Part shown: positions 1-63,032 of the stretch, in pieces
Numbering within the stretch: position 1 is the stretch's first letter
Layout: each line of letters starts with the position of its first letter
DNA from: a virus
Virus record (IMG/VR): IMGVR_UViG_3300037246_001990
Location: 1-63,032 of that record
Length of the DNA stretch: 63,032 nt
Reading direction: 5' to 3' (one strand)
The notes under the pieces: generated by a model
Database searches by the model: none
Seen by the model: only the letters and a program-made list of their open reading frames with translations
What the model was told of the DNA's origin: nothing
Made by a program: the position numbers and the translations under genes

Positions 1-3
1 AAA

Positions 4-288
4 ATGGCAGCATTTGAAAAACAAAAAGCAGCATGGAATTCAGAATCAATATTACCTGATCAAGTTGAAAATCAACGAAGAGAACTTCCTAAAGTAGATG
101 AACAAATGGCAGCAGCTCCGGCAGCAGCTTCAGCAGCTTCAGGAAGTGGAGCAATATCTGCAGGTAATATTGCTAGATCAGATAACGCAGGTGTAAGAAG
201 AACAAGGCGTCCTGTTAGATCAATATATACATCTGATAAAGTAAAAGGTCAAGGAATACCTGATAGAGCTACAAGAACACCATTATAA
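4..288 (+). CDS. Alanine-rich hypothetical protein, possibly the C-terminal end of a longer one
   Basis: I do not recognise this protein. The reading frame is open to the first base of the window, so the ATG at base 4 may be internal and the gene may begin upstream. The visible 94 residues are polar at the start, have a low-complexity Ala/Ser stretch near residues 36-50, and a basic Arg/Lys-rich end. The composition looks like a flexible tail or linker rather than an enzyme. A strong terminator follows nine bases after the stop, so this is the last gene of its transcription unit. Frame and spacing are seen; no function is inferred. Confidence 0.6.
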   Translation: MAAFEKQKAAWNSESILPDQVENQRRELPKVDEQMAAAPAAASAASGSGAISAGNIARSDNAGVRRTRRPVRSIYTSDKVKGQGIPDRATRTPL

Positions 289-296
289 TATAAAGT

Positions 297-327
297 AAAG
301 ACTCCTGTTATCAATCCAGGAGTCTTT
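297..327 (+). terminator. Intergenic hairpin terminator
   Basis: A perfect 11-bp inverted repeat (AAAGACTCCTG at 297-307, CAGGAGTCTTT at 317-327) with a 9-nt loop lies just after the stop at 288. The A-rich and T-rich arms make it terminator-like in either direction, although no long U-tract follows. Confidence 0.75.
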
Positions 328-371
328 ACACCGTTAACCCACCAAAAACAAATCATAAATACCCATTAATA

Positions 372-390
372 CTATATATATAAATAAATG
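372..390 (+). promoter_or_regulatory. Candidate phage promoter element
   Basis: CTATATATATAAATAAATG lies between the terminator at 297-327 and the TTG start at 427. It matches 16 of 19 bases of a second element at 10473-10491, which heads the RNA array. It contains TATAAATA (379-386), the sequence of T4-type late promoters. Placement after a terminator and before a gene supports a promoter role, but two AT-rich copies are weak evidence. Confidence 0.4.
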
Positions 391-426
391 AAAGTAGTAC
401 ATCTAACTTAAAAGGAGGAATTTTTA

Positions 427-1869
427 TTGCTTAAATTTGAAAAGGCAGGTGCCAAAGACTGGAAGATTCTAGTGGACGGAAGCGAATTAATAAAACTACA
501 TCTCTTACCTTCCTCTGTAACCAATAAGTATCATATTGTTACAGATTTTATAGAAAGAGTCGCTGAATTATATGGGAAGGACTTCAGCGATTGGTTCGCA
601 AATCTCATCACCCAATGTATGGATGAGGAAAAAAGACCTGCTGCCGTACTTGCTAATACAGATGAAATAAAAAAATATGTTAATGGTTATATCGATTCTA
701 TGAATTTCGATTATAATCAATTTGTAGATCTAACTAAAGTTAAAAAGAATAGTATTCTATTTACGGCAGACGAAATTAAAGAGATTTTAAAATTATCTTG
801 TTATTTAAAAATATATTCAGTTATTTCAAATTCATCTCAATTTTCTCTTGGTAAACATCTTCATAAAGAGGTTTACAACAAACTTGCATCAGATATAATG
901 ACTACCGATATTGTATCAAAGATATTTGATGTTATTAAAACCAAAACATTTAGATACAACTTATCTGACAAATTCATGTGGGAATATATTAAAACAATAC
1001 AATGCAAAGACATTGGTATTCACATAATCGAAATATTTAATTTTATTATGAATAATATTATTATTTTATGTGAAGAAACTAAAAATCCCATTACTTATTT
1101 TGTTGGAGTTGTTGATGAATCAGTTAAATGGTTTTTAAGATCAGTTTATAAGGGGTCAATCGTATATGATGATAGTATATCAACTGAAGATATTCATGGA
1201 ATTAATGTAAATAACTTAATTACTTACAGTTTCAATGACACACTCGGAAAAATGAAGGCAATTGCTTTTGAAAAAATCTATAAAGATTTAGAAAAAGAAA
1301 ATTCAATTCAAATTGATAGAGATGATTCTGATCAATATATTATAAATTTTCACAATCGTCTATCAAGCATTGAATACATTTCTCCGTTATGTTCATCACT
1401 CGTTTTTCCATTCCTCTCAAAAATGACTGGGATAACTTATGTTCATTTTAAAACAATTTCAGCAGAGCATGCGGCAGTATTATCACACTATTTGAACACT
1501 TTACTTTCTAAAGTTTTTAAATCAGAATATAAAAATTTATTTCAATTGCTTGATTATTATCCTCTTACGAGCCCTTCAATAAATACAACATATAAAATCA
1601 AGTCAATACACCAATACATACAAGCACAAAATACAGAAAAGAATTTTTATGGTTTTAATACAAAGACATTGCCGCATCGTGTTTTATGTCATTTTGTAGG
1701 AAGAGTTTCGAGAATAAATTTCTGTAACTTAGTTACTGGCCAAAAATTATCTGGTATTCCTTTAAGTAAAGTTGAAGCTGATATGATTCATTTATATACA
1801 CAAATGTTTGCTGGAACACTTGATGATAAATTTGATGAGCTAACAGTTTTAATGAATGTAGATTTTTAA
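427..1869 (+). CDS. Hypothetical protein, 480 aa
   Basis: No family recognised. The TTG start at 427 is chosen because AAAGGAGGAA (411-420) lies 7-8 bases upstream; the other in-frame starts lack such a site. The protein is mixed alpha/beta in character, rich in Ile, Asn and Lys, with no signal peptide, clear membrane segment, nucleotide-binding loop or cysteine cluster. It is the first gene after a terminator and promoter-like element. It is separated from the RNA polymerase genes by a structured RNA or terminator at 1872-1957. A structural or early-phage role is equally possible. Confidence 0.8.
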   Translation: MLKFEKAGAKDWKILVDGSELIKLHLLPSSVTNKYHIVTDFIERVAELYGKDFSDWFANLITQCMDEEKRPAAVLANTDEIKKYVNGYIDSMNFDYNQFVDLTKVKKNSILFTADEIKEILKLSCYLKIYSVISNSSQFSLGKHLHKEVYNKLASDIMTTDIVSKIFDVIKTKTFRYNLSDKFMWEYIKTIQCKDIGIHIIEIFNFIMNNIIILCEETKNPITYFVGVVDESVKWFLRSVYKGSIVYDDSISTEDIHGINVNNLITYSFNDTLGKMKAIAFEKIYKDLEKENSIQIDRDDSDQYIINFHNRLSSIEYISPLCSSLVFPFLSKMTGITYVHFKTISAEHAAVLSHYLNTLLSKVFKSEYKNLFQLLDYYPLTSPSINTTYKIKSIHQYIQAQNTEKNFYGFNTKTLPHRVLCHFVGRVSRINFCNLVTGQKLSGIPLSKVEADMIHLYTQMFAGTLDDKFDELTVLMNVDF

Positions 1870-1871
1870 GA

Positions 1872-1957
1872 AAAAAGAGATGAAATGTGCGGGGAGCCAT
1901 GGGAAGAATTTCCTGTGGTGTCTATAATATATAGACTCCCCGCTCCATCTTTTTTTT
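1872..1957 (+). ncRNA. Structured intergenic RNA with terminator-like end
   Basis: An outer helix pairs AGATG (878-882) and its preceding A-run with CATCT (946-950) and its T-run. A GC-rich helix pairs GCGGGGAG (889-896) with CTCCCCGC (936-943). Inside are two hairpins, GGGAA/TTTCC near 901-912 and TCTATA/TATAGA (921-926/930-935). The result is a three-way-junction-like fold, more elaborate than a simple terminator, ending in eight T. The element at 51547-51642 has a similar GCGGGGA-type closing stem and T-run. It may be a stable small RNA that also terminates transcription. Confidence 0.6.
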
Positions 1958-2003
1958 AGAACAAAAAACAAATTACGGTTATCCCAATGTTGGAGGAAAC
2001 AAA

Positions 2004-2462
2004 ATGTCAAAAGAAACGAATCAAGATCTAGAAATAATCGAAGAATTAATAAGAAAAGTGGATGGTTATCTCGATCCAGTAACACCAGGTGGAGATGACT
2101 TTTCATATTTATATAATAAAGATACAAGAGATCGTCTTTATGGAGATCATCCAGAGTGCTTTTTGAAAATACAGGGTGTAGGTCGTGAATTTCCAACTCT
2201 ATTTCCAATTTGTAATAGATATGGTCATAAGGATGCAAAAGTTATTGATATTTCAAGAAGAGTTATTAAAAAACTAATGTCAGATGATAATGGAAGCATG
2301 GAAGCAAATGATCTTATGTTAATTCTTAATAAATTGGATAGAGCACATTCTGTATATAATAAAGATATTCCAAAACCACCAGGTCCAGCTGGAAGAAAAG
2401 CACATGTAACAAGAATGATGAACAAAATTAAAAAACATTTAGATGTATATAAAGGAAACTAA
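2004..2462 (+). CDS. Hypothetical protein upstream of RNA polymerase beta'
   Basis: I do not recognise this 152-aa protein. GGAGG at 1992-1996 lies about seven bases before the ATG. It is charged, probably mostly helical, without membrane segments or a cysteine cluster. Its stop directly precedes the ATG of the beta' gene, so the two are surely co-transcribed and translationally coupled. The position suggests a polymerase accessory factor, but that is inference from context only; no sigma-like motif is visible. Confidence 0.8.
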   Translation: MSKETNQDLEIIEELIRKVDGYLDPVTPGGDDFSYLYNKDTRDRLYGDHPECFLKIQGVGREFPTLFPICNRYGHKDAKVIDISRRVIKKLMSDDNGSMEANDLMLILNKLDRAHSVYNKDIPKPPGPAGRKAHVTRMMNKIKKHLDVYKGN

Positions 2463-4814
2463 ATGGCAGTAATAAAAGTACTTGATGTAAATAAGTTTGC
2501 CCAAGGTTTGAAACCTGTTACAAGTACTGAATTAAAAACAAGAACTGGAGAGTTTAATCCTGATGGTCTTTTGAGTGAAGATATTTTTGGAGTAGAAGGA
2601 TCTCTTGATAGAAGTAAAAACATGTCTTTCATGAATTTAAACACTAAAATAATTCACCCAACGCTTTATAGACATATAGTAAGACTAGAACCTAAACTTG
2701 AAATGATGTTTTCGACAGAAATTAGCATCACTCCAATACCTAGTGGTGGTGTTAGAGAAGATGAAAATGGTATTACTGGGATAACTTCATTTATCGAAAA
2801 CTTTAAAAATATAAAATTTAGGGATTTAAATTCTGCTTCAAGAAAAACAATTATAGAAAACTTTGATCAAGCTTATAAAGACGGAACATTGTTCATTGAT
2901 AAACTTCCCGTCGTCCCTCCGGATGTAAGACCAGTATTTGAATCAGAAGATGGCGAACTTCAAATTGATGAACTAAATAATGTGTATATAAGTATCTTGC
3001 GTAAATCATTCCAAGTAAAGAGTGTAGGATCAGCAGGACAATTTTTTGATCTTCTCACGTATGGATTACAATTAGCTGTAAATAATCATGACTCATATAT
3101 ACAAAGCAAAATTCAAAAAAAGAGTGGACTTATACGTGGTAATATGCTTGGAAAGAGAGTCGATTTTTCTGGTAGAGGAGTTATTACTCCAGCTCCTGAA
3201 TTAGGAGCAAATGAAGTTGGACTCCCTTTAAAAATGTCAGTAACTATGTTTCAACCTTTTATTATTCATAGCATACTATTTAAAAAATATCCATTTAAAA
3301 AACAAATGGAAGAAGAAATTCGAAAATATGATGGAGATGAATTATCAGTAGATAGTATTCAAAGAGTATTAAAAGCAATAAAAAATGGAGATGATATACC
3401 AAAAAAATTATATGAACTTATCTATGATGTAACACAACTCATTACTAAAGAACGAATAGTTATTTTAAAAAGGGACCCTGTGCTTCACGATTGGGGTCTG
3501 AGAGGAATGTATCCTAAACTAACTACTGGTACTACTATAGGTTTATCTACTCTTCATACTGGAGGGTTCAATGCGGATTTTGATGGAGATCAAATGGGTG
3601 TCTTCCATCCAATGACAAAAGAATCACAAGATGAAGTAAAAGAAAAAATGACTCGAGCAGTTGGGTCTAAAAATTCAAGAAGTGTTACAATTGAAATATC
3701 AAAAGAAATGAAAACAGGTATTTATGTATTAACAAAACCATCAACATCAAAAGAATCCCCAATAGAAGCCACTAAAGAAAATATGGAAAATGCAACTGAT
3801 CCTTACATTCCAGTTATATATAGAAAGAAAAGAACAACTATGGGAAGAGCAATTTTCAATAATGTATTCCCTTCAGATTTTCCTTTTATGGATAAGACTA
3901 TGACAGGTGGTATGGCGAATGATTTGATTCCAGAACTAATAAAAAAATATGGTGAGGATAAAACTAAAGAGATAGTTTCGACATTAAAAAAACTAGGATT
4001 TAAATTTGCAACTTTAATAGCTCCAGCGTTTGATTTAAGAGATTTAGAAATGCCTGCTTCTATTGATCAAATAAAAGAAAAATTAAAAACAGCTACTCCA
4101 GAAGAAGGATTTAAATTAATAGATCAAGGTCAAGAAATTATGAAAAAAAGACTTGAAGGAACCGGTATAAAAGACTTGGTCGATTCTGGAGCAAGCAAAG
4201 GTTGGGGACAACCATCTCAAATTTTAATAGCAAAAGGAGTTACAGCTGATCCCAAAGGTAGAGTATTAGATCCTATTGCAAGTTCATTTTCTGATGGTCT
4301 TAAACCCACTGAATATTTTAGAGCATCATCTGGAGCAAGAAAAGGAATGGTTGATAGAGCATTAAACACATCAACTACAGGTTACTTTACAAGAAAGCTT
4401 GTGTATCTTTTAAATTCAGTTGAAGCTGATCCTTTATTAAAAGATTGTAAAACACCAAGATCGATAACAATAAGATTAACGCCAGATTATATAAAAAGAC
4501 TTGAAGGAAGATATATATTAAAATTAGGGAAAGTAACTTTATTTAAATCTGAAAATTATAAATCAGGTGATGTTATTGATCTGAGAACTCCTATATATTG
4601 TAGATCTCCTAAAATATGTCATACTTGTTATGGAGATTTAATAAAAAGACATAAGAGTCCAAATATTGGTGTTCTTGCTGGATCGTCAATTGGAGAACGT
4701 GGAACACAATTAATTATGAGAACATTTCATACAGGTGGAGCAGCAACTGCAGCAAAACATGATATGTTATCAGATATAATTGTAAATGATCCTTTGGTTA
4801 ATTTGGAGAAATAA
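2463..4814 (+). CDS. Multisubunit RNA polymerase beta' subunit, N-terminal polypeptide (set 1)
   Basis: This is the catalytic half of an RpoC-like subunit. It has the metal-binding NADFDGDQ motif (D372, D374, D376). Upstream is an RGNMLGKRVDFSGR stretch that matches the bacterial GKRVDYSGR region. Near residues 575-650 lie bridge-helix and trigger-loop sequences ending in GARKGMVDRALNTS. A cysteine group C713, C719, C722 (CRSPKICHTCYG) sits near the C-terminus. The usual N-terminal zinc ribbon is missing. At 783 aa it stops after the FHTGG region; the remaining C-terminal part of beta' is encoded by the next gene, abutting at 4815. Split beta' subunits are known in phiKZ- and AR9-like phages. 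Confidence 0.95.
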   Translation: MAVIKVLDVNKFAQGLKPVTSTELKTRTGEFNPDGLLSEDIFGVEGSLDRSKNMSFMNLNTKIIHPTLYRHIVRLEPKLEMMFSTEISITPIPSGGVREDENGITGITSFIENFKNIKFRDLNSASRKTIIENFDQAYKDGTLFIDKLPVVPPDVRPVFESEDGELQIDELNNVYISILRKSFQVKSVGSAGQFFDLLTYGLQLAVNNHDSYIQSKIQKKSGLIRGNMLGKRVDFSGRGVITPAPELGANEVGLPLKMSVTMFQPFIIHSILFKKYPFKKQMEEEIRKYDGDELSVDSIQRVLKAIKNGDDIPKKLYELIYDVTQLITKERIVILKRDPVLHDWGLRGMYPKLTTGTTIGLSTLHTGGFNADFDGDQMGVFHPMTKESQDEVKEKMTRAVGSKNSRSVTIEISKEMKTGIYVLTKPSTSKESPIEATKENMENATDPYIPVIYRKKRTTMGRAIFNNVFPSDFPFMDKTMTGGMANDLIPELIKKYGEDKTKEIVSTLKKLGFKFATLIAPAFDLRDLEMPASIDQIKEKLKTATPEEGFKLIDQGQEIMKKRLEGTGIKDLVDSGASKGWGQPSQILIAKGVTADPKGRVLDPIASSFSDGLKPTEYFRASSGARKGMVDRALNTSTTGYFTRKLVYLLNSVEADPLLKDCKTPRSITIRLTPDYIKRLEGRYILKLGKVTLFKSENYKSGDVIDLRTPIYCRSPKICHTCYGDLIKRHKSPNIGVLAGSSIGERGTQLIMRTFHTGGAATAAKHDMLSDIIVNDPLVNLEK

Positions 4815-5504
4815 ATGGCAAAGATATCAAAATATTTACAGCAAGTTGATAGTGATTTAATGGCGATGCAACCATGCGTAATTACTATTGGTTTATCCGA
4901 TTATAGAATGAACGACAATATACAAATAAAAGAAAGTGAGAATATAATTTGGGTAAATAGTTTATTATCTAAGATTGAATATAACGATATCGTTTTTAGT
5001 TTAATTCTTGATTATCCTGTAGAACTTCAACTTAAAAAAATGGAACATATAAAGAAAGAAAAAATTATTTTAAAATATGAAAAAGGAGATATTATACTTA
5101 ATGTTCCATTTTCAACTGTTGAAATAAAACAACAAGTTTCATTTGGTGAAAGATTAATAAGTGGAAAAGAAATATATAAAAGTCCTGAACATATCTTAAA
5201 AAGATTAATGGATGTATATGGTAAAGGGATGTCTGATCTTGATTTAGTTCATTTTGAAGTTCTAACATCTCAAGTAATACGAGACAGAACTGATGCAACA
5301 ATTCCTGCAAGACTTGGAAAAAAATGGGATCCAACAATGATGAATATCAAACAAATTGTATTTAATGTTGGATTTATTCAAGGATTACAATTTGAAAATG
5401 TAAGAAAAGCAATAGATACAGGTCTTACAACTTCTAAAGATTTACCACCATCAGTTATGGAAAAGTTAATGACAGGAGAACTAATTGAAAGGAGGAAGAA
5501 TTAA
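4815..5504 (+). CDS. RNA polymerase beta' subunit, C-terminal polypeptide (set 1)
   Basis: The 229-aa product matches the end of bacterial beta'. SDLDLVHFEVLTSQVIR corresponds to the HIEVIVRQML segment, and GFIQGLQFENVRKAIDTGL corresponds to the final SFLSAASFQ...LTEAA helices that pack at the polymerase base. It begins immediately after the stop of the N-terminal beta' gene, with GGAG in the last codons of that gene as ribosome site. It is therefore a separate subunit, not a frameshift product: the upstream gene has a proper TAA and this ORF has its own ATG. A lost intein or group I intron is less likely, because no insert separates the halves. Confidence 0.8.
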   Translation: MAKISKYLQQVDSDLMAMQPCVITIGLSDYRMNDNIQIKESENIIWVNSLLSKIEYNDIVFSLILDYPVELQLKKMEHIKKEKIILKYEKGDIILNVPFSTVEIKQQVSFGERLISGKEIYKSPEHILKRLMDVYGKGMSDLDLVHFEVLTSQVIRDRTDATIPARLGKKWDPTMMNIKQIVFNVGFIQGLQFENVRKAIDTGLTTSKDLPPSVMEKLMTGELIERRKN

Positions 5505-8500
5505 TTGAAATTTGATCAAATACCACAGTACACTCGATTAGTTAAAAAGGTCTTCTTCCCGATAGATCCCAATGAACCTTTTCTATTGGTTTATATTTCC
5601 GAAAATTCATCTCTTATTGAAGATTATGCAAGACTAAATATGAGAAGAATTGATGTGCGTCATGTTGTTGTGCCAAAAACTAGAGTACCAATGACAATAC
5701 TTAATGAACCATTAAGAAAAATATATAAATCTCTTGGACTACTTTCATATTCTACAGTTATGGTATTTCCAAAAGATAAGAATTTATTTTATGATTTAAC
5801 ACCATATTTAAAGAAAGTTGATGCTTCATATAGACCAACAACGTACAGACAAAGAGCAGGTTTTTTAATTAAGGATCTTATCTTTAAATCATTTGCATCG
5901 TTTCCATCTAATTATAAAAAAGTTTTAATCTATTCTATAGATATAACTAAACCAATCAACTCATTTCCAAATAGAAAAATATTTCCTATTCTGAGAGATT
6001 TGAAAGAAGGAAATCCAAACTTTGATCATATGATGTTAGTTACTCTGGATGAAGGTTCTGCTAGATTTAGAGCTTTAATAAAAGACGGCGAATATAAATT
6101 CCAAAGAATATATAACTTACTTAAAAAGATTAAAATAATAAGTAGTGAAGAAGAAAAGCAAGAAGAAGTCGATGCAGCATCAAATGAAATATTGAAAAAA
6201 ATTTCTGATACTATAGCACCAGGAGATAAAGGAAAAGTTAGATCAGCAATACAAAATTTTTTATCAAAGGATCAAAAATCATTAGATCAAATATCAACAG
6301 GTAGAGTTTCAGGATCTGATAAAGATAGAGTCGCTGTAGCTTCAGTATTATATAGTACAAGCGGGGATCTTAGTAAAGCAAAACGACTCGCTAATGCTGT
6401 ATCAGATAAAAAATTATCAACCGCAGTTAAAGCAGTAAATAAGCAATATGCAGATAATTTATTAGAAACAACCAAAGCAGTTTCATTGACAGATTCTATT
6501 TTCTTACAACAAGCAGATATTCCAAAACAACTTGATTATATGACTCCTGAGCATTTATTTCAAAAAAGAAAAATTGACTTTGAAACAAATCTAAGAAACG
6601 ATATGATAAATGCTTTTAAGGTTCTTGAAGGTCAAGATCTTCCAATGCAGTTTCAATCATTAACAATTGAAGATAAACCTCCTAGAGCAGGTGAAATTGA
6701 AAAATCAGATATAGCAAGAATTGTTGCTATTATAATTGGAAAAGATGGAAAGAAACATAAGGTCCGCTTCAACATTCCAAAAATCGATCCAGACACTGGA
6801 ACGTTTAGAGTAAACGGAAGAAAGAAATGTCTAATTAACCAATTGGTTTTAAATCCAATAAGTTTTCCAGGTGAATATGAAGCGAAGTTTGAAAGTTCAT
6901 ATTCTGTATTTAGAGTCTATAGTAAAAAAATGCAGAGTCAACCATTCCTACAAATTTATATGGGAACATTTAGAATTCCGTTATTAGTGTTCCTTTCATT
7001 TGCTTTTGGATTTGACCACACGCTTGAGAATTATGGAATTAAATATGACATTGTTGAAAAGAGACCAGCTAAAGATGAAATTTTTACAAAAGTTCCATCT
7101 TCATATCTCGTATTTAAAAATGTAAATACTGATTTAAAACAAGAGCTTGTAAATTCATTCTTGAGAGCTAGAGTTTCAGATTTCAAAATAGATCATACAT
7201 TTGCTTCGAAAAAATACTTTACAGAACTTATACTACAAATAACTGGAAGGATTAATTCAACGTATCATATAAATTTAAATATAAAAAATATAGTTGATCC
7301 TGTTTCAAAGCAAGTATTGATAAATAAACAGTTACCAAATGATCTTGAAAATATCATTAAATATATGGCATCTAAAGCAACTGATGGTTATAAAGAAGAT
7401 AGAAATGATCTGACAGTTCAAAGAACTAGAAACTCTGAAATTCTGGTTCATTTAGCACAAAAACAAATTCTTGCTGCATATACAGAATATAAAGAACAAT
7501 ATCTTTCAGGAAATAAAGATGCAAAACTTACAATACCAGAAACAAATGTTATAAGTCAGTTTAACAGACTTGAGATTGTTCAGGATATGGAATATGCAAA
7601 TCCTCTAGAAGAAATGGCAACCATAACAAAAGTATCTCCTGTTGGTAAATCAGTTGGAGGTATTCCTGATAAGGAAGCAGTTCAATTAGATGCCGGAAAT
7701 GTTCACGATTCATATTTTGGAAATATTGATCCATTAGATACAGCAGAAGGTGCGAACATTGGTATTACACAACAACTAGCTATAGATGCTTTTATAACAT
7801 CTGCAAGAGGATTGTTTGGTCAAAAAGAAATTAAAGATACTGAATATGGCGGAATACTTTCTACTAATGCTGCAATGATTCCATTTGTAGGGAATAATGA
7901 TGGTAATAGAATTCTAATGGCAGTCAACCAAGCAAAACAAATGATTCCTTTATTAAATCCTGAACCTCCAGCTGTTCAATCAGGTTTCGAATCAGTATTG
8001 ACAAATGTACTATCAGATAGTTTTATAAAACGATCTCCATGTAAAGGAAAGATCGGAAAAATTAGTTTAGATAATATTGATGTTATATGCGAAGGTAATA
8101 AAAAACAAAAAGTTGATATTAGTCCAGTCCATTTGAAATCTGGATCTGGTAAAAATACTTTAAGCACATTTAATCCAATTGTCAAAACAGGGCAATCAGT
8201 AAAGCAAAGACAAATAATTGCAGAAGGCAGTGGGATAAGCGAGGGAACAATTTCTCTTGGTAGAAATGTATTAGTTGCTTATACACATTATAAAGGATAT
8301 AACTTTGAAGATGGTATTGTTATAAGTGATAGATTAGCAAAAAATAAAAAACTTGTATCACTTCATGGTATTGAAGAAGAAATTATAATTGATGAAAAAG
8401 ATAAAGTCCTTCAAATTATTGATATCGGAACAGATACTAAAAAGGGAGATGTTCTATTAAAGAAAACAATTGGAGATATAGATGAACTATTAGGATTTAC

Positions 8501-9596
8501 AGATGAACAAGCTGATGATGAGGATACACAAGATGGTAGATTAATAAAAAAAAGTCCAGGTGGAGTAGTTGTCGGAATTGAAGTATTCTCAAATGTAGAT
8601 CCCAATACATTTCCAATTTTAAAATCTTTGATTGCAAAAACAGCTAAAAAATATAAAAAACCAGATGATCAAAAATTTACAAAACGTGGACTTCCTATAA
8701 AAGGAGTTTTAATAAGATTTAAAATTGAACAACAACTTCAAACTGTAGTTGGTGATAAGTTATGTAACAGACATGGACATAAAGGTATTATTGCTTTAGT
8801 TGAAAAAGAAGAACTAATGCCTAGAACTCCGTGGGGCGAACCAGTCGATTTAATTTTTAATCCTCTTGGTATCATTGGAAGAATGAATATGGGTCAAATG
8901 TTTGAAGTTTATTGTGGTTTAATTTCAAAAGGATTAGCTGAAATAATTACTAAAGTTAATTCTAAATCAGAAGGTATAAAAGCTATTAATGTTACAATGA
9001 CAGCTCTTGATAGTTCAAATAATAAAGAATATTCAAAGAAACTTATAAAAAATTTAACAAATTTAAGTACTAAAAAATATAATGATATGGTTAGTCAAAT
9101 AAAAAATTCTGGATATATTCCTATTATAGTTCCACCTTTTAAATCACCATCTCATAAACATATAATGGCTGCATTGAAAACTGTTAATAAAGAACCTGCA
9201 TATCATTTATTATTACCAGAATATAATGTAAAAACAAAACATGCTGTACCTGTTGGATATATGTATATAACTAAATTAGAACATATTGGTGAAGCTAAAA
9301 TGCACTCCCGATCTACCGGACCAACTGTTGGTAAAACATTACAACCTACAGGAGGAAAGAGAAGAGAGGGCGGTCAAAGAATGGGAGAGGGCGATACATG
9401 GTCAATGCTTTCATATAATTGTCCACTGGCACTATCAGAATTCTTTGGACCATTATCAGACGATATAATATCGAAGAATGAAATAATAACTGATATTATT
9501 CAAACTGGAGATGCATCTTATAGAATGACAAAAGCATCACCAACAAAAGATTTATTAAATGCATATTTTGTTGCAATGATGTTGGAGGAAAAATAA
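5505..9596 (+). CDS. Multisubunit RNA polymerase beta subunit (set 1)
   Basis: RpoB-like, 1363 aa and unsplit. Recognisable blocks are DPLDTAEGANIGITQQLA, YNFEDGIVISDRL, GDKLCNRHGHKGI near residue 1086, NPLGIIGRMNMGQ, and QPTGGKRREGGQRMGEGD near 1280; together they form part of the active-site wall and the beta/beta' junction. The TTG start is chosen because GGAGG lies at 5491-5495; no better ATG precedes the conserved part. A lysine/alanine-rich helical stretch around residues 200-330 looks like a lineage-specific insertion. Adjacent to both beta' genes, it completes a catalytic core. No alpha, omega or sigma gene is recognisable nearby. Confidence 0.95.
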   Translation: MKFDQIPQYTRLVKKVFFPIDPNEPFLLVYISENSSLIEDYARLNMRRIDVRHVVVPKTRVPMTILNEPLRKIYKSLGLLSYSTVMVFPKDKNLFYDLTPYLKKVDASYRPTTYRQRAGFLIKDLIFKSFASFPSNYKKVLIYSIDITKPINSFPNRKIFPILRDLKEGNPNFDHMMLVTLDEGSARFRALIKDGEYKFQRIYNLLKKIKIISSEEEKQEEVDAASNEILKKISDTIAPGDKGKVRSAIQNFLSKDQKSLDQISTGRVSGSDKDRVAVASVLYSTSGDLSKAKRLANAVSDKKLSTAVKAVNKQYADNLLETTKAVSLTDSIFLQQADIPKQLDYMTPEHLFQKRKIDFETNLRNDMINAFKVLEGQDLPMQFQSLTIEDKPPRAGEIEKSDIARIVAIIIGKDGKKHKVRFNIPKIDPDTGTFRVNGRKKCLINQLVLNPISFPGEYEAKFESSYSVFRVYSKKMQSQPFLQIYMGTFRIPLLVFLSFAFGFDHTLENYGIKYDIVEKRPAKDEIFTKVPSSYLVFKNVNTDLKQELVNSFLRARVSDFKIDHTFASKKYFTELILQITGRINSTYHINLNIKNIVDPVSKQVLINKQLPNDLENIIKYMASKATDGYKEDRNDLTVQRTRNSEILVHLAQKQILAAYTEYKEQYLSGNKDAKLTIPETNVISQFNRLEIVQDMEYANPLEEMATITKVSPVGKSVGGIPDKEAVQLDAGNVHDSYFGNIDPLDTAEGANIGITQQLAIDAFITSARGLFGQKEIKDTEYGGILSTNAAMIPFVGNNDGNRILMAVNQAKQMIPLLNPEPPAVQSGFESVLTNVLSDSFIKRSPCKGKIGKISLDNIDVICEGNKKQKVDISPVHLKSGSGKNTLSTFNPIVKTGQSVKQRQIIAEGSGISEGTISLGRNVLVAYTHYKGYNFEDGIVISDRLAKNKKLVSLHGIEEEIIIDEKDKVLQIIDIGTDTKKGDVLLKKTIGDIDELLGFTDEQADDEDTQDGRLIKKSPGGVVVGIEVFSNVDPNTFPILKSLIAKTAKKYKKPDDQKFTKRGLPIKGVLIRFKIEQQLQTVVGDKLCNRHGHKGIIALVEKEELMPRTPWGEPVDLIFNPLGIIGRMNMGQMFEVYCGLISKGLAEIITKVNSKSEGIKAINVTMTALDSSNNKEYSKKLIKNLTNLSTKKYNDMVSQIKNSGYIPIIVPPFKSPSHKHIMAALKTVNKEPAYHLLLPEYNVKTKHAVPVGYMYITKLEHIGEAKMHSRSTGPTVGKTLQPTGGKRREGGQRMGEGDTWSMLSYNCPLALSEFFGPLSDDIISKNEIITDIIQTGDASYRMTKASPTKDLLNAYFVAMMLEEK

Positions 9597-10204
9597 TGAG
9601 CGAAGCGGCATACGAAGCATTGATTCTAGGTATTGATGAATACTATGAATATGATGATAGCGAAGATATGGATATTCAGGAAGAAGTAGGAATATTCAAT
9701 TTTGCTCGTATAAGCATTGAAGATGATCTTGCAACAAATGATTTTAAAAATACATATTTAAATTTAATACCAGATATAAAGGATAAATCATTTGAACTTA
9801 AACGTATATTTTGTCAAAAGATGTTAGATAAGATATTTGAAATATACGATTTTCAATTTCCAACAGCTCAAGATATTGCCACTGATGCTGATATGGCAAG
9901 AGTGTTAGAATTTATACAGTTCTTAGAATATGATAATGTTTTGTTTTTATCTTTTGTATGGGAAATGTTAAAAGTTGATATTACAAAAGTTGATATAGAG
10001 GTAATGTGTAAAAGAAAAGAGAACATAATAATTAATGAGGTAGAAGAGCAAGTTGAAACTCATTATCAAAGCGAGTTAATTTCCATATTTTTAAGAACAT
10101 ATTATAAAGAGAAGTTTATAGAATGGTTTATACTTCAATCGAAACGGTCTAAAGCATTCATTAAATTAGAAATTTTAGAAAGAGAGGGAAAGCTGAATGG
10201 CTAA
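9596..10204 (+). CDS. Hypothetical acidic protein downstream of RNA polymerase beta
   Basis: No family recognised. The 202-aa protein has a very acidic N-terminus (Asp, Glu and Tyr rich over the first 35 residues) and a helical, charged remainder. Its ATG overlaps the TAA of the beta gene (AATAATG), so it is translationally coupled to polymerase set 1. Acidic small partners of phage polymerases can be promoter-specificity or accessory factors; here only the operon position suggests this. Confidence 0.75.
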   Translation: MSEAAYEALILGIDEYYEYDDSEDMDIQEEVGIFNFARISIEDDLATNDFKNTYLNLIPDIKDKSFELKRIFCQKMLDKIFEIYDFQFPTAQDIATDADMARVLEFIQFLEYDNVLFLSFVWEMLKVDITKVDIEVMCKRKENIIINEVEEQVETHYQSELISIFLRTYYKEKFIEWFILQSKRSKAFIKLEILEREGKLNG

Positions 10205-10451
10205 AATTGTAATTAAAAAGGGGTCTATGAGTCTTGAAATTGATAGAAGTGAATTAGTTCAAGTAGAAGAGACTCCTGATGGAATGGCATTTGATTTTAA
10301 AAATGGATTTCAACTTTTATATAATGATCAATATATGGAGGTATCAAGAAAAAATGTTATCAAGAATACTTCAAATAGTTATGAAGGAAAGAAGTTAGTA
10401 TTTGATTTTGATAACAAAAGACATCCTGTAATGGTTCATGGAGATAGTTAA
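10197..10451 (+). CDS. Hypothetical small beta-rich protein, 84 aa
   Basis: No family recognised. It overlaps the previous gene by eight bases and has GAGGGAAAG just upstream of its ATG. The alternating hydrophobic pattern suggests a small beta-sheet domain. It is the last gene of the polymerase set 1 operon; a promoter-like element and the RNA array follow. Confidence 0.75.
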   Translation: MAKIVIKKGSMSLEIDRSELVQVEETPDGMAFDFKNGFQLLYNDQYMEVSRKNVIKNTSNSYEGKKLVFDFDNKRHPVMVHGDS

Positions 10452-10472
10452 AATTCATTTTAAAAAAAATAT

Positions 10473-10491
10473 CTATATATATTAATTACTG
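10473..10491 (+). promoter_or_regulatory. Candidate promoter of the small-RNA array
   Basis: CTATATATATTAATTACTG matches 16 of 19 bases of the element at 372-390 and stands just ahead of the tandem structured RNAs, where an array promoter would be expected. AT-rich sequence makes chance similarity possible. Confidence 0.4.
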
Positions 10492-10539
10492 AATAATAAA
10501 GAATTACCTTAATTTGTCTAACAACAAAGGAGGTAAATC

Positions 10540-10617
10540 ATGACCGCACACCGGAGTGGATGGTGTACCTATCCCTTCACTCCATTTTTTCGGATATATA
10601 TTTTTGAGAAGACTTAA
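10540..10617 (+). CDS. Possible 25-aa leader peptide at the head of the RNA array
   Basis: An ATG at 10540 follows an excellent ribosome site (AAAGGAGG, 10526-10533) and opens a 25-codon frame ending at TAA 10615-10617. The coding stretch overlaps the hairpin at 10552-10583 and enters the first Y-like element. It could be a leader peptide whose translation affects folding of the array, or the Shine-Dalgarno-like stretch may be fortuitous. Confidence 0.35.
   Translation: MTAHRSGWCTYPFTPFFRIYIFEKT
10552..10583 (+). ncRNA. Small hairpin RNA ending in CCA followed by T6
   Basis: GGAGTGGA pairs with TTCACTCC (with one G-U) around an inner GGT/ACC helix. The 3' side runs into CCA and six T, like both a terminator and the CCA-ended hairpins further along the array. 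This is the first folded element of the array. Confidence 0.5.
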
Positions 10618-10738
10618 TATAATTTCAGACCGCTGAATGGCTTCAGCAATGGTATTCGGAACCATAGATTGTGGGTTCAATTCCCATCTTTGCCTACCAA
10701 GCATGGCAATGCTATAAAGTTATATTTACTACTTCTCA
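10605..10738 (+). ncRNA. Y-RNA-like element 1 with tRNA-like module
   Basis: The outer stem TGAGAAG (10605-10611) pairs with CTTCTCA (10732-10738). The inner stem AATATAA (10616-10622) pairs with TTATATT (10720-10726). The GACT box and the box TTTCAGA flank the inner stem. The apical part resembles a tRNA without acceptor stem. It has a D-like arm (GCTGA/TCAGC with GG in the loop), an anticodon-like arm (ATGGT/ACCAT, 7-nt loop ATTCGGA), a T arm (GTGGG, TTCAATT, CCCAT), and an extra AGCAT/ATGCT hairpin. A Y-stem closing a tRNA mimic is the layout described for bacterial YrlA RNAs that bind Ro60 orthologues. Confidence 0.65.
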
Positions 10739-10746
10739 TTTTTTAT

Positions 10747-10810
10747 GGGGTGTACCATGATTCGATTTACGCATAGACGTCTTACGTTTCGTGGATATTG
10801 CACCCCACCA
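10747..10810 (+). ncRNA. tRNA-mimic-like RNA with 7-bp stem and ACCA end
   Basis: GGGGTGT (10747-10753) pairs with GCACCCC (10800-10806) over seven base pairs, followed by A and CCA (10807-10810), exactly like an acceptor stem, discriminator and CCA end. Inside are CCATG/CGTGG and ACG/CGT helices. It has no T-arm consensus and is too short (64 nt) for a normal tRNA. The element at 11018-11074 has the same plan. Confidence 0.55.
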
Positions 10811-10817
10811 TTTATAT

Positions 10818-10885
10818 GCGAGGGGGACTGAGTATAGTTTCAGAAACTTCGGTCTAAGAACTATATTCAAATCCCCCGAGCGCCA
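10818..10885 (+). ncRNA. Y-RNA-like element 2
   Basis: Outer pairing GCG plus GGGGGA (10822-10827) with TCCCCC (10872-10877) plus CGC. Inner stem TATAG (10833-10837) with CTATA (10861-10865). The GACT box lies within 10826-10829 and TTTCAGA at 10838-10844. A small TTC/GAA hairpin forms the apex. The 3' end reads CGCCA, then a T-run. Confidence 0.6.
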
Positions 10886-10892
10886 ATTTTAT

Positions 10893-10930
10893 GCCGGATG
10901 ATACACATGTTTATCCATGTGCCGGCTCCA
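10893..10930 (+). ncRNA. CCA-ended minihelix
   Basis: GCCGG (10893-10897) pairs with CCGGC (10922-10926) and CACATG (10904-10909) with CATGTG (10916-10921). This gives an 11-bp minihelix with a six-base 5' bulge and a short loop. TCCA (10927-10930) and T4 follow, giving an N-CCA end like a tRNA acceptor minihelix. Confidence 0.55.
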
Positions 10931-10937
10931 TTTTCAT

Positions 10938-11012
10938 GCCTGGGAGACTGTTGATGATTTCTGAATATCTAGTGAGATAAAAAAAATTATTAATAATTTC
11001 TCCCCGGCACCA
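10938..11012 (+). ncRNA. Y-RNA-like element 3 with ACCA end
   Basis: GCC-T-GGGAGA (10938-10947) pairs with TCTCCC-C-GGC (10999-11008). The inner stem TTGATGAT pairs with ATTATTAA, with G-U pairs. GACT and TTTCTGA (10958-10964) boxes flank it. A TATCT/AGATA hairpin is at the apex. The 3' end is ACCA (11009-11012). Confidence 0.6.
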
Positions 11013-11017
11013 TTTGT

Positions 11018-11074
11018 GGGGCGTGCTAGCTCTGACTATTTTGCGGACGTTATCTAGCTCTAAGCGCCCCACCA
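11018..11074 (+). ncRNA. tRNA-mimic-like RNA with 7-bp stem and ACCA end (second copy of the plan)
   Basis: GGGGCGT (11018-11024) pairs with GCGCCCC (11064-11070), then ACCA (11071-11074). GCTAG (11025-11029) pairs with CTAGC (11054-11058). The closing helix is a variant of that at 10747-10810, with compensating differences. No T arm is visible. Confidence 0.55.
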
Positions 11075-11077
11075 TTT

Positions 11078-11199
11078 AACTGGAAGACTTTATATGGTTT
11101 CAGATTGTCGCTAATAACGACAAAGCCAGGCGTCAAAGCCGATACCGAGAATCGGACGGTATATTCCGATTGCCAAAACTATATATTTAACTTCCAGTT
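11078..11199 (+). ncRNA. Y-RNA-like element 4
   Basis: Outer stem AACTGGAAG (11078-11086) with CTTCCAGTT (11191-11199). Ten-pair inner stem from TATATGGTTT (11091-11100) and AAACTATATA (11176-11185). GACT at 11086-11089 and TTTCAGA at 11098-11104. The apical domain holds TTGTCG/CGACAA and CCGAT/ATCGG hairpins. This is the most regular member of the set. Confidence 0.7.
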
Positions 11200-11210
11200 T
11201 ACATTTTTCA

Positions 11211-11303
11211 ACATGAAAGACTTTATATAATTTCAGAAAGTCACTTGAAATGACTCGGCTATTGGAGCCTCTTCCAACATAATTATATATACTACTTTCA
11301 TGT
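11211..11303 (+). ncRNA. Y-RNA-like element 5
   Basis: Outer stem ACATGAAAG (11211-11219) with CTTTCATGT (11295-11303). Inner stem TATATAATT (11224-11232) with AATTATATA (11281-11289). GACT and TTTCAGA (11231-11237) boxes are present. Apical hairpins are AGTCA/TGACT and TTGGA/TCCAA. The stems differ in sequence from element 4 but keep pairing, which is covariation between copies. Confidence 0.7.
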
Positions 11304-11316
11304 TTTATTTTCTTTT

Positions 11317-11336
11317 ACAATGCCCCTCGTCATTGT
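11317..11336 (+). other. Short hairpin between array elements
   Basis: ACAATG (11317-11322) pairs with CATTGT (11331-11336) around an 8-nt loop. It is a small spacer hairpin without the boxes of the neighbouring elements; it may be a processing signal. Confidence 0.4.
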
Positions 11337-11340
11337 ATCT

Positions 11341-11476
11341 TTACTAGAAAGACTTTAATGTGATTTCTGACGCGCATTAGCTCAGTTGGTAGAGCTATGT
11401 CCTATAGAGACATTAGTCTTGGGTTCAATTCCCAAATACGCAAACAACAAGATTACATTCTTTAACTTTCTAGTAA
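11341..11476 (+). ncRNA. Y-RNA-like element 6 enclosing a near-complete tRNA
   Basis: Perfect 11-bp outer stem TTACTAGAAAG (11341-11351) with CTTTCTAGTAA (11466-11476). Inner stem AATGTGAT (11357-11364) with ATTACATT (11452-11459). GACT and TTTCTGA boxes are present. The apex is a tRNA cloverleaf: D arm GCTCAGTTGGTAGAGC, anticodon-like arm ATGTC/GACAT with loop CTATAGA, and T arm TTGGG-TTCAATT-CCCAA. Its acceptor-like stem is degenerate (GCGCAT with ATACGC, one mismatch) and lacks a CCA end. I treat it as a tRNA-mimic module rather than a working tRNA; an AUA anticodon for Tyr would be unusual. Confidence 0.7.
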
Positions 11477-11490
11477 AACTTTTTTATCGT

Positions 11491-11563
11491 GCAGGGACTT
11501 GTTTGTGACTTCAGATTGGTTTCGGCTCTTCTACAGTCACAACTAGTTCCCCTGCCTTTTTTT
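11491..11563 (+). ncRNA. Y-RNA-like element 7 with terminator-like tail
   Basis: GCAGGG (11491-11496) pairs with CCCTGC (11550-11555). TTGTGACT pairs with AGTCACAA within 11501-11543. GACT follows the outer stem and TTCAGA (11510-11515) the inner. The 3' end runs into seven T, so it may also end a transcript. Confidence 0.65.
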
Positions 11564-11573
11564 ATAGTGTAAA

Positions 11574-11658
11574 CGGACATAGGCGCCGTTGGATAACAGG
11601 AATAAATGGCACCAGACAAAACCTGTTGAATCTGTCCTTTTGGTGCGGTGTAGGGCGC
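11574..11658 (+). ncRNA. Structured RNA with possible pseudoknot
   Basis: Helices AACAGG/CCTGTT (11595-11600/11622-11627) and GCACCA/TGGTGC (11609-11614/11641-11646) interleave, as in an H-type pseudoknot. GCGCC/GGCGC (near 11583-11587 and 11654-11658) would close the whole, and GGACA/TGTCC (11574-11578/11633-11637) crosses it as an alternative. The Y-like boxes are absent, so this is a different RNA from its neighbours. Confidence 0.45.
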
Positions 11659-11676
11659 TATAAAATAACATCAACA

Positions 11677-11750
11677 ATGGACTGTGTGTAGTTTCAGATA
11701 TGCGACATCCAAAAGGTGAAAGACAATCACTACACACAATCCCATTTTTT
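11677..11750 (+). ncRNA. Y-RNA-like element 8 with T-run
   Basis: Inner stem GTGTGTAG (11684-11691) with CTACACAC (11730-11737). Short outer pairing ATGG with CCAT. GACT at 11680-11683 and TTTCAGA at 11692-11698. The element ends in six T (11745-11750), so it probably closes the array. Confidence 0.65.
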
Positions 11751-11765
11751 ATGAATATTTAACTT

Positions 11766-11800
11766 CAACCAGGAAAATTGTATATTAAGACTTTCCGTTG
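11766..11800 (+). promoter_or_regulatory. 5' leader hairpin of the Ro-like gene
   Basis: CAAC and GGAAA (11766-11776) pair with TTTCC and GTTG (11792-11800), nine bases before the AAAGGAGG ribosome site of the next gene. It could modulate translation of the Ro-like protein; this is inferred from position. Confidence 0.35.
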
Positions 11801-11828
11801 AAAATTTGTGAAAGGAGGTAGTTGAACA

Positions 11829-13403
11829 ATGACCATGATGAAGCTAGACTCAGGAATTCTTCAATATGTCCCAAAGGGTGCTTATTATGAAGGCGCAGAT
11901 CAACAATTTGAGATGGTAAAAGATGTTTGGGATAGGTTGCTCAATTACGACAGGGCGTTATTCGCTTTGTTATCACTTTTAAATGGAAGTCATTTTTCCA
12001 AAGGGATGATCAGTCATCTCTTACTATCTAACCCTACAGCTGGAAAAGGACTGGTGACTAAAGACGGTCCAGACAATCCATTGGTTCCGGTAGGACTTCC
12101 TGATGATTTTGAAAAGAATGTTATCCTTTACAATCTAGAGAAGGTTGCAGAGGATTCCATGCCAAGAGCTTTGAAGAATCTGTTGATTTTAGTAGGCAGC
12201 GAAGGAAGAAATGCGAAAAGAGTCAACAATTCACGAACCAGATCAATCATTCTCGATTTTATTTTCAATCGGGATAATCGTCAGTTGGATGCTCTTGCTG
12301 TCAACTACAAAAACAAATTGGCAAAACTTGTCAAACATGCATTAGGGAAGCAAGATCTCTATAATATATTAAATAATAATAATGATAAAAAGCTTTATAC
12401 AAAGCTTATAGGACGATATAATCGTAATGCTTTACCAATTGTCTGTTTTTTGTTTGGAACTTCACAGGCGCCGGCTCAGGTTCATCAAGCCCAAGCATAC
12501 TTTCCAATGGTTGAAAATTATTATGCATTGAAAGAAGCAGCATCCACTGGAAATATCCCAGGTTTCAAAAAGCATATGAAGAAGCTCCCTTGGAGAACTG
12601 TCATGGGGTTTAGAAACTCTTATAAACTCACAATCGAAAAGTCAGAAATCCTCGGCGCATCAAAAATGTCTGACAGAGATCTGATTCAAACCCAATCAGC
12701 TCAGAAACGAGCTGGAGCAAAAACTGTTCGAAAAGTCAACTACAAGAAGCAAGATCTGTATGATCTGTGGAAGTTGTATTACCACAAGCTTCTTAATAAT
12801 GATGGAGCTGAAATGGATAAGATTGTCGAAGGAATTGATTATGTAGATGCTAATACCGAAAAGATGGATTTCGGAGATGTAGCTGCAGTCCTTGATATGA
12901 GCCATTCAATGCGGGGAAGTGATGAACGTCCGCTCCATCCAATGTTAACTTCAATGTGTCTACTATCAGTAATTTCAGATGTTAAATCTATCCATATGGT
13001 AAGTGGAAAACAGGTACAGATAGAAGGCACAGAATATTCAGCTCTTGTAGCAAATGGATCTTCACCATTATGGAAAGGTCTTGTTGAAGCAGTATTAACC
13101 GGAGCAAAAACTATAATCGTCATTTCAGATGGTTATGAAAATACAGTGAAAGGAATGTTTAATCATGTATATAAGCATTTCAAAGATGCTGGAAAAGATT
13201 TTGAGATCATTCATATCAACCCAGTTTTTTCTGCCGATGCAAAATCCGGAACTACAAGAACACTGATTGAGGGCGACAATCCATTACCAGTAGCAAACTA
13301 TAAACATCTGGAGACAGAATTTATATTTCGTAAAATGCTTGAACATACGGAGATGGTCAAACAACTCCTTGTGGGCAGGTACAAAAAATTAATCGGGAGG
13401 TGA
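11829..13403 (+). CDS. Ro60/Rsr-like protein: helical TROVE-like region plus vWA domain
   Basis: The 524-aa protein has a long all-helical N-terminal part (about residues 25-330) with TROVE/HEAT-like features, then a von Willebrand A domain. That domain has the metal-binding motif D356-M-S358-H-S360 and a later VISDGYE strand. This is the architecture of Ro60/Rsr, a ring-shaped protein that binds Y RNAs and misfolded RNAs. The gene sits directly downstream of eight Y-RNA-like elements and upstream of an ARPP-1-like gene, which supports the call. A strong AAAGGAGG site precedes the ATG. The TROVE assignment is by pattern, not search; a generic vWA/HEAT protein is the alternative. Confidence 0.6.
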   Translation: MTMMKLDSGILQYVPKGAYYEGADQQFEMVKDVWDRLLNYDRALFALLSLLNGSHFSKGMISHLLLSNPTAGKGLVTKDGPDNPLVPVGLPDDFEKNVILYNLEKVAEDSMPRALKNLLILVGSEGRNAKRVNNSRTRSIILDFIFNRDNRQLDALAVNYKNKLAKLVKHALGKQDLYNILNNNNDKKLYTKLIGRYNRNALPIVCFLFGTSQAPAQVHQAQAYFPMVENYYALKEAASTGNIPGFKKHMKKLPWRTVMGFRNSYKLTIEKSEILGASKMSDRDLIQTQSAQKRAGAKTVRKVNYKKQDLYDLWKLYYHKLLNNDGAEMDKIVEGIDYVDANTEKMDFGDVAAVLDMSHSMRGSDERPLHPMLTSMCLLSVISDVKSIHMVSGKQVQIEGTEYSALVANGSSPLWKGLVEAVLTGAKTIIVISDGYENTVKGMFNHVYKHFKDAGKDFEIIHINPVFSADAKSGTTRTLIEGDNPLPVANYKHLETEFIFRKMLEHTEMVKQLLVGRYKKLIGR

Positions 13404-13408
13404 TGTAT

Positions 13409-14380
13409 ATGTCATTACTTGACAAACTAAATTTCATTAATAAACTGGAGTTAGGAGATGTACAGTCAGATGAAGAAATGACTATCATTCCTTTGATTGG
13501 AGAGTTAAGGCATCATGTAGCACCTCCAGAATCACTACAGTTTACACGAACCACAACATATGGTTCAATGGAATTCAGAAACACAAATCAAGAAGAGCCA
13601 GCAATTATTCCTTCCCATATGATGGTAAGGGGTAAGTCGGCTCAAGATCATGCAATGAGTGGATCCGGTATCGTATTAGCAGCTTCTGATCGTTTATTTC
13701 AAAATGCATGTTGTGTTGAACAAACTCAAGGCGGTTTACTTCATGGGCAAAATGTTGAAACCGATGTATTGCCTCTTGAGCTACGAAAAGCTTTACTAGA
13801 TCCGGCCCGAAGAACAGATCGTGAATATGGAAAACTTTGGGGTAGCATCAAAACATGGTTGAGAAAGTTCAACAAATTTTCAACTGTGAACCGAGCTCAC
13901 ATCAGAGACTTCTTCGATGATAAAGATTACAAAGAGTCATTGGAAGAGTTCGCAGCGAGTTTCGAACCGGTAGATGGGCAGATTGGAGCTTTAATCATGT
14001 TCAATGGAATTCCAGTTGGTTTGGAAATTATGCCAAGTGCTGAACATTGGCAAGCATACTGGAAATGGTTGATTCGTGGATGTTATGGATCTCAACTGAT
14101 CAATATGAAAGAAAGTGGAGAGCTACCAAGATCAACAATGATTTTGCCCAAGCTGAGTAATGAAACGCCTGATAATAAGGTCGAAGAAATCATAACTGAG
14201 TTTATTAATAACATAAAACTTAGTATGGTTCCCATGCTTGAAGGCATCGAGATTACAAATCAAACTCAAGTGGACTCCATTGGTAATTTGAAAACTCAAT
14301 TATTGAGAACCGACAGTGGAGGTGGTGGTGATCTTATCACTCAGGATAATGAACCTGTATACCTCTCTTTAATTTTGTAG
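13409..14380 (+). CDS. ARPP-1-like (DUF6569-type) protein
   Basis: The 323-aa product has a pattern like the ARPP-1 domain: a GKSAQDHAMSGSGIVL segment where the family has its G-x-KQ(N/D)R region, followed by a cysteine strand NACCVEQTQGG matching the family's VSCVEQGRW. I recall ARPP-1 proteins being described with ADP-ribose-related and Ro/TROVE loci, which agrees with the neighbour. Start ATG 13409 is chosen because GGGAGG (13395-13400) lies eight bases upstream; GTG 13400 and ATG 13403 are too close to it. It overlaps no coding sequence of the Ro-like gene (stop 13401-13403). Confidence 0.5.
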   Translation: MSLLDKLNFINKLELGDVQSDEEMTIIPLIGELRHHVAPPESLQFTRTTTYGSMEFRNTNQEEPAIIPSHMMVRGKSAQDHAMSGSGIVLAASDRLFQNACCVEQTQGGLLHGQNVETDVLPLELRKALLDPARRTDREYGKLWGSIKTWLRKFNKFSTVNRAHIRDFFDDKDYKESLEEFAASFEPVDGQIGALIMFNGIPVGLEIMPSAEHWQAYWKWLIRGCYGSQLINMKESGELPRSTMILPKLSNETPDNKVEEIITEFINNIKLSMVPMLEGIEITNQTQVDSIGNLKTQLLRTDSGGGGDLITQDNEPVYLSLIL

Positions 14381-14394
14381 AAAGTGGGGAGTAT

Positions 14395-14541
14395 ATGAGC
14401 GTTGAGCAGAAACAACTGAAGAATTTAAGAAATAGGGCTTTCGATTATATTAAAAAATCAACACCTGAAACATTAGTAAAATTAGCATTGTTTCTAAAAA
14501 TCAAAGTCCCCAATGAACTTATTGAAAAGTATAAGAAGTAA
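14395..14541 (+). CDS. Small hypothetical helical protein, 48 aa
   Basis: ATG at 14395 follows AAAGTGGGGA at a good distance and opens a 48-codon frame ending at TAA 14539-14541. The product is basic and helical (MSVEQKQLKNL... ending in KYKK). It is the third protein gene after the RNA array and probably shares its transcript. No family recognised. Confidence 0.6.
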   Translation: MSVEQKQLKNLRNRAFDYIKKSTPETLVKLALFLKIKVPNELIEKYKK

Positions 14542-14546
14542 TCTAA

Positions 14547-14690
14547 AAGCCTGTCTTCATGGTCATCGTGACGTTGAAGACTTACACACCCCTACTGTCT
14601 GGCAGTATCGGTATCGCTTTTATTCTCTAAAAAGGGAAAAAGCGTCCGATTCTGTCAGACAGTAGAAAGTCATGACTTTAAAACTTTTTT
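14547..14690 (+). ncRNA. Structured intergenic RNA, two hairpins
   Basis: Hairpin one pairs GTCTTCA (14553-14559) with TGAAGAC (14575-14581) over an inner GTCA/TGAC. Hairpin two pairs CTACTGTCTG (14592-14601) with CAGACAGTAG (14656-14665), with inner CGG/CCG and GCTTTT/AAAAGC helices. A T-run follows at 14685-14690. The second stem is long, perfect and non-coding, so a stable small RNA or leader is likely. It has no GACT/TTTCAGA boxes, so it is not a Y-like copy. Confidence 0.55.
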
Positions 14691-14723
14691 CCTTTTTTCA
14701 GTTTTTAAGTGAGGAGTTACAAA

Positions 14724-15299
14724 ATGAGGAGCACATCAACAGAACGATTCTTAGAAAAGTTGGGGGCTGAAGTTTATCCAATTACTATTGTCAAATTTCT
14801 TCTAAACAGGCGTAGAATTTTAAATTATTTTGAGATAGCTCAACAAGATAATTTTAAAATTCAGGTTAAATATGAAGTAGATCATTCAACCTGTCCTATT
14901 TGTGAACAGAAAAAACCAGAAGGAATTCTTTGCCGTCAACATACATCAATTGACAGAGTTCTTAAAGCCAACACCGTAATGTTCGATATTGATACGAACA
15001 CATATTTCTTCAAGAATGAAATTTTTAGGATGGTGGGGAATAGACTAGTCATCATATATTGTCCTCACCCCAAACTTATCACTGGAGATATTACGGATAA
15101 GAAGGCAAGAAAGATTAATCCGATTACAATTGAAGATAAAAATCTTGAAGGTCTTCCTCAATATGAAGGCATAAAAGAATTTATGTCGTTATCATTAATG
15201 GATCAGAATATGACATGCTGGTTCAATTATGAATTTACATTATCAACCATACCAGATACTAGAGATAAATCCGATTGGTGTCTTATACCAAATAGGTAA
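14724..15299 (+). CDS. Hypothetical protein with Cys/His cluster, 191 aa
   Basis: No family recognised. A group CPICEQ...CRQH in the first 80 residues could bind zinc. The rest has alternating beta-type stretches. The ATG at 14724 is preferred over upstream GTG 14709 because GAGGAG lies just ahead of it. It is followed within six bases by a short cysteine-rich membrane protein. Confidence 0.7.
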   Translation: MRSTSTERFLEKLGAEVYPITIVKFLLNRRRILNYFEIAQQDNFKIQVKYEVDHSTCPICEQKKPEGILCRQHTSIDRVLKANTVMFDIDTNTYFFKNEIFRMVGNRLVIIYCPHPKLITGDITDKKARKINPITIEDKNLEGLPQYEGIKEFMSLSLMDQNMTCWFNYEFTLSTIPDTRDKSDWCLIPNR

Positions 15300-15304
15300 T
15301 CAAA

Positions 15305-15598
15305 ATGAAATTAAAAAAAGTTATTACGGCAATGAAAGATCCAGATCCATGTGAAAAATGTTTAGTTCGACCAATATGCAGAATCTTATGTGAAAATAAG
15401 AGAAATCGAAATGGTCGAGCTAATTCATACTGGGTTGGTTTCTCGCCTCTTATTTTTGTTATAAGTATAAGTGTTTATGTATTTTCATTTGCAATTGCAA
15501 ATGTGTTTTACCACTTTGGTTTGTTAACTAAAAAACAGGTCAACGTGTTTGATCCATTTTTAGATGAAAGTCAAATGGATAGATTAAATTATTATTAA
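15305..15598 (+). CDS. Small Cys-motif protein with one membrane segment
   Basis: The N-terminus carries CEKCLVRPICRILC, a four-cysteine motif likely to bind metal. A hydrophobic segment follows (about residues 47-71, WVGFSPLIFVISISVYVFSF), then a short polar tail. Similar CxxCLxxxxC motifs occur in two other small proteins of the window (28147-28338 and 52707-52946). The cysteine part would be on one side of a membrane. Function unknown. Confidence 0.7.
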   Translation: MKLKKVITAMKDPDPCEKCLVRPICRILCENKRNRNGRANSYWVGFSPLIFVISISVYVFSFAIANVFYHFGLLTKKQVNVFDPFLDESQMDRLNYY

Positions 15599-15612
15599 CG
15601 GAGGAATAAACC

Positions 15613-16554
15613 ATGCCCGAATTTGAAGAGTATGCTGATTTAGAATCAACTGGACACGAAAGTCGAGAGCCTATTAAACCTGAGGATGAGTTTTATCATA
15701 GTGTTTATATTTCAGGTAAAACTCGAAAAAATCACATCGGAACCACAGAAGAAGTTGGTAAGTTTCAAGTCAGAGGTGTAGAATATAATCTCGATCAAGT
15801 TAATTTGATTATTACTCACACTAAAGATTTGCTTGTCAAGGAAAACCAAAGTGGTGGACGTCAGAATATTGAATGTACTTCATTCAAACCTGGTCTGCCT
15901 CCCTGGTATGGAACTTCAAGACTTCAGAGTGGTGATCCAAGACAGTGTCCTCAAACATCAGCAGAAAGAGCAGTGAATGATTACTGTAGTCCGTGTCGTT
16001 CCCAAATTGTTGTTGCAGGTATCTACTGCAGTCCTGATGGAAATCCCATTCTATCAGGAGAAAAGAAACCAATATTCCTATTTATTAGAGGAAAGGGAAT
16101 GAAATACTCAAATGTATCAAATTACTTGGGCGACCTTTTTAAGTTGGATTTAAATCCCATCTTTGAACCAGTTACAGATCAATCTCAATTGTTTGAGAAA
16201 AAAGTTGTAAACAATAAAAGGTTCGTTACGAATATTACCAAAGGAACCGCTCCTTCCCAATATGGCGATAAAGATGTATTCGTCCTACAAACAGGAACGG
16301 AACTACCAAAAGAAGTTGTCTTAAAAATCTTAGACGCTTCAAAGAAAACTCTTGACAAATTCAATGATAAATTTGATTGGTCTAAGAGAGTATCAACATC
16401 TGGTTATGGTGATGATAAGAAACCTGAAAACGATGAAAAGGTCTTATCACTTGATGGAGACAATACACCAGAAGAACCAACACAGGAAAGTGGCCAAACT
16501 GAAGATAAAGCAAAACAAACCTTCAGCTTTGATGATGTTAATTTTGATAATTAA
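15613..16554 (+). CDS. Possible single-stranded-DNA-binding protein
   Basis: The 313-aa product has a central part with a cysteine cluster (CPQTSAERAVNDYCSPC and a later C), then a linker, then a very acidic C-terminus ending FSFDDVNFDN. A core with a zinc-type cluster and a flexible acidic tail ending in aromatic and Asp residues recalls phage ssDNA-binding proteins such as T4 gp32, whose tail recruits partners. Overall sequence similarity cannot be judged by eye, so the name is tentative. It precedes the AAA ATPase gene by 25 bases, with its own AAAAGGAG site between. Confidence 0.35.
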   Translation: MPEFEEYADLESTGHESREPIKPEDEFYHSVYISGKTRKNHIGTTEEVGKFQVRGVEYNLDQVNLIITHTKDLLVKENQSGGRQNIECTSFKPGLPPWYGTSRLQSGDPRQCPQTSAERAVNDYCSPCRSQIVVAGIYCSPDGNPILSGEKKPIFLFIRGKGMKYSNVSNYLGDLFKLDLNPIFEPVTDQSQLFEKKVVNNKRFVTNITKGTAPSQYGDKDVFVLQTGTELPKEVVLKILDASKKTLDKFNDKFDWSKRVSTSGYGDDKKPENDEKVLSLDGDNTPEEPTQESGQTEDKAKQTFSFDDVNFDN

Positions 16555-16579
16555 GTTACGTTGAAAAGGAGCTATTTAA

Positions 16580-17890
16580 ATGCCGGATGACACTCAAACG
16601 AAGGAAACCGAACTCAAATACCACGAGATATTAAACATCTCGGTTTTATCAATCAACAAGATAAAGGAGCTTATCAAACAGGATATTGTCCGTACATTCA
16701 AAACATGGGCAAGTGGTAAAGATGTAAAGAAACAATGTTGGCATATAATAGGTCCGGCCGGCGTTGGGAAAACTGAAATCTGTGGACAGATAGCAAAGGA
16801 ACTTACAACTGAAGTTCCTCTTGCATTATCGAAGACAGAAATTAAAGCTCCTCATCTTGTGCCTGGTCTTACCGACGGACAAGAGTTCGTCTTTGATATG
16901 ATGATGATCAAAGCTCCAGTTCTTTCTAGAGATGATTTTATCATCCCCTTTCCAGTCATTGATGGCGGAGAAAACAGTTTTAAAATGCTGTATTCCGACT
17001 TCGTCCCAAAAGGTGAAAACACATATGGTCTCTTTGTTATTGATGAATTCTCAAGAGGAGATCATTCATTACAACAACTGTTATGGCAGGTTCAAAATGA
17101 ATACGCCATTCATAGACACCCATTCCCAAAGGGATGGTTTGTTATATCAATCGATAACCCGGATGATTCTGAATATCAAATGGACAACCTGGAAGATGCA
17201 GCAGGACTGAGACGACAGCTTCATATATACACTGAAGTAAGTCCCGTTGATTTTCTGGATTATGCAATCGCCAATGAATATCATCCATTTATTATTGAGT
17301 TCATTCAGACTCACCCTGAAAGGATCTATGACTTCCAATGTCAAAGTCGGGGAATGGTTTATGCGAACCCTGCAAGTTGGGAGAGAATGTCAGATCATTT
17401 ATGGAAAATGGAATCGGATGGCGGAATTGACTTTAGCACAATTGAGCATGTCGGTGCAGGTCTTTTGAATGTACATATGACTCAGTTATTCATCGATTTC
17501 GCCAGGGACAAAAAGGATATCAATCCAAGAGACGTGTTTTATCGTTTCAGTTCAGTGAAGAATGATATCCTCAAACTCAAGAAAGCAGGAGATAATGGAA
17601 AGCTCGGTGAGCTTATGGTCGGGTATTGTACCTTCATGACTACAACCAGACCTGACTACAAAGCGGAACACCTCAACAACATCGAGCAGTTCCTTCTTAT
17701 GATGCCCATCGATACGGCAGCGTTGTTTATATCACAAATCGATGGTTTTGATAGAAACTCGGCAGCGTTCAAATACATGACGGATATTCATGTTGCCTTA
17801 CTGAAAAAGTCGAAGAAGTATAAGAGGGAATTTTATGATCCTATCGTTGATTGTGGCGATGGAAAACTTAATGTAACAAAGGCATCCTAA
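16580..17890 (+). CDS. MoxR-type AAA+ ATPase
   Basis: Walker A GPAGVGKT (residues 58-65) and Walker B LFVIDEF (D155, E156) are clear, followed by a DNPDDSEY stretch in the sensor-1 region. The 436-aa length and the next gene, a vWA protein with a metallopeptidase-like N-terminus, match MoxR/vWA chaperone pairs. In these pairs the ATPase remodels a target with help of the vWA adaptor. The target here is unknown. The end of the gene is four bases from the start of its partner. Confidence 0.8.
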   Translation: MPDDTQTKETELKYHEILNISVLSINKIKELIKQDIVRTFKTWASGKDVKKQCWHIIGPAGVGKTEICGQIAKELTTEVPLALSKTEIKAPHLVPGLTDGQEFVFDMMMIKAPVLSRDDFIIPFPVIDGGENSFKMLYSDFVPKGENTYGLFVIDEFSRGDHSLQQLLWQVQNEYAIHRHPFPKGWFVISIDNPDDSEYQMDNLEDAAGLRRQLHIYTEVSPVDFLDYAIANEYHPFIIEFIQTHPERIYDFQCQSRGMVYANPASWERMSDHLWKMESDGGIDFSTIEHVGAGLLNVHMTQLFIDFARDKKDINPRDVFYRFSSVKNDILKLKKAGDNGKLGELMVGYCTFMTTTRPDYKAEHLNNIEQFLLMMPIDTAALFISQIDGFDRNSAAFKYMTDIHVALLKKSKKYKREFYDPIVDCGDGKLNVTKAS

Positions 17891-17894
17891 TAAT

Positions 17895-19160
17895 ATGGAT
17901 ACCTCAGAAAGACTTAAGAATCTGATTGCTCAACATGTTCTCAAGTACAATTATTGGGGATATTTGTTTTCCAGAATACGAAGGGTATCGGATAAAAGAA
18001 CACCTTCTATTATGGGAGTAGGTCCGGAGAAGGATGGTACTATATCACTATATTACCATCCTGATCTAGTAGATAAAACTGCTGATGATCAAATCCTTAT
18101 AGTATTGGAACATGAGGGTATGCATCTTTTGAATCATCATATACCACGTGGAATGAAAGTCTACTACAATGAAACGGATATTCAACGAAGAGCAATCAAA
18201 ATGAATATTATGAACATAGCATCAGATTGTGCAGTTAATCAGCAGGCAAATATCAAAAATGATATTATCATAGATGGAAAACCTTGGAAGCCTCAGCTTC
18301 CAGAACGTCATGGAATGCCACCTGGAAAAGTTACTGAATGGTATTATCTTGAATTGCTTAAGAAAACAAAAGTAACAGAGATGCCATGTTATGCAGCAGG
18401 TGGTTTGGATAATCATGAAAAGTGGAGTAAAGCAGCAGGTGACTCTTCTGATCCAAGTGCTTTAGCAAGAAAGGTACAAAATAATGTACAGCGAATTGTT
18501 AGAGAGTCTGCAAAGACATTCAACAAAGATCGAGGAACCCTACCCTCTCATATTGCAAGTCTAATTGAAGATGCATTAAAACCGCCTAAAGCTCCATATT
18601 ATCAAATAATTAGGCGGTTGGTTAGAGGATCTAGATTAAGCAAGTTTAGAAGATCTCATACTAAAATCAATCGAAAGAGAACTTATGTATTTATGATTGG
18701 TGAGAAAGAACTTTCGATTCCAGAAATATCTCCGTTTCCAGGTCGGACTCGGGATTTTACATTTGATATTGCTGTATTGATTGATACATCTGGAAGTATG
18801 GGGAGAGATGAGCTTGCGGAAGCTTTGTCTGGTATTAAGAACATAATCGAAAATGACAAACATTGCAAAACGACAGTTTTAGAATGTGATGCTATAGTCC
18901 ATAAAGAGTATGTTGTTAAGAAGGTCAGGGATATTGATCCCAAACTAAAAGGTGGTGGAGGAACTACTATGGGTCCTGGTTTGATAAGAGCAAGAGAGTT
19001 AGGAGTCGATGTATGTCTTGGTTTTACAGATGGATACACTGAGAATATTAATGGAATACCTCGAAAACTTCTACCCAAGAAAATAATTTGGGTTGTATCA
19101 AAGGGAGGTAGTGTAGAAAGTCTGAATCGAACCGGATACGTAGTTAAGTTAGACACATGA
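17895..19160 (+). CDS. Metallopeptidase-like (DUF2201-type) plus vWA domain protein
   Basis: The N-terminal half has H73-E-G-M-H77, a zinc HExxH signature as in DUF2201-type proteins. The C-terminal half is a vWA domain with an intact MIDAS motif D297-T-S299-G-S301 and a GGGGTTMGPG loop carrying the MIDAS threonine. It follows the MoxR-like ATPase by four bases, the usual arrangement of an ATPase and its vWA partner. The window therefore has two vWA proteins, this one and the Ro-like protein at 11829. Confidence 0.75.
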   Translation: MDTSERLKNLIAQHVLKYNYWGYLFSRIRRVSDKRTPSIMGVGPEKDGTISLYYHPDLVDKTADDQILIVLEHEGMHLLNHHIPRGMKVYYNETDIQRRAIKMNIMNIASDCAVNQQANIKNDIIIDGKPWKPQLPERHGMPPGKVTEWYYLELLKKTKVTEMPCYAAGGLDNHEKWSKAAGDSSDPSALARKVQNNVQRIVRESAKTFNKDRGTLPSHIASLIEDALKPPKAPYYQIIRRLVRGSRLSKFRRSHTKINRKRTYVFMIGEKELSIPEISPFPGRTRDFTFDIAVLIDTSGSMGRDELAEALSGIKNIIENDKHCKTTVLECDAIVHKEYVVKKVRDIDPKLKGGGGTTMGPGLIRARELGVDVCLGFTDGYTENINGIPRKLLPKKIIWVVSKGGSVESLNRTGYVVKLDT

Positions 19161-19342
19161 TTGAAAAGATATTAAAAATTCCCTGTGTTGTGTTTGTGTG
19201 GTATATGTATTTTGCATTAGTTGCACAAGCTATTAGCACAGGGAATATAAAATCATTAATTGTATCAATAGTGTGGTTGCTTGCAATATTGATGATATTC
19301 CCACCCTTTAGAAAAGGGAAGGAGGATTATGACAACATATAG
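19157..19342 (+). CDS. Small membrane protein, 61 aa
   Basis: Two hydrophobic segments (roughly residues 8-27 and 32-49) with a short loop and a charged tail predict a two-pass inner-membrane protein. It overlaps the vWA gene (ATGA) and the topoisomerase gene (14 bases), so it is coupled to both. No family recognised. Confidence 0.65.
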   Translation: MIEKILKIPCVVFVWYMYFALVAQAISTGNIKSLIVSIVWLLAILMIFPPFRKGKEDYDNI

Positions 19343-21095
19343 TGCTAAAGATGTACGGGTTTTAAAAGAGGTTGAACACATTCGACTCGCTCCTGGTATG
19401 TATATAGGAGATACTACAAACCCAGTTCATCTTATTGAAGAAGCACTTGATAATGCTTTAGATGAGGCACTTGCAGGACACGCAAATATCATTGCTGTTT
19501 TAATTGATACAAAGAAAAATGAATTTGCAGTATTGGACAATGGTAGGGGTATCCCAATATCAAACGATACTCCTATCACTGTCTCATCAAAGTTATTCTC
19601 AGGAGCAAAATTTCAAGATAAAAAATCAGCATACGAAATTAGTTCAGGATTACACGGAGTTGGTTTGGTTGCTGTTAATGCTCTTAGCAAAGAGTATAAT
19701 GTAGAAATATTTAGAAACAATAAATATGCAAAGTATAAATTCATAGATGCAAAATTAAAGAAATCTGAAATACATAAATCTACACAAATTAGTCCGCCCT
19801 TCTCAACAAAAATTCAATTCATTCCTGATACAAAATTCTTTGAAACATTAACTCCAGATATAGATAGAATCAGAAGAAGATTATCAACAGCATCAGCAGA
19901 GATGGCAAGTCATATTCGATTTGTATTAACTCTTGATGATCAAACTGAAATATTTGCATTATCTAAAGAAGATAACTTCAAAAATATTTTAAAAGAAGAA
20001 ATAGTAATAATTTCCCTACAAACTGAAAAAGGTGCAGAAAAATTCGAAGTAATGTTTGGATATGAGGAAAAAGGAGCAATAACTCCAAAGATATTATCAT
20101 CAATAAATCTTCTTCCTGTTGATGGTGGGGGAACTCATTTAATAGCGTTCTATGATCTCCTCAAAGACTTTTTCTTAGCCAAAGCAAAAAAGTTTGGTTA
20201 TTCATTTCAACCAAATGATTGTTTAGTTGGATTGAGAGCATATATGATGTTAAGTCTTATCGAACCAAAATTCTCAGGACAAACAAAAGATAAATTAACA
20301 AATCGAAAGATATATTTCACGCCTTTTATCAATGCTCTTAAAACTCAACTGAATACATTAGAAGAGGAATTTATTAAAGAACTCCTTGAAAGATTTCAGG
20401 ATTATAGAAGAAAAATCGATGCAAAGAAATTAGTTAGAAATGGATCAACATCAAATAGAGCATCGACCAAGTTCACAAAACTGAGAGATTGTTCAAGTAG
20501 ATTAGGAGAGTTGTTTATTGTGGAAGGAGATTCAGCAGGAGGATCGATCATTCAATCAAGAGATCCTAGAATACATGCTGTGTTGCCTCTCAAGGGGAAG
20601 TCGATCCCGAACGTTACCGTGAAGAAACATGTGTTTGAGAATAAGGAATTATCTGAATTGATTAAAGCTCTAGGAACTGGAGTCGGTCCTCATTTCGATC
20701 TGTCAAAGTTACGATACTCTAAAATTATATGTGCCACAGATGCCGACTTCGACGGATATCATATAGCATGTTTAGTATCAATGGCGATGGCAGTTCTTCT
20801 TCCAGATATAGTTAAAGCAGGGAACTATTTTATTGCGAGCACTCCATTGTTTGCAATCACCGAAAAGAAATATTTTAAACCTTTATGGAATGAAGAAGAA
20901 TTAGAAAAAGCTCGAAAACATGGAAAAAACATTCAGCGCTTCAAGGGTTTGGGAGAGATGCAACCAGAACAGCTGAAGATTTCTTTATTAGATGAAGCAA
21001 CAAGACATTTAATGCCTGTTACTTATAGCGAAAATATGGATGATCTTATTAAATTATTTTCTAGCGCAACTGAGAAAAGGAGATTGGTTTCGTAA
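19329..21095 (+). CDS. Type II DNA topoisomerase ATPase/TOPRIM subunit (GyrB/ParE/T4 gp39-like)
   Basis: The 588-aa product shows the GHKL ATPase elements EEALDNALDEAL, LDNGRGIPI and SGLHGVGLVAVNALS. The TOPRIM motifs are EGDSAGG (E399) and DADFDG (D471, D473, D475), and RFKGLGEMQPEQL follows. It pairs with the A subunit at 23924. It would relieve torsional stress during phage replication. Its length is close to ParE. The ribosome site GGAAGGAGG lies eight bases before the ATG, inside the preceding gene. Confidence 0.95.
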   Translation: MTTYSAKDVRVLKEVEHIRLAPGMYIGDTTNPVHLIEEALDNALDEALAGHANIIAVLIDTKKNEFAVLDNGRGIPISNDTPITVSSKLFSGAKFQDKKSAYEISSGLHGVGLVAVNALSKEYNVEIFRNNKYAKYKFIDAKLKKSEIHKSTQISPPFSTKIQFIPDTKFFETLTPDIDRIRRRLSTASAEMASHIRFVLTLDDQTEIFALSKEDNFKNILKEEIVIISLQTEKGAEKFEVMFGYEEKGAITPKILSSINLLPVDGGGTHLIAFYDLLKDFFLAKAKKFGYSFQPNDCLVGLRAYMMLSLIEPKFSGQTKDKLTNRKIYFTPFINALKTQLNTLEEEFIKELLERFQDYRRKIDAKKLVRNGSTSNRASTKFTKLRDCSSRLGELFIVEGDSAGGSIIQSRDPRIHAVLPLKGKSIPNVTVKKHVFENKELSELIKALGTGVGPHFDLSKLRYSKIICATDADFDGYHIACLVSMAMAVLLPDIVKAGNYFIASTPLFAITEKKYFKPLWNEEELEKARKHGKNIQRFKGLGEMQPEQLKISLLDEATRHLMPVTYSENMDDLIKLFSSATEKRRLVS

Positions 21096-21124
21096 AGAAA
21101 AATAAAATTAAGGAGGACTAACAT

Positions 21125-21292
21125 TTGGAAGAATATAAAATCACTAAAGATCAAATAGAGACAATCGTTAATGCGGGATATAGAGTATGGGATCATTTGA
21201 ATGGAAAAGAAATAGATCTTGAGCCTGTATTTTATATAGAAGAAATACAAAATACTCTAGTTGATGTTTTGCAGAAGCCATTAGATCGATAA
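21125..21292 (+). CDS. Small hypothetical protein, 55 aa
   Basis: TTG at 21125 follows AGGAGG (21111-21116) at nine bases and opens 55 codons ending at TAA 21290-21292. The product is acidic and probably helical. It sits between the topoisomerase and methyltransferase genes with short gaps. No family recognised. Confidence 0.6.
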   Translation: MEEYKITKDQIETIVNAGYRVWDHLNGKEIDLEPVFYIEEIQNTLVDVLQKPLDR

Positions 21293-21306
21293 AAGGACTA
21301 TAAATT

Positions 21307-22263
21307 ATGGATACTAATACTTTTAAAGAATCATTAAAAAGAATTGATAAAGATAAATCAATTAGTAAAGAGTTATTAAAATACTGTAGGTTAAAGTATG
21401 GAGATATATGGACTGATGAAAAAACTGGTCATAAAGTTGGATGCTTAGATGCATCATCAAAAAGAGATATTAAAAAAATAATGTTGGATGAAAAGGCATC
21501 TTTAGGAATTCAAGACCCTCCATATAACTTTATTGCATTAGAAGAAAAAGAATTAAAAAAATTCATTTCTTGGTGTAACAAATGGATCGATAATACTTAT
21601 AATTCATTACAAACTAATGCAAGTTTATATATATGGTTAGGAGCTGATCAGAAAAATTGGTTTTCTCCACTTCCTGAATTTATGATAATGATGAAAAATT
21701 ATGGTAAATTTATCTCAAAATCTTTTATTACTATGAGAAATCAAAGAGGATATGGAACACAAAAAAATTGGATGAGTGTTAGACAGGAATGTCTTTATTA
21801 TATAAAAGGACAACCAGAATTTAAAGTTATATACACTGATATGCCAAAAGTTTTAAAAGGATATTTCAAAGCAATATCAGGGGAAAAAGTTGAAAACATT
21901 AGAAGAAGTAAATCAACAAATATAAGACCTGGAAACGTATGGTTTGATATTCAACAAGTTTTTTATAAAATGAAAGAAAACGTTCCTGGTTGCTTTTTAC
22001 AAAAACCTATAAAAGCAATAGAACGTATAATTATGGCAAGCTCTTCAACAAATGACTTAATTGTAGATTTTTTCTCACACTCTGGTACTACTTTAATTGC
22101 AGCAGAAAATTTAAACCGAAGGTGTTACACTTTAGATATAGATCCAATCTTTTGTGAAATAACTATAAGAAGATTAGAGCATTTAAGAAACACAGGTGAA
22201 GACGGTTGGCAAACAAAAAATCCATTTGAAGGGGCTAAGAAGGGTGATTTATTAACTTGTTAG
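21307..22263 (+). CDS. DNA methyltransferase (N6-adenine or N4-cytosine), beta-class order
   Basis: The catalytic motif D70-P-P-Y73 comes first, and the SAM-binding motif FSHSGTT (residues 256-262) lies near the C-terminus, followed by LDIDP. This motif order is that of beta-class amino-methyltransferases. At 318 aa it has room for one target-recognition region between the motifs. The next gene encodes a PD-(D/E)XK nuclease-like protein 12 bases away, so the pair could be a restriction-modification system. Alternatively the methylase alone protects phage DNA. Confidence 0.85.
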   Translation: MDTNTFKESLKRIDKDKSISKELLKYCRLKYGDIWTDEKTGHKVGCLDASSKRDIKKIMLDEKASLGIQDPPYNFIALEEKELKKFISWCNKWIDNTYNSLQTNASLYIWLGADQKNWFSPLPEFMIMMKNYGKFISKSFITMRNQRGYGTQKNWMSVRQECLYYIKGQPEFKVIYTDMPKVLKGYFKAISGEKVENIRRSKSTNIRPGNVWFDIQQVFYKMKENVPGCFLQKPIKAIERIIMASSSTNDLIVDFFSHSGTTLIAAENLNRRCYTLDIDPIFCEITIRRLEHLRNTGEDGWQTKNPFEGAKKGDLLTC

Positions 22264-22275
22264 CAGTGAATAAAT

Positions 22276-22977
22276 ATGAATCAACTATTGGAACACATAA
22301 ATATCTTATTATCTAAGACTAAGCTGGATATACCTAAAAACAATGAAAATGTTTTTCCATTTAATTATATTGAATTTACATTCTGTTATCTTTTAGAAAA
22401 GAATATAATAAGCTTTGACGAATATTTGGAAATAAGAAATGATTATATCTCTAGAAATGTATATTTACATTTATATAATCTAGGACCAGCTGCTTTTGGT
22501 GTTTCTTGGGCACAACCACATATCTCTGATCTTTCTGATGATATAACCAAACCATCAAAAAAATTAGATCCAGAGTTTAGTAGCAATTATGATTTATTTC
22601 ATTGTCGTAGTAAAAAAAGAATAGAAATAAAAGCAGGAAGATTGACAGCTAGAGATAACAGCAAAAATACATCTATTTCTGAAAGAGCAATGACATTTGA
22701 TGATGCTTATAATAACAAGAAAGAATTTTGGACAAACTATCAACAGATATATTTTGGAATGTCTGATATAACAATTTTAATACTAGTTTGTACGGATGTT
22801 ATAAAATATTTAGCTTTTCAAAGCATTACACTCGAAGAAAATCAATTTATGAAGGGTTTTCAACATAGAGGAAATAAAGGAGAGGGTCAATTATGGATAG
22901 ATAATGATACCTTCCCTTCATTTTACAAATTATTTATGGATAAAGATCAATTATTAAATTATATAAATTCTTTATAG
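22276..22977 (+). CDS. Probable PD-(D/E)XK restriction endonuclease
   Basis: The 233-aa protein has D106 followed at 11 residues by E117-I-K119 in the run YDLFHCRSKKRIEIKAGR, a pattern typical of PD-(D/E)XK nucleases. Position directly behind a DNA methyltransferase is typical of type II restriction-modification. The rest is unrecognised, and no HNH or GIY-YIG motif is present. Self-protection would depend on the methylase at 21307. It could serve to degrade host DNA or exclude other phages. Confidence 0.6.
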   Translation: MNQLLEHINILLSKTKLDIPKNNENVFPFNYIEFTFCYLLEKNIISFDEYLEIRNDYISRNVYLHLYNLGPAAFGVSWAQPHISDLSDDITKPSKKLDPEFSSNYDLFHCRSKKRIEIKAGRLTARDNSKNTSISERAMTFDDAYNNKKEFWTNYQQIYFGMSDITILILVCTDVIKYLAFQSITLEENQFMKGFQHRGNKGEGQLWIDNDTFPSFYKLFMDKDQLLNYINSL

Positions 22978-23018
22978 TAAATACAAAATATCTATCAAGG
23001 ACACACAAAAGAAAGAAT

Positions 23019-23198
23019 ATGCGAATGAAGAAAAAAAGACAACGAAAAAATTGTCCACAATGTATTTATTTGGCTGGATTGGCAGGCGGTACATGTGCAA
23101 AGAATCCAGAAAGAGACATATATACTATTCATACATTACCAGAAGAACCAAAAGAACGTGAATGGTGTACAGACATGAAAAAGAGGAAAGTAAAATGA
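23019..23198 (+). CDS. Small Cys-rich protein, 59 aa
   Basis: An ATG at 23019 opens 59 codons with a very basic start (RMKKKRQRK) and CPQC, a later C in GGTC, and a WC near the end, which together could bind one zinc. It ends in an ATGA overlap with the next gene. Together with the two following genes it forms a run of small cysteine proteins. Confidence 0.6.
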   Translation: MRMKKKRQRKNCPQCIYLAGLAGGTCAKNPERDIYTIHTLPEEPKEREWCTDMKKRKVK

Positions 23199-23392
23199 CA
23201 GACTTCGCTATAAAGGATAGATGTGATAAATGTGGTAGTGTAGATGATTTGGAAGGAATTATATATCCAAACATTCTTGCAAGTAATAATCTTAATATAG
23301 AACACGCTACATTATGTCCTGAATGTCATGAAGGTTTCGAAAGGTTTTTAGAAGAAAAAAGGAAAGAATATGAGAAAGAAAACCATAACTAA
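23195..23392 (+). CDS. Small zinc-ribbon protein, 65 aa
   Basis: Two CxxC knuckles (CDKCG and CPECHEG) separated by about 30 residues form a probable zinc ribbon. The ATG at 23195 is preferred to upstream GTG-type starts because it makes the ATGA junction with the previous stop and has GAGGAAAG ahead. The last 35 residues are highly charged. Unknown function. Confidence 0.7.
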   Translation: MTDFAIKDRCDKCGSVDDLEGIIYPNILASNNLNIEHATLCPECHEGFERFLEEKRKEYEKENHN

Positions 23393-23537
23393 AGATTGTC
23401 CATCGTGTAATGATATGAAAATCAATGACGACAATGAATTTGAATGTTCTTGGGGAAATTCTAAAGAGATAAAAATTCTCAAAAATCCTAAAGGCAGAAT
23501 TAAAATCTGTAAGCTTATAAGTATAAAGGAAGACTAA
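23370..23537 (+). CDS. Small Cys-motif protein, 55 aa
   Basis: ATG 23370 lies inside the end of the previous gene, 22 bases before its stop, with GGAAAG just ahead. The 55-aa product has CPSC near residue 10 and two further single Cys, again a potential zinc site. It ends one base before the next ATG. Confidence 0.55.
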   Translation: MRKKTITKDCPSCNDMKINDDNEFECSWGNSKEIKILKNPKGRIKICKLISIKED

Positions 23538-23538
23538 G

Positions 23539-23952
23539 ATGGGAACTAGAGCGGATTTTTATATTGGTGTAAGAGATCCTAAATGGATTGGTAGTCTAAC
23601 TCATGATGGATTTTCTTGGAATATTCCATGTAAGGTTTTAATTCAAGTTAATGAAACTATGTATGAGGAAATTGTAATTAAATATCTTAAAATGAATAAA
23701 GAACATAGTATAATTCGATCTGAAGGTTATGATTGGCCATGGCCATGGGAAGACAGTCAGCTAACTGACTACTCATATTTCTTAAGTCGAGCATATGGAA
23801 AAGTATATACATATTCTGCTCATGATAAAATCATGTTCGATCCTCTTAGAATTATGCAAGGAGAAGATCTAGATTCAGCAAGAGTATATATAAGTCCAAC
23901 ATTTCCAAAAATGGGAGTAAACTATGGATCAAAAATTACCAACCCTCTATAA
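23539..23952 (+). CDS. Conserved-looking hypothetical phage protein, 137 aa
   Basis: It begins MGTRADFYIG, an N-terminus I recall from uncharacterised phage proteins. It is aromatic-rich, with a WPWPWEDSQLTDYSYFL stretch, and of unknown function. AAAGGAAG lies before the ATG. The gene overlaps the start of the topoisomerase A gene by 29 bases. Confidence 0.7.
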   Translation: MGTRADFYIGVRDPKWIGSLTHDGFSWNIPCKVLIQVNETMYEEIVIKYLKMNKEHSIIRSEGYDWPWPWEDSQLTDYSYFLSRAYGKVYTYSAHDKIMFDPLRIMQGEDLDSARVYISPTFPKMGVNYGSKITNPL

Positions 23953-25225
23953 AGAATATGGACAGTATTCAAACTATAGAAATTTTCCATTGGATTTAGA
24001 TGGATTGAAACCTGTAGAAAGAAGAGTCTTATTCTCAGCGTATAAAATTGCGAGAAATAAACTTGCAATATGTAGAAAGGTTGATTCATATACAACTGGT
24101 AACTTTCATCCACATGGAGAATGTTATGGAACTATAGTTCAGTTAGTTAAACAAGGGTTTCTTACTGGACAAGGAAACTTCGGTTCAAATGTTGGAGTAG
24201 AATCAACAGGCGCTGCTGCACCAAGATATACTCAATGCAGATTAAACACACGAACATTAGAATTGGCATTTAAATACATTAAATATGTACAATGGGTTGA
24301 AACAGAATTAGAAGATACAGAACCACTATACCTTCCAACTATGTATCCAATTTGTTTATTAGGGAATGAACCAACTCAAGGAATTGGGTTTGGATATAAA
24401 ACATACATCCCTTGCTATACAGCAGAAGATCTACAAAAAAGGTTACTATGGTTACTCGGAATCAGAAAACGAAAACCAATTATTATTCCAATAACAGATT
24501 GTAATATAACATCAACTCCAGAAGAGTTAGATCAGTTATTAACCACAGGTAAAGCTAAGATTACTGTTGAAGGTATTATAGAAATAAATCAACGAAATAA
24601 CACAGTAACATTAAAATCTTGGCCACCAGGAAAAAGATTTGAATCTTTTCTTAATAAATTCTCAAAAGAATTATCAGATGGTCTTATAGGATTTAGAGAT
24701 GCATCTGTAACTCATACTGAAATTATATTTCAGGTATTGAGAGAAAGAAATCGAGATAAAATCTTTAATGAATTTATTGAAAAATTAAGAGATGTTATAA
24801 AAGGAAGTATCTCATTTGAAACAATTGTTGTTGAGGTTGATCGTAAAGTTATTTACAGTTCAATAGACGATTTACTTCTAAATACATTTAAAATGTTTAG
24901 AGAAGCAAACGAAAGAATGCTTGTAGAAGAAAAAGAACGAATATTAAATATTATAGAAGAGTACCTCACACTAGAACTGATAAGAAAACCATTGAGTGAT
25001 TGTTTGAAAGCTGAATATGATATTGAGGCAACTCTTGACGAGATTACGAAAACAACAGCTGTACAGAGAGAAGTAGCATATGAACTAATTAAAAAATATA
25101 GAATTATGAAGTTACTTACTCTAAATACTGATACAACTGAATTAAATAGCCAATTAAAAAGCATAGAAGATAATTTAAAAAATATTTCAGAATTTGTACT
25201 AGACCAATATGGAGGATTTAAGTAA
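23924..25225 (+). CDS. Type II DNA topoisomerase cleavage subunit (GyrA/ParC/T4 gp52-like)
   Basis: The 433-aa protein has the breakage-reunion domain start (LKPVERRVLFSA), HPHGECYGTIVQL, QGNFGS, and the catalytic tyrosine Y102 in AAPRYTQCRL. It is about half the length of GyrA: the C-terminal DNA-wrapping beta-pinwheel is absent, as in T4 gp52. It pairs with the ATPase subunit at 19329. Its stop overlaps the queD start (TAATG). Confidence 0.95.
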   Translation: MDQKLPTLYKEYGQYSNYRNFPLDLDGLKPVERRVLFSAYKIARNKLAICRKVDSYTTGNFHPHGECYGTIVQLVKQGFLTGQGNFGSNVGVESTGAAAPRYTQCRLNTRTLELAFKYIKYVQWVETELEDTEPLYLPTMYPICLLGNEPTQGIGFGYKTYIPCYTAEDLQKRLLWLLGIRKRKPIIIPITDCNITSTPEELDQLLTTGKAKITVEGIIEINQRNNTVTLKSWPPGKRFESFLNKFSKELSDGLIGFRDASVTHTEIIFQVLRERNRDKIFNEFIEKLRDVIKGSISFETIVVEVDRKVIYSSIDDLLLNTFKMFREANERMLVEEKERILNIIEEYLTLELIRKPLSDCLKAEYDIEATLDEITKTTAVQREVAYELIKKYRIMKLLTLNTDTTELNSQLKSIEDNLKNISEFVLDQYGGFK

Positions 25226-25650
25226 TGTTTTATTTAAAAAGACATTTTACATTTGCAGGAGGTCATAGATTGAGTAAACATAAAGGAAGATGTTTCTCAA
25301 TTCATGGCCATAATTACGACGTATGGGTGACAGTTAAATCGCCAAAATTAAATGAAAATGATATGGTTATGGATTTTTCAGATTTGAAAAAACATGTTGA
25401 TCCCATCATAGATGAATTTGATCATTGTTTAGTAGTCAATGAATGTGATCAAGAACTTGTAGAACCTTTTAAAAAGAAAGGTATGAGAGTAATGGTGTTG
25501 GGAGATTATGATCCCACAGCAGAATCTATGGCCGTACACATCTTTGTTCTTCTTAATAATATTTTTATAAGAAACTACAATGATATATCAGTTGATCAAA
25601 TTGAAGTCTTTGAAAACGCCAAATCCTCGGCCATATATCGTGGGGACTAA
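25225..25650 (+). CDS. queD: 6-carboxy-5,6,7,8-tetrahydropterin synthase
   Basis: QueD converts dihydroneopterin triphosphate to 6-carboxytetrahydropterin, the second step towards 7-deazaguanine bases. The zinc histidines H14, H27 and H29 (GGHRL and IHGHNY) and the catalytic-type C23 are all present at 141 aa, the normal length. The first enzyme of the route, FolE2, is encoded at 48896. QueE and QueC are not seen in the window and may lie outside it. In phages this pathway usually supplies deazaguanine for DNA modification. Confidence 0.9.
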   Translation: MFYLKRHFTFAGGHRLSKHKGRCFSIHGHNYDVWVTVKSPKLNENDMVMDFSDLKKHVDPIIDEFDHCLVVNECDQELVEPFKKKGMRVMVLGDYDPTAESMAVHIFVLLNNIFIRNYNDISVDQIEVFENAKSSAIYRGD

Positions 25651-27057
25651 ATGGAGACTTTCGAACTTATAAGAAGATCCGGACTTTTAATACCTAGGAA
25701 ATATCAGAATACTAATGAGTATGTTGAAGTGAAACAATCATTAGAACGTAGAACCAAAGCATACAACACTTCAGATTTTACAATAAATAAATTTTATATA
25801 GAGTCTGAAAAGTTTCTTTTAGTTCCTAGGTATTTTCCAATCAAGCAATATTTTAATTCGTATAGTATGAAGAATATGATGAATGAAGGGGAAGAGATTC
25901 ATATAAATCATACCATAAAATCAAGAAGTAAATCACAAGAAAAAGCAATGGAGTTTATGTTAAATCATGAACGAGGTATATTGAAATTAGCACCAGGAGT
26001 TGGAAAGACAGTTGTTTCAATATATATGATTGCTGAACGAAAACGAAAGGCGATTGTTTTAGTTCATAGAGATCCATTAGCAAAACAATGGAGAAATCGA
26101 TTCTTACAATTTACTGATTTAAAAGAAGATGATATTGCAAGATTAACTACCCCAACATTCAAAAATGATCTCAAGAAACCAATAATTATTTCTACAGTTC
26201 AAACATTCAGATCATTAGTCAATAGGAAACCCAAAGAGTTTTTAACTCATTTAAATGATGCGGGTATAGGTGTATTAGTCGCGGATGAGGTTCACACATC
26301 AATTGGCGCTCCAAAGTTATCTGAATGTTCAATTCATATTCCATCAAGATACACATATGGTTTGAGTGCAACTCCAGATAGATATGATGGAAATGGAGAT
26401 ATAATTGAATTTCATCTTGGTAATATATTTTCTGATGATGATGTTGAAGGGACAATGCCTGCAAAAGTTACAGTTATCCTATTGGATTATCAAATAGATA
26501 CACCCCGCAGACATAAGTATATACATTGGGGTGGCGATTTTCAGCGAGCAAGATATCTCAATCTAATAAAAAAATCAACGCCCTTCAGGGAAGCAATGAG
26601 GGGGTTGTTGGCGCGTTTAAACAATAGAAATCTCATCTGTATGGCAGAAAGAATTAAATTAATTGAGGAATTATACGATGAAACTCAATCGGATAGTAAA
26701 GCAAAATTCTGTGGTAAAGGTGACTTAGATACTTTAGATTACAAACTCACATTTGCAACACCAGGCAAATGTCGAGATGGAATTGATGCTCCTTGGAAGG
26801 ACTCTATAATAATGACTTCTCCAATATCTAATATTGAACAATTAGCTGGAAGAATTAATCGAATTAGTCCTGAAAAGAAAACTCCAATAATTCTTGATAT
26901 GGTTGATTTTGGCTGTCAACGAATCGCCAGAACATTTTGGGGAAGAAAAAAGTTTTATGAAAACAAACAATGGCCAGTACGTTATTTTCTATTTGCGAAT
27001 AACGAATTGAAACCATTGGATGACGATGAAGCAATAAAAATAATAGGCGGTGAATAA
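25651..27057 (+). CDS. SF2 DNA helicase (UvsW-like)
   Basis: The 468-aa protein has Walker A APGVGKT (K119), a DEVH box (D212-H215), GLSATPDR (motif III-like), and QLAGRINR (motif VI) in order, matching UvsW/RecG-like superfamily 2 helicases of T4-type phages that remodel forks and recombination intermediates. The short region before Walker A resembles the UvsW N-terminal domain in length only. It abuts queD and is followed by the first TNSS-tag gene, with an AATAATG overlap. Confidence 0.85.
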   Translation: METFELIRRSGLLIPRKYQNTNEYVEVKQSLERRTKAYNTSDFTINKFYIESEKFLLVPRYFPIKQYFNSYSMKNMMNEGEEIHINHTIKSRSKSQEKAMEFMLNHERGILKLAPGVGKTVVSIYMIAERKRKAIVLVHRDPLAKQWRNRFLQFTDLKEDDIARLTTPTFKNDLKKPIIISTVQTFRSLVNRKPKEFLTHLNDAGIGVLVADEVHTSIGAPKLSECSIHIPSRYTYGLSATPDRYDGNGDIIEFHLGNIFSDDDVEGTMPAKVTVILLDYQIDTPRRHKYIHWGGDFQRARYLNLIKKSTPFREAMRGLLARLNNRNLICMAERIKLIEELYDETQSDSKAKFCGKGDLDTLDYKLTFATPGKCRDGIDAPWKDSIIMTSPISNIEQLAGRINRISPEKKTPIILDMVDFGCQRIARTFWGRKKFYENKQWPVRYFLFANNELKPLDDDEAIKIIGGE

Positions 27058-27425
27058 TGAAAGTAAAACTAGATTTTATAACCAATAGTAGCACAACTTG
27101 TTTCGTTATTATGGGAGCAAGAATTAAACCAACTGATATACCAGAACAACTGGTAAAAAGTATTGAAGAAAAAGAAAATATAACTCTTCACGATCCAACC
27201 GAATGGGATTACATTGAAACTTTTATTAAAGGAAGTGATCTCGCATGTTCATATGGAGAAGATTATGATTATCGAGAAGAAGTTATGGTTGGTATTCCTT
27301 TTACTGCAATGAAAGATGATGAAACATTAGCACAATTAAAATCAAGATCTCAGTTGCAAATTTTAGAACACACAGGAATTAAAACTAGTGTATATTACAT
27401 TGAAGAGGCATGGAGAGATGGTTAA
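27057..27425 (+). CDS. TNSS-tag family protein 1
   Basis: Starts MKVKLDFITNSSTTCFVIMG. The first dozen residues are shared with six other genes in 27057-33748, while the rest of the 122-aa chain is unrelated in obvious sequence. A conserved head with divergent bodies suggests a recognition tag. It overlaps the helicase stop and the next family gene (TAATG). I recall similar DF[VI]TNSSSS starts in uncharacterised bacterial and phage proteins; no function is known to me. Confidence 0.75.
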   Translation: MKVKLDFITNSSTTCFVIMGARIKPTDIPEQLVKSIEEKENITLHDPTEWDYIETFIKGSDLACSYGEDYDYREEVMVGIPFTAMKDDETLAQLKSRSQLQILEHTGIKTSVYYIEEAWRDG

Positions 27426-27811
27426 TGAAAATAAAACTTGATTTCATAACTAATAGCAGTTCAACTGCATATGTAGTCATGATACCTGATAATTTTAATG
27501 TTGTCGAATCTTTAGCTAAGATTTTAAATACAAATAGTTATCAAGATGATCTATATGAATATTGTGATGATGATGAACCAAAATTTATTGAACAGATTTC
27601 TGAGAATATTTCAAATCTAATAAACGGTGAAGATCTTTGGGGTTATGATACACCTTGTTTTTCTACAACACAAGAGATATTAGAAAAAGAAGATCTTATA
27701 ATTGCTTCTGTAGATATTTCATCAGATGGAGATGGTCAGATTACACCAGCAAATACAAAAATAATTAAAAAATTACAACAAAGGTTTGAAAATAATGAAA
27801 ATAAAACTTGA
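27425..27811 (+). CDS. TNSS-tag family protein 2
   Basis: Starts MKIKLDFITNSSSTAYVVMI, 128 aa. The ATG at 27425 is chosen over 27410 because the family head begins there and it makes a TAATG junction with gene 1. The acidic body (DDDEPK stretch) has no recognised domain. The first 36 bases are nearly identical to those of its paralogues, so duplication was recent or the DNA itself is under constraint. Confidence 0.75.
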   Translation: MKIKLDFITNSSSTAYVVMIPDNFNVVESLAKILNTNSYQDDLYEYCDDDEPKFIEQISENISNLINGEDLWGYDTPCFSTTQEILEKEDLIIASVDISSDGDGQITPANTKIIKKLQQRFENNENKT

Positions 27812-28142
27812 TTTTATAACCAACAGCAGCTCAACTGCATTTATGATCCAAAATACATCTGATAAAACTTTGAATCTAACTGATTTTGCAAAAGAAAATA
27901 TGCAGCTTTTAGATGATTATTTAAATGAATATGATTGGAACAAAGTAAACCCAAGATATACATCTATAAGACTTTTAGAATCAGCTGCAATGAACAATAT
28001 AGAGTTTAAATCAGGAGTAGAAAAATATTGTATTTTTGGAGATGAAGATGGATCAGTGATTGGAGCAGTTTATGATTATATGTTAAGAGGAGGAGGAAAA
28101 TCCAAAAACTTTACATGGTCGTTTCGAGAATACTTAAGGTAA
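27795..28142 (+). CDS. TNSS-tag family protein 3
   Basis: Starts MKIKLDFITNSSSTAFMIQN, 115 aa. ATG 27795 is taken as start because the shared head begins there; it overlaps gene 2 by 17 bases. The body is mixed and ends WSFREYLR. No domain recognised. Confidence 0.75.
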   Translation: MKIKLDFITNSSSTAFMIQNTSDKTLNLTDFAKENMQLLDDYLNEYDWNKVNPRYTSIRLLESAAMNNIEFKSGVEKYCIFGDEDGSVIGAVYDYMLRGGGKSKNFTWSFREYLR

Positions 28143-28146
28143 TAAT

Positions 28147-28338
28147 ATGACAAGAGATACACATCAACTTTTTTGGGAAGAGACAATTCAAGAAATATTA
28201 GGCAATCAAAATCCTTGTTTTATATGTTTAGTTAGAGTAACCTGCAGAAAATCTTTTTCAAACGGTTCAGCATGTCAAGAGCTTGCAGAAAAATTAACTA
28301 AAGCATTAGAGGAGTTAAAAAATGAAAATAAAACTTGA
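28147..28338 (+). CDS. Small Cys-motif protein between TNSS-tag genes
   Basis: The 63-aa protein carries NPCFICLVRVTCRKSF and a later SAC, matching the CxxCLVRxxC motif of the protein at 15305 and resembling that at 52707. It is likely a small metal-binding protein. It sits between TNSS-tag proteins 3 and 4 and overlaps the latter. Confidence 0.65.
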   Translation: MTRDTHQLFWEETIQEILGNQNPCFICLVRVTCRKSFSNGSACQELAEKLTKALEELKNENKT

Positions 28339-28609
28339 TTTTATAACAAACAGTTCAAACGCAAGTTTTATGATTCCAAAATCATGTTTGACTAAAATAC
28401 AAATTGGATTAATATATAATCATATTGAAATAGGAATGCTAATAGCAAAGAATAAAAACCTTTCTATCTGGACAGATCCATGGGAAATAAGCGAAAATAA
28501 ACACATAATTGAAGGCGATACATCTATGGATAATTTTGATATGACATGGTTTCTTGAAGAGATTGGTGTTCCATCAGAGTGTATAAAAATGGCAGGATCA
28601 AATTACTGA
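28322..28609 (+). CDS. TNSS-tag family protein 4
   Basis: Starts MKIKLDFITNSSNASFMIPK, 95 aa, the shortest member. The shared head is kept but the third Ser/Thr is Asn. It overlaps the preceding Cys-motif gene by 17 bases. It is followed by the prepilin-like gene. Confidence 0.75.
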   Translation: MKIKLDFITNSSNASFMIPKSCLTKIQIGLIYNHIEIGMLIAKNKNLSIWTDPWEISENKHIIEGDTSMDNFDMTWFLEEIGVPSECIKMAGSNY

Positions 28610-28627
28610 TACTAAAAAGGAGAAGTC

Positions 28628-28825
28628 ATGATAAGGAAGTTTAGTCAAAAAGCATTTACCTTGATTGAATTGATGATTGTTATTGTAATTATTGCTATTG
28701 CTATTGCAATTGGCCTTCCAAAATTCATGGAATACAATGAAAAGCACAATACAATCAAGAATGATAAACAACTCGAGGAAACGATTGATTTAAATAAAGA
28801 TCAAGATTCTGGGAGCAAACTATGA
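28628..28825 (+). CDS. Type IV prepilin-like small protein
   Basis: After eight polar residues comes A9 then FTLIELMIVIVIIAIAIAIGLPKF, read in two parts: the prepilin peptidase motif (F10 as the first mature residue and E14 as the conserved Glu5) and the hydrophobic N-helix. The body after the helix is only about 30 residues, so it is much shorter than normal pilins. The usual Gly at -1 is Ala. A host prepilin peptidase could process it. AAGGAGAAG precedes the ATG. The next gene (sbcD-like) overlaps its stop (ATGA). Confidence 0.75.
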   Translation: MIRKFSQKAFTLIELMIVIVIIAIAIAIGLPKFMEYNEKHNTIKNDKQLEETIDLNKDQDSGSKL

Positions 28826-29844
28826 AATTTTTATTCACTGCAGACATACATTTATCAAGATACTCACAAGATAAAGTGGAGTCTGAAACTAATCTACCTG
28901 AGCGATTACATAGTATAAAACAAACTTTAATAAGCATGGCAGAATATTGCTGTAGTAATGATATAGATACATTCATTATCGGCGGAGACATCATGCATAG
29001 TAAGTCAATTATCTATTCAATCGCTCAGGAGGTTATGTTAGATTTCTTTGAAGATTATAGTCACCACAATCAGATAAACTTTACAGTTCTTGATGGCAAT
29101 CATGATTTATCAGGAAAGGGATCTGGAGCAATATCATCTTTAAGATCTCTTAACAGTATTGATAATGTAGACTGGGTTACTAAAAATCCAACGACCACTT
29201 CTAATATAATATCTATTCCTTATTCATATGATGTTGTTAATCAAGTAAAACAAAACAGCAGAAAAATCCTCATTTCACATTTCGGTCTTAATGAAGGAAT
29301 GTTAAATTCAGGCATTAGCATTCAATCAGATATTTCATTAAATGATCTGATTGGAAGATATGAATTAGTATTGCTGGGTCATTATCATAAACCTCAAGAG
29401 ATCATAACAGATCAAATCAAACTCTACTATGTAGGATCTCCAATTCAATTAGACTGGGGAGAAAAGGGAGATGAAAAAAGATTTCTAGTTATAGATACAG
29501 ATACTTTAGATGTTCAGAGTATTCCAACTCAAGGATATAAGAAGCATATTGAATTGGAAATAAACAATTCAAATAAAGCTCAAATTCTTGATGAAGCTGA
29601 ACAACAAAAACAATCAGGAAATTATGTAAAACTTATAAAAACTGAATCTGTCGAAATAGAATCAGATCAATTTTCAGTTATAGACAAAACCGATAAAGAT
29701 ATAACAAATCGGGGAATAACTTCTTCTATGTCAGAAGCAGACAAACTCAAACGATTTATGGAAATAAAAGAGATACCTTCTTCTAAAACTGAAAGATATT
29801 TAAAAGCTGGTCTTGAAATTATAGACAGTTGTGAGGGGGAATAA
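28822..29844 (+). CDS. SbcD/Mre11-like nuclease subunit (T4 gp47-like)
   Basis: Calcineurin-type phosphoesterase motifs follow in order: ADIHLS, GGDIMH, LDGNHDL, ISHFG and LLGHYHKP. The 340-aa length is right for SbcD/gp47. With the SbcC-like ATPase at 30158 it should form the Mre11-Rad50-type nuclease that processes DNA ends for recombination-dependent replication. A small gene (29844-30161) lies between the two. Confidence 0.92.
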   Translation: MKFLFTADIHLSRYSQDKVESETNLPERLHSIKQTLISMAEYCCSNDIDTFIIGGDIMHSKSIIYSIAQEVMLDFFEDYSHHNQINFTVLDGNHDLSGKGSGAISSLRSLNSIDNVDWVTKNPTTTSNIISIPYSYDVVNQVKQNSRKILISHFGLNEGMLNSGISIQSDISLNDLIGRYELVLLGHYHKPQEIITDQIKLYYVGSPIQLDWGEKGDEKRFLVIDTDTLDVQSIPTQGYKKHIELEINNSNKAQILDEAEQQKQSGNYVKLIKTESVEIESDQFSVIDKTDKDITNRGITSSMSEADKLKRFMEIKEIPSSKTERYLKAGLEIIDSCEGE

Positions 29845-30161
29845 TGGCAGCAGGAAGTCCTGGACACACAACAAAAACCAAGAAAAAAGTTGAAGTAGGC
29901 ACGAGCAAATTAGTTTTAGTTATTGTTGAGATGTATGCATCTGAAGATTCAAAAATGAAGAATGTGGCTATATATTTAGTGGGATGTATAATTGAATCAT
30001 ATAACGATAAAGCTGAAATGGTAGAAGATATATTAGGAACCTATGTAAGTAAAACCGAACTGCTTGATAGTATGAGAGTAAATATGAAAAGAATATATCC
30101 TGAAGCTTCTAAAATTTTATCTGAAGTATTTGGTATATTTCTATTTGGAGAAAAGTTATGA
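29844..30161 (+). CDS. Hypothetical protein between SbcD and SbcC genes
   Basis: The 105-aa protein has a Lys/Thr-rich N-terminus and a helical body. It overlaps the SbcD-like stop (TAATG) and the SbcC-like start (ATGA), so it is translated with both. No family recognised; its position could mean a partner of the nuclease. Confidence 0.75.
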   Translation: MAAGSPGHTTKTKKKVEVGTSKLVLVIVEMYASEDSKMKNVAIYLVGCIIESYNDKAEMVEDILGTYVSKTELLDSMRVNMKRIYPEASKILSEVFGIFLFGEKL

Positions 30162-32344
30162 GAGAAATAAATTTTGTAGAAGTTGGAATGGAAAACTTCG
30201 GTCCTTATATTGATAGAATGATTCTTATGTTCCAAAACAATGCATTAACTTTATTAACAGGACCAAATGGAATTGGAAAAACAATGGCGTTAGATGCTCT
30301 TCCTTTTACACTATTTGGTTCTACAAGTAAGGGGGCGAGGGGCGATGATGTTGTTAATAATGTAGTAGGACGCAATTGTTATACCTGGGTCCAATTCTAT
30401 GTAGATAAAGATAGCTATTTAGTAGAACGGTATCATAAATATACAAAATTGGGAAATACAGTCACGATCTCAAAAAATGGAAAAGAGCCATATAAGAAGG
30501 GACAGAAAGAAGTTCTTCCAGAGGTTGAAAAGTTATTGTGTCCGAAGAAATCATTTATGAATACTTTAATGTTTGGTCAAAAGATAAAAGACTTTTTCAC
30601 TGATTTAGTTGACTCTGATAAGAAAGAAATATTTCGAAAGATTTTGAATTTGGATCGGTATCAACTATTTTATGATAGAACAAAAGAAATTCTTTCTGAG
30701 TTAAAAGAATCTATTATAGATTTATCAAATAGAATAATAATTGCTGAAAGGTTACGTGTTGATGCAGATGAACAATTAAAAATTCTCAATAAGAAGAAAA
30801 AAGATTTTTATATAGAGCGAGATGATAATATAAAACATCTTGAACAGGCAATTAAGTCTAACAAGAGGATGTTAGATAACTGGGAAGATCAGCTTTTAAA
30901 GTTAAAAGAAAATCAACAAGATTGGAAAGATCTTGAAAATAAACTTTTAGAATTTGAAGCTGAAGAAGAAAAAATTGATGCATCAATTAAATCTGAGAAA
31001 GAAAAACTTGAGAATCAGAAACAGTTAAAGATAACACAATTAATGGCTGATGGTGGAAAAGCAATTAGTGAAATTAATGATCACGCCCACATCAGAACAC
31101 AAGAAAGAAAAGATTACTCCATGAAATTAATTGAAAATATTGGAGATCAAGTTCAAAAACTTTTAGAGGATAAAAACAAAATTGATATTGATATAAATAA
31201 GCATTTGGACTATATACATAATTCCCAAATACAAGCTGATGAGTTAAAAGTAGGACTTCAAGGTTCAACTTGTCCAACATGTTTGCAAGATATTACTAAA
31301 CAATGTGAAACTACTTTAAAAAATAAGATCAAACAATTTAATGATGGCGCGTTTGAGGAACAACAATTAATTGACACAAAACTTAAACCTACAAGAAAGA
31401 AAATTTTAGCTGAAGTTGAAACGCTTTCCGATAAGAAAATTAAAGCAAAAGAAATTATGGAACTAGATGTTAAAGATATTGAATTTATTTGCATACAAGA
31501 TAAGCAAAATGCAGATCAAAAATTAAATAGTGCATTAAATAAAGTCGATAAATTATCAGAAATAATGTTCCTTAAGATTAAAGAAAATCATCAAAATAAA
31601 CTCAAACCGATCTATACAGAACGAGACCAAATAATGAAAAAGGCAAGAGAACATAGATCCTTAGATAAAGATATTGACGAGATGCAAATGACAATAACAA
31701 CTATCGAAAGAACTAATCTTCAAAAGCTTCTTGATCTCAAAGCAAAAGAATCACTTGAATTTGATGATACTCAAATATTTTCTTACGAAAAGAAGAAACG
31801 ACTTTTAATAATTGAAGTTGAAAATTTATTTAACGAGACTGAAACTAAAAGAGATGATGTAGAAATATTTGAATTTTGGAAGTTGGCATTTTCTTCGAGC
31901 GGTATCCCTTCTATGTTGATAGATGAAGCAGTACCGTTTATGAATAAAAAGGTTTCAGAATATCTTGACAAACTAACAAATGGTCGATATATAGTTTCAT
32001 TTGATACATTGGCGGAAACTAAGAAAGGGGAGTTCAGGGATAAAATCTCAGTGAATGTTCTTGATACACATACAAGAGCATCATCACGAATACAATTATC
32101 AGGAGGTCAAACTCGTATAATTGATATAGCAACAATCTTGACACTCGGAGATCTTCAATCAAATATTCAAGATGTTAAATTTAATATTTTATTATTTGAT
32201 GAAATCTTTGATAGTTTAGATGAAGAAAATATCGGGTTTGTCTCAAAAGTCCTATCAAATATGAAAGTTGGAAAATCAATTTACTTAATTTCTCATAGGC
32301 ACGAAGATCAATTAGAAGCAGATGAAGTCCTGACATTAAACTAA
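30158..32344 (+). CDS. SbcC/Rad50-like ATPase subunit (T4 gp46-like)
   Basis: Walker A GPNGIGKT spans residues 35-42. Long coiled-coil arms flank a zinc hook C372-P-T-C375. The C-terminal lobe has the ABC signature LSGGQTR and Walker B ILLFDEIFDSLDE. At 728 aa it is longer than T4 gp46 and shorter than E. coli SbcC. It forms a complex with the nuclease at 28822. Its stop overlaps the start of TNSS-tag protein 5. Confidence 0.93.
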   Translation: MREINFVEVGMENFGPYIDRMILMFQNNALTLLTGPNGIGKTMALDALPFTLFGSTSKGARGDDVVNNVVGRNCYTWVQFYVDKDSYLVERYHKYTKLGNTVTISKNGKEPYKKGQKEVLPEVEKLLCPKKSFMNTLMFGQKIKDFFTDLVDSDKKEIFRKILNLDRYQLFYDRTKEILSELKESIIDLSNRIIIAERLRVDADEQLKILNKKKKDFYIERDDNIKHLEQAIKSNKRMLDNWEDQLLKLKENQQDWKDLENKLLEFEAEEEKIDASIKSEKEKLENQKQLKITQLMADGGKAISEINDHAHIRTQERKDYSMKLIENIGDQVQKLLEDKNKIDIDINKHLDYIHNSQIQADELKVGLQGSTCPTCLQDITKQCETTLKNKIKQFNDGAFEEQQLIDTKLKPTRKKILAEVETLSDKKIKAKEIMELDVKDIEFICIQDKQNADQKLNSALNKVDKLSEIMFLKIKENHQNKLKPIYTERDQIMKKAREHRSLDKDIDEMQMTITTIERTNLQKLLDLKAKESLEFDDTQIFSYEKKKRLLIIEVENLFNETETKRDDVEIFEFWKLAFSSSGIPSMLIDEAVPFMNKKVSEYLDKLTNGRYIVSFDTLAETKKGEFRDKISVNVLDTHTRASSRIQLSGGQTRIIDIATILTLGDLQSNIQDVKFNILLFDEIFDSLDEENIGFVSKVLSNMKVGKSIYLISHRHEDQLEADEVLTLN

Positions 32345-32715
32345 TGAAAATAAAACTTGATTTTGTAACCAATAGTTCATCCTGTTGTTATGTTATATCA
32401 TCACCCAAACCAATGAAAACATCTGATTTTGTTAGTATATCAGGAGGTAGCTTTAATGAATTTCAGTCTCTTTCCACTATAGAAGAGTTAATTAAATACA
32501 CTGATTCTGAACCATGCGACTGGGTAAAGAAAGCTACAGGACCGAGAAGATTTTGGGGATGTCAACCAAGAGAATATGAGAAATATAAAGCTATAATCGA
32601 ATCAGGAAATTCTGTGATAATAGCTCATGTTGAAAGAAATTTTGAGGATGTAGAAGTATTTGATATAGCTTTATCAAAGATGAACTGTGAAGTATTAGAA
32701 AGGGAATATGATTAA
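32344..32715 (+). CDS. TNSS-tag family protein 5
   Basis: Starts MKIKLDFVTNSSSCCYVISS, 123 aa. It has the Val variant of the head and two Cys after the serines. The DCDWVKKATGPRR-like middle resembles the middle of protein 6 (GPLDWASKPGGP), so these two bodies may be related. It overlaps the SbcC-like stop and the next gene (TAATG). Confidence 0.75.
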   Translation: MKIKLDFVTNSSSCCYVISSPKPMKTSDFVSISGGSFNEFQSLSTIEELIKYTDSEPCDWVKKATGPRRFWGCQPREYEKYKAIIESGNSVIIAHVERNFEDVEVFDIALSKMNCEVLEREYD

Positions 32716-33092
32716 TGAAAATAAAACTTGATTTTGTAACAAACAGCTCGTCTTCATGTTTTCTTATGGCAGTTCCAAAACACCTTGAAACGGATTTAGA
32801 AAATTACGTAACCGAACTCGCCAAAGATCCAGATTCAATAAACGAGGGAGTTCAACTATATAAAGTTGCATACACATTAAAAGAGCTTGACACCTTTACA
32901 AATGACGGTCCTCTTGATTGGGCGTCTAAACCAGGAGGACCCCAATTTAATAATTTATCAGAAGAGTCATATAATAGTTCAAAAGAGGCAATTGAAAGTA
33001 GTCATATAATCGTTGATGTATCTGTAGATTATAATGTATGCAAAAAATTTGTGGATTCATGGAAAGGATATATAATAAGGGAAGAGGGATGA
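32715..33092 (+). CDS. TNSS-tag family protein 6
   Basis: Starts MKIKLDFVTNSSSSCFLMAV, 125 aa. The body has a PLDWASKPGGP segment similar to protein 5, suggesting a duplication of the whole gene rather than the head only. It ends in an ATGA overlap with protein 7. Confidence 0.75.
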   Translation: MKIKLDFVTNSSSSCFLMAVPKHLETDLENYVTELAKDPDSINEGVQLYKVAYTLKELDTFTNDGPLDWASKPGGPQFNNLSEESYNSSKEAIESSHIIVDVSVDYNVCKKFVDSWKGYIIREEG

Positions 33093-33748
33093 AAATAAAA
33101 ACAGACTTTGTAACAAATAGTTCAAGTACATGTTATGTATTAACAGCAATTATAACAGCTCATCTTCCGTGTCTTTCAAAAGGATTTGAAATATTAAATA
33201 AATTTTATCCTCATCAAGGTTTTCTATATAAAGATTATGCAAATATAGTGGTAAAAGTAGATCCGGAAGATGCTTATGAAGAAACTAAACCATTGCACAA
33301 TACAAATTTAACTATGATCAATTCAACTAAATACAATGAAGAAGATGATACTGAAAAAGAGATTACTTATTTTCAATTAATGATTGATCTATATAATCCT
33401 TATTGGAATGATATGGAACTTGTGGTCAAAGAATTTTTAGAAAATCTTTTCTTTAAACAATTAAAACAAAAAATACCTGCATCACAATTAATGTATTTTT
33501 CTTTTCCATCTAGCATACATGGAGATGGTTGGGATGGTGGAGATCCAGGAGGTCCAGAACACGATATAGTATATAAACATGATTTATTCAAAGCAAAAAC
33601 AAAGATGGGTATACTAACCATAATGGATTCATCAATCATTCCGGAAGTGAGATCAATAGAACAACCACTCAATTTAAATGAAATTCTGTTAGATAATATT
33701 AATCAACAGGGGTTACGTTTGGAGGAACATAATGATAAGAATAGTTAA
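33089..33748 (+). CDS. TNSS-tag family protein 7 (long)
   Basis: Starts MKIKTDFVTNSSSTCYVLTA, 219 aa, the longest member. ATG 33089 is chosen because the head begins there, with GGAAGAGGG before it. A glycine-rich HGDGWDGGDPGGPEHD stretch lies in the second half. It overlaps the start of the radical SAM gene by 17 bases, so enzyme and presumed substrate are translated together. Confidence 0.75.
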   Translation: MKIKTDFVTNSSSTCYVLTAIITAHLPCLSKGFEILNKFYPHQGFLYKDYANIVVKVDPEDAYEETKPLHNTNLTMINSTKYNEEDDTEKEITYFQLMIDLYNPYWNDMELVVKEFLENLFFKQLKQKIPASQLMYFSFPSSIHGDGWDGGDPGGPEHDIVYKHDLFKAKTKMGILTIMDSSIIPEVRSIEQPLNLNEILLDNINQQGLRLEEHNDKNS

Positions 33749-34763
33749 TTGGTTATTGACAAGAAAATGTAACCTTGATTGTGGTTACTGTGCAATTGTA
33801 AAAGACTATCATGGAAAACCAGATGAATACCCAGATATGAGTGATTATCATCAAAATGAACTGGGTCTTAACGATATAGTCAATTCTCTGACAAGATTTC
33901 ATAAACATAATCCTGATTGCTTTCATATATTTTATGGAGGCGAACCAATGTTAAGAAAAGACATTGCTCAGATTATACAGTATTGTCATACACACTCTAT
34001 TCATTACACAATAATCTCAAACAATACAATAGAAGTTCAACCCTTGGTCAAGAAATTAATCAAGCAAGTTGGAAAGCTTGAAGGATATACAGCTTCGATT
34101 GACCCAATCTTGGTAGAATCAAATCCTAGTTTAACAGACAGACTAAAAAAGACAAAACAGGGATTTGAATTTTTATTAGAAATGAGACAACATTGTAATG
34201 ATGTTGTTGCTGAAGTAACTGTTATGAGAGAAGATCAACATCTTATACATAAGTTAGTTAAACATCTAAGCGATTTTGGAATCAATAGCGATATAACATT
34301 TGTTGATATTGCTAAAACTGAGTATTATGATTTTTCAAATGTTAAATCTAGGTCAACTCTAATTCGAAAAACACCTGATCTAGCATATCAGTTAATGAAT
34401 ATTTTAACTAATGATGATGTAGATATTCATATGAAAAATTATTTGATTCCTGCAATATACAAAATTTTACCTTCAGAGATGGATTGTGAAATTGAAAAAT
34501 CTCTTCATAATGTAACAATTGATGCTGATGGTTCAGTGAGATTGTGCCTCAGAATCCGAGGAGTCAATGCGCCCAATCTTATTAATGTGACAGATCTTGT
34601 TTCTTGTGATGGATATATAAATCCACTTGCTCATAAACTTATAATCAAAGATAAAATGGAGTACTGCAAATTATGTAATCATACTTGTCAACTGATGAGT
34701 AAGATAATAGACGATAAAAATCTAGGTCCAGATGATTTAGTTCACCTAGATCGGAGGAAATAA
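33732..34763 (+). CDS. Radical SAM enzyme with C-terminal cysteine cluster
   Basis: The N-terminus has C13-N-L-D-C17-G-Y-C20, the CxxxCxxC motif for a 4Fe-4S cluster that cleaves S-adenosylmethionine, followed by the FYGGEP motif. Near the end are CLRIRG and CKLCNHTC, a SPASM/twitch-like extra cluster typical of enzymes that modify peptides or proteins. It overlaps the seventh TNSS-tag gene and is the natural candidate to modify that family. QueE is unlikely: QueE is shorter and lacks the C-terminal cysteines. Confidence 0.85.
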   Translation: MIRIVNWLLTRKCNLDCGYCAIVKDYHGKPDEYPDMSDYHQNELGLNDIVNSLTRFHKHNPDCFHIFYGGEPMLRKDIAQIIQYCHTHSIHYTIISNNTIEVQPLVKKLIKQVGKLEGYTASIDPILVESNPSLTDRLKKTKQGFEFLLEMRQHCNDVVAEVTVMREDQHLIHKLVKHLSDFGINSDITFVDIAKTEYYDFSNVKSRSTLIRKTPDLAYQLMNILTNDDVDIHMKNYLIPAIYKILPSEMDCEIEKSLHNVTIDADGSVRLCLRIRGVNAPNLINVTDLVSCDGYINPLAHKLIIKDKMEYCKLCNHTCQLMSKIIDDKNLGPDDLVHLDRRK

Positions 34764-34764
34764 A

Positions 34765-35136
34765 ATGCCTGAAGATGTAAGCACTAATATATTAACCAGT
34801 GCCATTGAATTTTGGCACAAGATCAATACCGAAAAGGAGGTAGTAGTTAAATTCACAAAGCTGGACGGAACAATTAGAATTATGAGATGTACTTTGGATT
34901 TCACAAAAGTTCCTAAGGAAGATCGTCCAAAGAAAGTTGATATTCCAAAAATCTTAAAACTGTTACAAGATAATGGAATAATGCATGTTTATGATCTAGA
35001 CAAAAAAGGTTGGAGATCAGTTCCTTTTCAAAGAGTTGATTATCTAAGAACTAGAGGAAACGTTCAATATAAAGTCCAGCCAATGAAACGAACAGGAGTT
35101 GATGAGAATGTCTATTCTAAGAGATTTAATAAGTAA
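34765..35136 (+). CDS. Small SH3-like phage protein (DUF2693-type)
   Basis: The 123-aa protein has a VKFTKLDGTIRIMRCTL start region and a VYDLDKKGWRSVPFQRV segment. This resembles the small phage family with a DGTxRxMxxTL...WDLExxxWRSF pattern that I know as DUF2693. It is probably a compact beta-barrel; role unknown. GGAGG precedes the ATG. It is the first gene after the radical SAM gene. Confidence 0.55.
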   Translation: MPEDVSTNILTSAIEFWHKINTEKEVVVKFTKLDGTIRIMRCTLDFTKVPKEDRPKKVDIPKILKLLQDNGIMHVYDLDKKGWRSVPFQRVDYLRTRGNVQYKVQPMKRTGVDENVYSKRFNK

Positions 35137-35137
35137 T

Positions 35138-35500
35138 ATGAAAACAGATGACTTAGTTGAACAGATTAGAATACTTTGTGATCAAATTCTTGAACAAGAG
35201 TCTGAAGATATGAAGTATATAGATCAAAGACCCCAAGGAGCAAACATATTTCTTTCCCTTCAGATCCCAGGTTCAACTAAAAAAGATATTGGTTTTCTAG
35301 CACTTGAAAGAGATAATGAGGATTTATGGTTAGCATCATTTTGGTCAATTTCAGAGACACAACTTATGGAAACATTAAATACAGATGGAACAATAAGCTC
35401 GTCTCCAAGAAAGAAAAAAGTACATGAAATAAAAGATCATAGACCGGAAAAAATATTAACCGAGTATGCGAAACTTTTTAAATTTTATCACGGAGAATAA
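35138..35500 (+). CDS. Hypothetical protein at the head of the ubiquitin-like locus
   Basis: No family recognised; 120 aa, with an amphipathic N-terminal helix and a central beta-like part. ATG 35138 directly follows the previous stop; the longer frame from 35099 would overlap that gene by 38 bases without a better ribosome site. It ends one base before the E2-like gene, so it may belong to the conjugation locus. Confidence 0.6.
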   Translation: MKTDDLVEQIRILCDQILEQESEDMKYIDQRPQGANIFLSLQIPGSTKKDIGFLALERDNEDLWLASFWSISETQLMETLNTDGTISSSPRKKKVHEIKDHRPEKILTEYAKLFKFYHGE

Positions 35501-35501
35501 T

Positions 35502-38081
35502 ATGGAACAACTTGAAGAAATTCGAATTAATAGCAAATATACGTCTAGACTGATAGCAGAATATCAAAGTTCAATGGAAAAAGAAAAAGAGTCAAAACCT
35601 ACAATACGTCGAAGTATTATGAGAACGAATCAATACATCGAAAAATTCGCCAGGCAATTCAATTCAGCAGTTAATGATAATTCATTAATTCCCCCTAATT
35701 GTAGGTTTATAAAATCATATCCAAATGATAGAAGCATAGTAATTGTTGAAGAAGCACCTGCTATGAGAAGTATAAGAGTAAAAATGGATATGACTAGAGA
35801 TCGTGAAGCTCTAAGAGGAAAGAATCAATGGAAAGAATTTGGTTATGAAAATTTCTTTGAAGAAAATAAATCGCCATATACATTCATGCTGGCGATCCCA
35901 TATGTAATTCATGTTTTAGAATTTGCTGGAACTGCTTTTTCTAGTGGGTTACTGTATTTTAGACCAAAACCATTGTTAGGAATGTCTGATATTCTTTATA
36001 GACCTCCTTTACTCAATATAAGTAATGGTATGTCAGTATGTTATGGAAATTCAGTTTACGAAGGACCTAAAACAAGTATATCATCAGAGATAGATCATGT
36101 TTTAAGAGTATTTTGGTCTTCTGTTTTTAATCCAGACTATATAGATAACTATTATAGATATTCTGAAGTTGCTGGTCTTTGCGATTACTTCACTTGGCAA
36201 TATTATTCACAAACTAATCCAATGTTTATTTATACTGCTGATTGGATTGCATCGAAGAAAACAATAAACAGAGTTATTGAATATGCGGACGAAAAAAATT
36301 CACATGTGAGTCAAGAATTAGGATATAAGAATTTATCGAAACTATTCAATAAACCACAAGTAAGTTCAAAAACACTACCCATTGGAAAACTAAAAATATT
36401 GAGGAATCTAGTTTATGATGTTTGTAATGGATGGGCTCCTGAACTTGACTTGCCAGTCTACATTGGAGATCCTATAAAATATACCAAGGATCGGATTGCA
36501 TTTGTAGATTGCTTTATTGGAATTGCTGGTCGTAATGACCCTACACATGTTCGTATTAAAGCTGATGATAAACTTATAACATTTAAAATTACACAAAAGG
36601 TGAAAGAATTTTTAGCTAAAAAAATTAAAGAAGTTCGCCATGAATCGTTTATAGAACTTCCGGACAAAACCTTGCTTAAAAGTGGCGATATCATAACCAT
36701 GAAAAATAATTTTGGAGTTGATATCTATAAAAAATTACATTACATCAGAAAAGCAGTTGATGATAAGATTGAAATTAGAATAGGTTCAGAGTATTGGTTT
36801 TTTGATGCCGTAGATTGGTCAAAGATTTCAAAAATTGATGTATCAAAACCTATAGTTGATGGAATTGAAATTGTTAAAGATGTATATTATAAATACTTTA
36901 TTTCAGCTTATTATCCACCCGCACCAATATCAAATGCCTTTAGGGACGTAAAATATTATGAATTATCAACTGGAAATAGCAATAATCTCGTTGTTAAATT
37001 ACGTACAAACGACGGTGAGTCTTATGACTTTTCTTTAAATAAGCGTGTAGATAGAACCAAAAAATTATACGATATTTCTAAAATGGAAGATGTTCCAGAG
37101 GTATTTTTCATAGGCAGAAGTATAATATCTTATACCGATGAACGAAGAAATCCAATAAGCATCAAAAGAGATAAAGAATTTGGGTTGATTGCATCTTCTA
37201 GAGATATTAGAATTTCAAAAACATCATTCCATGATATATGTAAACATTTTCTTAATAAAGAAAAAACCAGTTTTCACGCTGAAAGTAATAATCTTATTAT
37301 TGACTTCTCAATTGATGATAAAGTTATCGTTTCAAATTGGGAAGACCCTCTCAGTATGCTTTCCATAAAAACAATCAAAGGGTTTATCTTAAATAATGAT
37401 GCCAGAACAATCAATTTCTTACTTGAAGATAAACATGGAAACGCTTCATCTGTTTTATATGTACATGGAGACGATTGTATTATAAATGTAGGAAAGATTC
37501 GTAAAGTTACAAATGTATTAAATGATGTTATGATAGGTACAAAAATAATTGCTAAAGAATCTGGAATATCATGCTTCCCGAAAAAAGATGTTAATATTAT
37601 AGTTGCCTTTATTATCGATACAGAAGGTGAACCATTAGTGTTATGTTCAAATGGTTGCACTCTGTGGTTTAGCGATTTAATGGAAAAGTTTCAATTAATT
37701 AAAATAAAATCACCAAAATGGAAAAAGTTGACTCATGCATCTCTAGATCCTTCAAAGATCAAACTTCAAACCGGTGATGTTGTAAATTCAGTAGGAAGAT
37801 ATTCTAGCAATCGTGGTTTCTTAGTAACCAAAAATAGTGGTAGTGGTGGTTTAAAATTTGCTAGACTTGATTACTATCATGATTATGATGAATATGTTGA
37901 AGCAGGTCCAATGTTTATAAATAAGTTAATTCTTGATTGTATTCCAAATCCAAGAATGACAACACCAAAACAAAAACTAAAAGGATTCGTTTCGGGATTT
38001 CCAACTTTTCATGGAGGTGTTTCCTTTACCGAATCAAATTATTCCCACTATAAATTTATAGATGAAACCCGGAGGTTTTAA
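35502..38081 (+). CDS. E2-like protein (PRTRC-B / prokaryotic E2 family D type), long
   Basis: The 859-aa protein has near residues 140-205 a run resembling PRTRC system protein B. Its elements are RPKPLLG, RPPLLNISNG, then VCYGN with C180 as candidate active cysteine, then VFWSSVFNPD. In E2 enzymes the equivalent cysteine carries the ubiquitin-like protein. The remaining 600 residues are beta-rich with no recognised domain and might bind substrates. ATG 35502 is preferred to 35466 because CGGAG lies ahead and it avoids overlap. JAB and ThiF genes follow immediately, as I recall for PRTRC loci. The E2 call rests on a short pattern. Confidence 0.5.
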   Translation: MEQLEEIRINSKYTSRLIAEYQSSMEKEKESKPTIRRSIMRTNQYIEKFARQFNSAVNDNSLIPPNCRFIKSYPNDRSIVIVEEAPAMRSIRVKMDMTRDREALRGKNQWKEFGYENFFEENKSPYTFMLAIPYVIHVLEFAGTAFSSGLLYFRPKPLLGMSDILYRPPLLNISNGMSVCYGNSVYEGPKTSISSEIDHVLRVFWSSVFNPDYIDNYYRYSEVAGLCDYFTWQYYSQTNPMFIYTADWIASKKTINRVIEYADEKNSHVSQELGYKNLSKLFNKPQVSSKTLPIGKLKILRNLVYDVCNGWAPELDLPVYIGDPIKYTKDRIAFVDCFIGIAGRNDPTHVRIKADDKLITFKITQKVKEFLAKKIKEVRHESFIELPDKTLLKSGDIITMKNNFGVDIYKKLHYIRKAVDDKIEIRIGSEYWFFDAVDWSKISKIDVSKPIVDGIEIVKDVYYKYFISAYYPPAPISNAFRDVKYYELSTGNSNNLVVKLRTNDGESYDFSLNKRVDRTKKLYDISKMEDVPEVFFIGRSIISYTDERRNPISIKRDKEFGLIASSRDIRISKTSFHDICKHFLNKEKTSFHAESNNLIIDFSIDDKVIVSNWEDPLSMLSIKTIKGFILNNDARTINFLLEDKHGNASSVLYVHGDDCIINVGKIRKVTNVLNDVMIGTKIIAKESGISCFPKKDVNIIVAFIIDTEGEPLVLCSNGCTLWFSDLMEKFQLIKIKSPKWKKLTHASLDPSKIKLQTGDVVNSVGRYSSNRGFLVTKNSGSGGLKFARLDYYHDYDEYVEAGPMFINKLILDCIPNPRMTTPKQKLKGFVSGFPTFHGGVSFTESNYSHYKFIDETRRF

Positions 38082-39761
38082 ATGTTTTCTGTATTTGTGA
38101 ATGACGGAACTAAAGAAATGCCAGACGACGATATTCTTTATATCGTTTGTAAAGAAGGAACTTATCTGAAAAAGAAACTTGGTATTATGGAAAGTATCAC
38201 CCCAGTCAAAAATATTTCGATTCTTAAAACAGTTGAAATGATGGCAACGATGCATATCAAACCCATACCAGGAACTCTATTCGCCCCAGTTATGGACTTC
38301 TTCTCCAAAGTATATGAGGAGCATAGGGGCGAGGCCATTGTTCTTCTCTTTTATAATGAAGAAAAGAGAGTCTATAAAATTGTTCCTCCCTCTCAAGAAG
38401 TAAGTGCGTCAGGGGTAGACTACATTAGAGCAATGACAATTGATGGTTATATAATGGTTGGTGATATTCACAGTCATGCAAACTTCTCCGCTTTTCATTC
38501 GGGCACAGATGATGCAGATGAAAAATCATTTGATGGTTTGCATATAACAATCGGAAATAATGGAGACGATGAAGTAAGTATCTCCGCTTCAATTGTATCA
38601 AATGGTCAAAGATTTATATGTAGCCCAGAAGATTATATCAATGGAGTTTTACGAACAGTTGATATAGATGAAGTAGTTGAAAAATCCTATGCTCAAACTT
38701 ATATATGGAATACAGACCTTAGAAAGTTAGTCCTTAAACCATCAACAAAAACCTATAAGGTTAAAAGGTTTGACAGAAGATATATATCAACTGTTTCTAA
38801 AAGATATCAAAAATGTCCAGATGAATGGTTGACACTCGTAACAAAGAAAAAATGGGCAGCATATACAACAGGAAGTTTTGGGTATGGAAGTGTTTATAAT
38901 AATTGGAATACTAGTAGATTTGATCCAGATGCATGGAAAAATCATAAAAATCAACAAGGTAAGATCCAACCCCCAGCGCTTCTTCCCGCAACAACCAAAC
39001 CAATTACATTCCCACCACATGCTCAAACAACTGGACCTATGGAAGAAATTATAGAAAAAGATTTCAATCCATGCGAAAAGTGTCCATTCGTTCAACATAA
39101 AGTTGATTGGCTTATGGAACAGATAGCTGCAGATGATGGATTAGATGAAATGAGCAAATATTTGGATAATGATGGAAATCCAATTGATTGGTATCAATGC
39201 GATAAGTGTTCACAAGTATTTTCCACGAGTGATGAATTTGCAGTATGTCCTAGCTGTAATGTGGATGATCATTTAATATTATTAGACGGACAAGATCTAG
39301 ATTTTAAAAATATGGAAGCCATCAATACAGGTATAGATATAGAAGGTATAGAGTGGTATCGATGTGAAGAATGTTCCGAAATATTCGATACAACTTCTTT
39401 GAGTCCTAAATGTCCAGTATGTAAAAAGGATGATTCTTTAGTATTGCTCCATCTTAATGGAAACTCAGCTCCGTATATACCTGAAGAAGTCAAAGAGTCC
39501 ATATCCACCTACCAATACAAGTGTAAAGAATGTGCGACACAAACAAGCATATTAAATCACGGGCAATGTCCATTTTGTGGTGGGGATGTTATGGATTCAA
39601 TTGATGTTGAAGCTTTAAAAGCAGCAGCAGCAGAAGATGAAACGATGGAAAGTATTCCACTTCCTGTACCCGGTGATAATAAAATTCCTTTGGGAAACAG
39701 GAAAAAACAAAAGCGGAAGCCTGGTCTTTTGGCCCGCATACTCATGAAGGGTAAGTCATGA
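38082..39761 (+). CDS. JAB/JAMM metallopeptidase fused to zinc ribbons
   Basis: The JAMM signature H130-S-H132-x7-S140-x2-D143 is complete, so this is an active-type deubiquitinase-like peptidase. Residues 330-545 hold at least three zinc-ribbon modules (CEKCPF, CDKCSQ...CPSC, CEECSE...CPVC, CKECAT...CPFC). The C-terminus is basic. In ubiquitin-like loci such enzymes trim the Ubl precursor or remove it from targets. It abuts the E2-like gene and overlaps the E1-like gene (ATGA). The zinc ribbons are unusual for this family and may bind nucleic acid or a partner such as RNA polymerase. Confidence 0.85.
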   Translation: MFSVFVNDGTKEMPDDDILYIVCKEGTYLKKKLGIMESITPVKNISILKTVEMMATMHIKPIPGTLFAPVMDFFSKVYEEHRGEAIVLLFYNEEKRVYKIVPPSQEVSASGVDYIRAMTIDGYIMVGDIHSHANFSAFHSGTDDADEKSFDGLHITIGNNGDDEVSISASIVSNGQRFICSPEDYINGVLRTVDIDEVVEKSYAQTYIWNTDLRKLVLKPSTKTYKVKRFDRRYISTVSKRYQKCPDEWLTLVTKKKWAAYTTGSFGYGSVYNNWNTSRFDPDAWKNHKNQQGKIQPPALLPATTKPITFPPHAQTTGPMEEIIEKDFNPCEKCPFVQHKVDWLMEQIAADDGLDEMSKYLDNDGNPIDWYQCDKCSQVFSTSDEFAVCPSCNVDDHLILLDGQDLDFKNMEAINTGIDIEGIEWYRCEECSEIFDTTSLSPKCPVCKKDDSLVLLHLNGNSAPYIPEEVKESISTYQYKCKECATQTSILNHGQCPFCGGDVMDSIDVEALKAAAAEDETMESIPLPVPGDNKIPLGNRKKQKRKPGLLARILMKGKS

Positions 39762-40432
39762 ATATTAAAATTATAGGATTAGGCGGAGTAGGATCAATCC
39801 TAATTGAAAGACTATGTAGATTTTTAAACTATGGAGCAGAATTGTCTGCAGATATTACATTAGTTGATGGAGATTCTTATGAAGAGAAAAATTATGAACG
39901 TCAGGAGTTTTCAAGTTTTGGAAACAAAGCAGAGGTGAAAGCAACTGATTTACAAATTCAATATCCAAGACTCTCTATCGATGTATATCCTGCCTTCGTC
40001 AATGAAACGACACTATCAGATGTCATAAAAGAAGGCGATGTTGTATTTCTTTGTGTAGATAATCATAAAACCAGAATGATCGTAAACAATTACTGTAAAC
40101 AATTTAAAAATATTACCTTGATTTCTGGAGGGAATGAATTAACGGATGGAAACGTACAAACATATATTCGGAGAGAAAGTAAAGATTTAACTCCGGATCT
40201 GTGTTCATATCATCCTGAAATTGCAAATCCTGACGATAAGTTACCTGATGAAATGTCCTGTGAGGAATTATCTCATTCTGAACCCCAATTGTATTTTACA
40301 AATCTCGGGGTTGCCACGATAATGTGTTGGAGTTTCTATAATGCGATTGTCAAATCTAATTTGGAAGCTTCCGAGGTGTACTTTGATATGACAAGCATGA
40401 ATACTCGGGCACAAAATCGTTTAGTGAAGTGA
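39758..40432 (+). CDS. E1/ThiF-like adenylyltransferase
   Basis: The N-terminal Rossmann motif GLGGVGS (residues 7-13) and LVDGD...KNYERQ match ThiF/E1 enzymes that adenylate the C-terminus of a ubiquitin-like protein. The later DVVFLCVDNHKTR is the usual second nucleotide-side segment. It is 224 aa, compact, with cysteines in LCSYHPE and MSCEE that might act as thiol carrier. It overlaps the JAB gene and precedes the Ubl-like gene by 34 bases. Confidence 0.85.
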   Translation: MNIKIIGLGGVGSILIERLCRFLNYGAELSADITLVDGDSYEEKNYERQEFSSFGNKAEVKATDLQIQYPRLSIDVYPAFVNETTLSDVIKEGDVVFLCVDNHKTRMIVNNYCKQFKNITLISGGNELTDGNVQTYIRRESKDLTPDLCSYHPEIANPDDKLPDEMSCEELSHSEPQLYFTNLGVATIMCWSFYNAIVKSNLEASEVYFDMTSMNTRAQNRLVK

Positions 40433-40466
40433 ATTTCGAAATTCAATTTGAAAGGAATAGAAACAA

Positions 40467-40928
40467 ATGGCACGTTACAAGAGAGAAACATTAGAGGCAA
40501 AATCGGTAAAAGAACTTCGTCAACTGGTCGTCAAACTGGGTATCACCGGAAAGACCAAACTCCCTAAAGCCAGTATCATCGATGCGATCATGGGAACCGG
40601 CGGTGGAGGTGGAGGAGCATCTGTTACATCGGAAGCTCCCAAACCTATCCAAGGAATTGAGGGTAGCTTTCAAAGCTCAATGACCAAACCCGAAGCAGGT
40701 TTCGGGTTCAAAACCTCAACCACAGTGCAGGTTTCCTGTGGTGCTTCATCCGGCCGTTTTCCAGTCGTTGGTCGCACACTCGCCGAAGTTGGGGAATTCC
40801 TGCGGGAAGTCCTGAACGTCAGCAAACTCTCAACCGGTCTGGTTAACGGAAAAGAGCAAGATGGATCCTATGTCCTGGCAGACAAGGATGTTGTTGAATT
40901 CCTGAAACCAGCAGGAAAAAAGGGATAA
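40467..40928 (+). CDS. Ubiquitin-like beta-grasp protein with SAP/Rho-N-like N-terminus
   Basis: The C-terminal 75 residues look like a beta-grasp Ubl of the PRTRC-C/ThiS kind: a TVQVSCG strand, a VGRTLAEVGEFLREV helix, then DGSYVLADKDVVEFLKPAGKKG, which mirrors the DGDEVEFL...G tail of ThiS/MoaD. The chain ends in a single Gly. The first 45 residues (KSVKELRQLVVKLGI...KASIIDAI) resemble a SAP/Rho-N helical domain, joined by a six-glycine linker. The gene is visibly more GC-rich than its neighbours, as if highly expressed or recently acquired. AAAGGAA precedes the ATG. Confidence 0.65.
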   Translation: MARYKRETLEAKSVKELRQLVVKLGITGKTKLPKASIIDAIMGTGGGGGGASVTSEAPKPIQGIEGSFQSSMTKPEAGFGFKTSTTVQVSCGASSGRFPVVGRTLAEVGEFLREVLNVSKLSTGLVNGKEQDGSYVLADKDVVEFLKPAGKKG

Positions 40929-40945
40929 TCCCTTAAATTAGGAAT

Positions 40946-40972
40946 TTGGGGGATCCATTTTGGGTCCCCCAA
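40946..40972 (+). terminator. Hairpin after the Ubl gene
   Basis: TTGGGGGA (40946-40953) pairs with TCCCCCAA (40965-40972). No T-run follows, so it is either an attenuator or an mRNA-stabilising hairpin that favours the upstream Ubl message. It also argues against the ATG at 40946 as a start of the next gene. Confidence 0.55.
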
Positions 40973-40996
40973 TACCAAAGAGAGGGGGAAATAATA

Positions 40997-41881
40997 TTGA
41001 CACTTAGAAAGATTGTAGTAATCGGTGTAGGATCTTTTGGTGGTTTTTTATGTAAACATCTTTCTGAGCTCGAATCTGTTAAACAACTTTATATTATAGA
41101 TGATGATATTATTGAAGGAAAAAATATAAGAAATTCAGTCTATACATTTTCACAAGTTGGAGAATATAAAGTTGATGCTTTAACCGAGATTGTTCAAGAT
41201 GATATCTCAGTATTAGGTTTTAGATCTAAATATGAAGAAGGAAAAACAAAACTCCCAAAAGCTGATTTAGTTATTGATTGTAGAGACGTAGTGTGCGACA
41301 GAGCAACAGATATAGATATAAGGTTTTATATATCTGGAAGAGTATTAATAATTGACTCTAGAAAAAATATAAAATGCCATCGTGAATATAAAGGGAAGTA
41401 TAGTATAAATTTAACCAAAAGTGAAATAAGGAAGGCAGCATTTTTCGCTGCGCAGATAATTAATAGTAATCAACTGACTGATCTGAGAAAAAATAAACCA
41501 ATACAAACAGTTGATCTTGATCTCATACCAGTATTTTTAAACAAATCAATAAAAGAAACTCTTGAAAATAAATCTGATTTGTTGTATGAAGTATTTGATC
41601 ACACTGATCGTATTCATGGATTAGAAGAACAGATTCAACCAATTATGCAAATAAACAAAACTGAAGACATCAAAGTCTTTATAGCTGAAAAGGAAGTACA
41701 AATCTTATCTAATCATTGTATCATTCCTAAAGGTTCATTACATACATCTACTGATCTAGTCGAATCTTTAACAAACTTAGTAAAACAACGAGGCGATTTT
41801 ATGAATTTTATAGTAGTCATGAAGGAGAATCCTGATGGATCTAGACACATTGAACTTCTTGAAGAAACCGGAGGAAGTTAA
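40997..41881 (+). CDS. Second E1/ThiF-like protein
   Basis: A Rossmann motif GVGSFGG in the first 20 residues is followed by YIIDDDIIEGKNIRNS (the D...N..R pattern of E1 enzymes) and KADLVIDCRD. The 294-aa protein has no obvious transfer cysteine in a conserved context, so it may be a pseudo-E1 partner or an activator of a different Ubl. The TTG at 40997 is chosen because AGAGGGGG lies seven bases ahead, while ATG 40946 lies in a hairpin. It overlaps the next gene by 47 bases. Confidence 0.75.
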   Translation: MTLRKIVVIGVGSFGGFLCKHLSELESVKQLYIIDDDIIEGKNIRNSVYTFSQVGEYKVDALTEIVQDDISVLGFRSKYEEGKTKLPKADLVIDCRDVVCDRATDIDIRFYISGRVLIIDSRKNIKCHREYKGKYSINLTKSEIRKAAFFAAQIINSNQLTDLRKNKPIQTVDLDLIPVFLNKSIKETLENKSDLLYEVFDHTDRIHGLEEQIQPIMQINKTEDIKVFIAEKEVQILSNHCIIPKGSLHTSTDLVESLTNLVKQRGDFMNFIVVMKENPDGSRHIELLEETGGS

Positions 41882-42281
41882 GGTAATTAAAAGCAATGTA
41901 TATCCGTTCAGAAAAATTCACATATATATAGGCAAAATAATACCAACAAGAGCAATACAAAATAGATGTGTTTTTGAGTTAACACACGTTCATGAAAGTA
42001 TGATTCTAGAAGGATTTGTTATAACCACATACTTGAAAGACGATCAAATAATATCAATTAATCTTTTTGGAGAACATCCAAACTGCAATGTAGATACAAA
42101 TACATATTGCTGGCCAGACCATAAAAAAGGATTGGTGTTAGACCAGGATACTTTATCAATGATGATAACAAACTTCAAAACTTATTATTTAGATGATTGT
42201 TACTTTACTCCAGGTCCTGCTTTGATTCATTATAAAAAATTAAACTCAATGAGCATACACCTCAATAAAGGAGAAGTCTGA
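41835..42281 (+). CDS. Candidate E2-like (UBC-fold) protein with HPN motif
   Basis: Residues H81-P-N83 are followed by C92-W after a short strand, then a helix (LDQDTLSMMITNFKTYYL) and a proline (TPGP). In UBC-fold E2 enzymes an HPN motif precedes the catalytic cysteine by about eight residues in the same way. At 148 aa it is the size of a minimal E2. AAGGAGAA lies directly ahead of the ATG inside the E1-like gene, supporting this start despite the overlap. It is the second E2 candidate of the locus; pattern only. Confidence 0.45.
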   Translation: MDLDTLNFLKKPEEVKVIKSNVYPFRKIHIYIGKIIPTRAIQNRCVFELTHVHESMILEGFVITTYLKDDQIISINLFGEHPNCNVDTNTYCWPDHKKGLVLDQDTLSMMITNFKTYYLDDCYFTPGPALIHYKKLNSMSIHLNKGEV

Positions 42282-42502
42282 TGCCACCACAAAAACCAGA
42301 AGGAGCATCTCTGTTAGAAGATTATATAAATCATTTGATAGATCAAAAATTACAAGAACATGGTTCTTCTATTAACAAAGAGGATGCAGAAGAAATTGTA
42401 AAGTTTTTAATGCCCGAATTTGAAAAACTGATTTCAAAAATTGTTCTCAAACATCTACGAGCAATTGCAACATACACACTAAAAGAACTAAAAGAGGAAT
42501 AA
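42281..42502 (+). CDS. Small helical hypothetical protein, 73 aa
   Basis: All-helical and charged; no family recognised. Its ATG overlaps the E2-like stop (GATG), AAGGAGAAG is ahead, and it ends four bases before polymerase beta' set 2. It may belong to the ubiquitin-like locus or be a polymerase accessory. Confidence 0.7.
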   Translation: MPPQKPEGASLLEDYINHLIDQKLQEHGSSINKEDAEEIVKFLMPEFEKLISKIVLKHLRAIATYTLKELKEE

Positions 42503-42505
42503 ACC

Positions 42506-45181
42506 ATGCCAAAAATATTGGACTATGAAAAATTTTGTGAAGACCTAGAGGAAGTGACCTCTCTAAAAACTATTGGTAAAAGAAAATTTCATCCAGAAGG
42601 TTTATTCTCTGAACAAATCTTCGGTCCAGTAAAGAACTACACTTGTCAATGTGGCACATACTATGGAGTTTCAAGATCTGGAGGACAATGCGATATATGT
42701 GAAGTTGATATTACAAATAGCGATGTAAGAAGAACTAAATTTGCTAAAATAACTTTACCAATGAAAGTTGTCAATCCTCTGTTTTATGATTTATTAGTAG
42801 ATCTTGGAGGGAAGAGCTTCAAATCTGCCTTAGATGACTTAATGAAACAAGAGAAAAGTGTTCTTTATATGGATGAGGGTGAACATGTTGTTATAGTTAA
42901 TCCTGAGATATTATCGCCAGAAATTGAAACTTGGGAAAAAACAGATGCAATTGAGAAGTTAGTAACAGATGTTGCAACTACTATGGCAGAAGATGGTATT
43001 GCGGAATGGAAACTAATAAAGGATAATATCAATAATTTATTCCTTAGTAAGATAATTGTCCTACCACCAGACCTCAGACCAACATCAAAGAGTACAGGCA
43101 ACAGACAACTCATGGATAAAATCAATAGGTATTATGTCCAAATTTTAACTAAGAAAGAAATTATGAGAGAGACAACTATTGATATTAGATCAGATAAAAA
43201 TATGTATTACACATACTTCAAACAACTTCAAGGAGTTGTCGATGAATTATACGATCAGATATTAGCAAAGATGGCAAAGAAAGAAGGTTTAATAAGAGGA
43301 AATATTTTAGGGAAAAGAATTGATTTCTCTGGAAGAGCAGTAATATCTCCAGATCCAACTTTAAATCTTAACGAATGTGTGTTGCCATATTTAATGATTC
43401 TTGAAATGTTCAAATTGCCTATTGCAAGGAGAATAATTCAGCTTGGTAAATTCAAACTATTGAATAAAGCAATTGATTTTGTAGACAGATGCATAGCTAC
43501 TAATTCTCCAGTTTTATTTAAGGTTTGTGAGGAGATTGTCAAAGATGAGGTATGTATATTAAATCGTCAACCATCTCTTCATAGACTTGGTATGCTTGGA
43601 TTTAATATCAAAATTTCTTTAGATCAAGTTATTAAGATTCATCCTTTGGTTTGTCATCCATTTAATGCAGACTTTGATGGAGATCAAATGGCAGTTTATA
43701 TTCCTGTTACTGAGGAAGCAAAACAAGAAGTCATTGATAAAATGTTTGTAACTAAAAATTTAAATAGTCCGGCAAATGAAACCTTGACAACAATTCCAAA
43801 TCAAGATATAGTATTGGGAATATATTTCTTAACATCTGATAAATTTTCTAATGTGGATGGACATAAATTATTCAATGATTGTTTGCCCGATGATTATGTT
43901 AATATAACAGGTGTTGTTGATCAGAAAAAATTACTTGAGATCTTAAATCATATTAAAGATACATATTCATATGAACAGACTCAAAAAGTTTTAGATGATG
44001 TAAAGAGAATTGGATTTAAATATTCAACTCTTTATGGATGCACCTTATCATTAGAAGACTTCAACGATCAGCCATTCAGAGAATCTAGAGATGCTATATA
44101 TGCAAAACCAACAGTCAGAGAACAATTGGTTGGAGTTTCTAGTGATGAAATTACTAATGAGTTAAGAGAAAAATTTGCTTACTCATATATGATCGACTCT
44201 GGAGCAAGAGGAAGCTGGGATCAAGTCAAACAGTTAATTCTTACAAGAGGATTTGTAGCTAATTTCGATGGAGAAATATTACCATTACCAATCAAACACA
44301 ATCTAGTAGAAGGTCTCAGTCAAGAGGAATTTTTCTATTCAACATTTGGTTGTAGAAAGGGACTTCTTGATATTGCACTGAACACTGGAACCTCGGGATA
44401 TTTGTCAAGGAAATTAATCTTTACTTGTGCAAACCTTCAAATAGACTTGGAACTTGTAGATTGTGGAACCACTGATACACTTACAGTCAATGTTAAAGAT
44501 AAAAGAAAAGCAGCAATGCTTGTAAATAGATACTGTCTTTCGGAAGATGGCAAATCACTTTACAAAATCACAAAAGAAAATTGTAAAGATATTATTGGAA
44601 AACAAATTGAAATCAGAAGTCCAATATTATGTAAATCGCCAAAGATTTGTCAAACTTGTTATGGGGATCTTCATAAGTCTATTAACAGTAGATTCGTTGG
44701 AATTATAGCTGCACAAACCCTTGGAGAAAGAGCAACCCAATTAGTTCTAAGAACTTTCCATACATCAGGTTCAGCAATTATCAAAGGAGCTGAAGATAAT
44801 GTTCAAGATTCAATGAAGCAAAAAGACATTATTGGTGATCTGGCAACAGTTGCTTCACTTTTACATAAGTTCAAAAATAAAGATTATATAGATATAGTTG
44901 ATCAATTATTTCAAGCTTATGATGCAGATATTTATCACGTTCATTATGAATGTGTAGTTGCTCAGTTAATGTGGAAAGATTTTAAGAAATGGAGACTATT
45001 AAAAAATAGAGAAAAAGTTAAACCAAATTATTATAGTGTACAATCAGTTCCAAATCAAGAGTCATGGATTTTGGCTATGGCATTTTCAAATCCAAAGAGA
45101 TCAATCCTTCATGGCATCTTATATGAAGGAAGGTATTCTGGAGTTATGGATAAGATCTTAAAAGGCGAAAGAATAACATGA
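42506..45181 (+). CDS. Multisubunit RNA polymerase beta' subunit (set 2, unsplit)
   Basis: The 891-aa RpoC-like protein has the N-terminal zinc ribbon (C47, C49, C62, C65), missing in set 1. It also has GKRIDFSGRAV, RQPSLHRLGM, the NADFDGDQ metal motif (D389, D391, D393), trigger-loop sequence GLSQEEFFYSTFGCRKG, and the C-terminal cysteine group C709, C715, C718. The last region SWILAMAFSNPKR is the beta' C-terminal helix, so the subunit is intact. Sequence differs widely from set 1; the two are ancient paralogues, not a recent duplication. It lies directly after the ubiquitin-like locus. Confidence 0.95.
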   Translation: MPKILDYEKFCEDLEEVTSLKTIGKRKFHPEGLFSEQIFGPVKNYTCQCGTYYGVSRSGGQCDICEVDITNSDVRRTKFAKITLPMKVVNPLFYDLLVDLGGKSFKSALDDLMKQEKSVLYMDEGEHVVIVNPEILSPEIETWEKTDAIEKLVTDVATTMAEDGIAEWKLIKDNINNLFLSKIIVLPPDLRPTSKSTGNRQLMDKINRYYVQILTKKEIMRETTIDIRSDKNMYYTYFKQLQGVVDELYDQILAKMAKKEGLIRGNILGKRIDFSGRAVISPDPTLNLNECVLPYLMILEMFKLPIARRIIQLGKFKLLNKAIDFVDRCIATNSPVLFKVCEEIVKDEVCILNRQPSLHRLGMLGFNIKISLDQVIKIHPLVCHPFNADFDGDQMAVYIPVTEEAKQEVIDKMFVTKNLNSPANETLTTIPNQDIVLGIYFLTSDKFSNVDGHKLFNDCLPDDYVNITGVVDQKKLLEILNHIKDTYSYEQTQKVLDDVKRIGFKYSTLYGCTLSLEDFNDQPFRESRDAIYAKPTVREQLVGVSSDEITNELREKFAYSYMIDSGARGSWDQVKQLILTRGFVANFDGEILPLPIKHNLVEGLSQEEFFYSTFGCRKGLLDIALNTGTSGYLSRKLIFTCANLQIDLELVDCGTTDTLTVNVKDKRKAAMLVNRYCLSEDGKSLYKITKENCKDIIGKQIEIRSPILCKSPKICQTCYGDLHKSINSRFVGIIAAQTLGERATQLVLRTFHTSGSAIIKGAEDNVQDSMKQKDIIGDLATVASLLHKFKNKDYIDIVDQLFQAYDADIYHVHYECVVAQLMWKDFKKWRLLKNREKVKPNYYSVQSVPNQESWILAMAFSNPKRSILHGILYEGRYSGVMDKILKGERIT

Positions 45182-45188
45182 GAAAATA

Positions 45189-45437
45189 ATGAGAGATCCA
45201 AAAAGAATACCCGAAATACTCGATGAACTAAAGGGGATCTGGGGAGCATTTCCAGATCTCCGTTTAGGGCAACTGATAATAAATGTAATAGACTCACAAA
45301 TGTCAGGAAATTCAATTGAAGTAGACCAATCATTCTATTACATAGAAGATGAAAAATTAATACAACATTTCAGAAACTATCTTTCGGAGGTCAAATATAT
45401 TGAACCTAATAAATCCAATGTTCAAAATAAAAAATGA
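45189..45437 (+). CDS. Small hypothetical protein between beta' and beta (set 2)
   Basis: The 82-aa protein starts MRDPKRIPEILDELKGIW and has PDLRLGQLIINV and FYYIEDEKL. This resembles small uncharacterised bacterial proteins with a W..PDLRLxQLI pattern and an ED-x-L ending (DUF1040-like, from memory). No strong ribosome site is visible. It overlaps the beta start by 38 bases. Function unknown. Confidence 0.65.
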   Translation: MRDPKRIPEILDELKGIWGAFPDLRLGQLIINVIDSQMSGNSIEVDQSFYYIEDEKLIQHFRNYLSEVKYIEPNKSNVQNKK

Positions 45438-48405
45438 AGATAGAAATATTTTCACTTTTAGACAACAAGACTATGACAAGATTTTACCAGTAGTCTCCGC
45501 AATAGTTAACCCAGTCAAAGAACTGGACTTTCAAATACTTGAGCTAGACATAAAGGAGTCACGATTCACATCTGGTGAATTATCAAAAACCATTAAACAA
45601 ACCCTCGTTATAAAACTACAAAAAGGAAACTCTATAATTGATTTGAGTATCTTTATACCTAAAATTATTGATGATAACTATATCATAATTAACGGTAGAA
45701 AAAAGATTCCTCTTTTTCAATTATTTGATATCCCAATTGTAACAAGGGGTCAAAGTATTAAACTAAGAACTAATGTAGCAACCTTGATGATCTTTAAGGA
45801 TAAAGAACCTCCTTATGTTAAGGTAAGTTTCTTAGGTAAAAAACTTCATTTAGCATTGATGATGTTTGGTTTTTATGGACCAGAGGAAATCATCAAAAGA
45901 TTTGATTTGAATAATCTTAAAGTTAATGAAGGAAGCGATGTTCTATATGAAAATCTGCTTCAAGATTTATTATTCTTTCATGAAGAATCAAAAGGATATA
46001 CACAAGATGAATTTATCCATGAAATTGGAAGAATATATTCAAGATATAATGCAAAATCAAAAGGCGAAGATGTTATGTATGCTCTTGATCTTATCCCCAA
46101 AGTCGATGTAATGACTTCCCAGTTTCTTCAAACCGGTTCTATTATTGAAGAACTGATCAAGGCAATACAAACTGAATACATCGATGATACTCTTTTCACA
46201 AATAAGAGAATACGATGTTTTGAATATATGATCTATTCAAAAGTTTCAAAAATTATCTTCGACTTATGTTACTCAAATAGAACTGCAAGAGCGCCAAAGT
46301 TCAATATCAATTCAACTCAAGTATTAACTGAGTGTAATGTATCTGATATTGTTCAGTTCGATTTTTCAATTAATCCAATTGAAGAACTTACAAAGCTATC
46401 AAGGATAAGTCTTCTAGGACCAGGCGGTTTTAAAAGAGAAAATATTCCAAAACACTTGAGAGATATATGTCCTTCAATGTTTGGAAGAATTTGTCCAGTC
46501 GATACTCCAGATAGAGATAACTGTGGTGTGCTTCAAAATATAACTCCAAATGTAAAGGTCGATGAAAAACTTAAATTTATTGCAGAGATTCCTGATAATC
46601 AACCAATATCAATACCAGTATCAATGGTTCCATTCTTAGAACATGATGATCAAACAAGATTACAAATGGCATCCTCACAGATGAGACAATCAATCATGTT
46701 AAAACAATTTGATGAACCAATGATTAAATCTGGGTGTGAAGGGTTGTACACAGAATTTACTCAATTCATAAAGAAAGCAAAAAGAAACGGAGAAGTTGTT
46801 CATATCGATCAAAAATATATCATAGTTATATATGATAATAGTGAAGTTGATATATTCGATATATCGTTTCGAAAAATCTATGTTGAACACATGGACTTTA
46901 TGAATATTTATGTTAAACCGGGCGATAAATTTAAATCTGGAGATATATTAGCAGAAAGTAATTACTGTAAGAATGGAGAAATAACATTTGGTAAAAATTT
47001 ATTGACTGGTGTTATGATCTATTATGGAAACAATTACGAGGATGGTATAGTTATATCAGATAGATTAGTAAAAGAAGATGTATTTACATCTGTTCATTAT
47101 AAGGAACTATCATTTACAATACCACCCCATAAAGTTCTGTTGACTCTAGATGAAAACAAATACAAACCTCTTCCAGATGAATTTGAAACTATTCAACCTG
47201 AAGATCCGTATGCTATCATGAAAAGTTTATCATCTGATGATCTATATTCGGTGTTTGGAGAAAATTTAGTTCTCGAAGCAGAAAAGAGATATTTAATTCC
47301 TGAAGTAAAAATATATGCAAATTCATGGAATGAAGATATTCCCGAGTATACAAGATGGGTTACTAAAACAATTCAAGAGCAAGAGGAAAAAGAAAATTAC
47401 TTACAAAGAATCTTAAAAGAAAAATTACCAAAGGAAGATGCTAAAAGATTCATACGAGAAAAAGGATTAGACATATTCTCTTTTACAGGAAAGTATAAAA
47501 ATAAAAGAGAAAAGATAAATGGTATTTATGTTGAAATGACTGGCATTCATTTTAGAAGAATTCAAGTTGGAGATAAAATTGCAAACCGTCATGGAAACAA
47601 AGGTATAATTTCAAGGATTATACCTCATGAAAAAATGCCACAAATTGAAGATGGAAGACATTTAGATATATGTATAAATCCACTGGGTATCATTTCAAGA
47701 ATGAATCTTGGTCAACTATATGAACTTCGATTGTCAATGATTTTGGAAGATTTGAAAAATATTTTATTCCTTATATTATCTGAAGGAAAAGATCAAAGAG
47801 ATATTAAAAGATTCTTGTTAGAATTCATTAAAATTATTGATAAGACAGAAGATAATTGGTATTACAATCAGTTCAAAGAACAGATTCCCAAAGTCATTGA
47901 TGAAGAATTTATAAACAACTTAACCATAATTCAACCGCCGTTTGAATCATGTAAAATAGAAGACATTCAAGAGGCGATTAAATATACAGCAACTAAATTT
48001 AAACAAGAAGTTTATGATCCATTATCTAAAACAAAATTTCTAAATAAAATTGCTGTAGGGTATATTTATTTCTTCCGTATGGTTCATATTGCAGCAGAAA
48101 AGTTAGCAGCAAGAGGTATTGGTAGCTATGCAAAACGAACACTTCAACCTCTTGGTGGAAGAAAAAATAAGGGCGGTCAAAGATGCGGAGAGATGGAAAC
48201 TGCATGTATTATTGCTCACGACGCTCCTTGTAATCTATTTGAATTTCTTACTACAAAGTCAGATTGTATTGACTTGAAAAATAAATATATACGAAATTTC
48301 ATAGATGCAGATTTAGTTGATGAATCGAAGGAGTTAGATACAAGGCCAGAATCAGTTAAGCTCTTAAATGCATACCTCACAGTGTTAGGAGTTGACCACA
48401 AATGA
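45400..48405 (+). CDS. Multisubunit RNA polymerase beta subunit (set 2)
   Basis: The 1001-aa RpoB-like chain has FGRICPVDTPDRDNCG (the TPEG-region equivalent), NYEDGIVISDRL, GDKIANRHGNKGI, NPLGIISRMNLGQ, and QPLGGRKNKGGQRCGEME. It is 360 residues shorter than set 1 beta. The TTG start has GGAGG (45386-45390) at nine bases. It forms a core with the beta' at 42506. It overlaps the next gene by four bases. Confidence 0.95.
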   Translation: MNLINPMFKIKNEDRNIFTFRQQDYDKILPVVSAIVNPVKELDFQILELDIKESRFTSGELSKTIKQTLVIKLQKGNSIIDLSIFIPKIIDDNYIIINGRKKIPLFQLFDIPIVTRGQSIKLRTNVATLMIFKDKEPPYVKVSFLGKKLHLALMMFGFYGPEEIIKRFDLNNLKVNEGSDVLYENLLQDLLFFHEESKGYTQDEFIHEIGRIYSRYNAKSKGEDVMYALDLIPKVDVMTSQFLQTGSIIEELIKAIQTEYIDDTLFTNKRIRCFEYMIYSKVSKIIFDLCYSNRTARAPKFNINSTQVLTECNVSDIVQFDFSINPIEELTKLSRISLLGPGGFKRENIPKHLRDICPSMFGRICPVDTPDRDNCGVLQNITPNVKVDEKLKFIAEIPDNQPISIPVSMVPFLEHDDQTRLQMASSQMRQSIMLKQFDEPMIKSGCEGLYTEFTQFIKKAKRNGEVVHIDQKYIIVIYDNSEVDIFDISFRKIYVEHMDFMNIYVKPGDKFKSGDILAESNYCKNGEITFGKNLLTGVMIYYGNNYEDGIVISDRLVKEDVFTSVHYKELSFTIPPHKVLLTLDENKYKPLPDEFETIQPEDPYAIMKSLSSDDLYSVFGENLVLEAEKRYLIPEVKIYANSWNEDIPEYTRWVTKTIQEQEEKENYLQRILKEKLPKEDAKRFIREKGLDIFSFTGKYKNKREKINGIYVEMTGIHFRRIQVGDKIANRHGNKGIISRIIPHEKMPQIEDGRHLDICINPLGIISRMNLGQLYELRLSMILEDLKNILFLILSEGKDQRDIKRFLLEFIKIIDKTEDNWYYNQFKEQIPKVIDEEFINNLTIIQPPFESCKIEDIQEAIKYTATKFKQEVYDPLSKTKFLNKIAVGYIYFFRMVHIAAEKLAARGIGSYAKRTLQPLGGRKNKGGQRCGEMETACIIAHDAPCNLFEFLTTKSDCIDLKNKYIRNFIDADLVDESKELDTRPESVKLLNAYLTVLGVDHK

Positions 48406-48680
48406 GCAATTATAATATTCGAAGTTTGTGGGATGATGAATGGATAAAACAAGCTATGGGAAAAATTGCTCAGGAGGAAAGACCAATGGAAATAGTAAAG
48501 GAATCATTTATGGGAACTTCATCTTCAACAACACATGATTATCGTATTGATTATTTATGGGGGAAGGAACCAAAAAAATATCCTAAATTAAAAGTAGAAA
48601 AAGTTATACAAGATCCTGAGCCATCCAAACAAGAACCCCAATTCTTTGATCCAAAGGACCTTGATATAGATGAGTCTTGA
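48402..48680 (+). CDS. Hypothetical protein after polymerase set 2, 92 aa
   Basis: ATGA overlap with the beta stop. Charged, with a proline/acidic C-terminal half; likely partly disordered. No family recognised. Operon position makes a polymerase-associated role possible. Confidence 0.65.
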   Translation: MSNYNIRSLWDDEWIKQAMGKIAQEERPMEIVKESFMGTSSSTTHDYRIDYLWGKEPKKYPKLKVEKVIQDPEPSKQEPQFFDPKDLDIDES

Positions 48681-48927
48681 TCAAACGTACTGTCCTAAGT
48701 GTGGATCAGAAATAAAATTTTCATATGTAATTCGAGAACAATCATTTGTAATTGTAGATGGAGCAATCGCACGAGATGATGCTTGGAAGGGTCCTGATAA
48801 TGACAATCCTTATTTTGATTTCTATTGTTCAAATGATAAAACGCATGATCTTGGAGATAGTGAAATACTCGATAAATGGTGTGAGGATATAGAAGATGAC
48901 TTCAAAGAAAAAGACTTATCTGCCTGA
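48670..48927 (+). CDS. Small zinc-ribbon-like protein, 85 aa
   Basis: CPKCGS at residues 8-13 and a later FYCSN and WCED could form one zinc site. The C-terminus is acidic. It overlaps its neighbours on both sides, so it is in the same operon. Function unknown. Confidence 0.65.
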   Translation: MSLDQTYCPKCGSEIKFSYVIREQSFVIVDGAIARDDAWKGPDNDNPYFDFYCSNDKTHDLGDSEILDKWCEDIEDDFKEKDLSA

Positions 48928-49783
48928 TATACAATGTAGCGAACCAGGAATTCAAACAGCAATCAAAAGAGTAGGTGTCGAAAACGTAGAGGTTCCTTTT
49001 AAGTTAGAATCTAGAGATGGAAGTTTCCATGAAATGGTTGCTAATGTTGCCATGGGAACCAATCTAGATGAAAACAATAAAGGGATCTCTATGTCCCGAC
49101 TTATACGAACATTAAAACCATATTTAGATCTACCCTTAAAAAGTAAATTAATTGAAGAAATAATCAAAAGAATGCTCGAAACCGTTGGCGGTACAGAAGC
49201 ATTTATGAAATTTGAATTTAGGTTACCAAGGGTAAGAGAATCATTAGTATCAAAAAATAGTTTTCCCATATTTTATAAATGTAAATTTCAGGGAGAAATA
49301 AATTACCGAGAAAACTTTGATGAACTTTCAGATGGTACGAAATATTACTATTTTAGATTCTTTCAAGGAGTAACAATCCAATATGCTTCATATTGTCCCT
49401 GTTCAGCAGAGTTATGTAATGCTTTAGAGCAACCTGGATTCCCTCATAATCAAAGATCATTTGCACATATATTAGTAGAGACCGATGGAACTCAATATGT
49501 GTGGCTAGAAGATTTGATTCAAGCTGTTGAGATTGTAATCCCAACACTTCCATACCCTATTATTAAAAGGGAGGATGAACAAGAGATTGGTCGAATAGCA
49601 GCACAGAATCCAATGTTTGTTGAAGATGCAATTCGAGCAATATCTCAATCGATTGATACAATAGATGGCATAAAAGATTGGATAATAAAATGTACTCATG
49701 AAGAATCAATCCATACTTCTGAAGCAATTGCAATCAATTGGAAAGGAATTCCTTATGGTTTCGATGGTAGACGTTTTATCTAA
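48896..49783 (+). CDS. folE2: GTP cyclohydrolase IB (FolE2)
   Basis: FolE2 opens GTP to dihydroneopterin triphosphate, the substrate of QueD. The 295-aa protein has the family features: an early DIQ, IKRVGVENVEVPF, the KGISMSRLIRTL segment, and the metal-ligand block YCPCSAEL (C167-P-C169) followed by HNQRS. With queD at 25225 the window encodes the first two steps of 7-deazaguanine synthesis. Folate supply is the other possible use. It overlaps the next gene by 29 bases. Confidence 0.85.
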   Translation: MTSKKKTYLPDIQCSEPGIQTAIKRVGVENVEVPFKLESRDGSFHEMVANVAMGTNLDENNKGISMSRLIRTLKPYLDLPLKSKLIEEIIKRMLETVGGTEAFMKFEFRLPRVRESLVSKNSFPIFYKCKFQGEINYRENFDELSDGTKYYYFRFFQGVTIQYASYCPCSAELCNALEQPGFPHNQRSFAHILVETDGTQYVWLEDLIQAVEIVIPTLPYPIIKREDEQEIGRIAAQNPMFVEDAIRAISQSIDTIDGIKDWIIKCTHEESIHTSEAIAINWKGIPYGFDGRRFI

Positions 49784-50456
49784 GCAACCTTGGGGACAAA
49801 CTTATTCTCAGTGGCATACTGGATTTACATATGGATGGAAAAAACAAACTCGTACCAGGAATTATGATTTCAGAGCAGAATTTACTTTAATTCCCGATAA
49901 AAAAGGTAATTGCTGGTTAAGAGGCGATATGATTATATTCGGATCAGGTTTTTTTGATTGGCAATTTCAGCGTAAATGGCCATGGAAAAAATGGTTTATG
50001 CAAAAACCAGAATATTTGAAATCTCTTGAAGCTTCTGAACATTGTTACCATAATAAAATCATTCCTCGTTATGCTCGTTTAGAATATGGTCTAGTTCTTT
50101 CAAGATATAAGTGGAGTAAATATAAACCATCAAACTTGTACCGTGATTATGGAAGTATAATTATAATGTTAACCGGTTCAAAAGCTGGTCACATAAGAAG
50201 ATACTATTTAAAAACTCCTTATGAATTAGTATCAAGATATCCATATGATCACATAACTCCACTTTATAAAACGAGAGAAGGACTTACAGAAATCCCCGAA
50301 CTTAGAAGAATACAAGAAGCAATGAACTATGCAAAAAGTAAAGAGCAATACATAATAAATATGGTTGCATCTTTTCACGATGAAAATTATCCAATGAATA
50401 TGGAGAATGCCCATGACATTAGAACACATTTTCGCATTATACGAAAAAGAACGTGA
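49755..50456 (+). CDS. Hypothetical aromatic-rich protein, 233 aa
   Basis: No family recognised. It is rich in Trp and Tyr, with a WLRGDMIIFG strand and a KWPWKKWF basic-aromatic patch. ATG 49755 is preferred to 49698 because AAAGGAA lies nine bases ahead. No signal peptide or membrane segment. A nucleic-acid or sugar-binding role cannot be told apart. Confidence 0.65.
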   Translation: MVSMVDVLSKQPWGQTYSQWHTGFTYGWKKQTRTRNYDFRAEFTLIPDKKGNCWLRGDMIIFGSGFFDWQFQRKWPWKKWFMQKPEYLKSLEASEHCYHNKIIPRYARLEYGLVLSRYKWSKYKPSNLYRDYGSIIIMLTGSKAGHIRRYYLKTPYELVSRYPYDHITPLYKTREGLTEIPELRRIQEAMNYAKSKEQYIINMVASFHDENYPMNMENAHDIRTHFRIIRKRT

Positions 50457-50763
50457 GTACGAAACATGTGTATTTGGAGATTATAGTAAAGTTAAATCTT
50501 TAAATGTCGCAAGTTTTATTATATTTTTAGATATTTATTTGAAAAAGGTTAAAGCTGCTTATGCAAGCAAATGGGAAACTGAGTTACCTCCATGGCTCTT
50601 AACATGTAGAGAATTTGAGCAAGATGGAACAGCGCCAGTTAAGGCGTATGAAGAAATAATCAAAATCATGGCTCTTGCTGGAGCTACATTAGAAGCGTTC
50701 ACTCAAATTGATAACACAAAGTGGCGTGACGATCTTGAAGAAGACATAAAAAAATGGAAATAG
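50413..50763 (+). CDS. Hypothetical phage protein, 116 aa
   Basis: Mostly helical (MTLEHIFALYEKERE start, PPWLLTCREFEQDG in the middle). Resembles small helical phage proteins I have seen near nucleotide metabolism genes, but I cannot name the family. ATG 50413 chosen because GGAGAA lies ahead; it overlaps the previous gene by 44 bases. Confidence 0.65.
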   Translation: MTLEHIFALYEKEREYETCVFGDYSKVKSLNVASFIIFLDIYLKKVKAAYASKWETELPPWLLTCREFEQDGTAPVKAYEEIIKIMALAGATLEAFTQIDNTKWRDDLEEDIKKWK

Positions 50764-50778
50764 AAGGAGTAACTCAAC

Positions 50779-51540
50779 ATGAATGAAAACTTATCTGACA
50801 TGGTCAAAACTGAAAGTAATGAACCTATCGTATTTTCTGAATCCGATTTAGATCTCCCTGAAGGCATAACTTCTGAAGTTGAAGATACTAGAGAGGCTGA
50901 AGAAGAGCCCGAAACAACTGTTGAAGCTATTGAGATTTCAACTCTAGGTACATGGTTTGAGGCCAATTCTGCAAACTTCGATAACATCAATCAAGTTAAA
51001 GTTTCAATCAGAGGCATAGACCCAGTTTCAAATCTCATAATGGCAATCAAAGATGGAACCGAAGAACAAGACGGTTCTGGTGAGGATAGACGAAACTTGA
51101 GAGTATTTGATAACGCAGATACGCAACCTGTGCTTCAACTCAACGGTGTCGATATGCAGATATACAACAATGGATTTAGAATAATCTGTGAGTATGTTGA
51201 TAATATCTTTATCAAATGCTATAGTATTCGAACCGGTCTGATTGTTGTCTTCTGTAATAACATCGATGGAGTTCTGGTTCCTTATAATATAAGTAAGGTT
51301 AAAAGATCAGACGATACAGTTGAAGTTATTAGAAAAAATGCCGCAGAAGTTGAAGTCAGCTTAGCAGCAGCACTAAATAAAGAAGAATTTCAATTAAGAT
51401 ATAAGCAATCATCGAAATCTGTTGATGATATGACAACAAATCTAGATTCAGTTAAATGGTTACTGTCAAGACAAGATGCAATCTTTGATATTAATCATCA
51501 CCTACAGATCGATAATGTAATTATTGAAACCCTAGAATAA
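50779..51540 (+). CDS. Hypothetical acidic protein, 253 aa
   Basis: The first 50 residues are strongly acidic and low-complexity (Glu, Asp, Thr), followed by a mixed alpha/beta body with no recognised motif. GAAGGAG precedes the ATG. A structured RNA or terminator begins seven bases after its stop, so it ends a transcription unit. Confidence 0.7.
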   Translation: MNENLSDMVKTESNEPIVFSESDLDLPEGITSEVEDTREAEEEPETTVEAIEISTLGTWFEANSANFDNINQVKVSIRGIDPVSNLIMAIKDGTEEQDGSGEDRRNLRVFDNADTQPVLQLNGVDMQIYNNGFRIICEYVDNIFIKCYSIRTGLIVVFCNNIDGVLVPYNISKVKRSDDTVEVIRKNAAEVEVSLAAALNKEEFQLRYKQSSKSVDDMTTNLDSVKWLLSRQDAIFDINHHLQIDNVIIETLE

Positions 51541-51546
51541 GGAGTT

Positions 51547-51642
51547 TGGGCGGGGATGAGATAAATCATCTCTGGTGGAGCCAGCAAAATCCCAATGCTT
51601 TGCCCCTGCTGGTGTTAAATATAAAATCCCCGCCCATCTTTT
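51547..51642 (+). ncRNA. Structured intergenic RNA with T-run
   Basis: A closing helix pairs GGGCGGGGAT (51548-51557) with ATCCCCGCCC (51626-51635). Inside are GAGAT/ATCTC (51558-51562/51568-51572) and CCAGCA/TGCTGG (51581-51586/51607-51612) hairpins. Five T follow. The design and GCGGGGA closing stem resemble the element at 1872-1957. Being three-branched and about 95 nt long, it is more than a plain terminator. Confidence 0.6.
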
Positions 51643-51646
51643 TAAA

Positions 51647-52378
51647 ATGCAACTAAATGAAAAACTAAATCTGGTATTAAGAGATGTATATTTATATGAT
51701 ATAGAGGCATGTCATTATACGATTTTAAACAACCTAGGATATGATATGTCCAAAATAAATTACGAAGATAAGTTTGAAAGAAACAAACAGATTGGCAAGA
51801 TGATGAGAAAAAATCCTAGGTTAACATCTCTATTAAGAAATAAAACCAAATCAATAATTGATGAATATATTTTAAAGAATAACGTCACAGAAGATAATAT
51901 AGTCATACGGCAATACGATGGACTTATATTAACAAGAGGACTCCGAGAAAGAAATGTAAATGAAATTCCTCTAGACATCAGAAGACACTTTGAAATATTT
52001 ATTATGTCAATTGATAGATCAAAATATATCGCTCGGGATAGTAAAGGTGAAACAAGCATAAAAGGAATTTCATTTAGATACCCTCAAATTGATATGATAT
52101 ATGAAAGAATATGCAGAATAAATTTTAGTAATAAGTCTGCAATATTTAAAATGCTCCATAAAATTAAATCTGAATTTTTATATTCAAATGACCCCAAGTT
52201 ATTCGGTGTTCCATTAAAAAATGGAAAGTTCAATATAAATTTAAAAGCATATGGCGAAATGGAGATTTCTAAACAAACTCTAAAGATAATGGATACGGAT
52301 GATATTGATAAACAAAAATACTTCGATTTCTATATAACTCCTTTTACTAAAAGTATAGTACTTGAGTTTGTACGATGA
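51647..52378 (+). CDS. Hypothetical protein with faint polymerase-palm-like motifs, 243 aa
   Basis: The frame is open from 51575, but that part lies in the structured RNA, so ATG 51647 (MQLNEKLNLV) is taken as start; no ribosome site is visible. YLYDIEACHYTILNNLG and, about 75 residues on, IVIRQYDGLIL weakly recall the metal-binding A and C motifs of DNA polymerase palms, with a basic helix between. The chain is far too short for a full polymerase. Could be a palm-like remnant or an unrelated fold. Confidence 0.5.
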   Translation: MQLNEKLNLVLRDVYLYDIEACHYTILNNLGYDMSKINYEDKFERNKQIGKMMRKNPRLTSLLRNKTKSIIDEYILKNNVTEDNIVIRQYDGLILTRGLRERNVNEIPLDIRRHFEIFIMSIDRSKYIARDSKGETSIKGISFRYPQIDMIYERICRINFSNKSAIFKMLHKIKSEFLYSNDPKLFGVPLKNGKFNINLKAYGEMEISKQTLKIMDTDDIDKQKYFDFYITPFTKSIVLEFVR

Positions 52379-52392
52379 GAAAGGACCAAAAA

Positions 52393-52707
52393 ATGGAAAA
52401 ACAAATTTGCAAAAAATGCAATCAACCAAAAGAGATGTATTATAAACTTTTTTGTCCTCGTTGTGATAAACCACAATTAGAGACAAAAAGTTTTTATAAT
52501 TTACTTAGATGTATGTATTATATTGAAGCAAATGGAAACCCAGGATATAAAGACAGATTGTGGGATCAAATATCAGACGACATTCAAGGTAATGACTCAT
52601 ATTATGAAATGTTTAAAGACTGGCATCCACCCAATAAAGATGTTGAACTTCTGTTTGATATATTTGATATTAAAAAAGAAACAATGTTATTTTATGTGAG
52701 TTGGTGA
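52393..52707 (+). CDS. Small zinc-finger protein, 104 aa
   Basis: CKKC near residue 6 and CPRC about 17 residues later form a likely zinc knuckle, followed by a helical C-terminal part. ATG 52393 is chosen because AAAGGA lies eight bases ahead; ATG 52375, which overlaps the previous stop, is the alternative. No family recognised. Confidence 0.6.
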   Translation: MEKQICKKCNQPKEMYYKLFCPRCDKPQLETKSFYNLLRCMYYIEANGNPGYKDRLWDQISDDIQGNDSYYEMFKDWHPPNKDVELLFDIFDIKKETMLFYVSW

Positions 52708-52946
52708 TGCAATGTCCATGTAAAAAATGTTTAACATTAGCAATATGCAAAAGTTTAGATTTACATCATCTAATAAAAAAATGTTCTAGTATAGAAAGAT
52801 ATTTAAAAGTTAAAAAAGTAATTGAGAAATCTGTTAACCCAACCACACATATATATAGACTGCATTCAAATTTAAAACCTTTTATCCATAGAATAAGATT
52901 AAACAGACTAAAACATTTTGTGCATCATACTTATAAAATGAATTAA
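52707..52946 (+). CDS. Small Cys-motif basic protein, 79 aa
   Basis: Starts MQCPCKKCLTLAICKSL with a later KKC, matching the CxxCLxxxxC motif of the small proteins at 15305 and 28147. The rest is rich in Lys, Arg and His and probably helical, so nucleic-acid binding is possible. The start overlaps the previous stop (GATG). Confidence 0.6.
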   Translation: MQCPCKKCLTLAICKSLDLHHLIKKCSSIERYLKVKKVIEKSVNPTTHIYRLHSNLKPFIHRIRLNRLKHFVHHTYKMN

Positions 52947-52957
52947 TCGGAGGTGAA

Positions 52958-53545
52958 ATGGGAAACACAATTTTGAACATAGCAGGAGGCAAGATTCCTC
53001 CACTAAACCTTGAAACCTACGAACCATATTTCTTGGTTAATATTGATACAATGTATTATGCGAACAAAAATGCAGAGTTCGTTGAAAGCGAATATAAACA
53101 CTGGAGACGTTTAGGTTCCCAAACTCATAATATAAAAGAAGATATAGTTGAATTTATGGAACGAACTGTATTATCATTCGATAGAATATGTATATATAGA
53201 TACCTTGAGCATGTTGCTATGGTTGATGTTCCTTATTTTATATACCTTCTTTCTACTGTTGCTAGACCAGGATCTATAATTGAAGTAATAGTTCCTAACT
53301 ATGAAATATTAGCAAGAATGATTTTAGATGAATTTCCGTTGGATGGAAATTTTGATTGGAAAAACATTCTCTTAACAACTGAATTATTAAATGAACCATC
53401 TTGTCCGCACGCTTCAATATGGACAAAAGCAAGAGCTGAATATTTGTTTACTCTTGAAAAAAGATTTGAAGTTATAGAAATTGATGAGAATTTTAAATTT
53501 GATGGTCGAGATATATATCTAAAGTTTCTTGCGAAAAGAATATGA
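52958..53545 (+). CDS. SAM-dependent methyltransferase-like protein
   Basis: The 195-aa protein begins LNIAGGKIPPL, then YFLVNIDTMYY, ICIYRYLEHV and PGSIIEVIVPN. This order of a glycine loop, acidic strand end, an LEHV turn and a further strand is like small class I methyltransferases often found near tail and terminase genes in phages. The glycine loop is short, so activity is uncertain. CGGAGG lies before the ATG. Confidence 0.55.
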   Translation: MGNTILNIAGGKIPPLNLETYEPYFLVNIDTMYYANKNAEFVESEYKHWRRLGSQTHNIKEDIVEFMERTVLSFDRICIYRYLEHVAMVDVPYFIYLLSTVARPGSIIEVIVPNYEILARMILDEFPLDGNFDWKNILLTTELLNEPSCPHASIWTKARAEYLFTLEKRFEVIEIDENFKFDGRDIYLKFLAKRI

Positions 53546-53889
53546 TTAACAAAATAAATGCCAAAATATCTTTAGATGGAGGCGGGGGGGTGAGTTCAAA
53601 GCCAACTTTACAAAAACCAGGAATGATCGACACAATAGCACGAGCAAATATAGTCATAGGTAGCTATAATGATGGAGTCGTTAGAATATTAAAAGACAGA
53701 TATAAAGAAAGCACAAGTCCACTATCAGGAAAAGCATCTATAGATGAAGTAATAGATAGAGCATCTTTTATAATTTCTCACGCTGTATTTGGTAAAAATG
53801 ATTTAACTATATTTAAAGAGGGATTAAGTGGAGAAATTAAAAAGGCAATAGAACTTACTATCGAAAAATACCACAAAAAAAGGGGGTGA
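53542..53889 (+). CDS. Hypothetical protein, 115 aa
   Basis: ATGA overlap with the methyltransferase-like gene. It has a glycine-rich N-terminal stretch (DGGGGVSS) and a helical, basic end. No family recognised; upstream of virion genes, so possibly structural. Confidence 0.65.
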   Translation: MINKINAKISLDGGGGVSSKPTLQKPGMIDTIARANIVIGSYNDGVVRILKDRYKESTSPLSGKASIDEVIDRASFIISHAVFGKNDLTIFKEGLSGEIKKAIELTIEKYHKKRG

Positions 53890-53893
53890 TAAA

Positions 53894-54790
53894 GTGGAAA
53901 TTTTTGCAACTAGAGCACAAGATATGGGTCTAAATATAGACAAAGCATATAAAGGGATGTATTCATATAGAGACAGATTTAGTGAAGTTGTTTATCGACA
54001 ACTAATCACTGATACCTCACCAGGAAATCCTGTTGAAAAAGAAGATCCCACTGATAATTTAATACTTCCATATCTTGCAGTCTACGTCAAAGGGCTAGAA
54101 GAAGAAGAAACTTATGAATATACTGGACACGTTTCTAATCTTTATAAATTTGTCGGCAATCAAAACATAACTGAACCGATACTGCACTCCATTACCAGCA
54201 CTGGTAATCCCGTAATGAAGGAAACAGTTTTATTCTCACAGAACAAAGCACAATTTAGAGATGAAATGATTATTAGTAGTGGCGTCAAATCAGCTATTGT
54301 CGGCGACATAATGCCCGTTATGATTATCAGTAACAGCTACAATGGAACCAAAGCAGCAACAGTATCATTCGGACTTGCGACCCTTCAAAATGTATCTTAT
54401 GTTACATTTGCTTTTAATCTTGGACAAATTCGTATGGTTCACATTGAAAGCGCTGAAACGAGCATGACCTCAGCTGTATCTGAATATGTTGAAACATTTA
54501 GACAGAACATAACTTCTTTGATCTCTGAAAGTATGAGTGAACGACTGACTGAAGAACAAATGTTTGCTACTCTAGATCTTATTGAAGGTCTTGGTAAAAG
54601 ACGCCGAGAAATAATCTCAGGAGATTTACCACAATCAGTAACAGCATGGGGAATGTTTATGGCAATTGTCCGTTACAGTAGCCTTGAAGAAAACCTCAAT
54701 GTAAAGTCAATGTTAGAAAACATTGCTCAAAGCGTCCTGGTTATCCCTGCCAGGATGTACGATGTCTTAGAGAGACTTCAGTCTCAGTGA
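53894..54790 (+). CDS. Hypothetical structural-type protein, 298 aa
   Basis: GTG start at 53894 with AAAAAAAGGGGG ahead. Mixed alpha/beta without catalytic motifs; long helical C-terminal third. A terminator at 54810-54840 follows, so it ends the unit before the tail and terminase genes. A virion or tail-completion role is inferred only from position. Confidence 0.7.
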   Translation: MEIFATRAQDMGLNIDKAYKGMYSYRDRFSEVVYRQLITDTSPGNPVEKEDPTDNLILPYLAVYVKGLEEEETYEYTGHVSNLYKFVGNQNITEPILHSITSTGNPVMKETVLFSQNKAQFRDEMIISSGVKSAIVGDIMPVMIISNSYNGTKAATVSFGLATLQNVSYVTFAFNLGQIRMVHIESAETSMTSAVSEYVETFRQNITSLISESMSERLTEEQMFATLDLIEGLGKRRREIISGDLPQSVTAWGMFMAIVRYSSLEENLNVKSMLENIAQSVLVIPARMYDVLERLQSQ

Positions 54791-54809
54791 GAACATCATC
54801 TGCGATAAA

Positions 54810-54840
54810 GGGGGTTACCATCCGTAACCCTCTTTTTTTT
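54810..54840 (+). terminator. Rho-independent terminator
   Basis: GGGGGTTAC (54810-54818) pairs with GTAACCCTC (54824-54832) through nine pairs with one G-T, five-base loop, then eight T. A textbook intrinsic terminator after the gene ending at 54790. Confidence 0.9.
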
Positions 54841-54873
54841 GGAACAAAATATAAAAAAGGGGAATAGTATTGA

Positions 54874-56121
54874 ATGACACAACGACTATTGAAATCTTGG
54901 ACTCCTAATATATCATATGAGTTTGAGTTAAGAATTAACGATCAAGATTATTCTAATGATTTGGTTTCTCTTACAATTAGGTCAGCAGTAAATACCCCAT
55001 ATCAAAATATTAGTTTAGATCTTTTTCTTGATTCTTCAGATTTATTAACAGAAGAAATATATGGTCAAACTCCAATAAAATTAGTTGTGACTTTATTAGG
55101 TGAACTTGGATGGCCTCAACAAAGAGTTGAATTTGATCTGTTATTTTTAAATATAAATACCGATTACAGCACTCAACGAACTCATGAAGCTTTTGACCAA
55201 AAAGAAAGGGTAGCCGTAAGTTTCGAAACTATATCAAGACCCTCATATCAATCAATGACAACTTTAGTTAATGGACTTTATTTTGGAAAAACTCCTGAAG
55301 ATATAGTTAATGATGTTCTTTCTAAAACAAATGCCGATGTAGAATATGATACAAATGGGAAAAGTGGACTTGTAATAGATCAATTCTTAATTCCCCCAAG
55401 TACAGTATATAGAACAGTTCATTATTTAGATAAAATTTATGGAATATTTAATGGAGTATTAGGATTTCATTGCTCATTTGATAATAGAATTAGAGTACAA
55501 AACTTAAGCAAACAAGTAATAGCATCTCAAGCTCTTACAATACATCAGTTAGCAACTAATTCAGATCAATCAAAAATACTTGAGGCAACAGATCCTTCAC
55601 AATTTTATACAAAAGTACCAATAAAAGTATTTAATAGATCCAATTCTATTTTTTCAGTTTTGGCTCCAACTAATAGATATGTAGTTAAACCTAGAAATCA
55701 ATTATTTAAAATTATTGATATAAATACTGAAGAACAAGCAAAAAGTTTCGGGTTAATTTCTAAAAATATTTCAGGAACTTCAGATATATTTTATGATAAA
55801 GAAGCAATTAAAACAAATAAAAGAATAACATATCATACAAATCAAACAGGATATGACATAGATAATACTTTTATAAATGCAAATTTAACAAGTTCACTTC
55901 AAGATATGAGTCAGTTGCAAATTGAGGTACAACACAATCTTCCGATACTAAACTTAATGGAAGTTGGACAAGGAGTTAATTTCTTAACTGAAATAACTAC
56001 TTATAGTGCTCTTAGTGGTTTCTATATATTGAAAGCAAGTGAAATTGGTTGGATAAGATCAAAAGTTTGGGAGTCATGGGCGCACATGCATCTTATAAGA
56101 ACCAACATATCTACAACTTAA
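54874..56121 (+). CDS. Tail or baseplate hub-like protein
   Basis: The 415-aa protein opens with FELRINDQDYSND followed by LVSLTIRSAVNTPYQNISLDLFL, the kind of beta-rich start seen in phage tail-hub proteins (gpD/gp27/VgrG-like). A later TVYRTVHYLDKIYGIFNGVLGF segment resembles the hub region that folds on the central spike. It precedes the terminase gene by 25 bases. Fold assignment is tentative. Confidence 0.5.
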   Translation: MTQRLLKSWTPNISYEFELRINDQDYSNDLVSLTIRSAVNTPYQNISLDLFLDSSDLLTEEIYGQTPIKLVVTLLGELGWPQQRVEFDLLFLNINTDYSTQRTHEAFDQKERVAVSFETISRPSYQSMTTLVNGLYFGKTPEDIVNDVLSKTNADVEYDTNGKSGLVIDQFLIPPSTVYRTVHYLDKIYGIFNGVLGFHCSFDNRIRVQNLSKQVIASQALTIHQLATNSDQSKILEATDPSQFYTKVPIKVFNRSNSIFSVLAPTNRYVVKPRNQLFKIIDINTEEQAKSFGLISKNISGTSDIFYDKEAIKTNKRITYHTNQTGYDIDNTFINANLTSSLQDMSQLQIEVQHNLPILNLMEVGQGVNFLTEITTYSALSGFYILKASEIGWIRSKVWESWAHMHLIRTNISTT

Positions 56122-56146
56122 AGAACAAACAAAAAAGGAGATCAGT

Positions 56147-57805
56147 ATGGCAAAGAAATTACCAGAAAATTTAAAAGACATTGCAAATAAATATATAGAG
56201 GAATATCTTCAGTGCAAAACTTCATTTGATTATTTTTGTACACATTATGTTTATCTTGAATTGCCTGGAAAAGATGTTCTATTAAACCCTTATGGCAAAC
56301 AAACTGAACTAATTGATCTTATTGAAAAACGTAAATTTGTTTTAGTTCTAAAGAGTAGACAGATTGGAATTTCAACAATTATTCAAGCATATGCTGCTTG
56401 GTTAGTAACATTCTTTGCAAATACTGTTGTTGGAATTATTTCAAAGGATGGAAAGGAAGCCACAACATTTGCTAGAACTATTCGTGGTATAATTGAAAAA
56501 CTTCCTGATTGGATGAAACCGCCAAAAGGTTTATTAGGAAGAGGTTTTGCAAAAAGAGCAGAACAATCATTTATTTTAACTAATGGCGCAAAAGTATATG
56601 CCGAACCAGTTAATCCAAATAGACCTGAGAATACGCTTCGTGGTAAGGCAGTGACTTTATTAGTAATCGATGAAGCAGCATTTGTTAGTCGTATTGATAC
56701 TGCATGGACTTCAATGGTTCCATCTTTATCAACAAATCAAATGCATGCCAGAAAAATGGGTGTTCCATTTGGTACTGTCGTATTATCAACTCCAAATAAA
56801 ACAGTTGGTATTGGTCAATGGTACTTCAAAAGATATAATAATGCAATCTCTGATAATGATATTTTTAAACCATTTGTTATTCACTGGAGGATGATTCCTG
56901 AATTAGCAGACGATCCTCATTGGTATAGTACTCAATGCGCTCTATTCGATCATGATAAGAGAAAGATTGCTCAAGAGTTAGAGTTAAAATTCTTACCAAC
57001 TGAAGGTTCATTCTTTGACGCGGCAACTGTTGAGGTAATGCAAGATTCAGTACAGAAACCAATTCAAACATCAAAAATATTCAATGGAACAATTTGGAAA
57101 TTTGCAGAAAGAGAGTTAAATACTCATTACATAATTGGAGTCGATACTGCTCCAGAGCACGGAGAAGATAAATCAGCCATTACTGTTTGGAATTATAGAA
57201 CATTAGAACAAGTTTGGGAATATCAAGGAAAATGTAAAGTATTAGATTTCGTTAAAGTAATTAAGGTTGCGGGAACAGAATACCCAGGAACTATTGTCGT
57301 TGAAACTACTGGAGGGTATGGTAACCAAGTTGTTGAGCATTTAAATATGAGTGAGTTATCTATAATGTTATACAAAGAAAAACGAGGGGCAAATACTTTA
57401 GTTCCAGGACTTTCAAATAATTCAAAAACCAGACCTTTAATGATTGACGCTCTTTATTCTTATATGACTGAGTTTCCTGAGAGTGTAAAATCTGAAAGAC
57501 TAGCATTAGAATTAACTGGGCTTGTGTCAAAAGCAAATGGAAGAGTTGAAGCAGATATAGGATGTCATGACGATTTAGCATTAGCAACAGCATGTTGTAT
57601 GTATGTTAGAAAATATGATCCTCCATTATTAATCGGTACAGAAGAGTTTAGTGTAGCTGGAGCTATGATGAAAGACATTATGGGTTATAATATAGATAGT
57701 AACGATCTTGAAATGACTGATAAAAGTATAATGAAACATGTAAAAGATAACTTAAAAGAAGAAAGTGGTTTTATTAATATAATGGATATGTATTCATTAG
57801 AGTAA
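56147..57805 (+). CDS. Terminase large subunit
   Basis: The packaging ATPase-nuclease, 552 aa. Walker A SRQIGIST (residues 70-77) and Walker B LLVIDEAAF (D175, E176) are typical of T4 gp17-like motors. The RNase H-like nuclease has D333 in GVDTAPEHGEDKSAI, ETTGGYGNQ, and the final HDDLA pair (D475, D476). AAAGGAG precedes the ATG. No small subunit is recognised nearby. Confidence 0.95.
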   Translation: MAKKLPENLKDIANKYIEEYLQCKTSFDYFCTHYVYLELPGKDVLLNPYGKQTELIDLIEKRKFVLVLKSRQIGISTIIQAYAAWLVTFFANTVVGIISKDGKEATTFARTIRGIIEKLPDWMKPPKGLLGRGFAKRAEQSFILTNGAKVYAEPVNPNRPENTLRGKAVTLLVIDEAAFVSRIDTAWTSMVPSLSTNQMHARKMGVPFGTVVLSTPNKTVGIGQWYFKRYNNAISDNDIFKPFVIHWRMIPELADDPHWYSTQCALFDHDKRKIAQELELKFLPTEGSFFDAATVEVMQDSVQKPIQTSKIFNGTIWKFAERELNTHYIIGVDTAPEHGEDKSAITVWNYRTLEQVWEYQGKCKVLDFVKVIKVAGTEYPGTIVVETTGGYGNQVVEHLNMSELSIMLYKEKRGANTLVPGLSNNSKTRPLMIDALYSYMTEFPESVKSERLALELTGLVSKANGRVEADIGCHDDLALATACCMYVRKYDPPLLIGTEEFSVAGAMMKDIMGYNIDSNDLEMTDKSIMKHVKDNLKEESGFINIMDMYSLE

Positions 57806-57815
57806 GGAGTTATTT

Positions 57816-58706
57816 ATGGATGAACAACAGTTAGATGAATTTTTTTCTGTTCCTGTTGGACTAAAAGAAGTTGATAATATATACGGATTTAAAGTGTATA
57901 GTTCTGATAGATTAGTTAAAGCATATCTAGAGGCGATTAATCGATCAGGAAGGGGAAATCAAGTATACCCTCCAATTGAAAAATTAGTAAAACAGAAAAA
58001 AATAATGCCTATTTATCACATAAAGGGTATTTTAAGATTCTTAGCACATAAGATGTTTGGTAGTCCAGAAGATAAAGCAATTCTTGGATTCTATCATATG
58101 GGCGTTAAAAGAGTCTATATAATGATTGATAATAATATATCAGTTTTTGGTCATGCAAAAAATGATGAGATTGCAAGCACAACGATACACGAATGTCAAC
58201 ATCTTTTTGCTGATATGAATAGATCAAAATTTATGTCAATATTTAATGAACAAATTTATAGATATTATACATCTGCATTCTCACGAATATTTCAATTAAA
58301 TACTATACCAAAAAAAGAAATCTCTAATATTATAAATTTTATAGGAAAATTTGAAGGGGAGTCTCTTAATAAAGTAACACAGAAACTCGATTCATATATA
58401 AAAGCTATACAACCATTGCAGGAATACTCAACTCTAAATCAACAAGAATTTAATAAAAGAATGAATGATATAACATTAATAATAAGAATATTTACAGAAA
58501 GGTTTGATTTATTTTTAAAAATATATAGAAAGTATACACATATTTTTGGACCTCTTGATAGAGCTTATAGAGATGCCTTTGGAAAAAGAAATTTATATAC
58601 TACTCCATATCAAGAATTGATTTCTCTTTCTGAAGTTATATGTGTTCTATCAGAAATAAAACCAGGAGACCCAAAAATAAAGCAAGGATTTAAGACGTTT
58701 TCGTAA
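57816..58706 (+). CDS. HExxH zinc-metallopeptidase-like protein
   Basis: H125-E-C-Q-H129 in TTIHECQHLFADMN is an HExxH zinc signature in a helix, with a downstream E in KFEGESLNK that could be the third ligand. The remaining 296-aa chain is helical and unrecognised. Located between terminase and long virion-type genes, it could be a prohead or tail maturation protease, but such a role is inferred. AAGGAG precedes the ATG. Confidence 0.55.
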   Translation: MDEQQLDEFFSVPVGLKEVDNIYGFKVYSSDRLVKAYLEAINRSGRGNQVYPPIEKLVKQKKIMPIYHIKGILRFLAHKMFGSPEDKAILGFYHMGVKRVYIMIDNNISVFGHAKNDEIASTTIHECQHLFADMNRSKFMSIFNEQIYRYYTSAFSRIFQLNTIPKKEISNIINFIGKFEGESLNKVTQKLDSYIKAIQPLQEYSTLNQQEFNKRMNDITLIIRIFTERFDLFLKIYRKYTHIFGPLDRAYRDAFGKRNLYTTPYQELISLSEVICVLSEIKPGDPKIKQGFKTFS

Positions 58707-58720
58707 GGAGATAGACAACC

Positions 58721-61465
58721 ATGCCAACAAAGCCAACACCTGGAAGTATCACCCAAACGGCTGACTCACAAAAAGATAGAATTAACAATATTAGTAATGT
58801 ATCCAGTGCGATTAATGCAATGCAAAAAGATGTAGACCAAAAGATTTCCGAGACTAATAAACGGGTAGAACGAAAAGACGAAGTACAAGCGGTCCAAGGT
58901 TTAATGAGTCAGAGTATTTCAAAGTTAAATCAAACTCTTGGTGCATTAACTACAGGTATTGCAAAAATTACTACTGATACTGCCAGAGCAACAGCTGGTG
59001 CTATCAATCAATATGGTAAAGCAATAAGTGAAGATATTAGTTTTAATAAGAAAAGTGTTGTTGCTATGGCACTCGCTAAAACATCTCCAATATACGGTTA
59101 CTTCGTATCTAAATTTATGGAAACTAATGTTTGGAAACAAGCATTAACTAAAATGAAAACCTCTATCATGCAGACTATGGGGGCAATTCTTAGACCATTT
59201 AAAGGATCTCCAGCATCGAGATCTCAAGCACCAACACCAACTCAAGCTCAAGGAGCATATCCAGGTGAGGCATTAGGAAAAGTTCGTGCAGATCATCTTG
59301 GAGGTGGGTCCGAAGGTTTTAGTTCTGGGGACGTATCTCAATTAATTTCTATTCAACAACAACAACTAAATTATATGCAAAGAACCTTTGGTTATGAAGA
59401 AAAATATTATAAAAGTTGGTTCTCAAGAATGTCCCCTATGAGATTGGTAAGAGCTTTTAGAAGAACCAAAGGAAATTATACAGCACAATTATCTTCTTCA
59501 AAACAACCATTAACTAATATTGCTCATAACATTGCTACTTTATATACACAGTTAATGTGGCGTTTTGATAATTTACTAGAAATACAAAAAGCAAATGCCG
59601 TAGCAAATCGTGATCTTGCTATGCATACACTCAAAATAAAATACCCACCAATTCCTGGAATCAGGATGAGACAATTAGTAAAACCTCTTATTAGAAAAGT
59701 TGTTAGTGGTGCTATAAAAGCATTTCCTTTATTAGCTATGGCTGCTGGACTTGCTGGGGGTGGTTTACCTGGAGCAGCTATCGCAGGTACTGCAGGTCTT
59801 GGTCTACTTGCAAAAAGAGCATTACAAAAAAGAGATGCGAGAAAAAGAGCAGAAGCAGAAGCAAGAGGGGAAGAATATAAAGGTGGATTTTTAACGAAAC
59901 GTAGAGGAGTCTATGCAGACGCTCCAAAAGGACCTGGTTTTATTAGAGGTATTGGACAAGGTATAAAAGGAAAATTTAGACAATTCCTTCCTACTGGTAG
60001 ACAGCTTGAAATGGGAGGTATGGAACCAGGAGCCTTCATGGGAGGAGGATTCCAAAGAGGAGAAAGACAAAGAAATGTAATCCGTACTGCCTCTGAGAAA
60101 CGATCAATGATTGCTAATGGTAGAATGATTGCTACAGGGTTTTCTCAAACACTTGGAGGAAGAAAAGGTTTAAGAAGACCTATATGGGTTGCTCCTATAC
60201 CAGATGCATTAACTAAAAAATATTACTCATGGTCTAAAACACAAGATAAAATACAAACAAGAACATTAAAGAAAATAAGAGATAGTAATGAAGACCAACA
60301 TGAATTACAAAGAAGAACTTATAAAAGAGCATCCAAGTGGAGACTGATAGATAAAATAATGGGATTTGCAAAAATGATTGGTGGTTTATTTAAAAGTTTA
60401 CTACCATCATTAGGTTTAGGTATAGCGGCTTTAGGGATAGGGGCAGCAATTGGGACTTATATAGATGATAAGTTTTTCGGTCCAGCTCGAAAAAAATGGA
60501 ATGAGATGATTTCTCAGCTAGAAGATATTATGCGTAAAGATCGTCTAACAAAAACACATGCACTAGCTCAAGAATACGTTGACACATTAGAAAAAGAACC
60601 TCTTGCAAAAATGTTGTATGGTCAACGAGGTAAAAAAGGACTCGCCTTAAGACAAAAAAGAGAGAAATCATTAGATAAACCGAACGCTCTAATGTCTTCG
60701 CTCCCTGGTGGTTCATTTATGGCTGGTCCAGCCCAATGGTTAGGAAAAACTTTTTCTGGAACTCCAGATGCTGCACAATTTTCAGCTCTTGTTTTTGATG
60801 CACAAACTGAATGGAGAAATCAACATATATCAGAATATTATCCTTTTCATCCTGATGAAGTTACTAGACTAAGAGATCAATGGATATCTCAACCTACGGG
60901 AGGATTTAGAGGAGTAAGACCTGGCGAATTTGGGAAAAAAGACAAACCAAATTTAGAAGCTATAAAGAAATATGCACATAAAAGAGAAGAATCATTCTTA
61001 AAGTACCTAAAATCTAAAGGCACAAAAATGACAGAATCTGAAAGTAAAAAGTTATTTTCCGAAGCAAAAAGACAGAAAGAAGCTCAAAGAAGAAAATCTG
61101 GTGCTGTGCCAGAAGGATCAACAGGTTTATATGGACTAAAAATTCATCCAGGTGGGGCACAAGATTCTTCAACAGGAAAAATAGATCAATCTGCTCTTTC
61201 AAAGAATCAAACAGAAGTAATAGAAAAACAAGCAGAGTTAACATCAACACCTGTAGTCAATAAACTAGATGATGTAAAAGAAACAATAAAAGGCGAATCA
61301 CAAAACTCAACTATACAATTACAAAATACAACAATTCAATCATCAAATCAAATCACTAGTAGTGTTAACGATTCAACTACAGTTTCTGGCGGTGGTGGAC
61401 GTCAAAGAGAGGGACTTCGAGCAGATGGATGGTATCAAAGAGCAATTTTTTCAGGTGGACGATAA
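58721..61465 (+). CDS. Long virion-type protein, tape-measure-like
   Basis: The 914-aa protein has a coiled-coil-rich N-terminal third and a basic central part. Two hydrophobic Gly/Ala/Leu segments lie near residues 335-365 (AFPLLAMAAGLAGGG...) and 555-585 (LPSLGLGIAALGIGAAIG). A long charged, Ser/Gln/Thr-rich tail ends in Gly/Arg. Length, low complexity and paired hydrophobic helices fit a tape-measure or DNA-injection protein. AAGGAG precedes the ATG. Confidence 0.45.
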   Translation: MPTKPTPGSITQTADSQKDRINNISNVSSAINAMQKDVDQKISETNKRVERKDEVQAVQGLMSQSISKLNQTLGALTTGIAKITTDTARATAGAINQYGKAISEDISFNKKSVVAMALAKTSPIYGYFVSKFMETNVWKQALTKMKTSIMQTMGAILRPFKGSPASRSQAPTPTQAQGAYPGEALGKVRADHLGGGSEGFSSGDVSQLISIQQQQLNYMQRTFGYEEKYYKSWFSRMSPMRLVRAFRRTKGNYTAQLSSSKQPLTNIAHNIATLYTQLMWRFDNLLEIQKANAVANRDLAMHTLKIKYPPIPGIRMRQLVKPLIRKVVSGAIKAFPLLAMAAGLAGGGLPGAAIAGTAGLGLLAKRALQKRDARKRAEAEARGEEYKGGFLTKRRGVYADAPKGPGFIRGIGQGIKGKFRQFLPTGRQLEMGGMEPGAFMGGGFQRGERQRNVIRTASEKRSMIANGRMIATGFSQTLGGRKGLRRPIWVAPIPDALTKKYYSWSKTQDKIQTRTLKKIRDSNEDQHELQRRTYKRASKWRLIDKIMGFAKMIGGLFKSLLPSLGLGIAALGIGAAIGTYIDDKFFGPARKKWNEMISQLEDIMRKDRLTKTHALAQEYVDTLEKEPLAKMLYGQRGKKGLALRQKREKSLDKPNALMSSLPGGSFMAGPAQWLGKTFSGTPDAAQFSALVFDAQTEWRNQHISEYYPFHPDEVTRLRDQWISQPTGGFRGVRPGEFGKKDKPNLEAIKKYAHKREESFLKYLKSKGTKMTESESKKLFSEAKRQKEAQRRKSGAVPEGSTGLYGLKIHPGGAQDSSTGKIDQSALSKNQTEVIEKQAELTSTPVVNKLDDVKETIKGESQNSTIQLQNTTIQSSNQITSSVNDSTTVSGGGGRQREGLRADGWYQRAIFSGGR

Positions 61466-61479
61466 GGGAGATTAAATAA

Positions 61480-62952
61480 ATGGCAGCTATTAACATTGAT
61501 AAAATATTTCAAGCCAATCAAGATAAAATTACAGCAACAGAAAGTAAACTAGCTTTTGGAAATGCGATAACTTCCGGTGGAGATGATAAAGCAGAAATAC
61601 TCCAATCGATTTTTGGTTTACCTCCAGATAATCTACTTCCTGAGACAAATAGAAAAATATTAGATTCTATGCCTGTATGTCATTTCATGCCTGGAACTCC
61701 AGATTTCACAAGAGGATTAGATCTTTTTACTATAAAATCTGCTTGGACCACTAATGCAACCCAAGGAGGGAGATCAGGTTTATTTTCCTATACTGGATTG
61801 TTAGAAGCCCACGGGTTTAAAACTCCTAATACACCTGGTCAGGGAATTAAAGTTGCATACTTAGCAGATGCATTTCCAACAGATACATTTACAAATGAAT
61901 ACGGAGAAAACTTCCTTCAAGGACTTACTGATGTAGGTTCAGAAAAAATGGCATCATTAGCACAAATGATGGGAACTAGAACAGGAACAGAAGCTCTTTC
62001 AAGATTATTAACTCCAATTGGAAAAGCAGCAGAGGCAGGAACGAAAAAACTTGGTGGAGCAATTGGTGGTGAAACAGGATCAAAAATTGCAGGAGCAGGA
62101 ATAAATTTCCTTAAAGATATGGCAACCTCTGGTATGGATACGGCAAGAACCTTAATAAATTCTACTGCAATGACACAAAGGGGTGCCAGTATAATAAATA
62201 GACTTGCAGCTGGTCAAAGAATCGATTTTCCAATGGTCTGGAAATCAAGTGGATTTCAACCATCATATACAATGACAGTCAGGTTATATAATCCTAATCC
62301 AAGAAGTGTAAAAGATACTAAAAAATATATAGTTGGTCCGATAGTTGCTTTAATGTTATTAGCTGTCCCAATTACTGATAATGGTTCTACATACAGTTGG
62401 CCATTTTTTCACAGAATTTTGTCACCCGGAATATATGATCTTAATCCCGGATTTATTTCAAACATTACAGTAATTAAAGGTGGAGATCAACAACAAATAT
62501 CTCAACAACAAAGAATGGGAATAGTAGATGTTAGAATTGATGTTGGTAGTTTATTTAGTACTATGGTAGCTGGAGGCACTGCAATCTCACAAAAAACAAG
62601 ACCTACAGTCAAAAAATATGCTCAAGCAATGTTAAATCCAACTCCAGCTAGACACCAAGTATATGATAGACAGGCAATTGAAAAGAAAGATGACCTTACT
62701 AGCATTAATGCATTATTTGCAAACAATACAATAAGAAATGCAAGAAAAGTTCAGGAAACACAAAGACGAGCAGATCAAGCAGAATTAAAAGAAGATACTG
62801 GAACAACTGCAGATAATAGAGTTACTCTTCAAAATAGAATTACAGCAGCTAGATTAGAACTCCAAGCATGCCAAGGACGAACAACTTGTGTTACAGCGGC
62901 AACTGAAAGACTAAATAATCTTCTAACTATAGCAAATATTCCAGCAGTATAA
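61480..62952 (+). CDS. Virion structural protein, tail or baseplate type
   Basis: The 490-aa protein has a glycine/alanine-rich helical middle (about residues 155-235) and then a beta-rich part with FPMVWKSSGFQPSYTMTVRLYNPN and WPFFHRILSPGIYDLNPGF. This resembles uncharacterised virion proteins I recall next to terminase in large phages. The last 80 residues are a charged helix. Function not known precisely. AAGGGAG precedes the ATG. Confidence 0.5.
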   Translation: MAAINIDKIFQANQDKITATESKLAFGNAITSGGDDKAEILQSIFGLPPDNLLPETNRKILDSMPVCHFMPGTPDFTRGLDLFTIKSAWTTNATQGGRSGLFSYTGLLEAHGFKTPNTPGQGIKVAYLADAFPTDTFTNEYGENFLQGLTDVGSEKMASLAQMMGTRTGTEALSRLLTPIGKAAEAGTKKLGGAIGGETGSKIAGAGINFLKDMATSGMDTARTLINSTAMTQRGASIINRLAAGQRIDFPMVWKSSGFQPSYTMTVRLYNPNPRSVKDTKKYIVGPIVALMLLAVPITDNGSTYSWPFFHRILSPGIYDLNPGFISNITVIKGGDQQQISQQQRMGIVDVRIDVGSLFSTMVAGGTAISQKTRPTVKKYAQAMLNPTPARHQVYDRQAIEKKDDLTSINALFANNTIRNARKVQETQRRADQAELKEDTGTTADNRVTLQNRITAARLELQACQGRTTCVTAATERLNNLLTIANIPAV

Positions 62953-63032
62953 ATTAACAGATTTGATTTCTTAATACTCCTGTTAGATAAAACGCAAGGA
63001 AGGAATTTATAATGAATTGAGTTTGAGAAGTG
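62953..63032 (+). other. Window end with a ribosome-site-like run
   Basis: AAGGAAGG (62997-63004) is followed by ATG 63012, whose frame stops after two codons, and by TTG 63017, open to the window end. A gene probably starts here, but only five codons are visible. No hairpin is seen between the previous stop and this site. Confidence 0.3.

Follow-up and report, generated by a model that had tools for sequence, protein, structure and literature searches.

Introduction

Current work on ubiquitin-like (Ubl) conjugation in prokaryotes treats it chiefly as a means of bacterial defence against phages. Among the closest described systems is PRTRC of plasmids, with the gene order ParB-E-C-F-B-A-ThiF. 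An operon type combining E1, E2, JAB and Ubl was reported as type 6d (Iyer et al. 2006; PMC1779556), which in our own reading is PRTRC. In Bil/Bub systems, BilA is trimmed by a JAB-type DUB, exposing the C-terminal Gly (PMC11354881). For phages, the pair TAPI (Ubl) and TAPK (JAB-NlpC) of lambda is known (PMC1779556).

Thus, plasmids and bacteria are known to carry Ubl machinery, but the literature searched contains no account of it as a core constituent of phage genomes. Targeted full-text searches, which did not cover subscription papers and preprints, yielded no description of a phage system of this kind. JAB, ThiF and E1-like proteins are not mentioned in a survey of 224 jumbo-phage genomes (PMC7824862).

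Results

Layout of the locus

The window, i.e. the whole stretch of DNA analysed, is the IMG/VR virus record IMGVR_UViG_3300037246_001990 with 63,032 bases, containing terminase, topoisomerase II and SbcC-like genes. Six intact ORFs at 35.5-42.3 kb form a single strand-coherent block on the (+) strand, in the order E2-D-like protein, JAB/JAMM peptidase, E1a (ThiF type), Ubl, E1b and orf148. The features of the block and of the genes following it are:

35502..38081, (+): E2-like protein, Prok-E2_D / PRTRC B type; ORF open from ATG 35466
36039..36041, (+): predicted E2 catalytic Cys in PxxN-x7-CxG; C192 from ATG 35466, C180 from ATG 35502
38082..39761, (+): JAB/JAMM metallopeptidase with C-terminal zinc ribbons (Prok-JAB, PRTRC_A, hhalign)
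38469..38510, (+): JAMM motif H130-x-H132-x7-S140-x2-D143, exact in this protein
39758..40432, (+): E1a, ThiF-family adenylating enzyme, single-domain, 224 aa (Pfam ThiF, hhalign)
40259..40261, (+): predicted E1a catalytic Cys168, SC motif, invariant in 74 sequences
40467..40928, (+): Ubl, 153 aa, ending EFLKPAGKKG (Pfam family matches, AF2, Foldseek)
40920..40925, (+): C-terminal Lys152-Gly153 of Ubl, invariant in an alignment of 73
40946..41881, (+): E1b, second E1-like protein (Pfam ThiF, 7.3e-10, over cut-off)
41835..42281, (+): orf148, small E2-like (UBC-like) protein (AF2, PDB profile match)
42075..42110, (+): HPN (H81-N83) to Cys92 of orf148, aligned to an E2 active-site motif
42281..42502, (+): orf73, small protein of unknown role between block and rpoC, detected in more than half of the loci
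42506..45181, (+): phage RNAP beta-prime-like subunit, conserved neighbour (Pfam RNA_pol_Rpb1 domains)
45400..48405, (+): phage RNAP beta-like subunit (PHROGs)

The sequence-only reading had placed the block between the RNA polymerase genes of the phage. It does lie between two RNAP gene sets (2463-9596 and 42506-48405), but the RNAP operon is not interrupted; the second beta-prime gene is situated directly downstream of the block. Counts of promoters and terminators were at chance level.

Components of the block

The same reading had assigned the six products to a long PRTRC-B/E2-D-like protein with C180, a JAB peptidase with an intact HxHx7SxxD motif, an E1/ThiF protein, a beta-grasp Ubl ending in Gly, a second E1-like protein and a small HPN...C protein. 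All six assignments could be maintained, the folds of Ubl and orf148 resting on weak matches.

For the E2-like protein the match to Pfam Prok-E2_D was over the cut-off (3.6e-6), and that to NCBIfam PRTRC_B (TIGR03737) was below the curated one (0.0065). With hhalign it was aligned to PRTRC B (78%, 2e-5; P=1.8e-5). The likeness to PRTRC B/E2-D comprises the N-terminal ~280 aa, followed by an extension of ~590 aa not seen in bacterial relatives, so that the protein is enlarged to 871 aa; in relatives from candidate phyla the match to the E2 profile is limited to its N-terminal part. A search for internal repeats in the extension gave only trivial window overlaps. A separate 717 aa protein beside the E2 of contig L154 was considered as a counterpart of the extension and rejected, since no profile match was obtained. 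The predicted catalytic Cys and Asn184 are invariant in 61 sequences. Start codon ATG 35502, and with it the numbering C180, is favoured because the alignment of the relatives begins there.

The JAB protein was matched by Pfam Prok-JAB over the cut-off (8.4e-7), by NCBIfam PRTRC_A (TIGR03735) with 4e-14 and 52 bits against a cut-off of 101.8, and by PRTRC A in hhalign (99%, 7e-18). Residues E84, H130, H132, S140 and D143, covering metal binding and catalysis, are invariant in 73 sequences, and the JAMM motif was found exactly by regular expression in 72 sequences. The zinc ribbons are variable; at least two CxxC after residue 230 occur in 28 of the 73.

E1a was over the Pfam cut-off for ThiF (5.8e-24). 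The match to NCBIfam PRTRC_ThiF (TIGR03736) amounted to 9e-12 and 44.8 bits (cut-off 144.75); the hhalign alignment to PRTRC ThiF was full-length (98.6%, 9e-16). Beside C168, the residues G7, G9, G10, G12, D37, R48, K57, D101 and R106 are invariant in the 74 sequences. The residues of the ATP site are retained in E1a.

The Ubl protein consists of an N-terminal Rho_N/SAP-like domain, a Gly-rich linker and a C-terminal ThiS/TGS-like beta-grasp domain. As a single sequence it gave only weak Rho_N and TGS matches in Pfam. Among 70 members, Rho_N was matched by 55, TGS by 50 and ThiS by 43, the TGS and ThiS matches being weak. The AF2 model (pLDDT 77.6) was nearest to TGS, MoaD, TtuB and SAMP1 among Ubl-fold structures in Foldseek, with E of 0.4 or more. 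Hence, the first interpretation, which the lack of a beta-grasp fold would have refuted, was not refuted by these weak matches. In the alignment of 73, 47 proteins end at Gly and 17 at KG-Cys, and the rest mostly carries 1-8 extra residues; in one relative (L070) ~65 residues follow KG. A short tail after KG, often one Cys, is thus present in about a third of the relatives. The Ubl of this genome already ends in Gly, and processing is not needed here.

E1b is composed of an N-terminal Rossmann half, to which its match with PRTRC ThiF in hhalign is confined, and a C-terminal domain of ~100 aa with a conserved small-residue tail (TGGS here). The family mostly lacks NxxRQ, and 64 of 66 relatives end in Ala. 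The true start may lie ~17 codons downstream. In distant phages the C-terminal part is encoded as a separate small gene, which suggests a second Ubl-like (or E2-recruiting) module. Sequence homology between this domain and Ubl was not found; the only grounds for assuming a second Ubl are therefore the split gene, the strand-helix pattern (judged by eye) and the tail.

In orf148, H81 and C92 are invariant, P82 is conserved to 98% and N83 to 95% (64 sequences). The AF2 model (pLDDT 86.9, pTM 0.79) has a UBC-like order of elements. E2 and UEV structures were among the top Foldseek matches, which were weak (best E 0.47, TM up to about 0.43), and nothing significant was obtained with the viral structure library. 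The sole PDB profile match is an E2 with the HPN motif aligned (E 0.2). The single sequence had no Pfam match; among 62 relatives UQ_con was tied for the most frequent one (2 of 62).

Occurrence in other viruses

Components of the block were detected in 73 distinct viral loci on contigs of up to 459 kb, most in identical order. For this reason, the six-gene find cannot be attributed to chance. In nearly all loci the phage RNAP beta-prime gene follows downstream of the block, and in most of them a radical SAM gene lies upstream of it. In a scan of rpoC neighbourhoods on viral contigs, for which an alignment was used as query, 73 of the 80 best rpoC relatives had at least one component upstream; in five of the remaining seven the contig ends within 2.3 kb. 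The catalytic residues of JAB, E1a, E2 and orf148 are near-invariant, and the components are kept together over large divergence. The block is carried by a large group of uncultured phages, in which it is near-universal and fixed beside the RNAP genes. With tblastn, no match of the E2 or of the Ubl core was found in named phages.

Two MAG contigs (L142 and L154) were rejected as archaeal systems. In the tree they fall within the phages, and they carry the phage rpoC/rpoB; they are therefore read as phage contigs in archaeal bins. MoeB matches in the Acinetobacter 'phage' MD-2021a were set aside, as they lie among metabolic genes of that record.

Comparison with described systems

In profile-profile comparison, JAB is paired specifically with PRTRC A, E1a with PRTRC ThiF and E2 with PRTRC B. 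The order E2-JAB-ThiF, which the sequence-only reading had given for plasmid PRTRC loci, was seen as B-A-ThiF in seven PRTRC plasmid loci. PxxN-x7-CxG is also present in most plasmid PRTRC B proteins among those listed, the SC motif of E1a is matched in seven PRTRC ThiF proteins, and both systems have KG near the C-terminus of the Ubl. Together with the near-invariant catalytic residues, these data support the original claim of a putative phage-borne Ubl-conjugation locus resembling PRTRC.

In contrast to PRTRC, the phage Ubl is located downstream of E1 and has the added Rho_N/SAP domain. Its similarity to PRTRC C is weak: the hhalign match is confined to the last 12 residues (P=0.006), and PRTRC_C is absent among 25 families listed for the 70 Ubl members. 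Further differences are the enlarged E2, the additional E1b and HPN-type E2, and the RNAP neighbours. ParB, PRTRC E and F were not recognised among the scanned block proteins (not every gene of the window was scanned), no block protein had a profile match to PRTRC E or F, and none reached an NCBIfam PRTRC cut-off. In a quick tree the phage E1s form a clade separate from PRTRC ThiF, with four-gene operons of candidate-phylum MAGs as nearest relatives. Judged by profiles and tree, the block is PRTRC-like but a separate branch, not PRTRC, and is closest to these operons.

The four-gene E2-JAB-E1-Ubl operons (NC10, Planctomycetota, Acidobacteriota and other MAGs) have a similar gene set and, in most, a GxKG-type Ubl tail. 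However, their E2 is small (220-290 aa in most), JAB and Ubl are mostly small, no orf148 match was found, and E1b matches there are mostly the E1a protein itself. In NC10 bacteria an AAA-like gene of ~580 aa precedes the operon (read by eye).

The gene set of type 6d is met by E1, JAB, a Ubl with C-terminal Gly and a Cys-containing E2-D in one neighbourhood, without conjugation data. Bil/Bub likewise comprises Ubl, E1, E2 and a JAB-type DUB, but BilA is a tandem Ubl and BilD an E1 with two adenylation domains and a Cys domain. The single 153 aa Ubl and the single-domain 224 aa E1a do not agree with this. Nor does the block agree with CBASS Cap2/Cap3, where an E2-E1 fusion stands next to a CD-NTase, as the phage E1 and E2 are separate ORFs. 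Lambda TAPI/TAPK shares a phage-encoded Ubl and JAB, but lies among tail genes, has an NlpC fusion, and no E1 or E2 is described there. In Salmonella phage Arash, Vibrio phage D69 and Bacillus phage KLEB27-3 an E2-D-like gene is followed by JAB and ThiF; the E2 calls are weak, and ThiF of D69 rests on a 2e-6 profile match. Unlike in the block, their E2 is small, the tree places their E1s with plasmids/PRTRC, and no Ubl was recognised with the profile of the phage Ubl.

Discussion

We consider it likely that the locus codes for both the attachment and the removal of a ubiquitin-like protein, and that this pathway belongs to the core of the phage lineage; that conjugation takes place, on which targets and to what end, is inferred from the genes alone. 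E1a would adenylate Gly153 and take over Ubl as a thioester on Cys168, from where it would pass to the Cys of E2-D and then to lysines of targets. JAB would trim Ubl where a tail hides the Gly, and may also reverse the modification. E1b and orf148 could represent a second arm of activation and transfer. They may be partner subunits of the first cascade, in which case E1b would be a pseudo-E1 whose C-terminal domain recruits an E2. Alternatively, they may form a second cascade that includes a separate Ubl-like module. The wiring is ambiguous because two E1-like and two E2-like proteins are present. Against the pathway as a whole it has to be said that there is no biochemistry and that the fold matches of Ubl and orf148 are individually weak.

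Proteins of phage or host transcription are our guess for the most likely targets, offered as a possibility only, because the Rho_N/SAP-like domain of Ubl probably binds nucleic acids and the block is firmly tied to RNAP genes. This link could also reflect operon position rather than a target. A more far-reaching version, in which two interlocked core cascades (one PRTRC-like with E2-D, JAB, E1a and Ubl, one of E1b, a Ubl-like module with a conserved tail of small residues plus Ala, either fused to E1b or separately encoded, and the HPN-type E2) jointly regulate the multisubunit RNAPs of the phage, appears rather doubtful.

Other functions have to be weighed against this pathway. Host proteins marked by the tag might be degraded or inactivated in the early phase of infection. 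The AAA-like gene before the NC10 operon would fit such a takeover, but no dedicated unfoldase or protease was identified beside the phage block and proximity to RNAP genes is no specific sign of early expression, so we regard it as unlikely. Disabling of host Ubl-type defences (Bil/Bub, CBASS Cap2/3), e.g. by competing for or cleaving host conjugates, is conceivable for a JAMM peptidase with a Ubl mimic. The E1-like proteins match PADLOC E1-E2 models, these matches covering only the E1 part. Counter-defence genes are usually accessory and mobile, whereas the block is near-universal and fixed beside RNAP; moreover, cleavage needs no full E1-E2-Ubl set. Although Borg elements were proposed to use JAMM proteases in this way (PMC12660748), this role seems quite unlikely to us.

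Ubl is nearest to ThiS, TGS and MoaD, clusters of ThiS/MoaD, JAB and E1 for sulfur metabolism exist (PMC1779556), and most loci have the upstream radical SAM gene. Accordingly, E1a might activate a ThiS/MoaD-like carrier for thiocarboxylation, JAB might trim its tail, and the radical SAM enzyme might use the sulfur, e.g. for tRNA or a cofactor. Two E2-like proteins with a near-invariant Cys would be left unexplained by a sulfur carrier, Pfam and NCBIfam scans of the block revealed neither a sulfurtransferase nor a rhodanese partner, and the candidate-phylum operons have an E2 while no radical SAM match was detected there except in the phage-like L142 and L154. We therefore hold it for very unlikely. 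Hardly any weight is given to processing of Ubl by JAB in virion or tail assembly, as for lambda TAPI/TAPK. Known phage Ubl and JAB pairs do occur in tail assembly clusters (PMC1779556), and the E2-D-like and ThiF genes of Arash are annotated 'structural protein', but an NlpC/P60 domain was not found in any block protein, the block includes E1 and E2, and the genes that could be identified around it are SbcC-like, WYL_2, radical SAM and RNAP genes.

If the conjugation pathway is confirmed, machinery fixed in phage genomes would make Ubl tagging a phage function. The locus provides a small E1-E2-Ubl-DUB set with which the working and the origin of ubiquitin-like systems can be tested. It also adds a phage-derived E2-like protein of the HPN type and places PRTRC-type genes, which have no established role in the literature searched, in a phage context. 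Should the reading with two cascades be true, it would mean control of viral transcription by ubiquitin-like tagging in a prokaryotic virus.

Gene layout and neighbourhood

The IMG/VR virus record has two sets of multisubunit RNA polymerase (RNAP) genes, together with genes for a terminase, topoisomerase II and an SbcC-like protein. Two RNAP beta-prime/beta-like sets are an arrangement as in phiKZ-like phages. The ubiquitin-like conjugation gene row claimed in the sequence-only reading was found with all six members:

2463-9596 and 42506-48405: RNAP beta-prime/beta-like subunits, two sets
33732-34763: radical SAM gene
35.5-42.3 kb, + strand: six-gene block of E2 (E2-D-like), JAB with zinc ribbons, E1a (ThiF), Ubl, E1b (second, ThiF-like E1) and orf148 (HPN...C protein)

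The block genes lie head to tail, with E2 and JAB adjacent at 38081/38082 and overlaps at 39758-39761 and 41835-41881. Downstream of orf148 follow orf73 and the RNAP beta-prime gene (rpoC). Radical SAM, WYL_2 and orf133 genes (33732-35500) precede the block in most loci and may be functionally linked to it. Directly upstream of the radical SAM gene, small proteins (32344-33748) share a starting motif like MKIKLDFVTNSSS, and relatives such as L268 have four tandem copies of this type. Possibly they are radical SAM substrates.

Recurrence among viral loci

Scans with E1a, an E1a alignment and a Ubl alignment recovered 73 distinct viral loci, most with the order E2-JAB-E1a-Ubl-E1b-orf148-rpoC-rpoB. 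A few distant loci (L112, L115, L122) show E2-JAB-E1a-Ubl only; for L100, L124 and L125 the match named E1b falls where E1a lies, both being one short protein. In an independent scan from the beta-prime gene, 73 of the 80 best relatives had at least one component upstream of rpoC; 58 had the complete six. For five of the seven component-less relatives the contig ends within 2.3 kb; no block component was found within 10 kb upstream of rpoC in L248 and L268 (2/80). The four-gene set occurs without a nearby rpoC match in L100, from a metagenome common to L248. Given this recurrence, the block looks like a core component of this phage lineage.

Conserved residues and predicted folds

Conservation was computed over 61-74 sequences per family. 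The JAB motif, previously read as intact, is invariant in H130, H132, S140 and D143, as is E84. Invariant are also the glycine loop, D37, R48, K57, D101, R106 and C168 of E1a, N184 and C192 of E2, and H81 and C92 of orf148 (P82 98%, N83 95%). MoeB uses Gly41, Arg73, Lys86 and Asp130 (PMC12355090). E1b retains G27/29/32, D52 and K75, but an NxxR-type motif was found in only 3/66 sequences, whereas all 74 E1a have the NxxRQ type; this makes E1b a degenerate E1 domain.

The proposed beta-grasp Ubl ending in Gly is supported, though weakly in fold. Its C-terminal ~70 residues are ThiS/TGS-like, with weak but consistent matches (ThiS 43/70, TGS 50/70 members), and Foldseek with the AlphaFold model (pLDDT 77.6) returned TGS, MoaD, SAMP1 and TtuB, all at E >=0.4. 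The N-terminal domain is Rho_N/SAP-like (Rho_N in 55/70). K152 and G153 are invariant among the aligned sequences; the proteins end in Gly (47/73), in KG-Cys (17/73) or, in nearly all others, 1-8 residues past KG. A short removable tail beside a JAB peptidase suggests, by inference, precursor processing. Comparable processing was reported for BilA (PMC11354881).

The AlphaFold model of orf148, built from 62 sequences, has high confidence (pLDDT 86.9, pTM 0.79); after a four-strand meander come HPN...C and a helix, in the order of E2s. Among its structure matches E2/UEV domains are often on top, weakly (E 0.47 and up). In a PDB profile search (177,635 sequences) the single match at E up to 5 was an E2, aligned over HPN-x8-C (E 0.2), and UQ_con tied for the most frequent Pfam match (2/62). 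We call orf148 E2-like; the fold is unproven.

In the distant phages L267, L272, L275 and L276 (rpoC about 40% identical), the region upstream of rpoC encodes an E1b of only 175-200 aa, along with a separate protein of 85-95 aa and an E2-like one that has HPN/HPH...C; in L272 two other ORFs precede the E2-like one. E1b ends in Ala in 64/66 (the window's TGGS is an exception), and the separate proteins likewise end in small residues plus Ala. When the E1b C-terminal profile was compared with 2393 small ORFs, the best match was one of these proteins (E 0.03), the remaining ones being near background. The separate gene, the Ala-type tails and this match suggest, without proof, that the C-terminal domain of E1b is a module in its own right, either a second Ubl or a domain that recruits E2 as a UFD would.

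Relation to PRTRC and bacterial operons

Of seven plasmid PRTRC loci, six have ParB-E-C-F-B-A-ThiF, or this order with one or two genes unnamed; in L139 ParB is absent from the stretch shown. The proposed PRTRC likeness holds for three pairs: comparison of six phage with six PRTRC family profiles gave strong matches for JAB-A, E1a-ThiF and E2-B, besides the E1b N-terminal half with ThiF, and no further strong ones. Ubl matched protein C weakly, over the last 12 residues. No phage block protein reached the NCBIfam PRTRC cut-offs, and a quick tree, with long branches flagged, placed phage E1a outside PRTRC, where it grouped with E1s from the four-gene operons of NC10, Planctomycetota, Acidobacteriota and others. 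We do not file the block as PRTRC; by sequence, it belongs to the broader E2-D type and would work like PRTRC.

In NC10 MAGs the E2-JAB-E1-Ubl operon (L151:4669-9382, L152:4607-8947) is apparently chromosomal, its neighbours judged by eye, and has a ~580 aa AAA-like gene upstream. Two archaeal MAG contigs, L142 and L154, contain this block together with the RNAP genes of the phages; they are probably phage contigs put in archaeal bins, or they hint at archaeal hosts. In L154:4425-7280 a separate 233 aa E2, followed by an ORF of 717 aa, takes the place of the single ~870 aa protein of other phages; this ORF has no sequence match to their E2 extension.

Proposed function

From family knowledge and residue conservation, Ubl would be matured by JAB where needed, activated by E1a, transferred to an E2 Cys, conjugated and later removed by JAB; E1b and orf148 would form a second arm. 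That the targets are transcription-related is a guess of low confidence, made because the block is fixed beside RNAP genes and Ubl carries a Rho_N/SAP head. Rival explanations invoke sulfur transfer, counter-defence, virion assembly or host takeover.

The cultured phages Arash, D69 and KLEB27-3 have E2-D/JAB/ThiF sets smaller than this block, with little or no annotation. In GenBank, the E2-D-like and ThiF genes of Salmonella phage Arash (L029, gp246-gp248) are labelled 'structural protein', a label that may or may not rest on virion mass spectrometry. No description of such a phage conjugation system was found in searches of open-access papers, preprints and closed papers being outside the scope.
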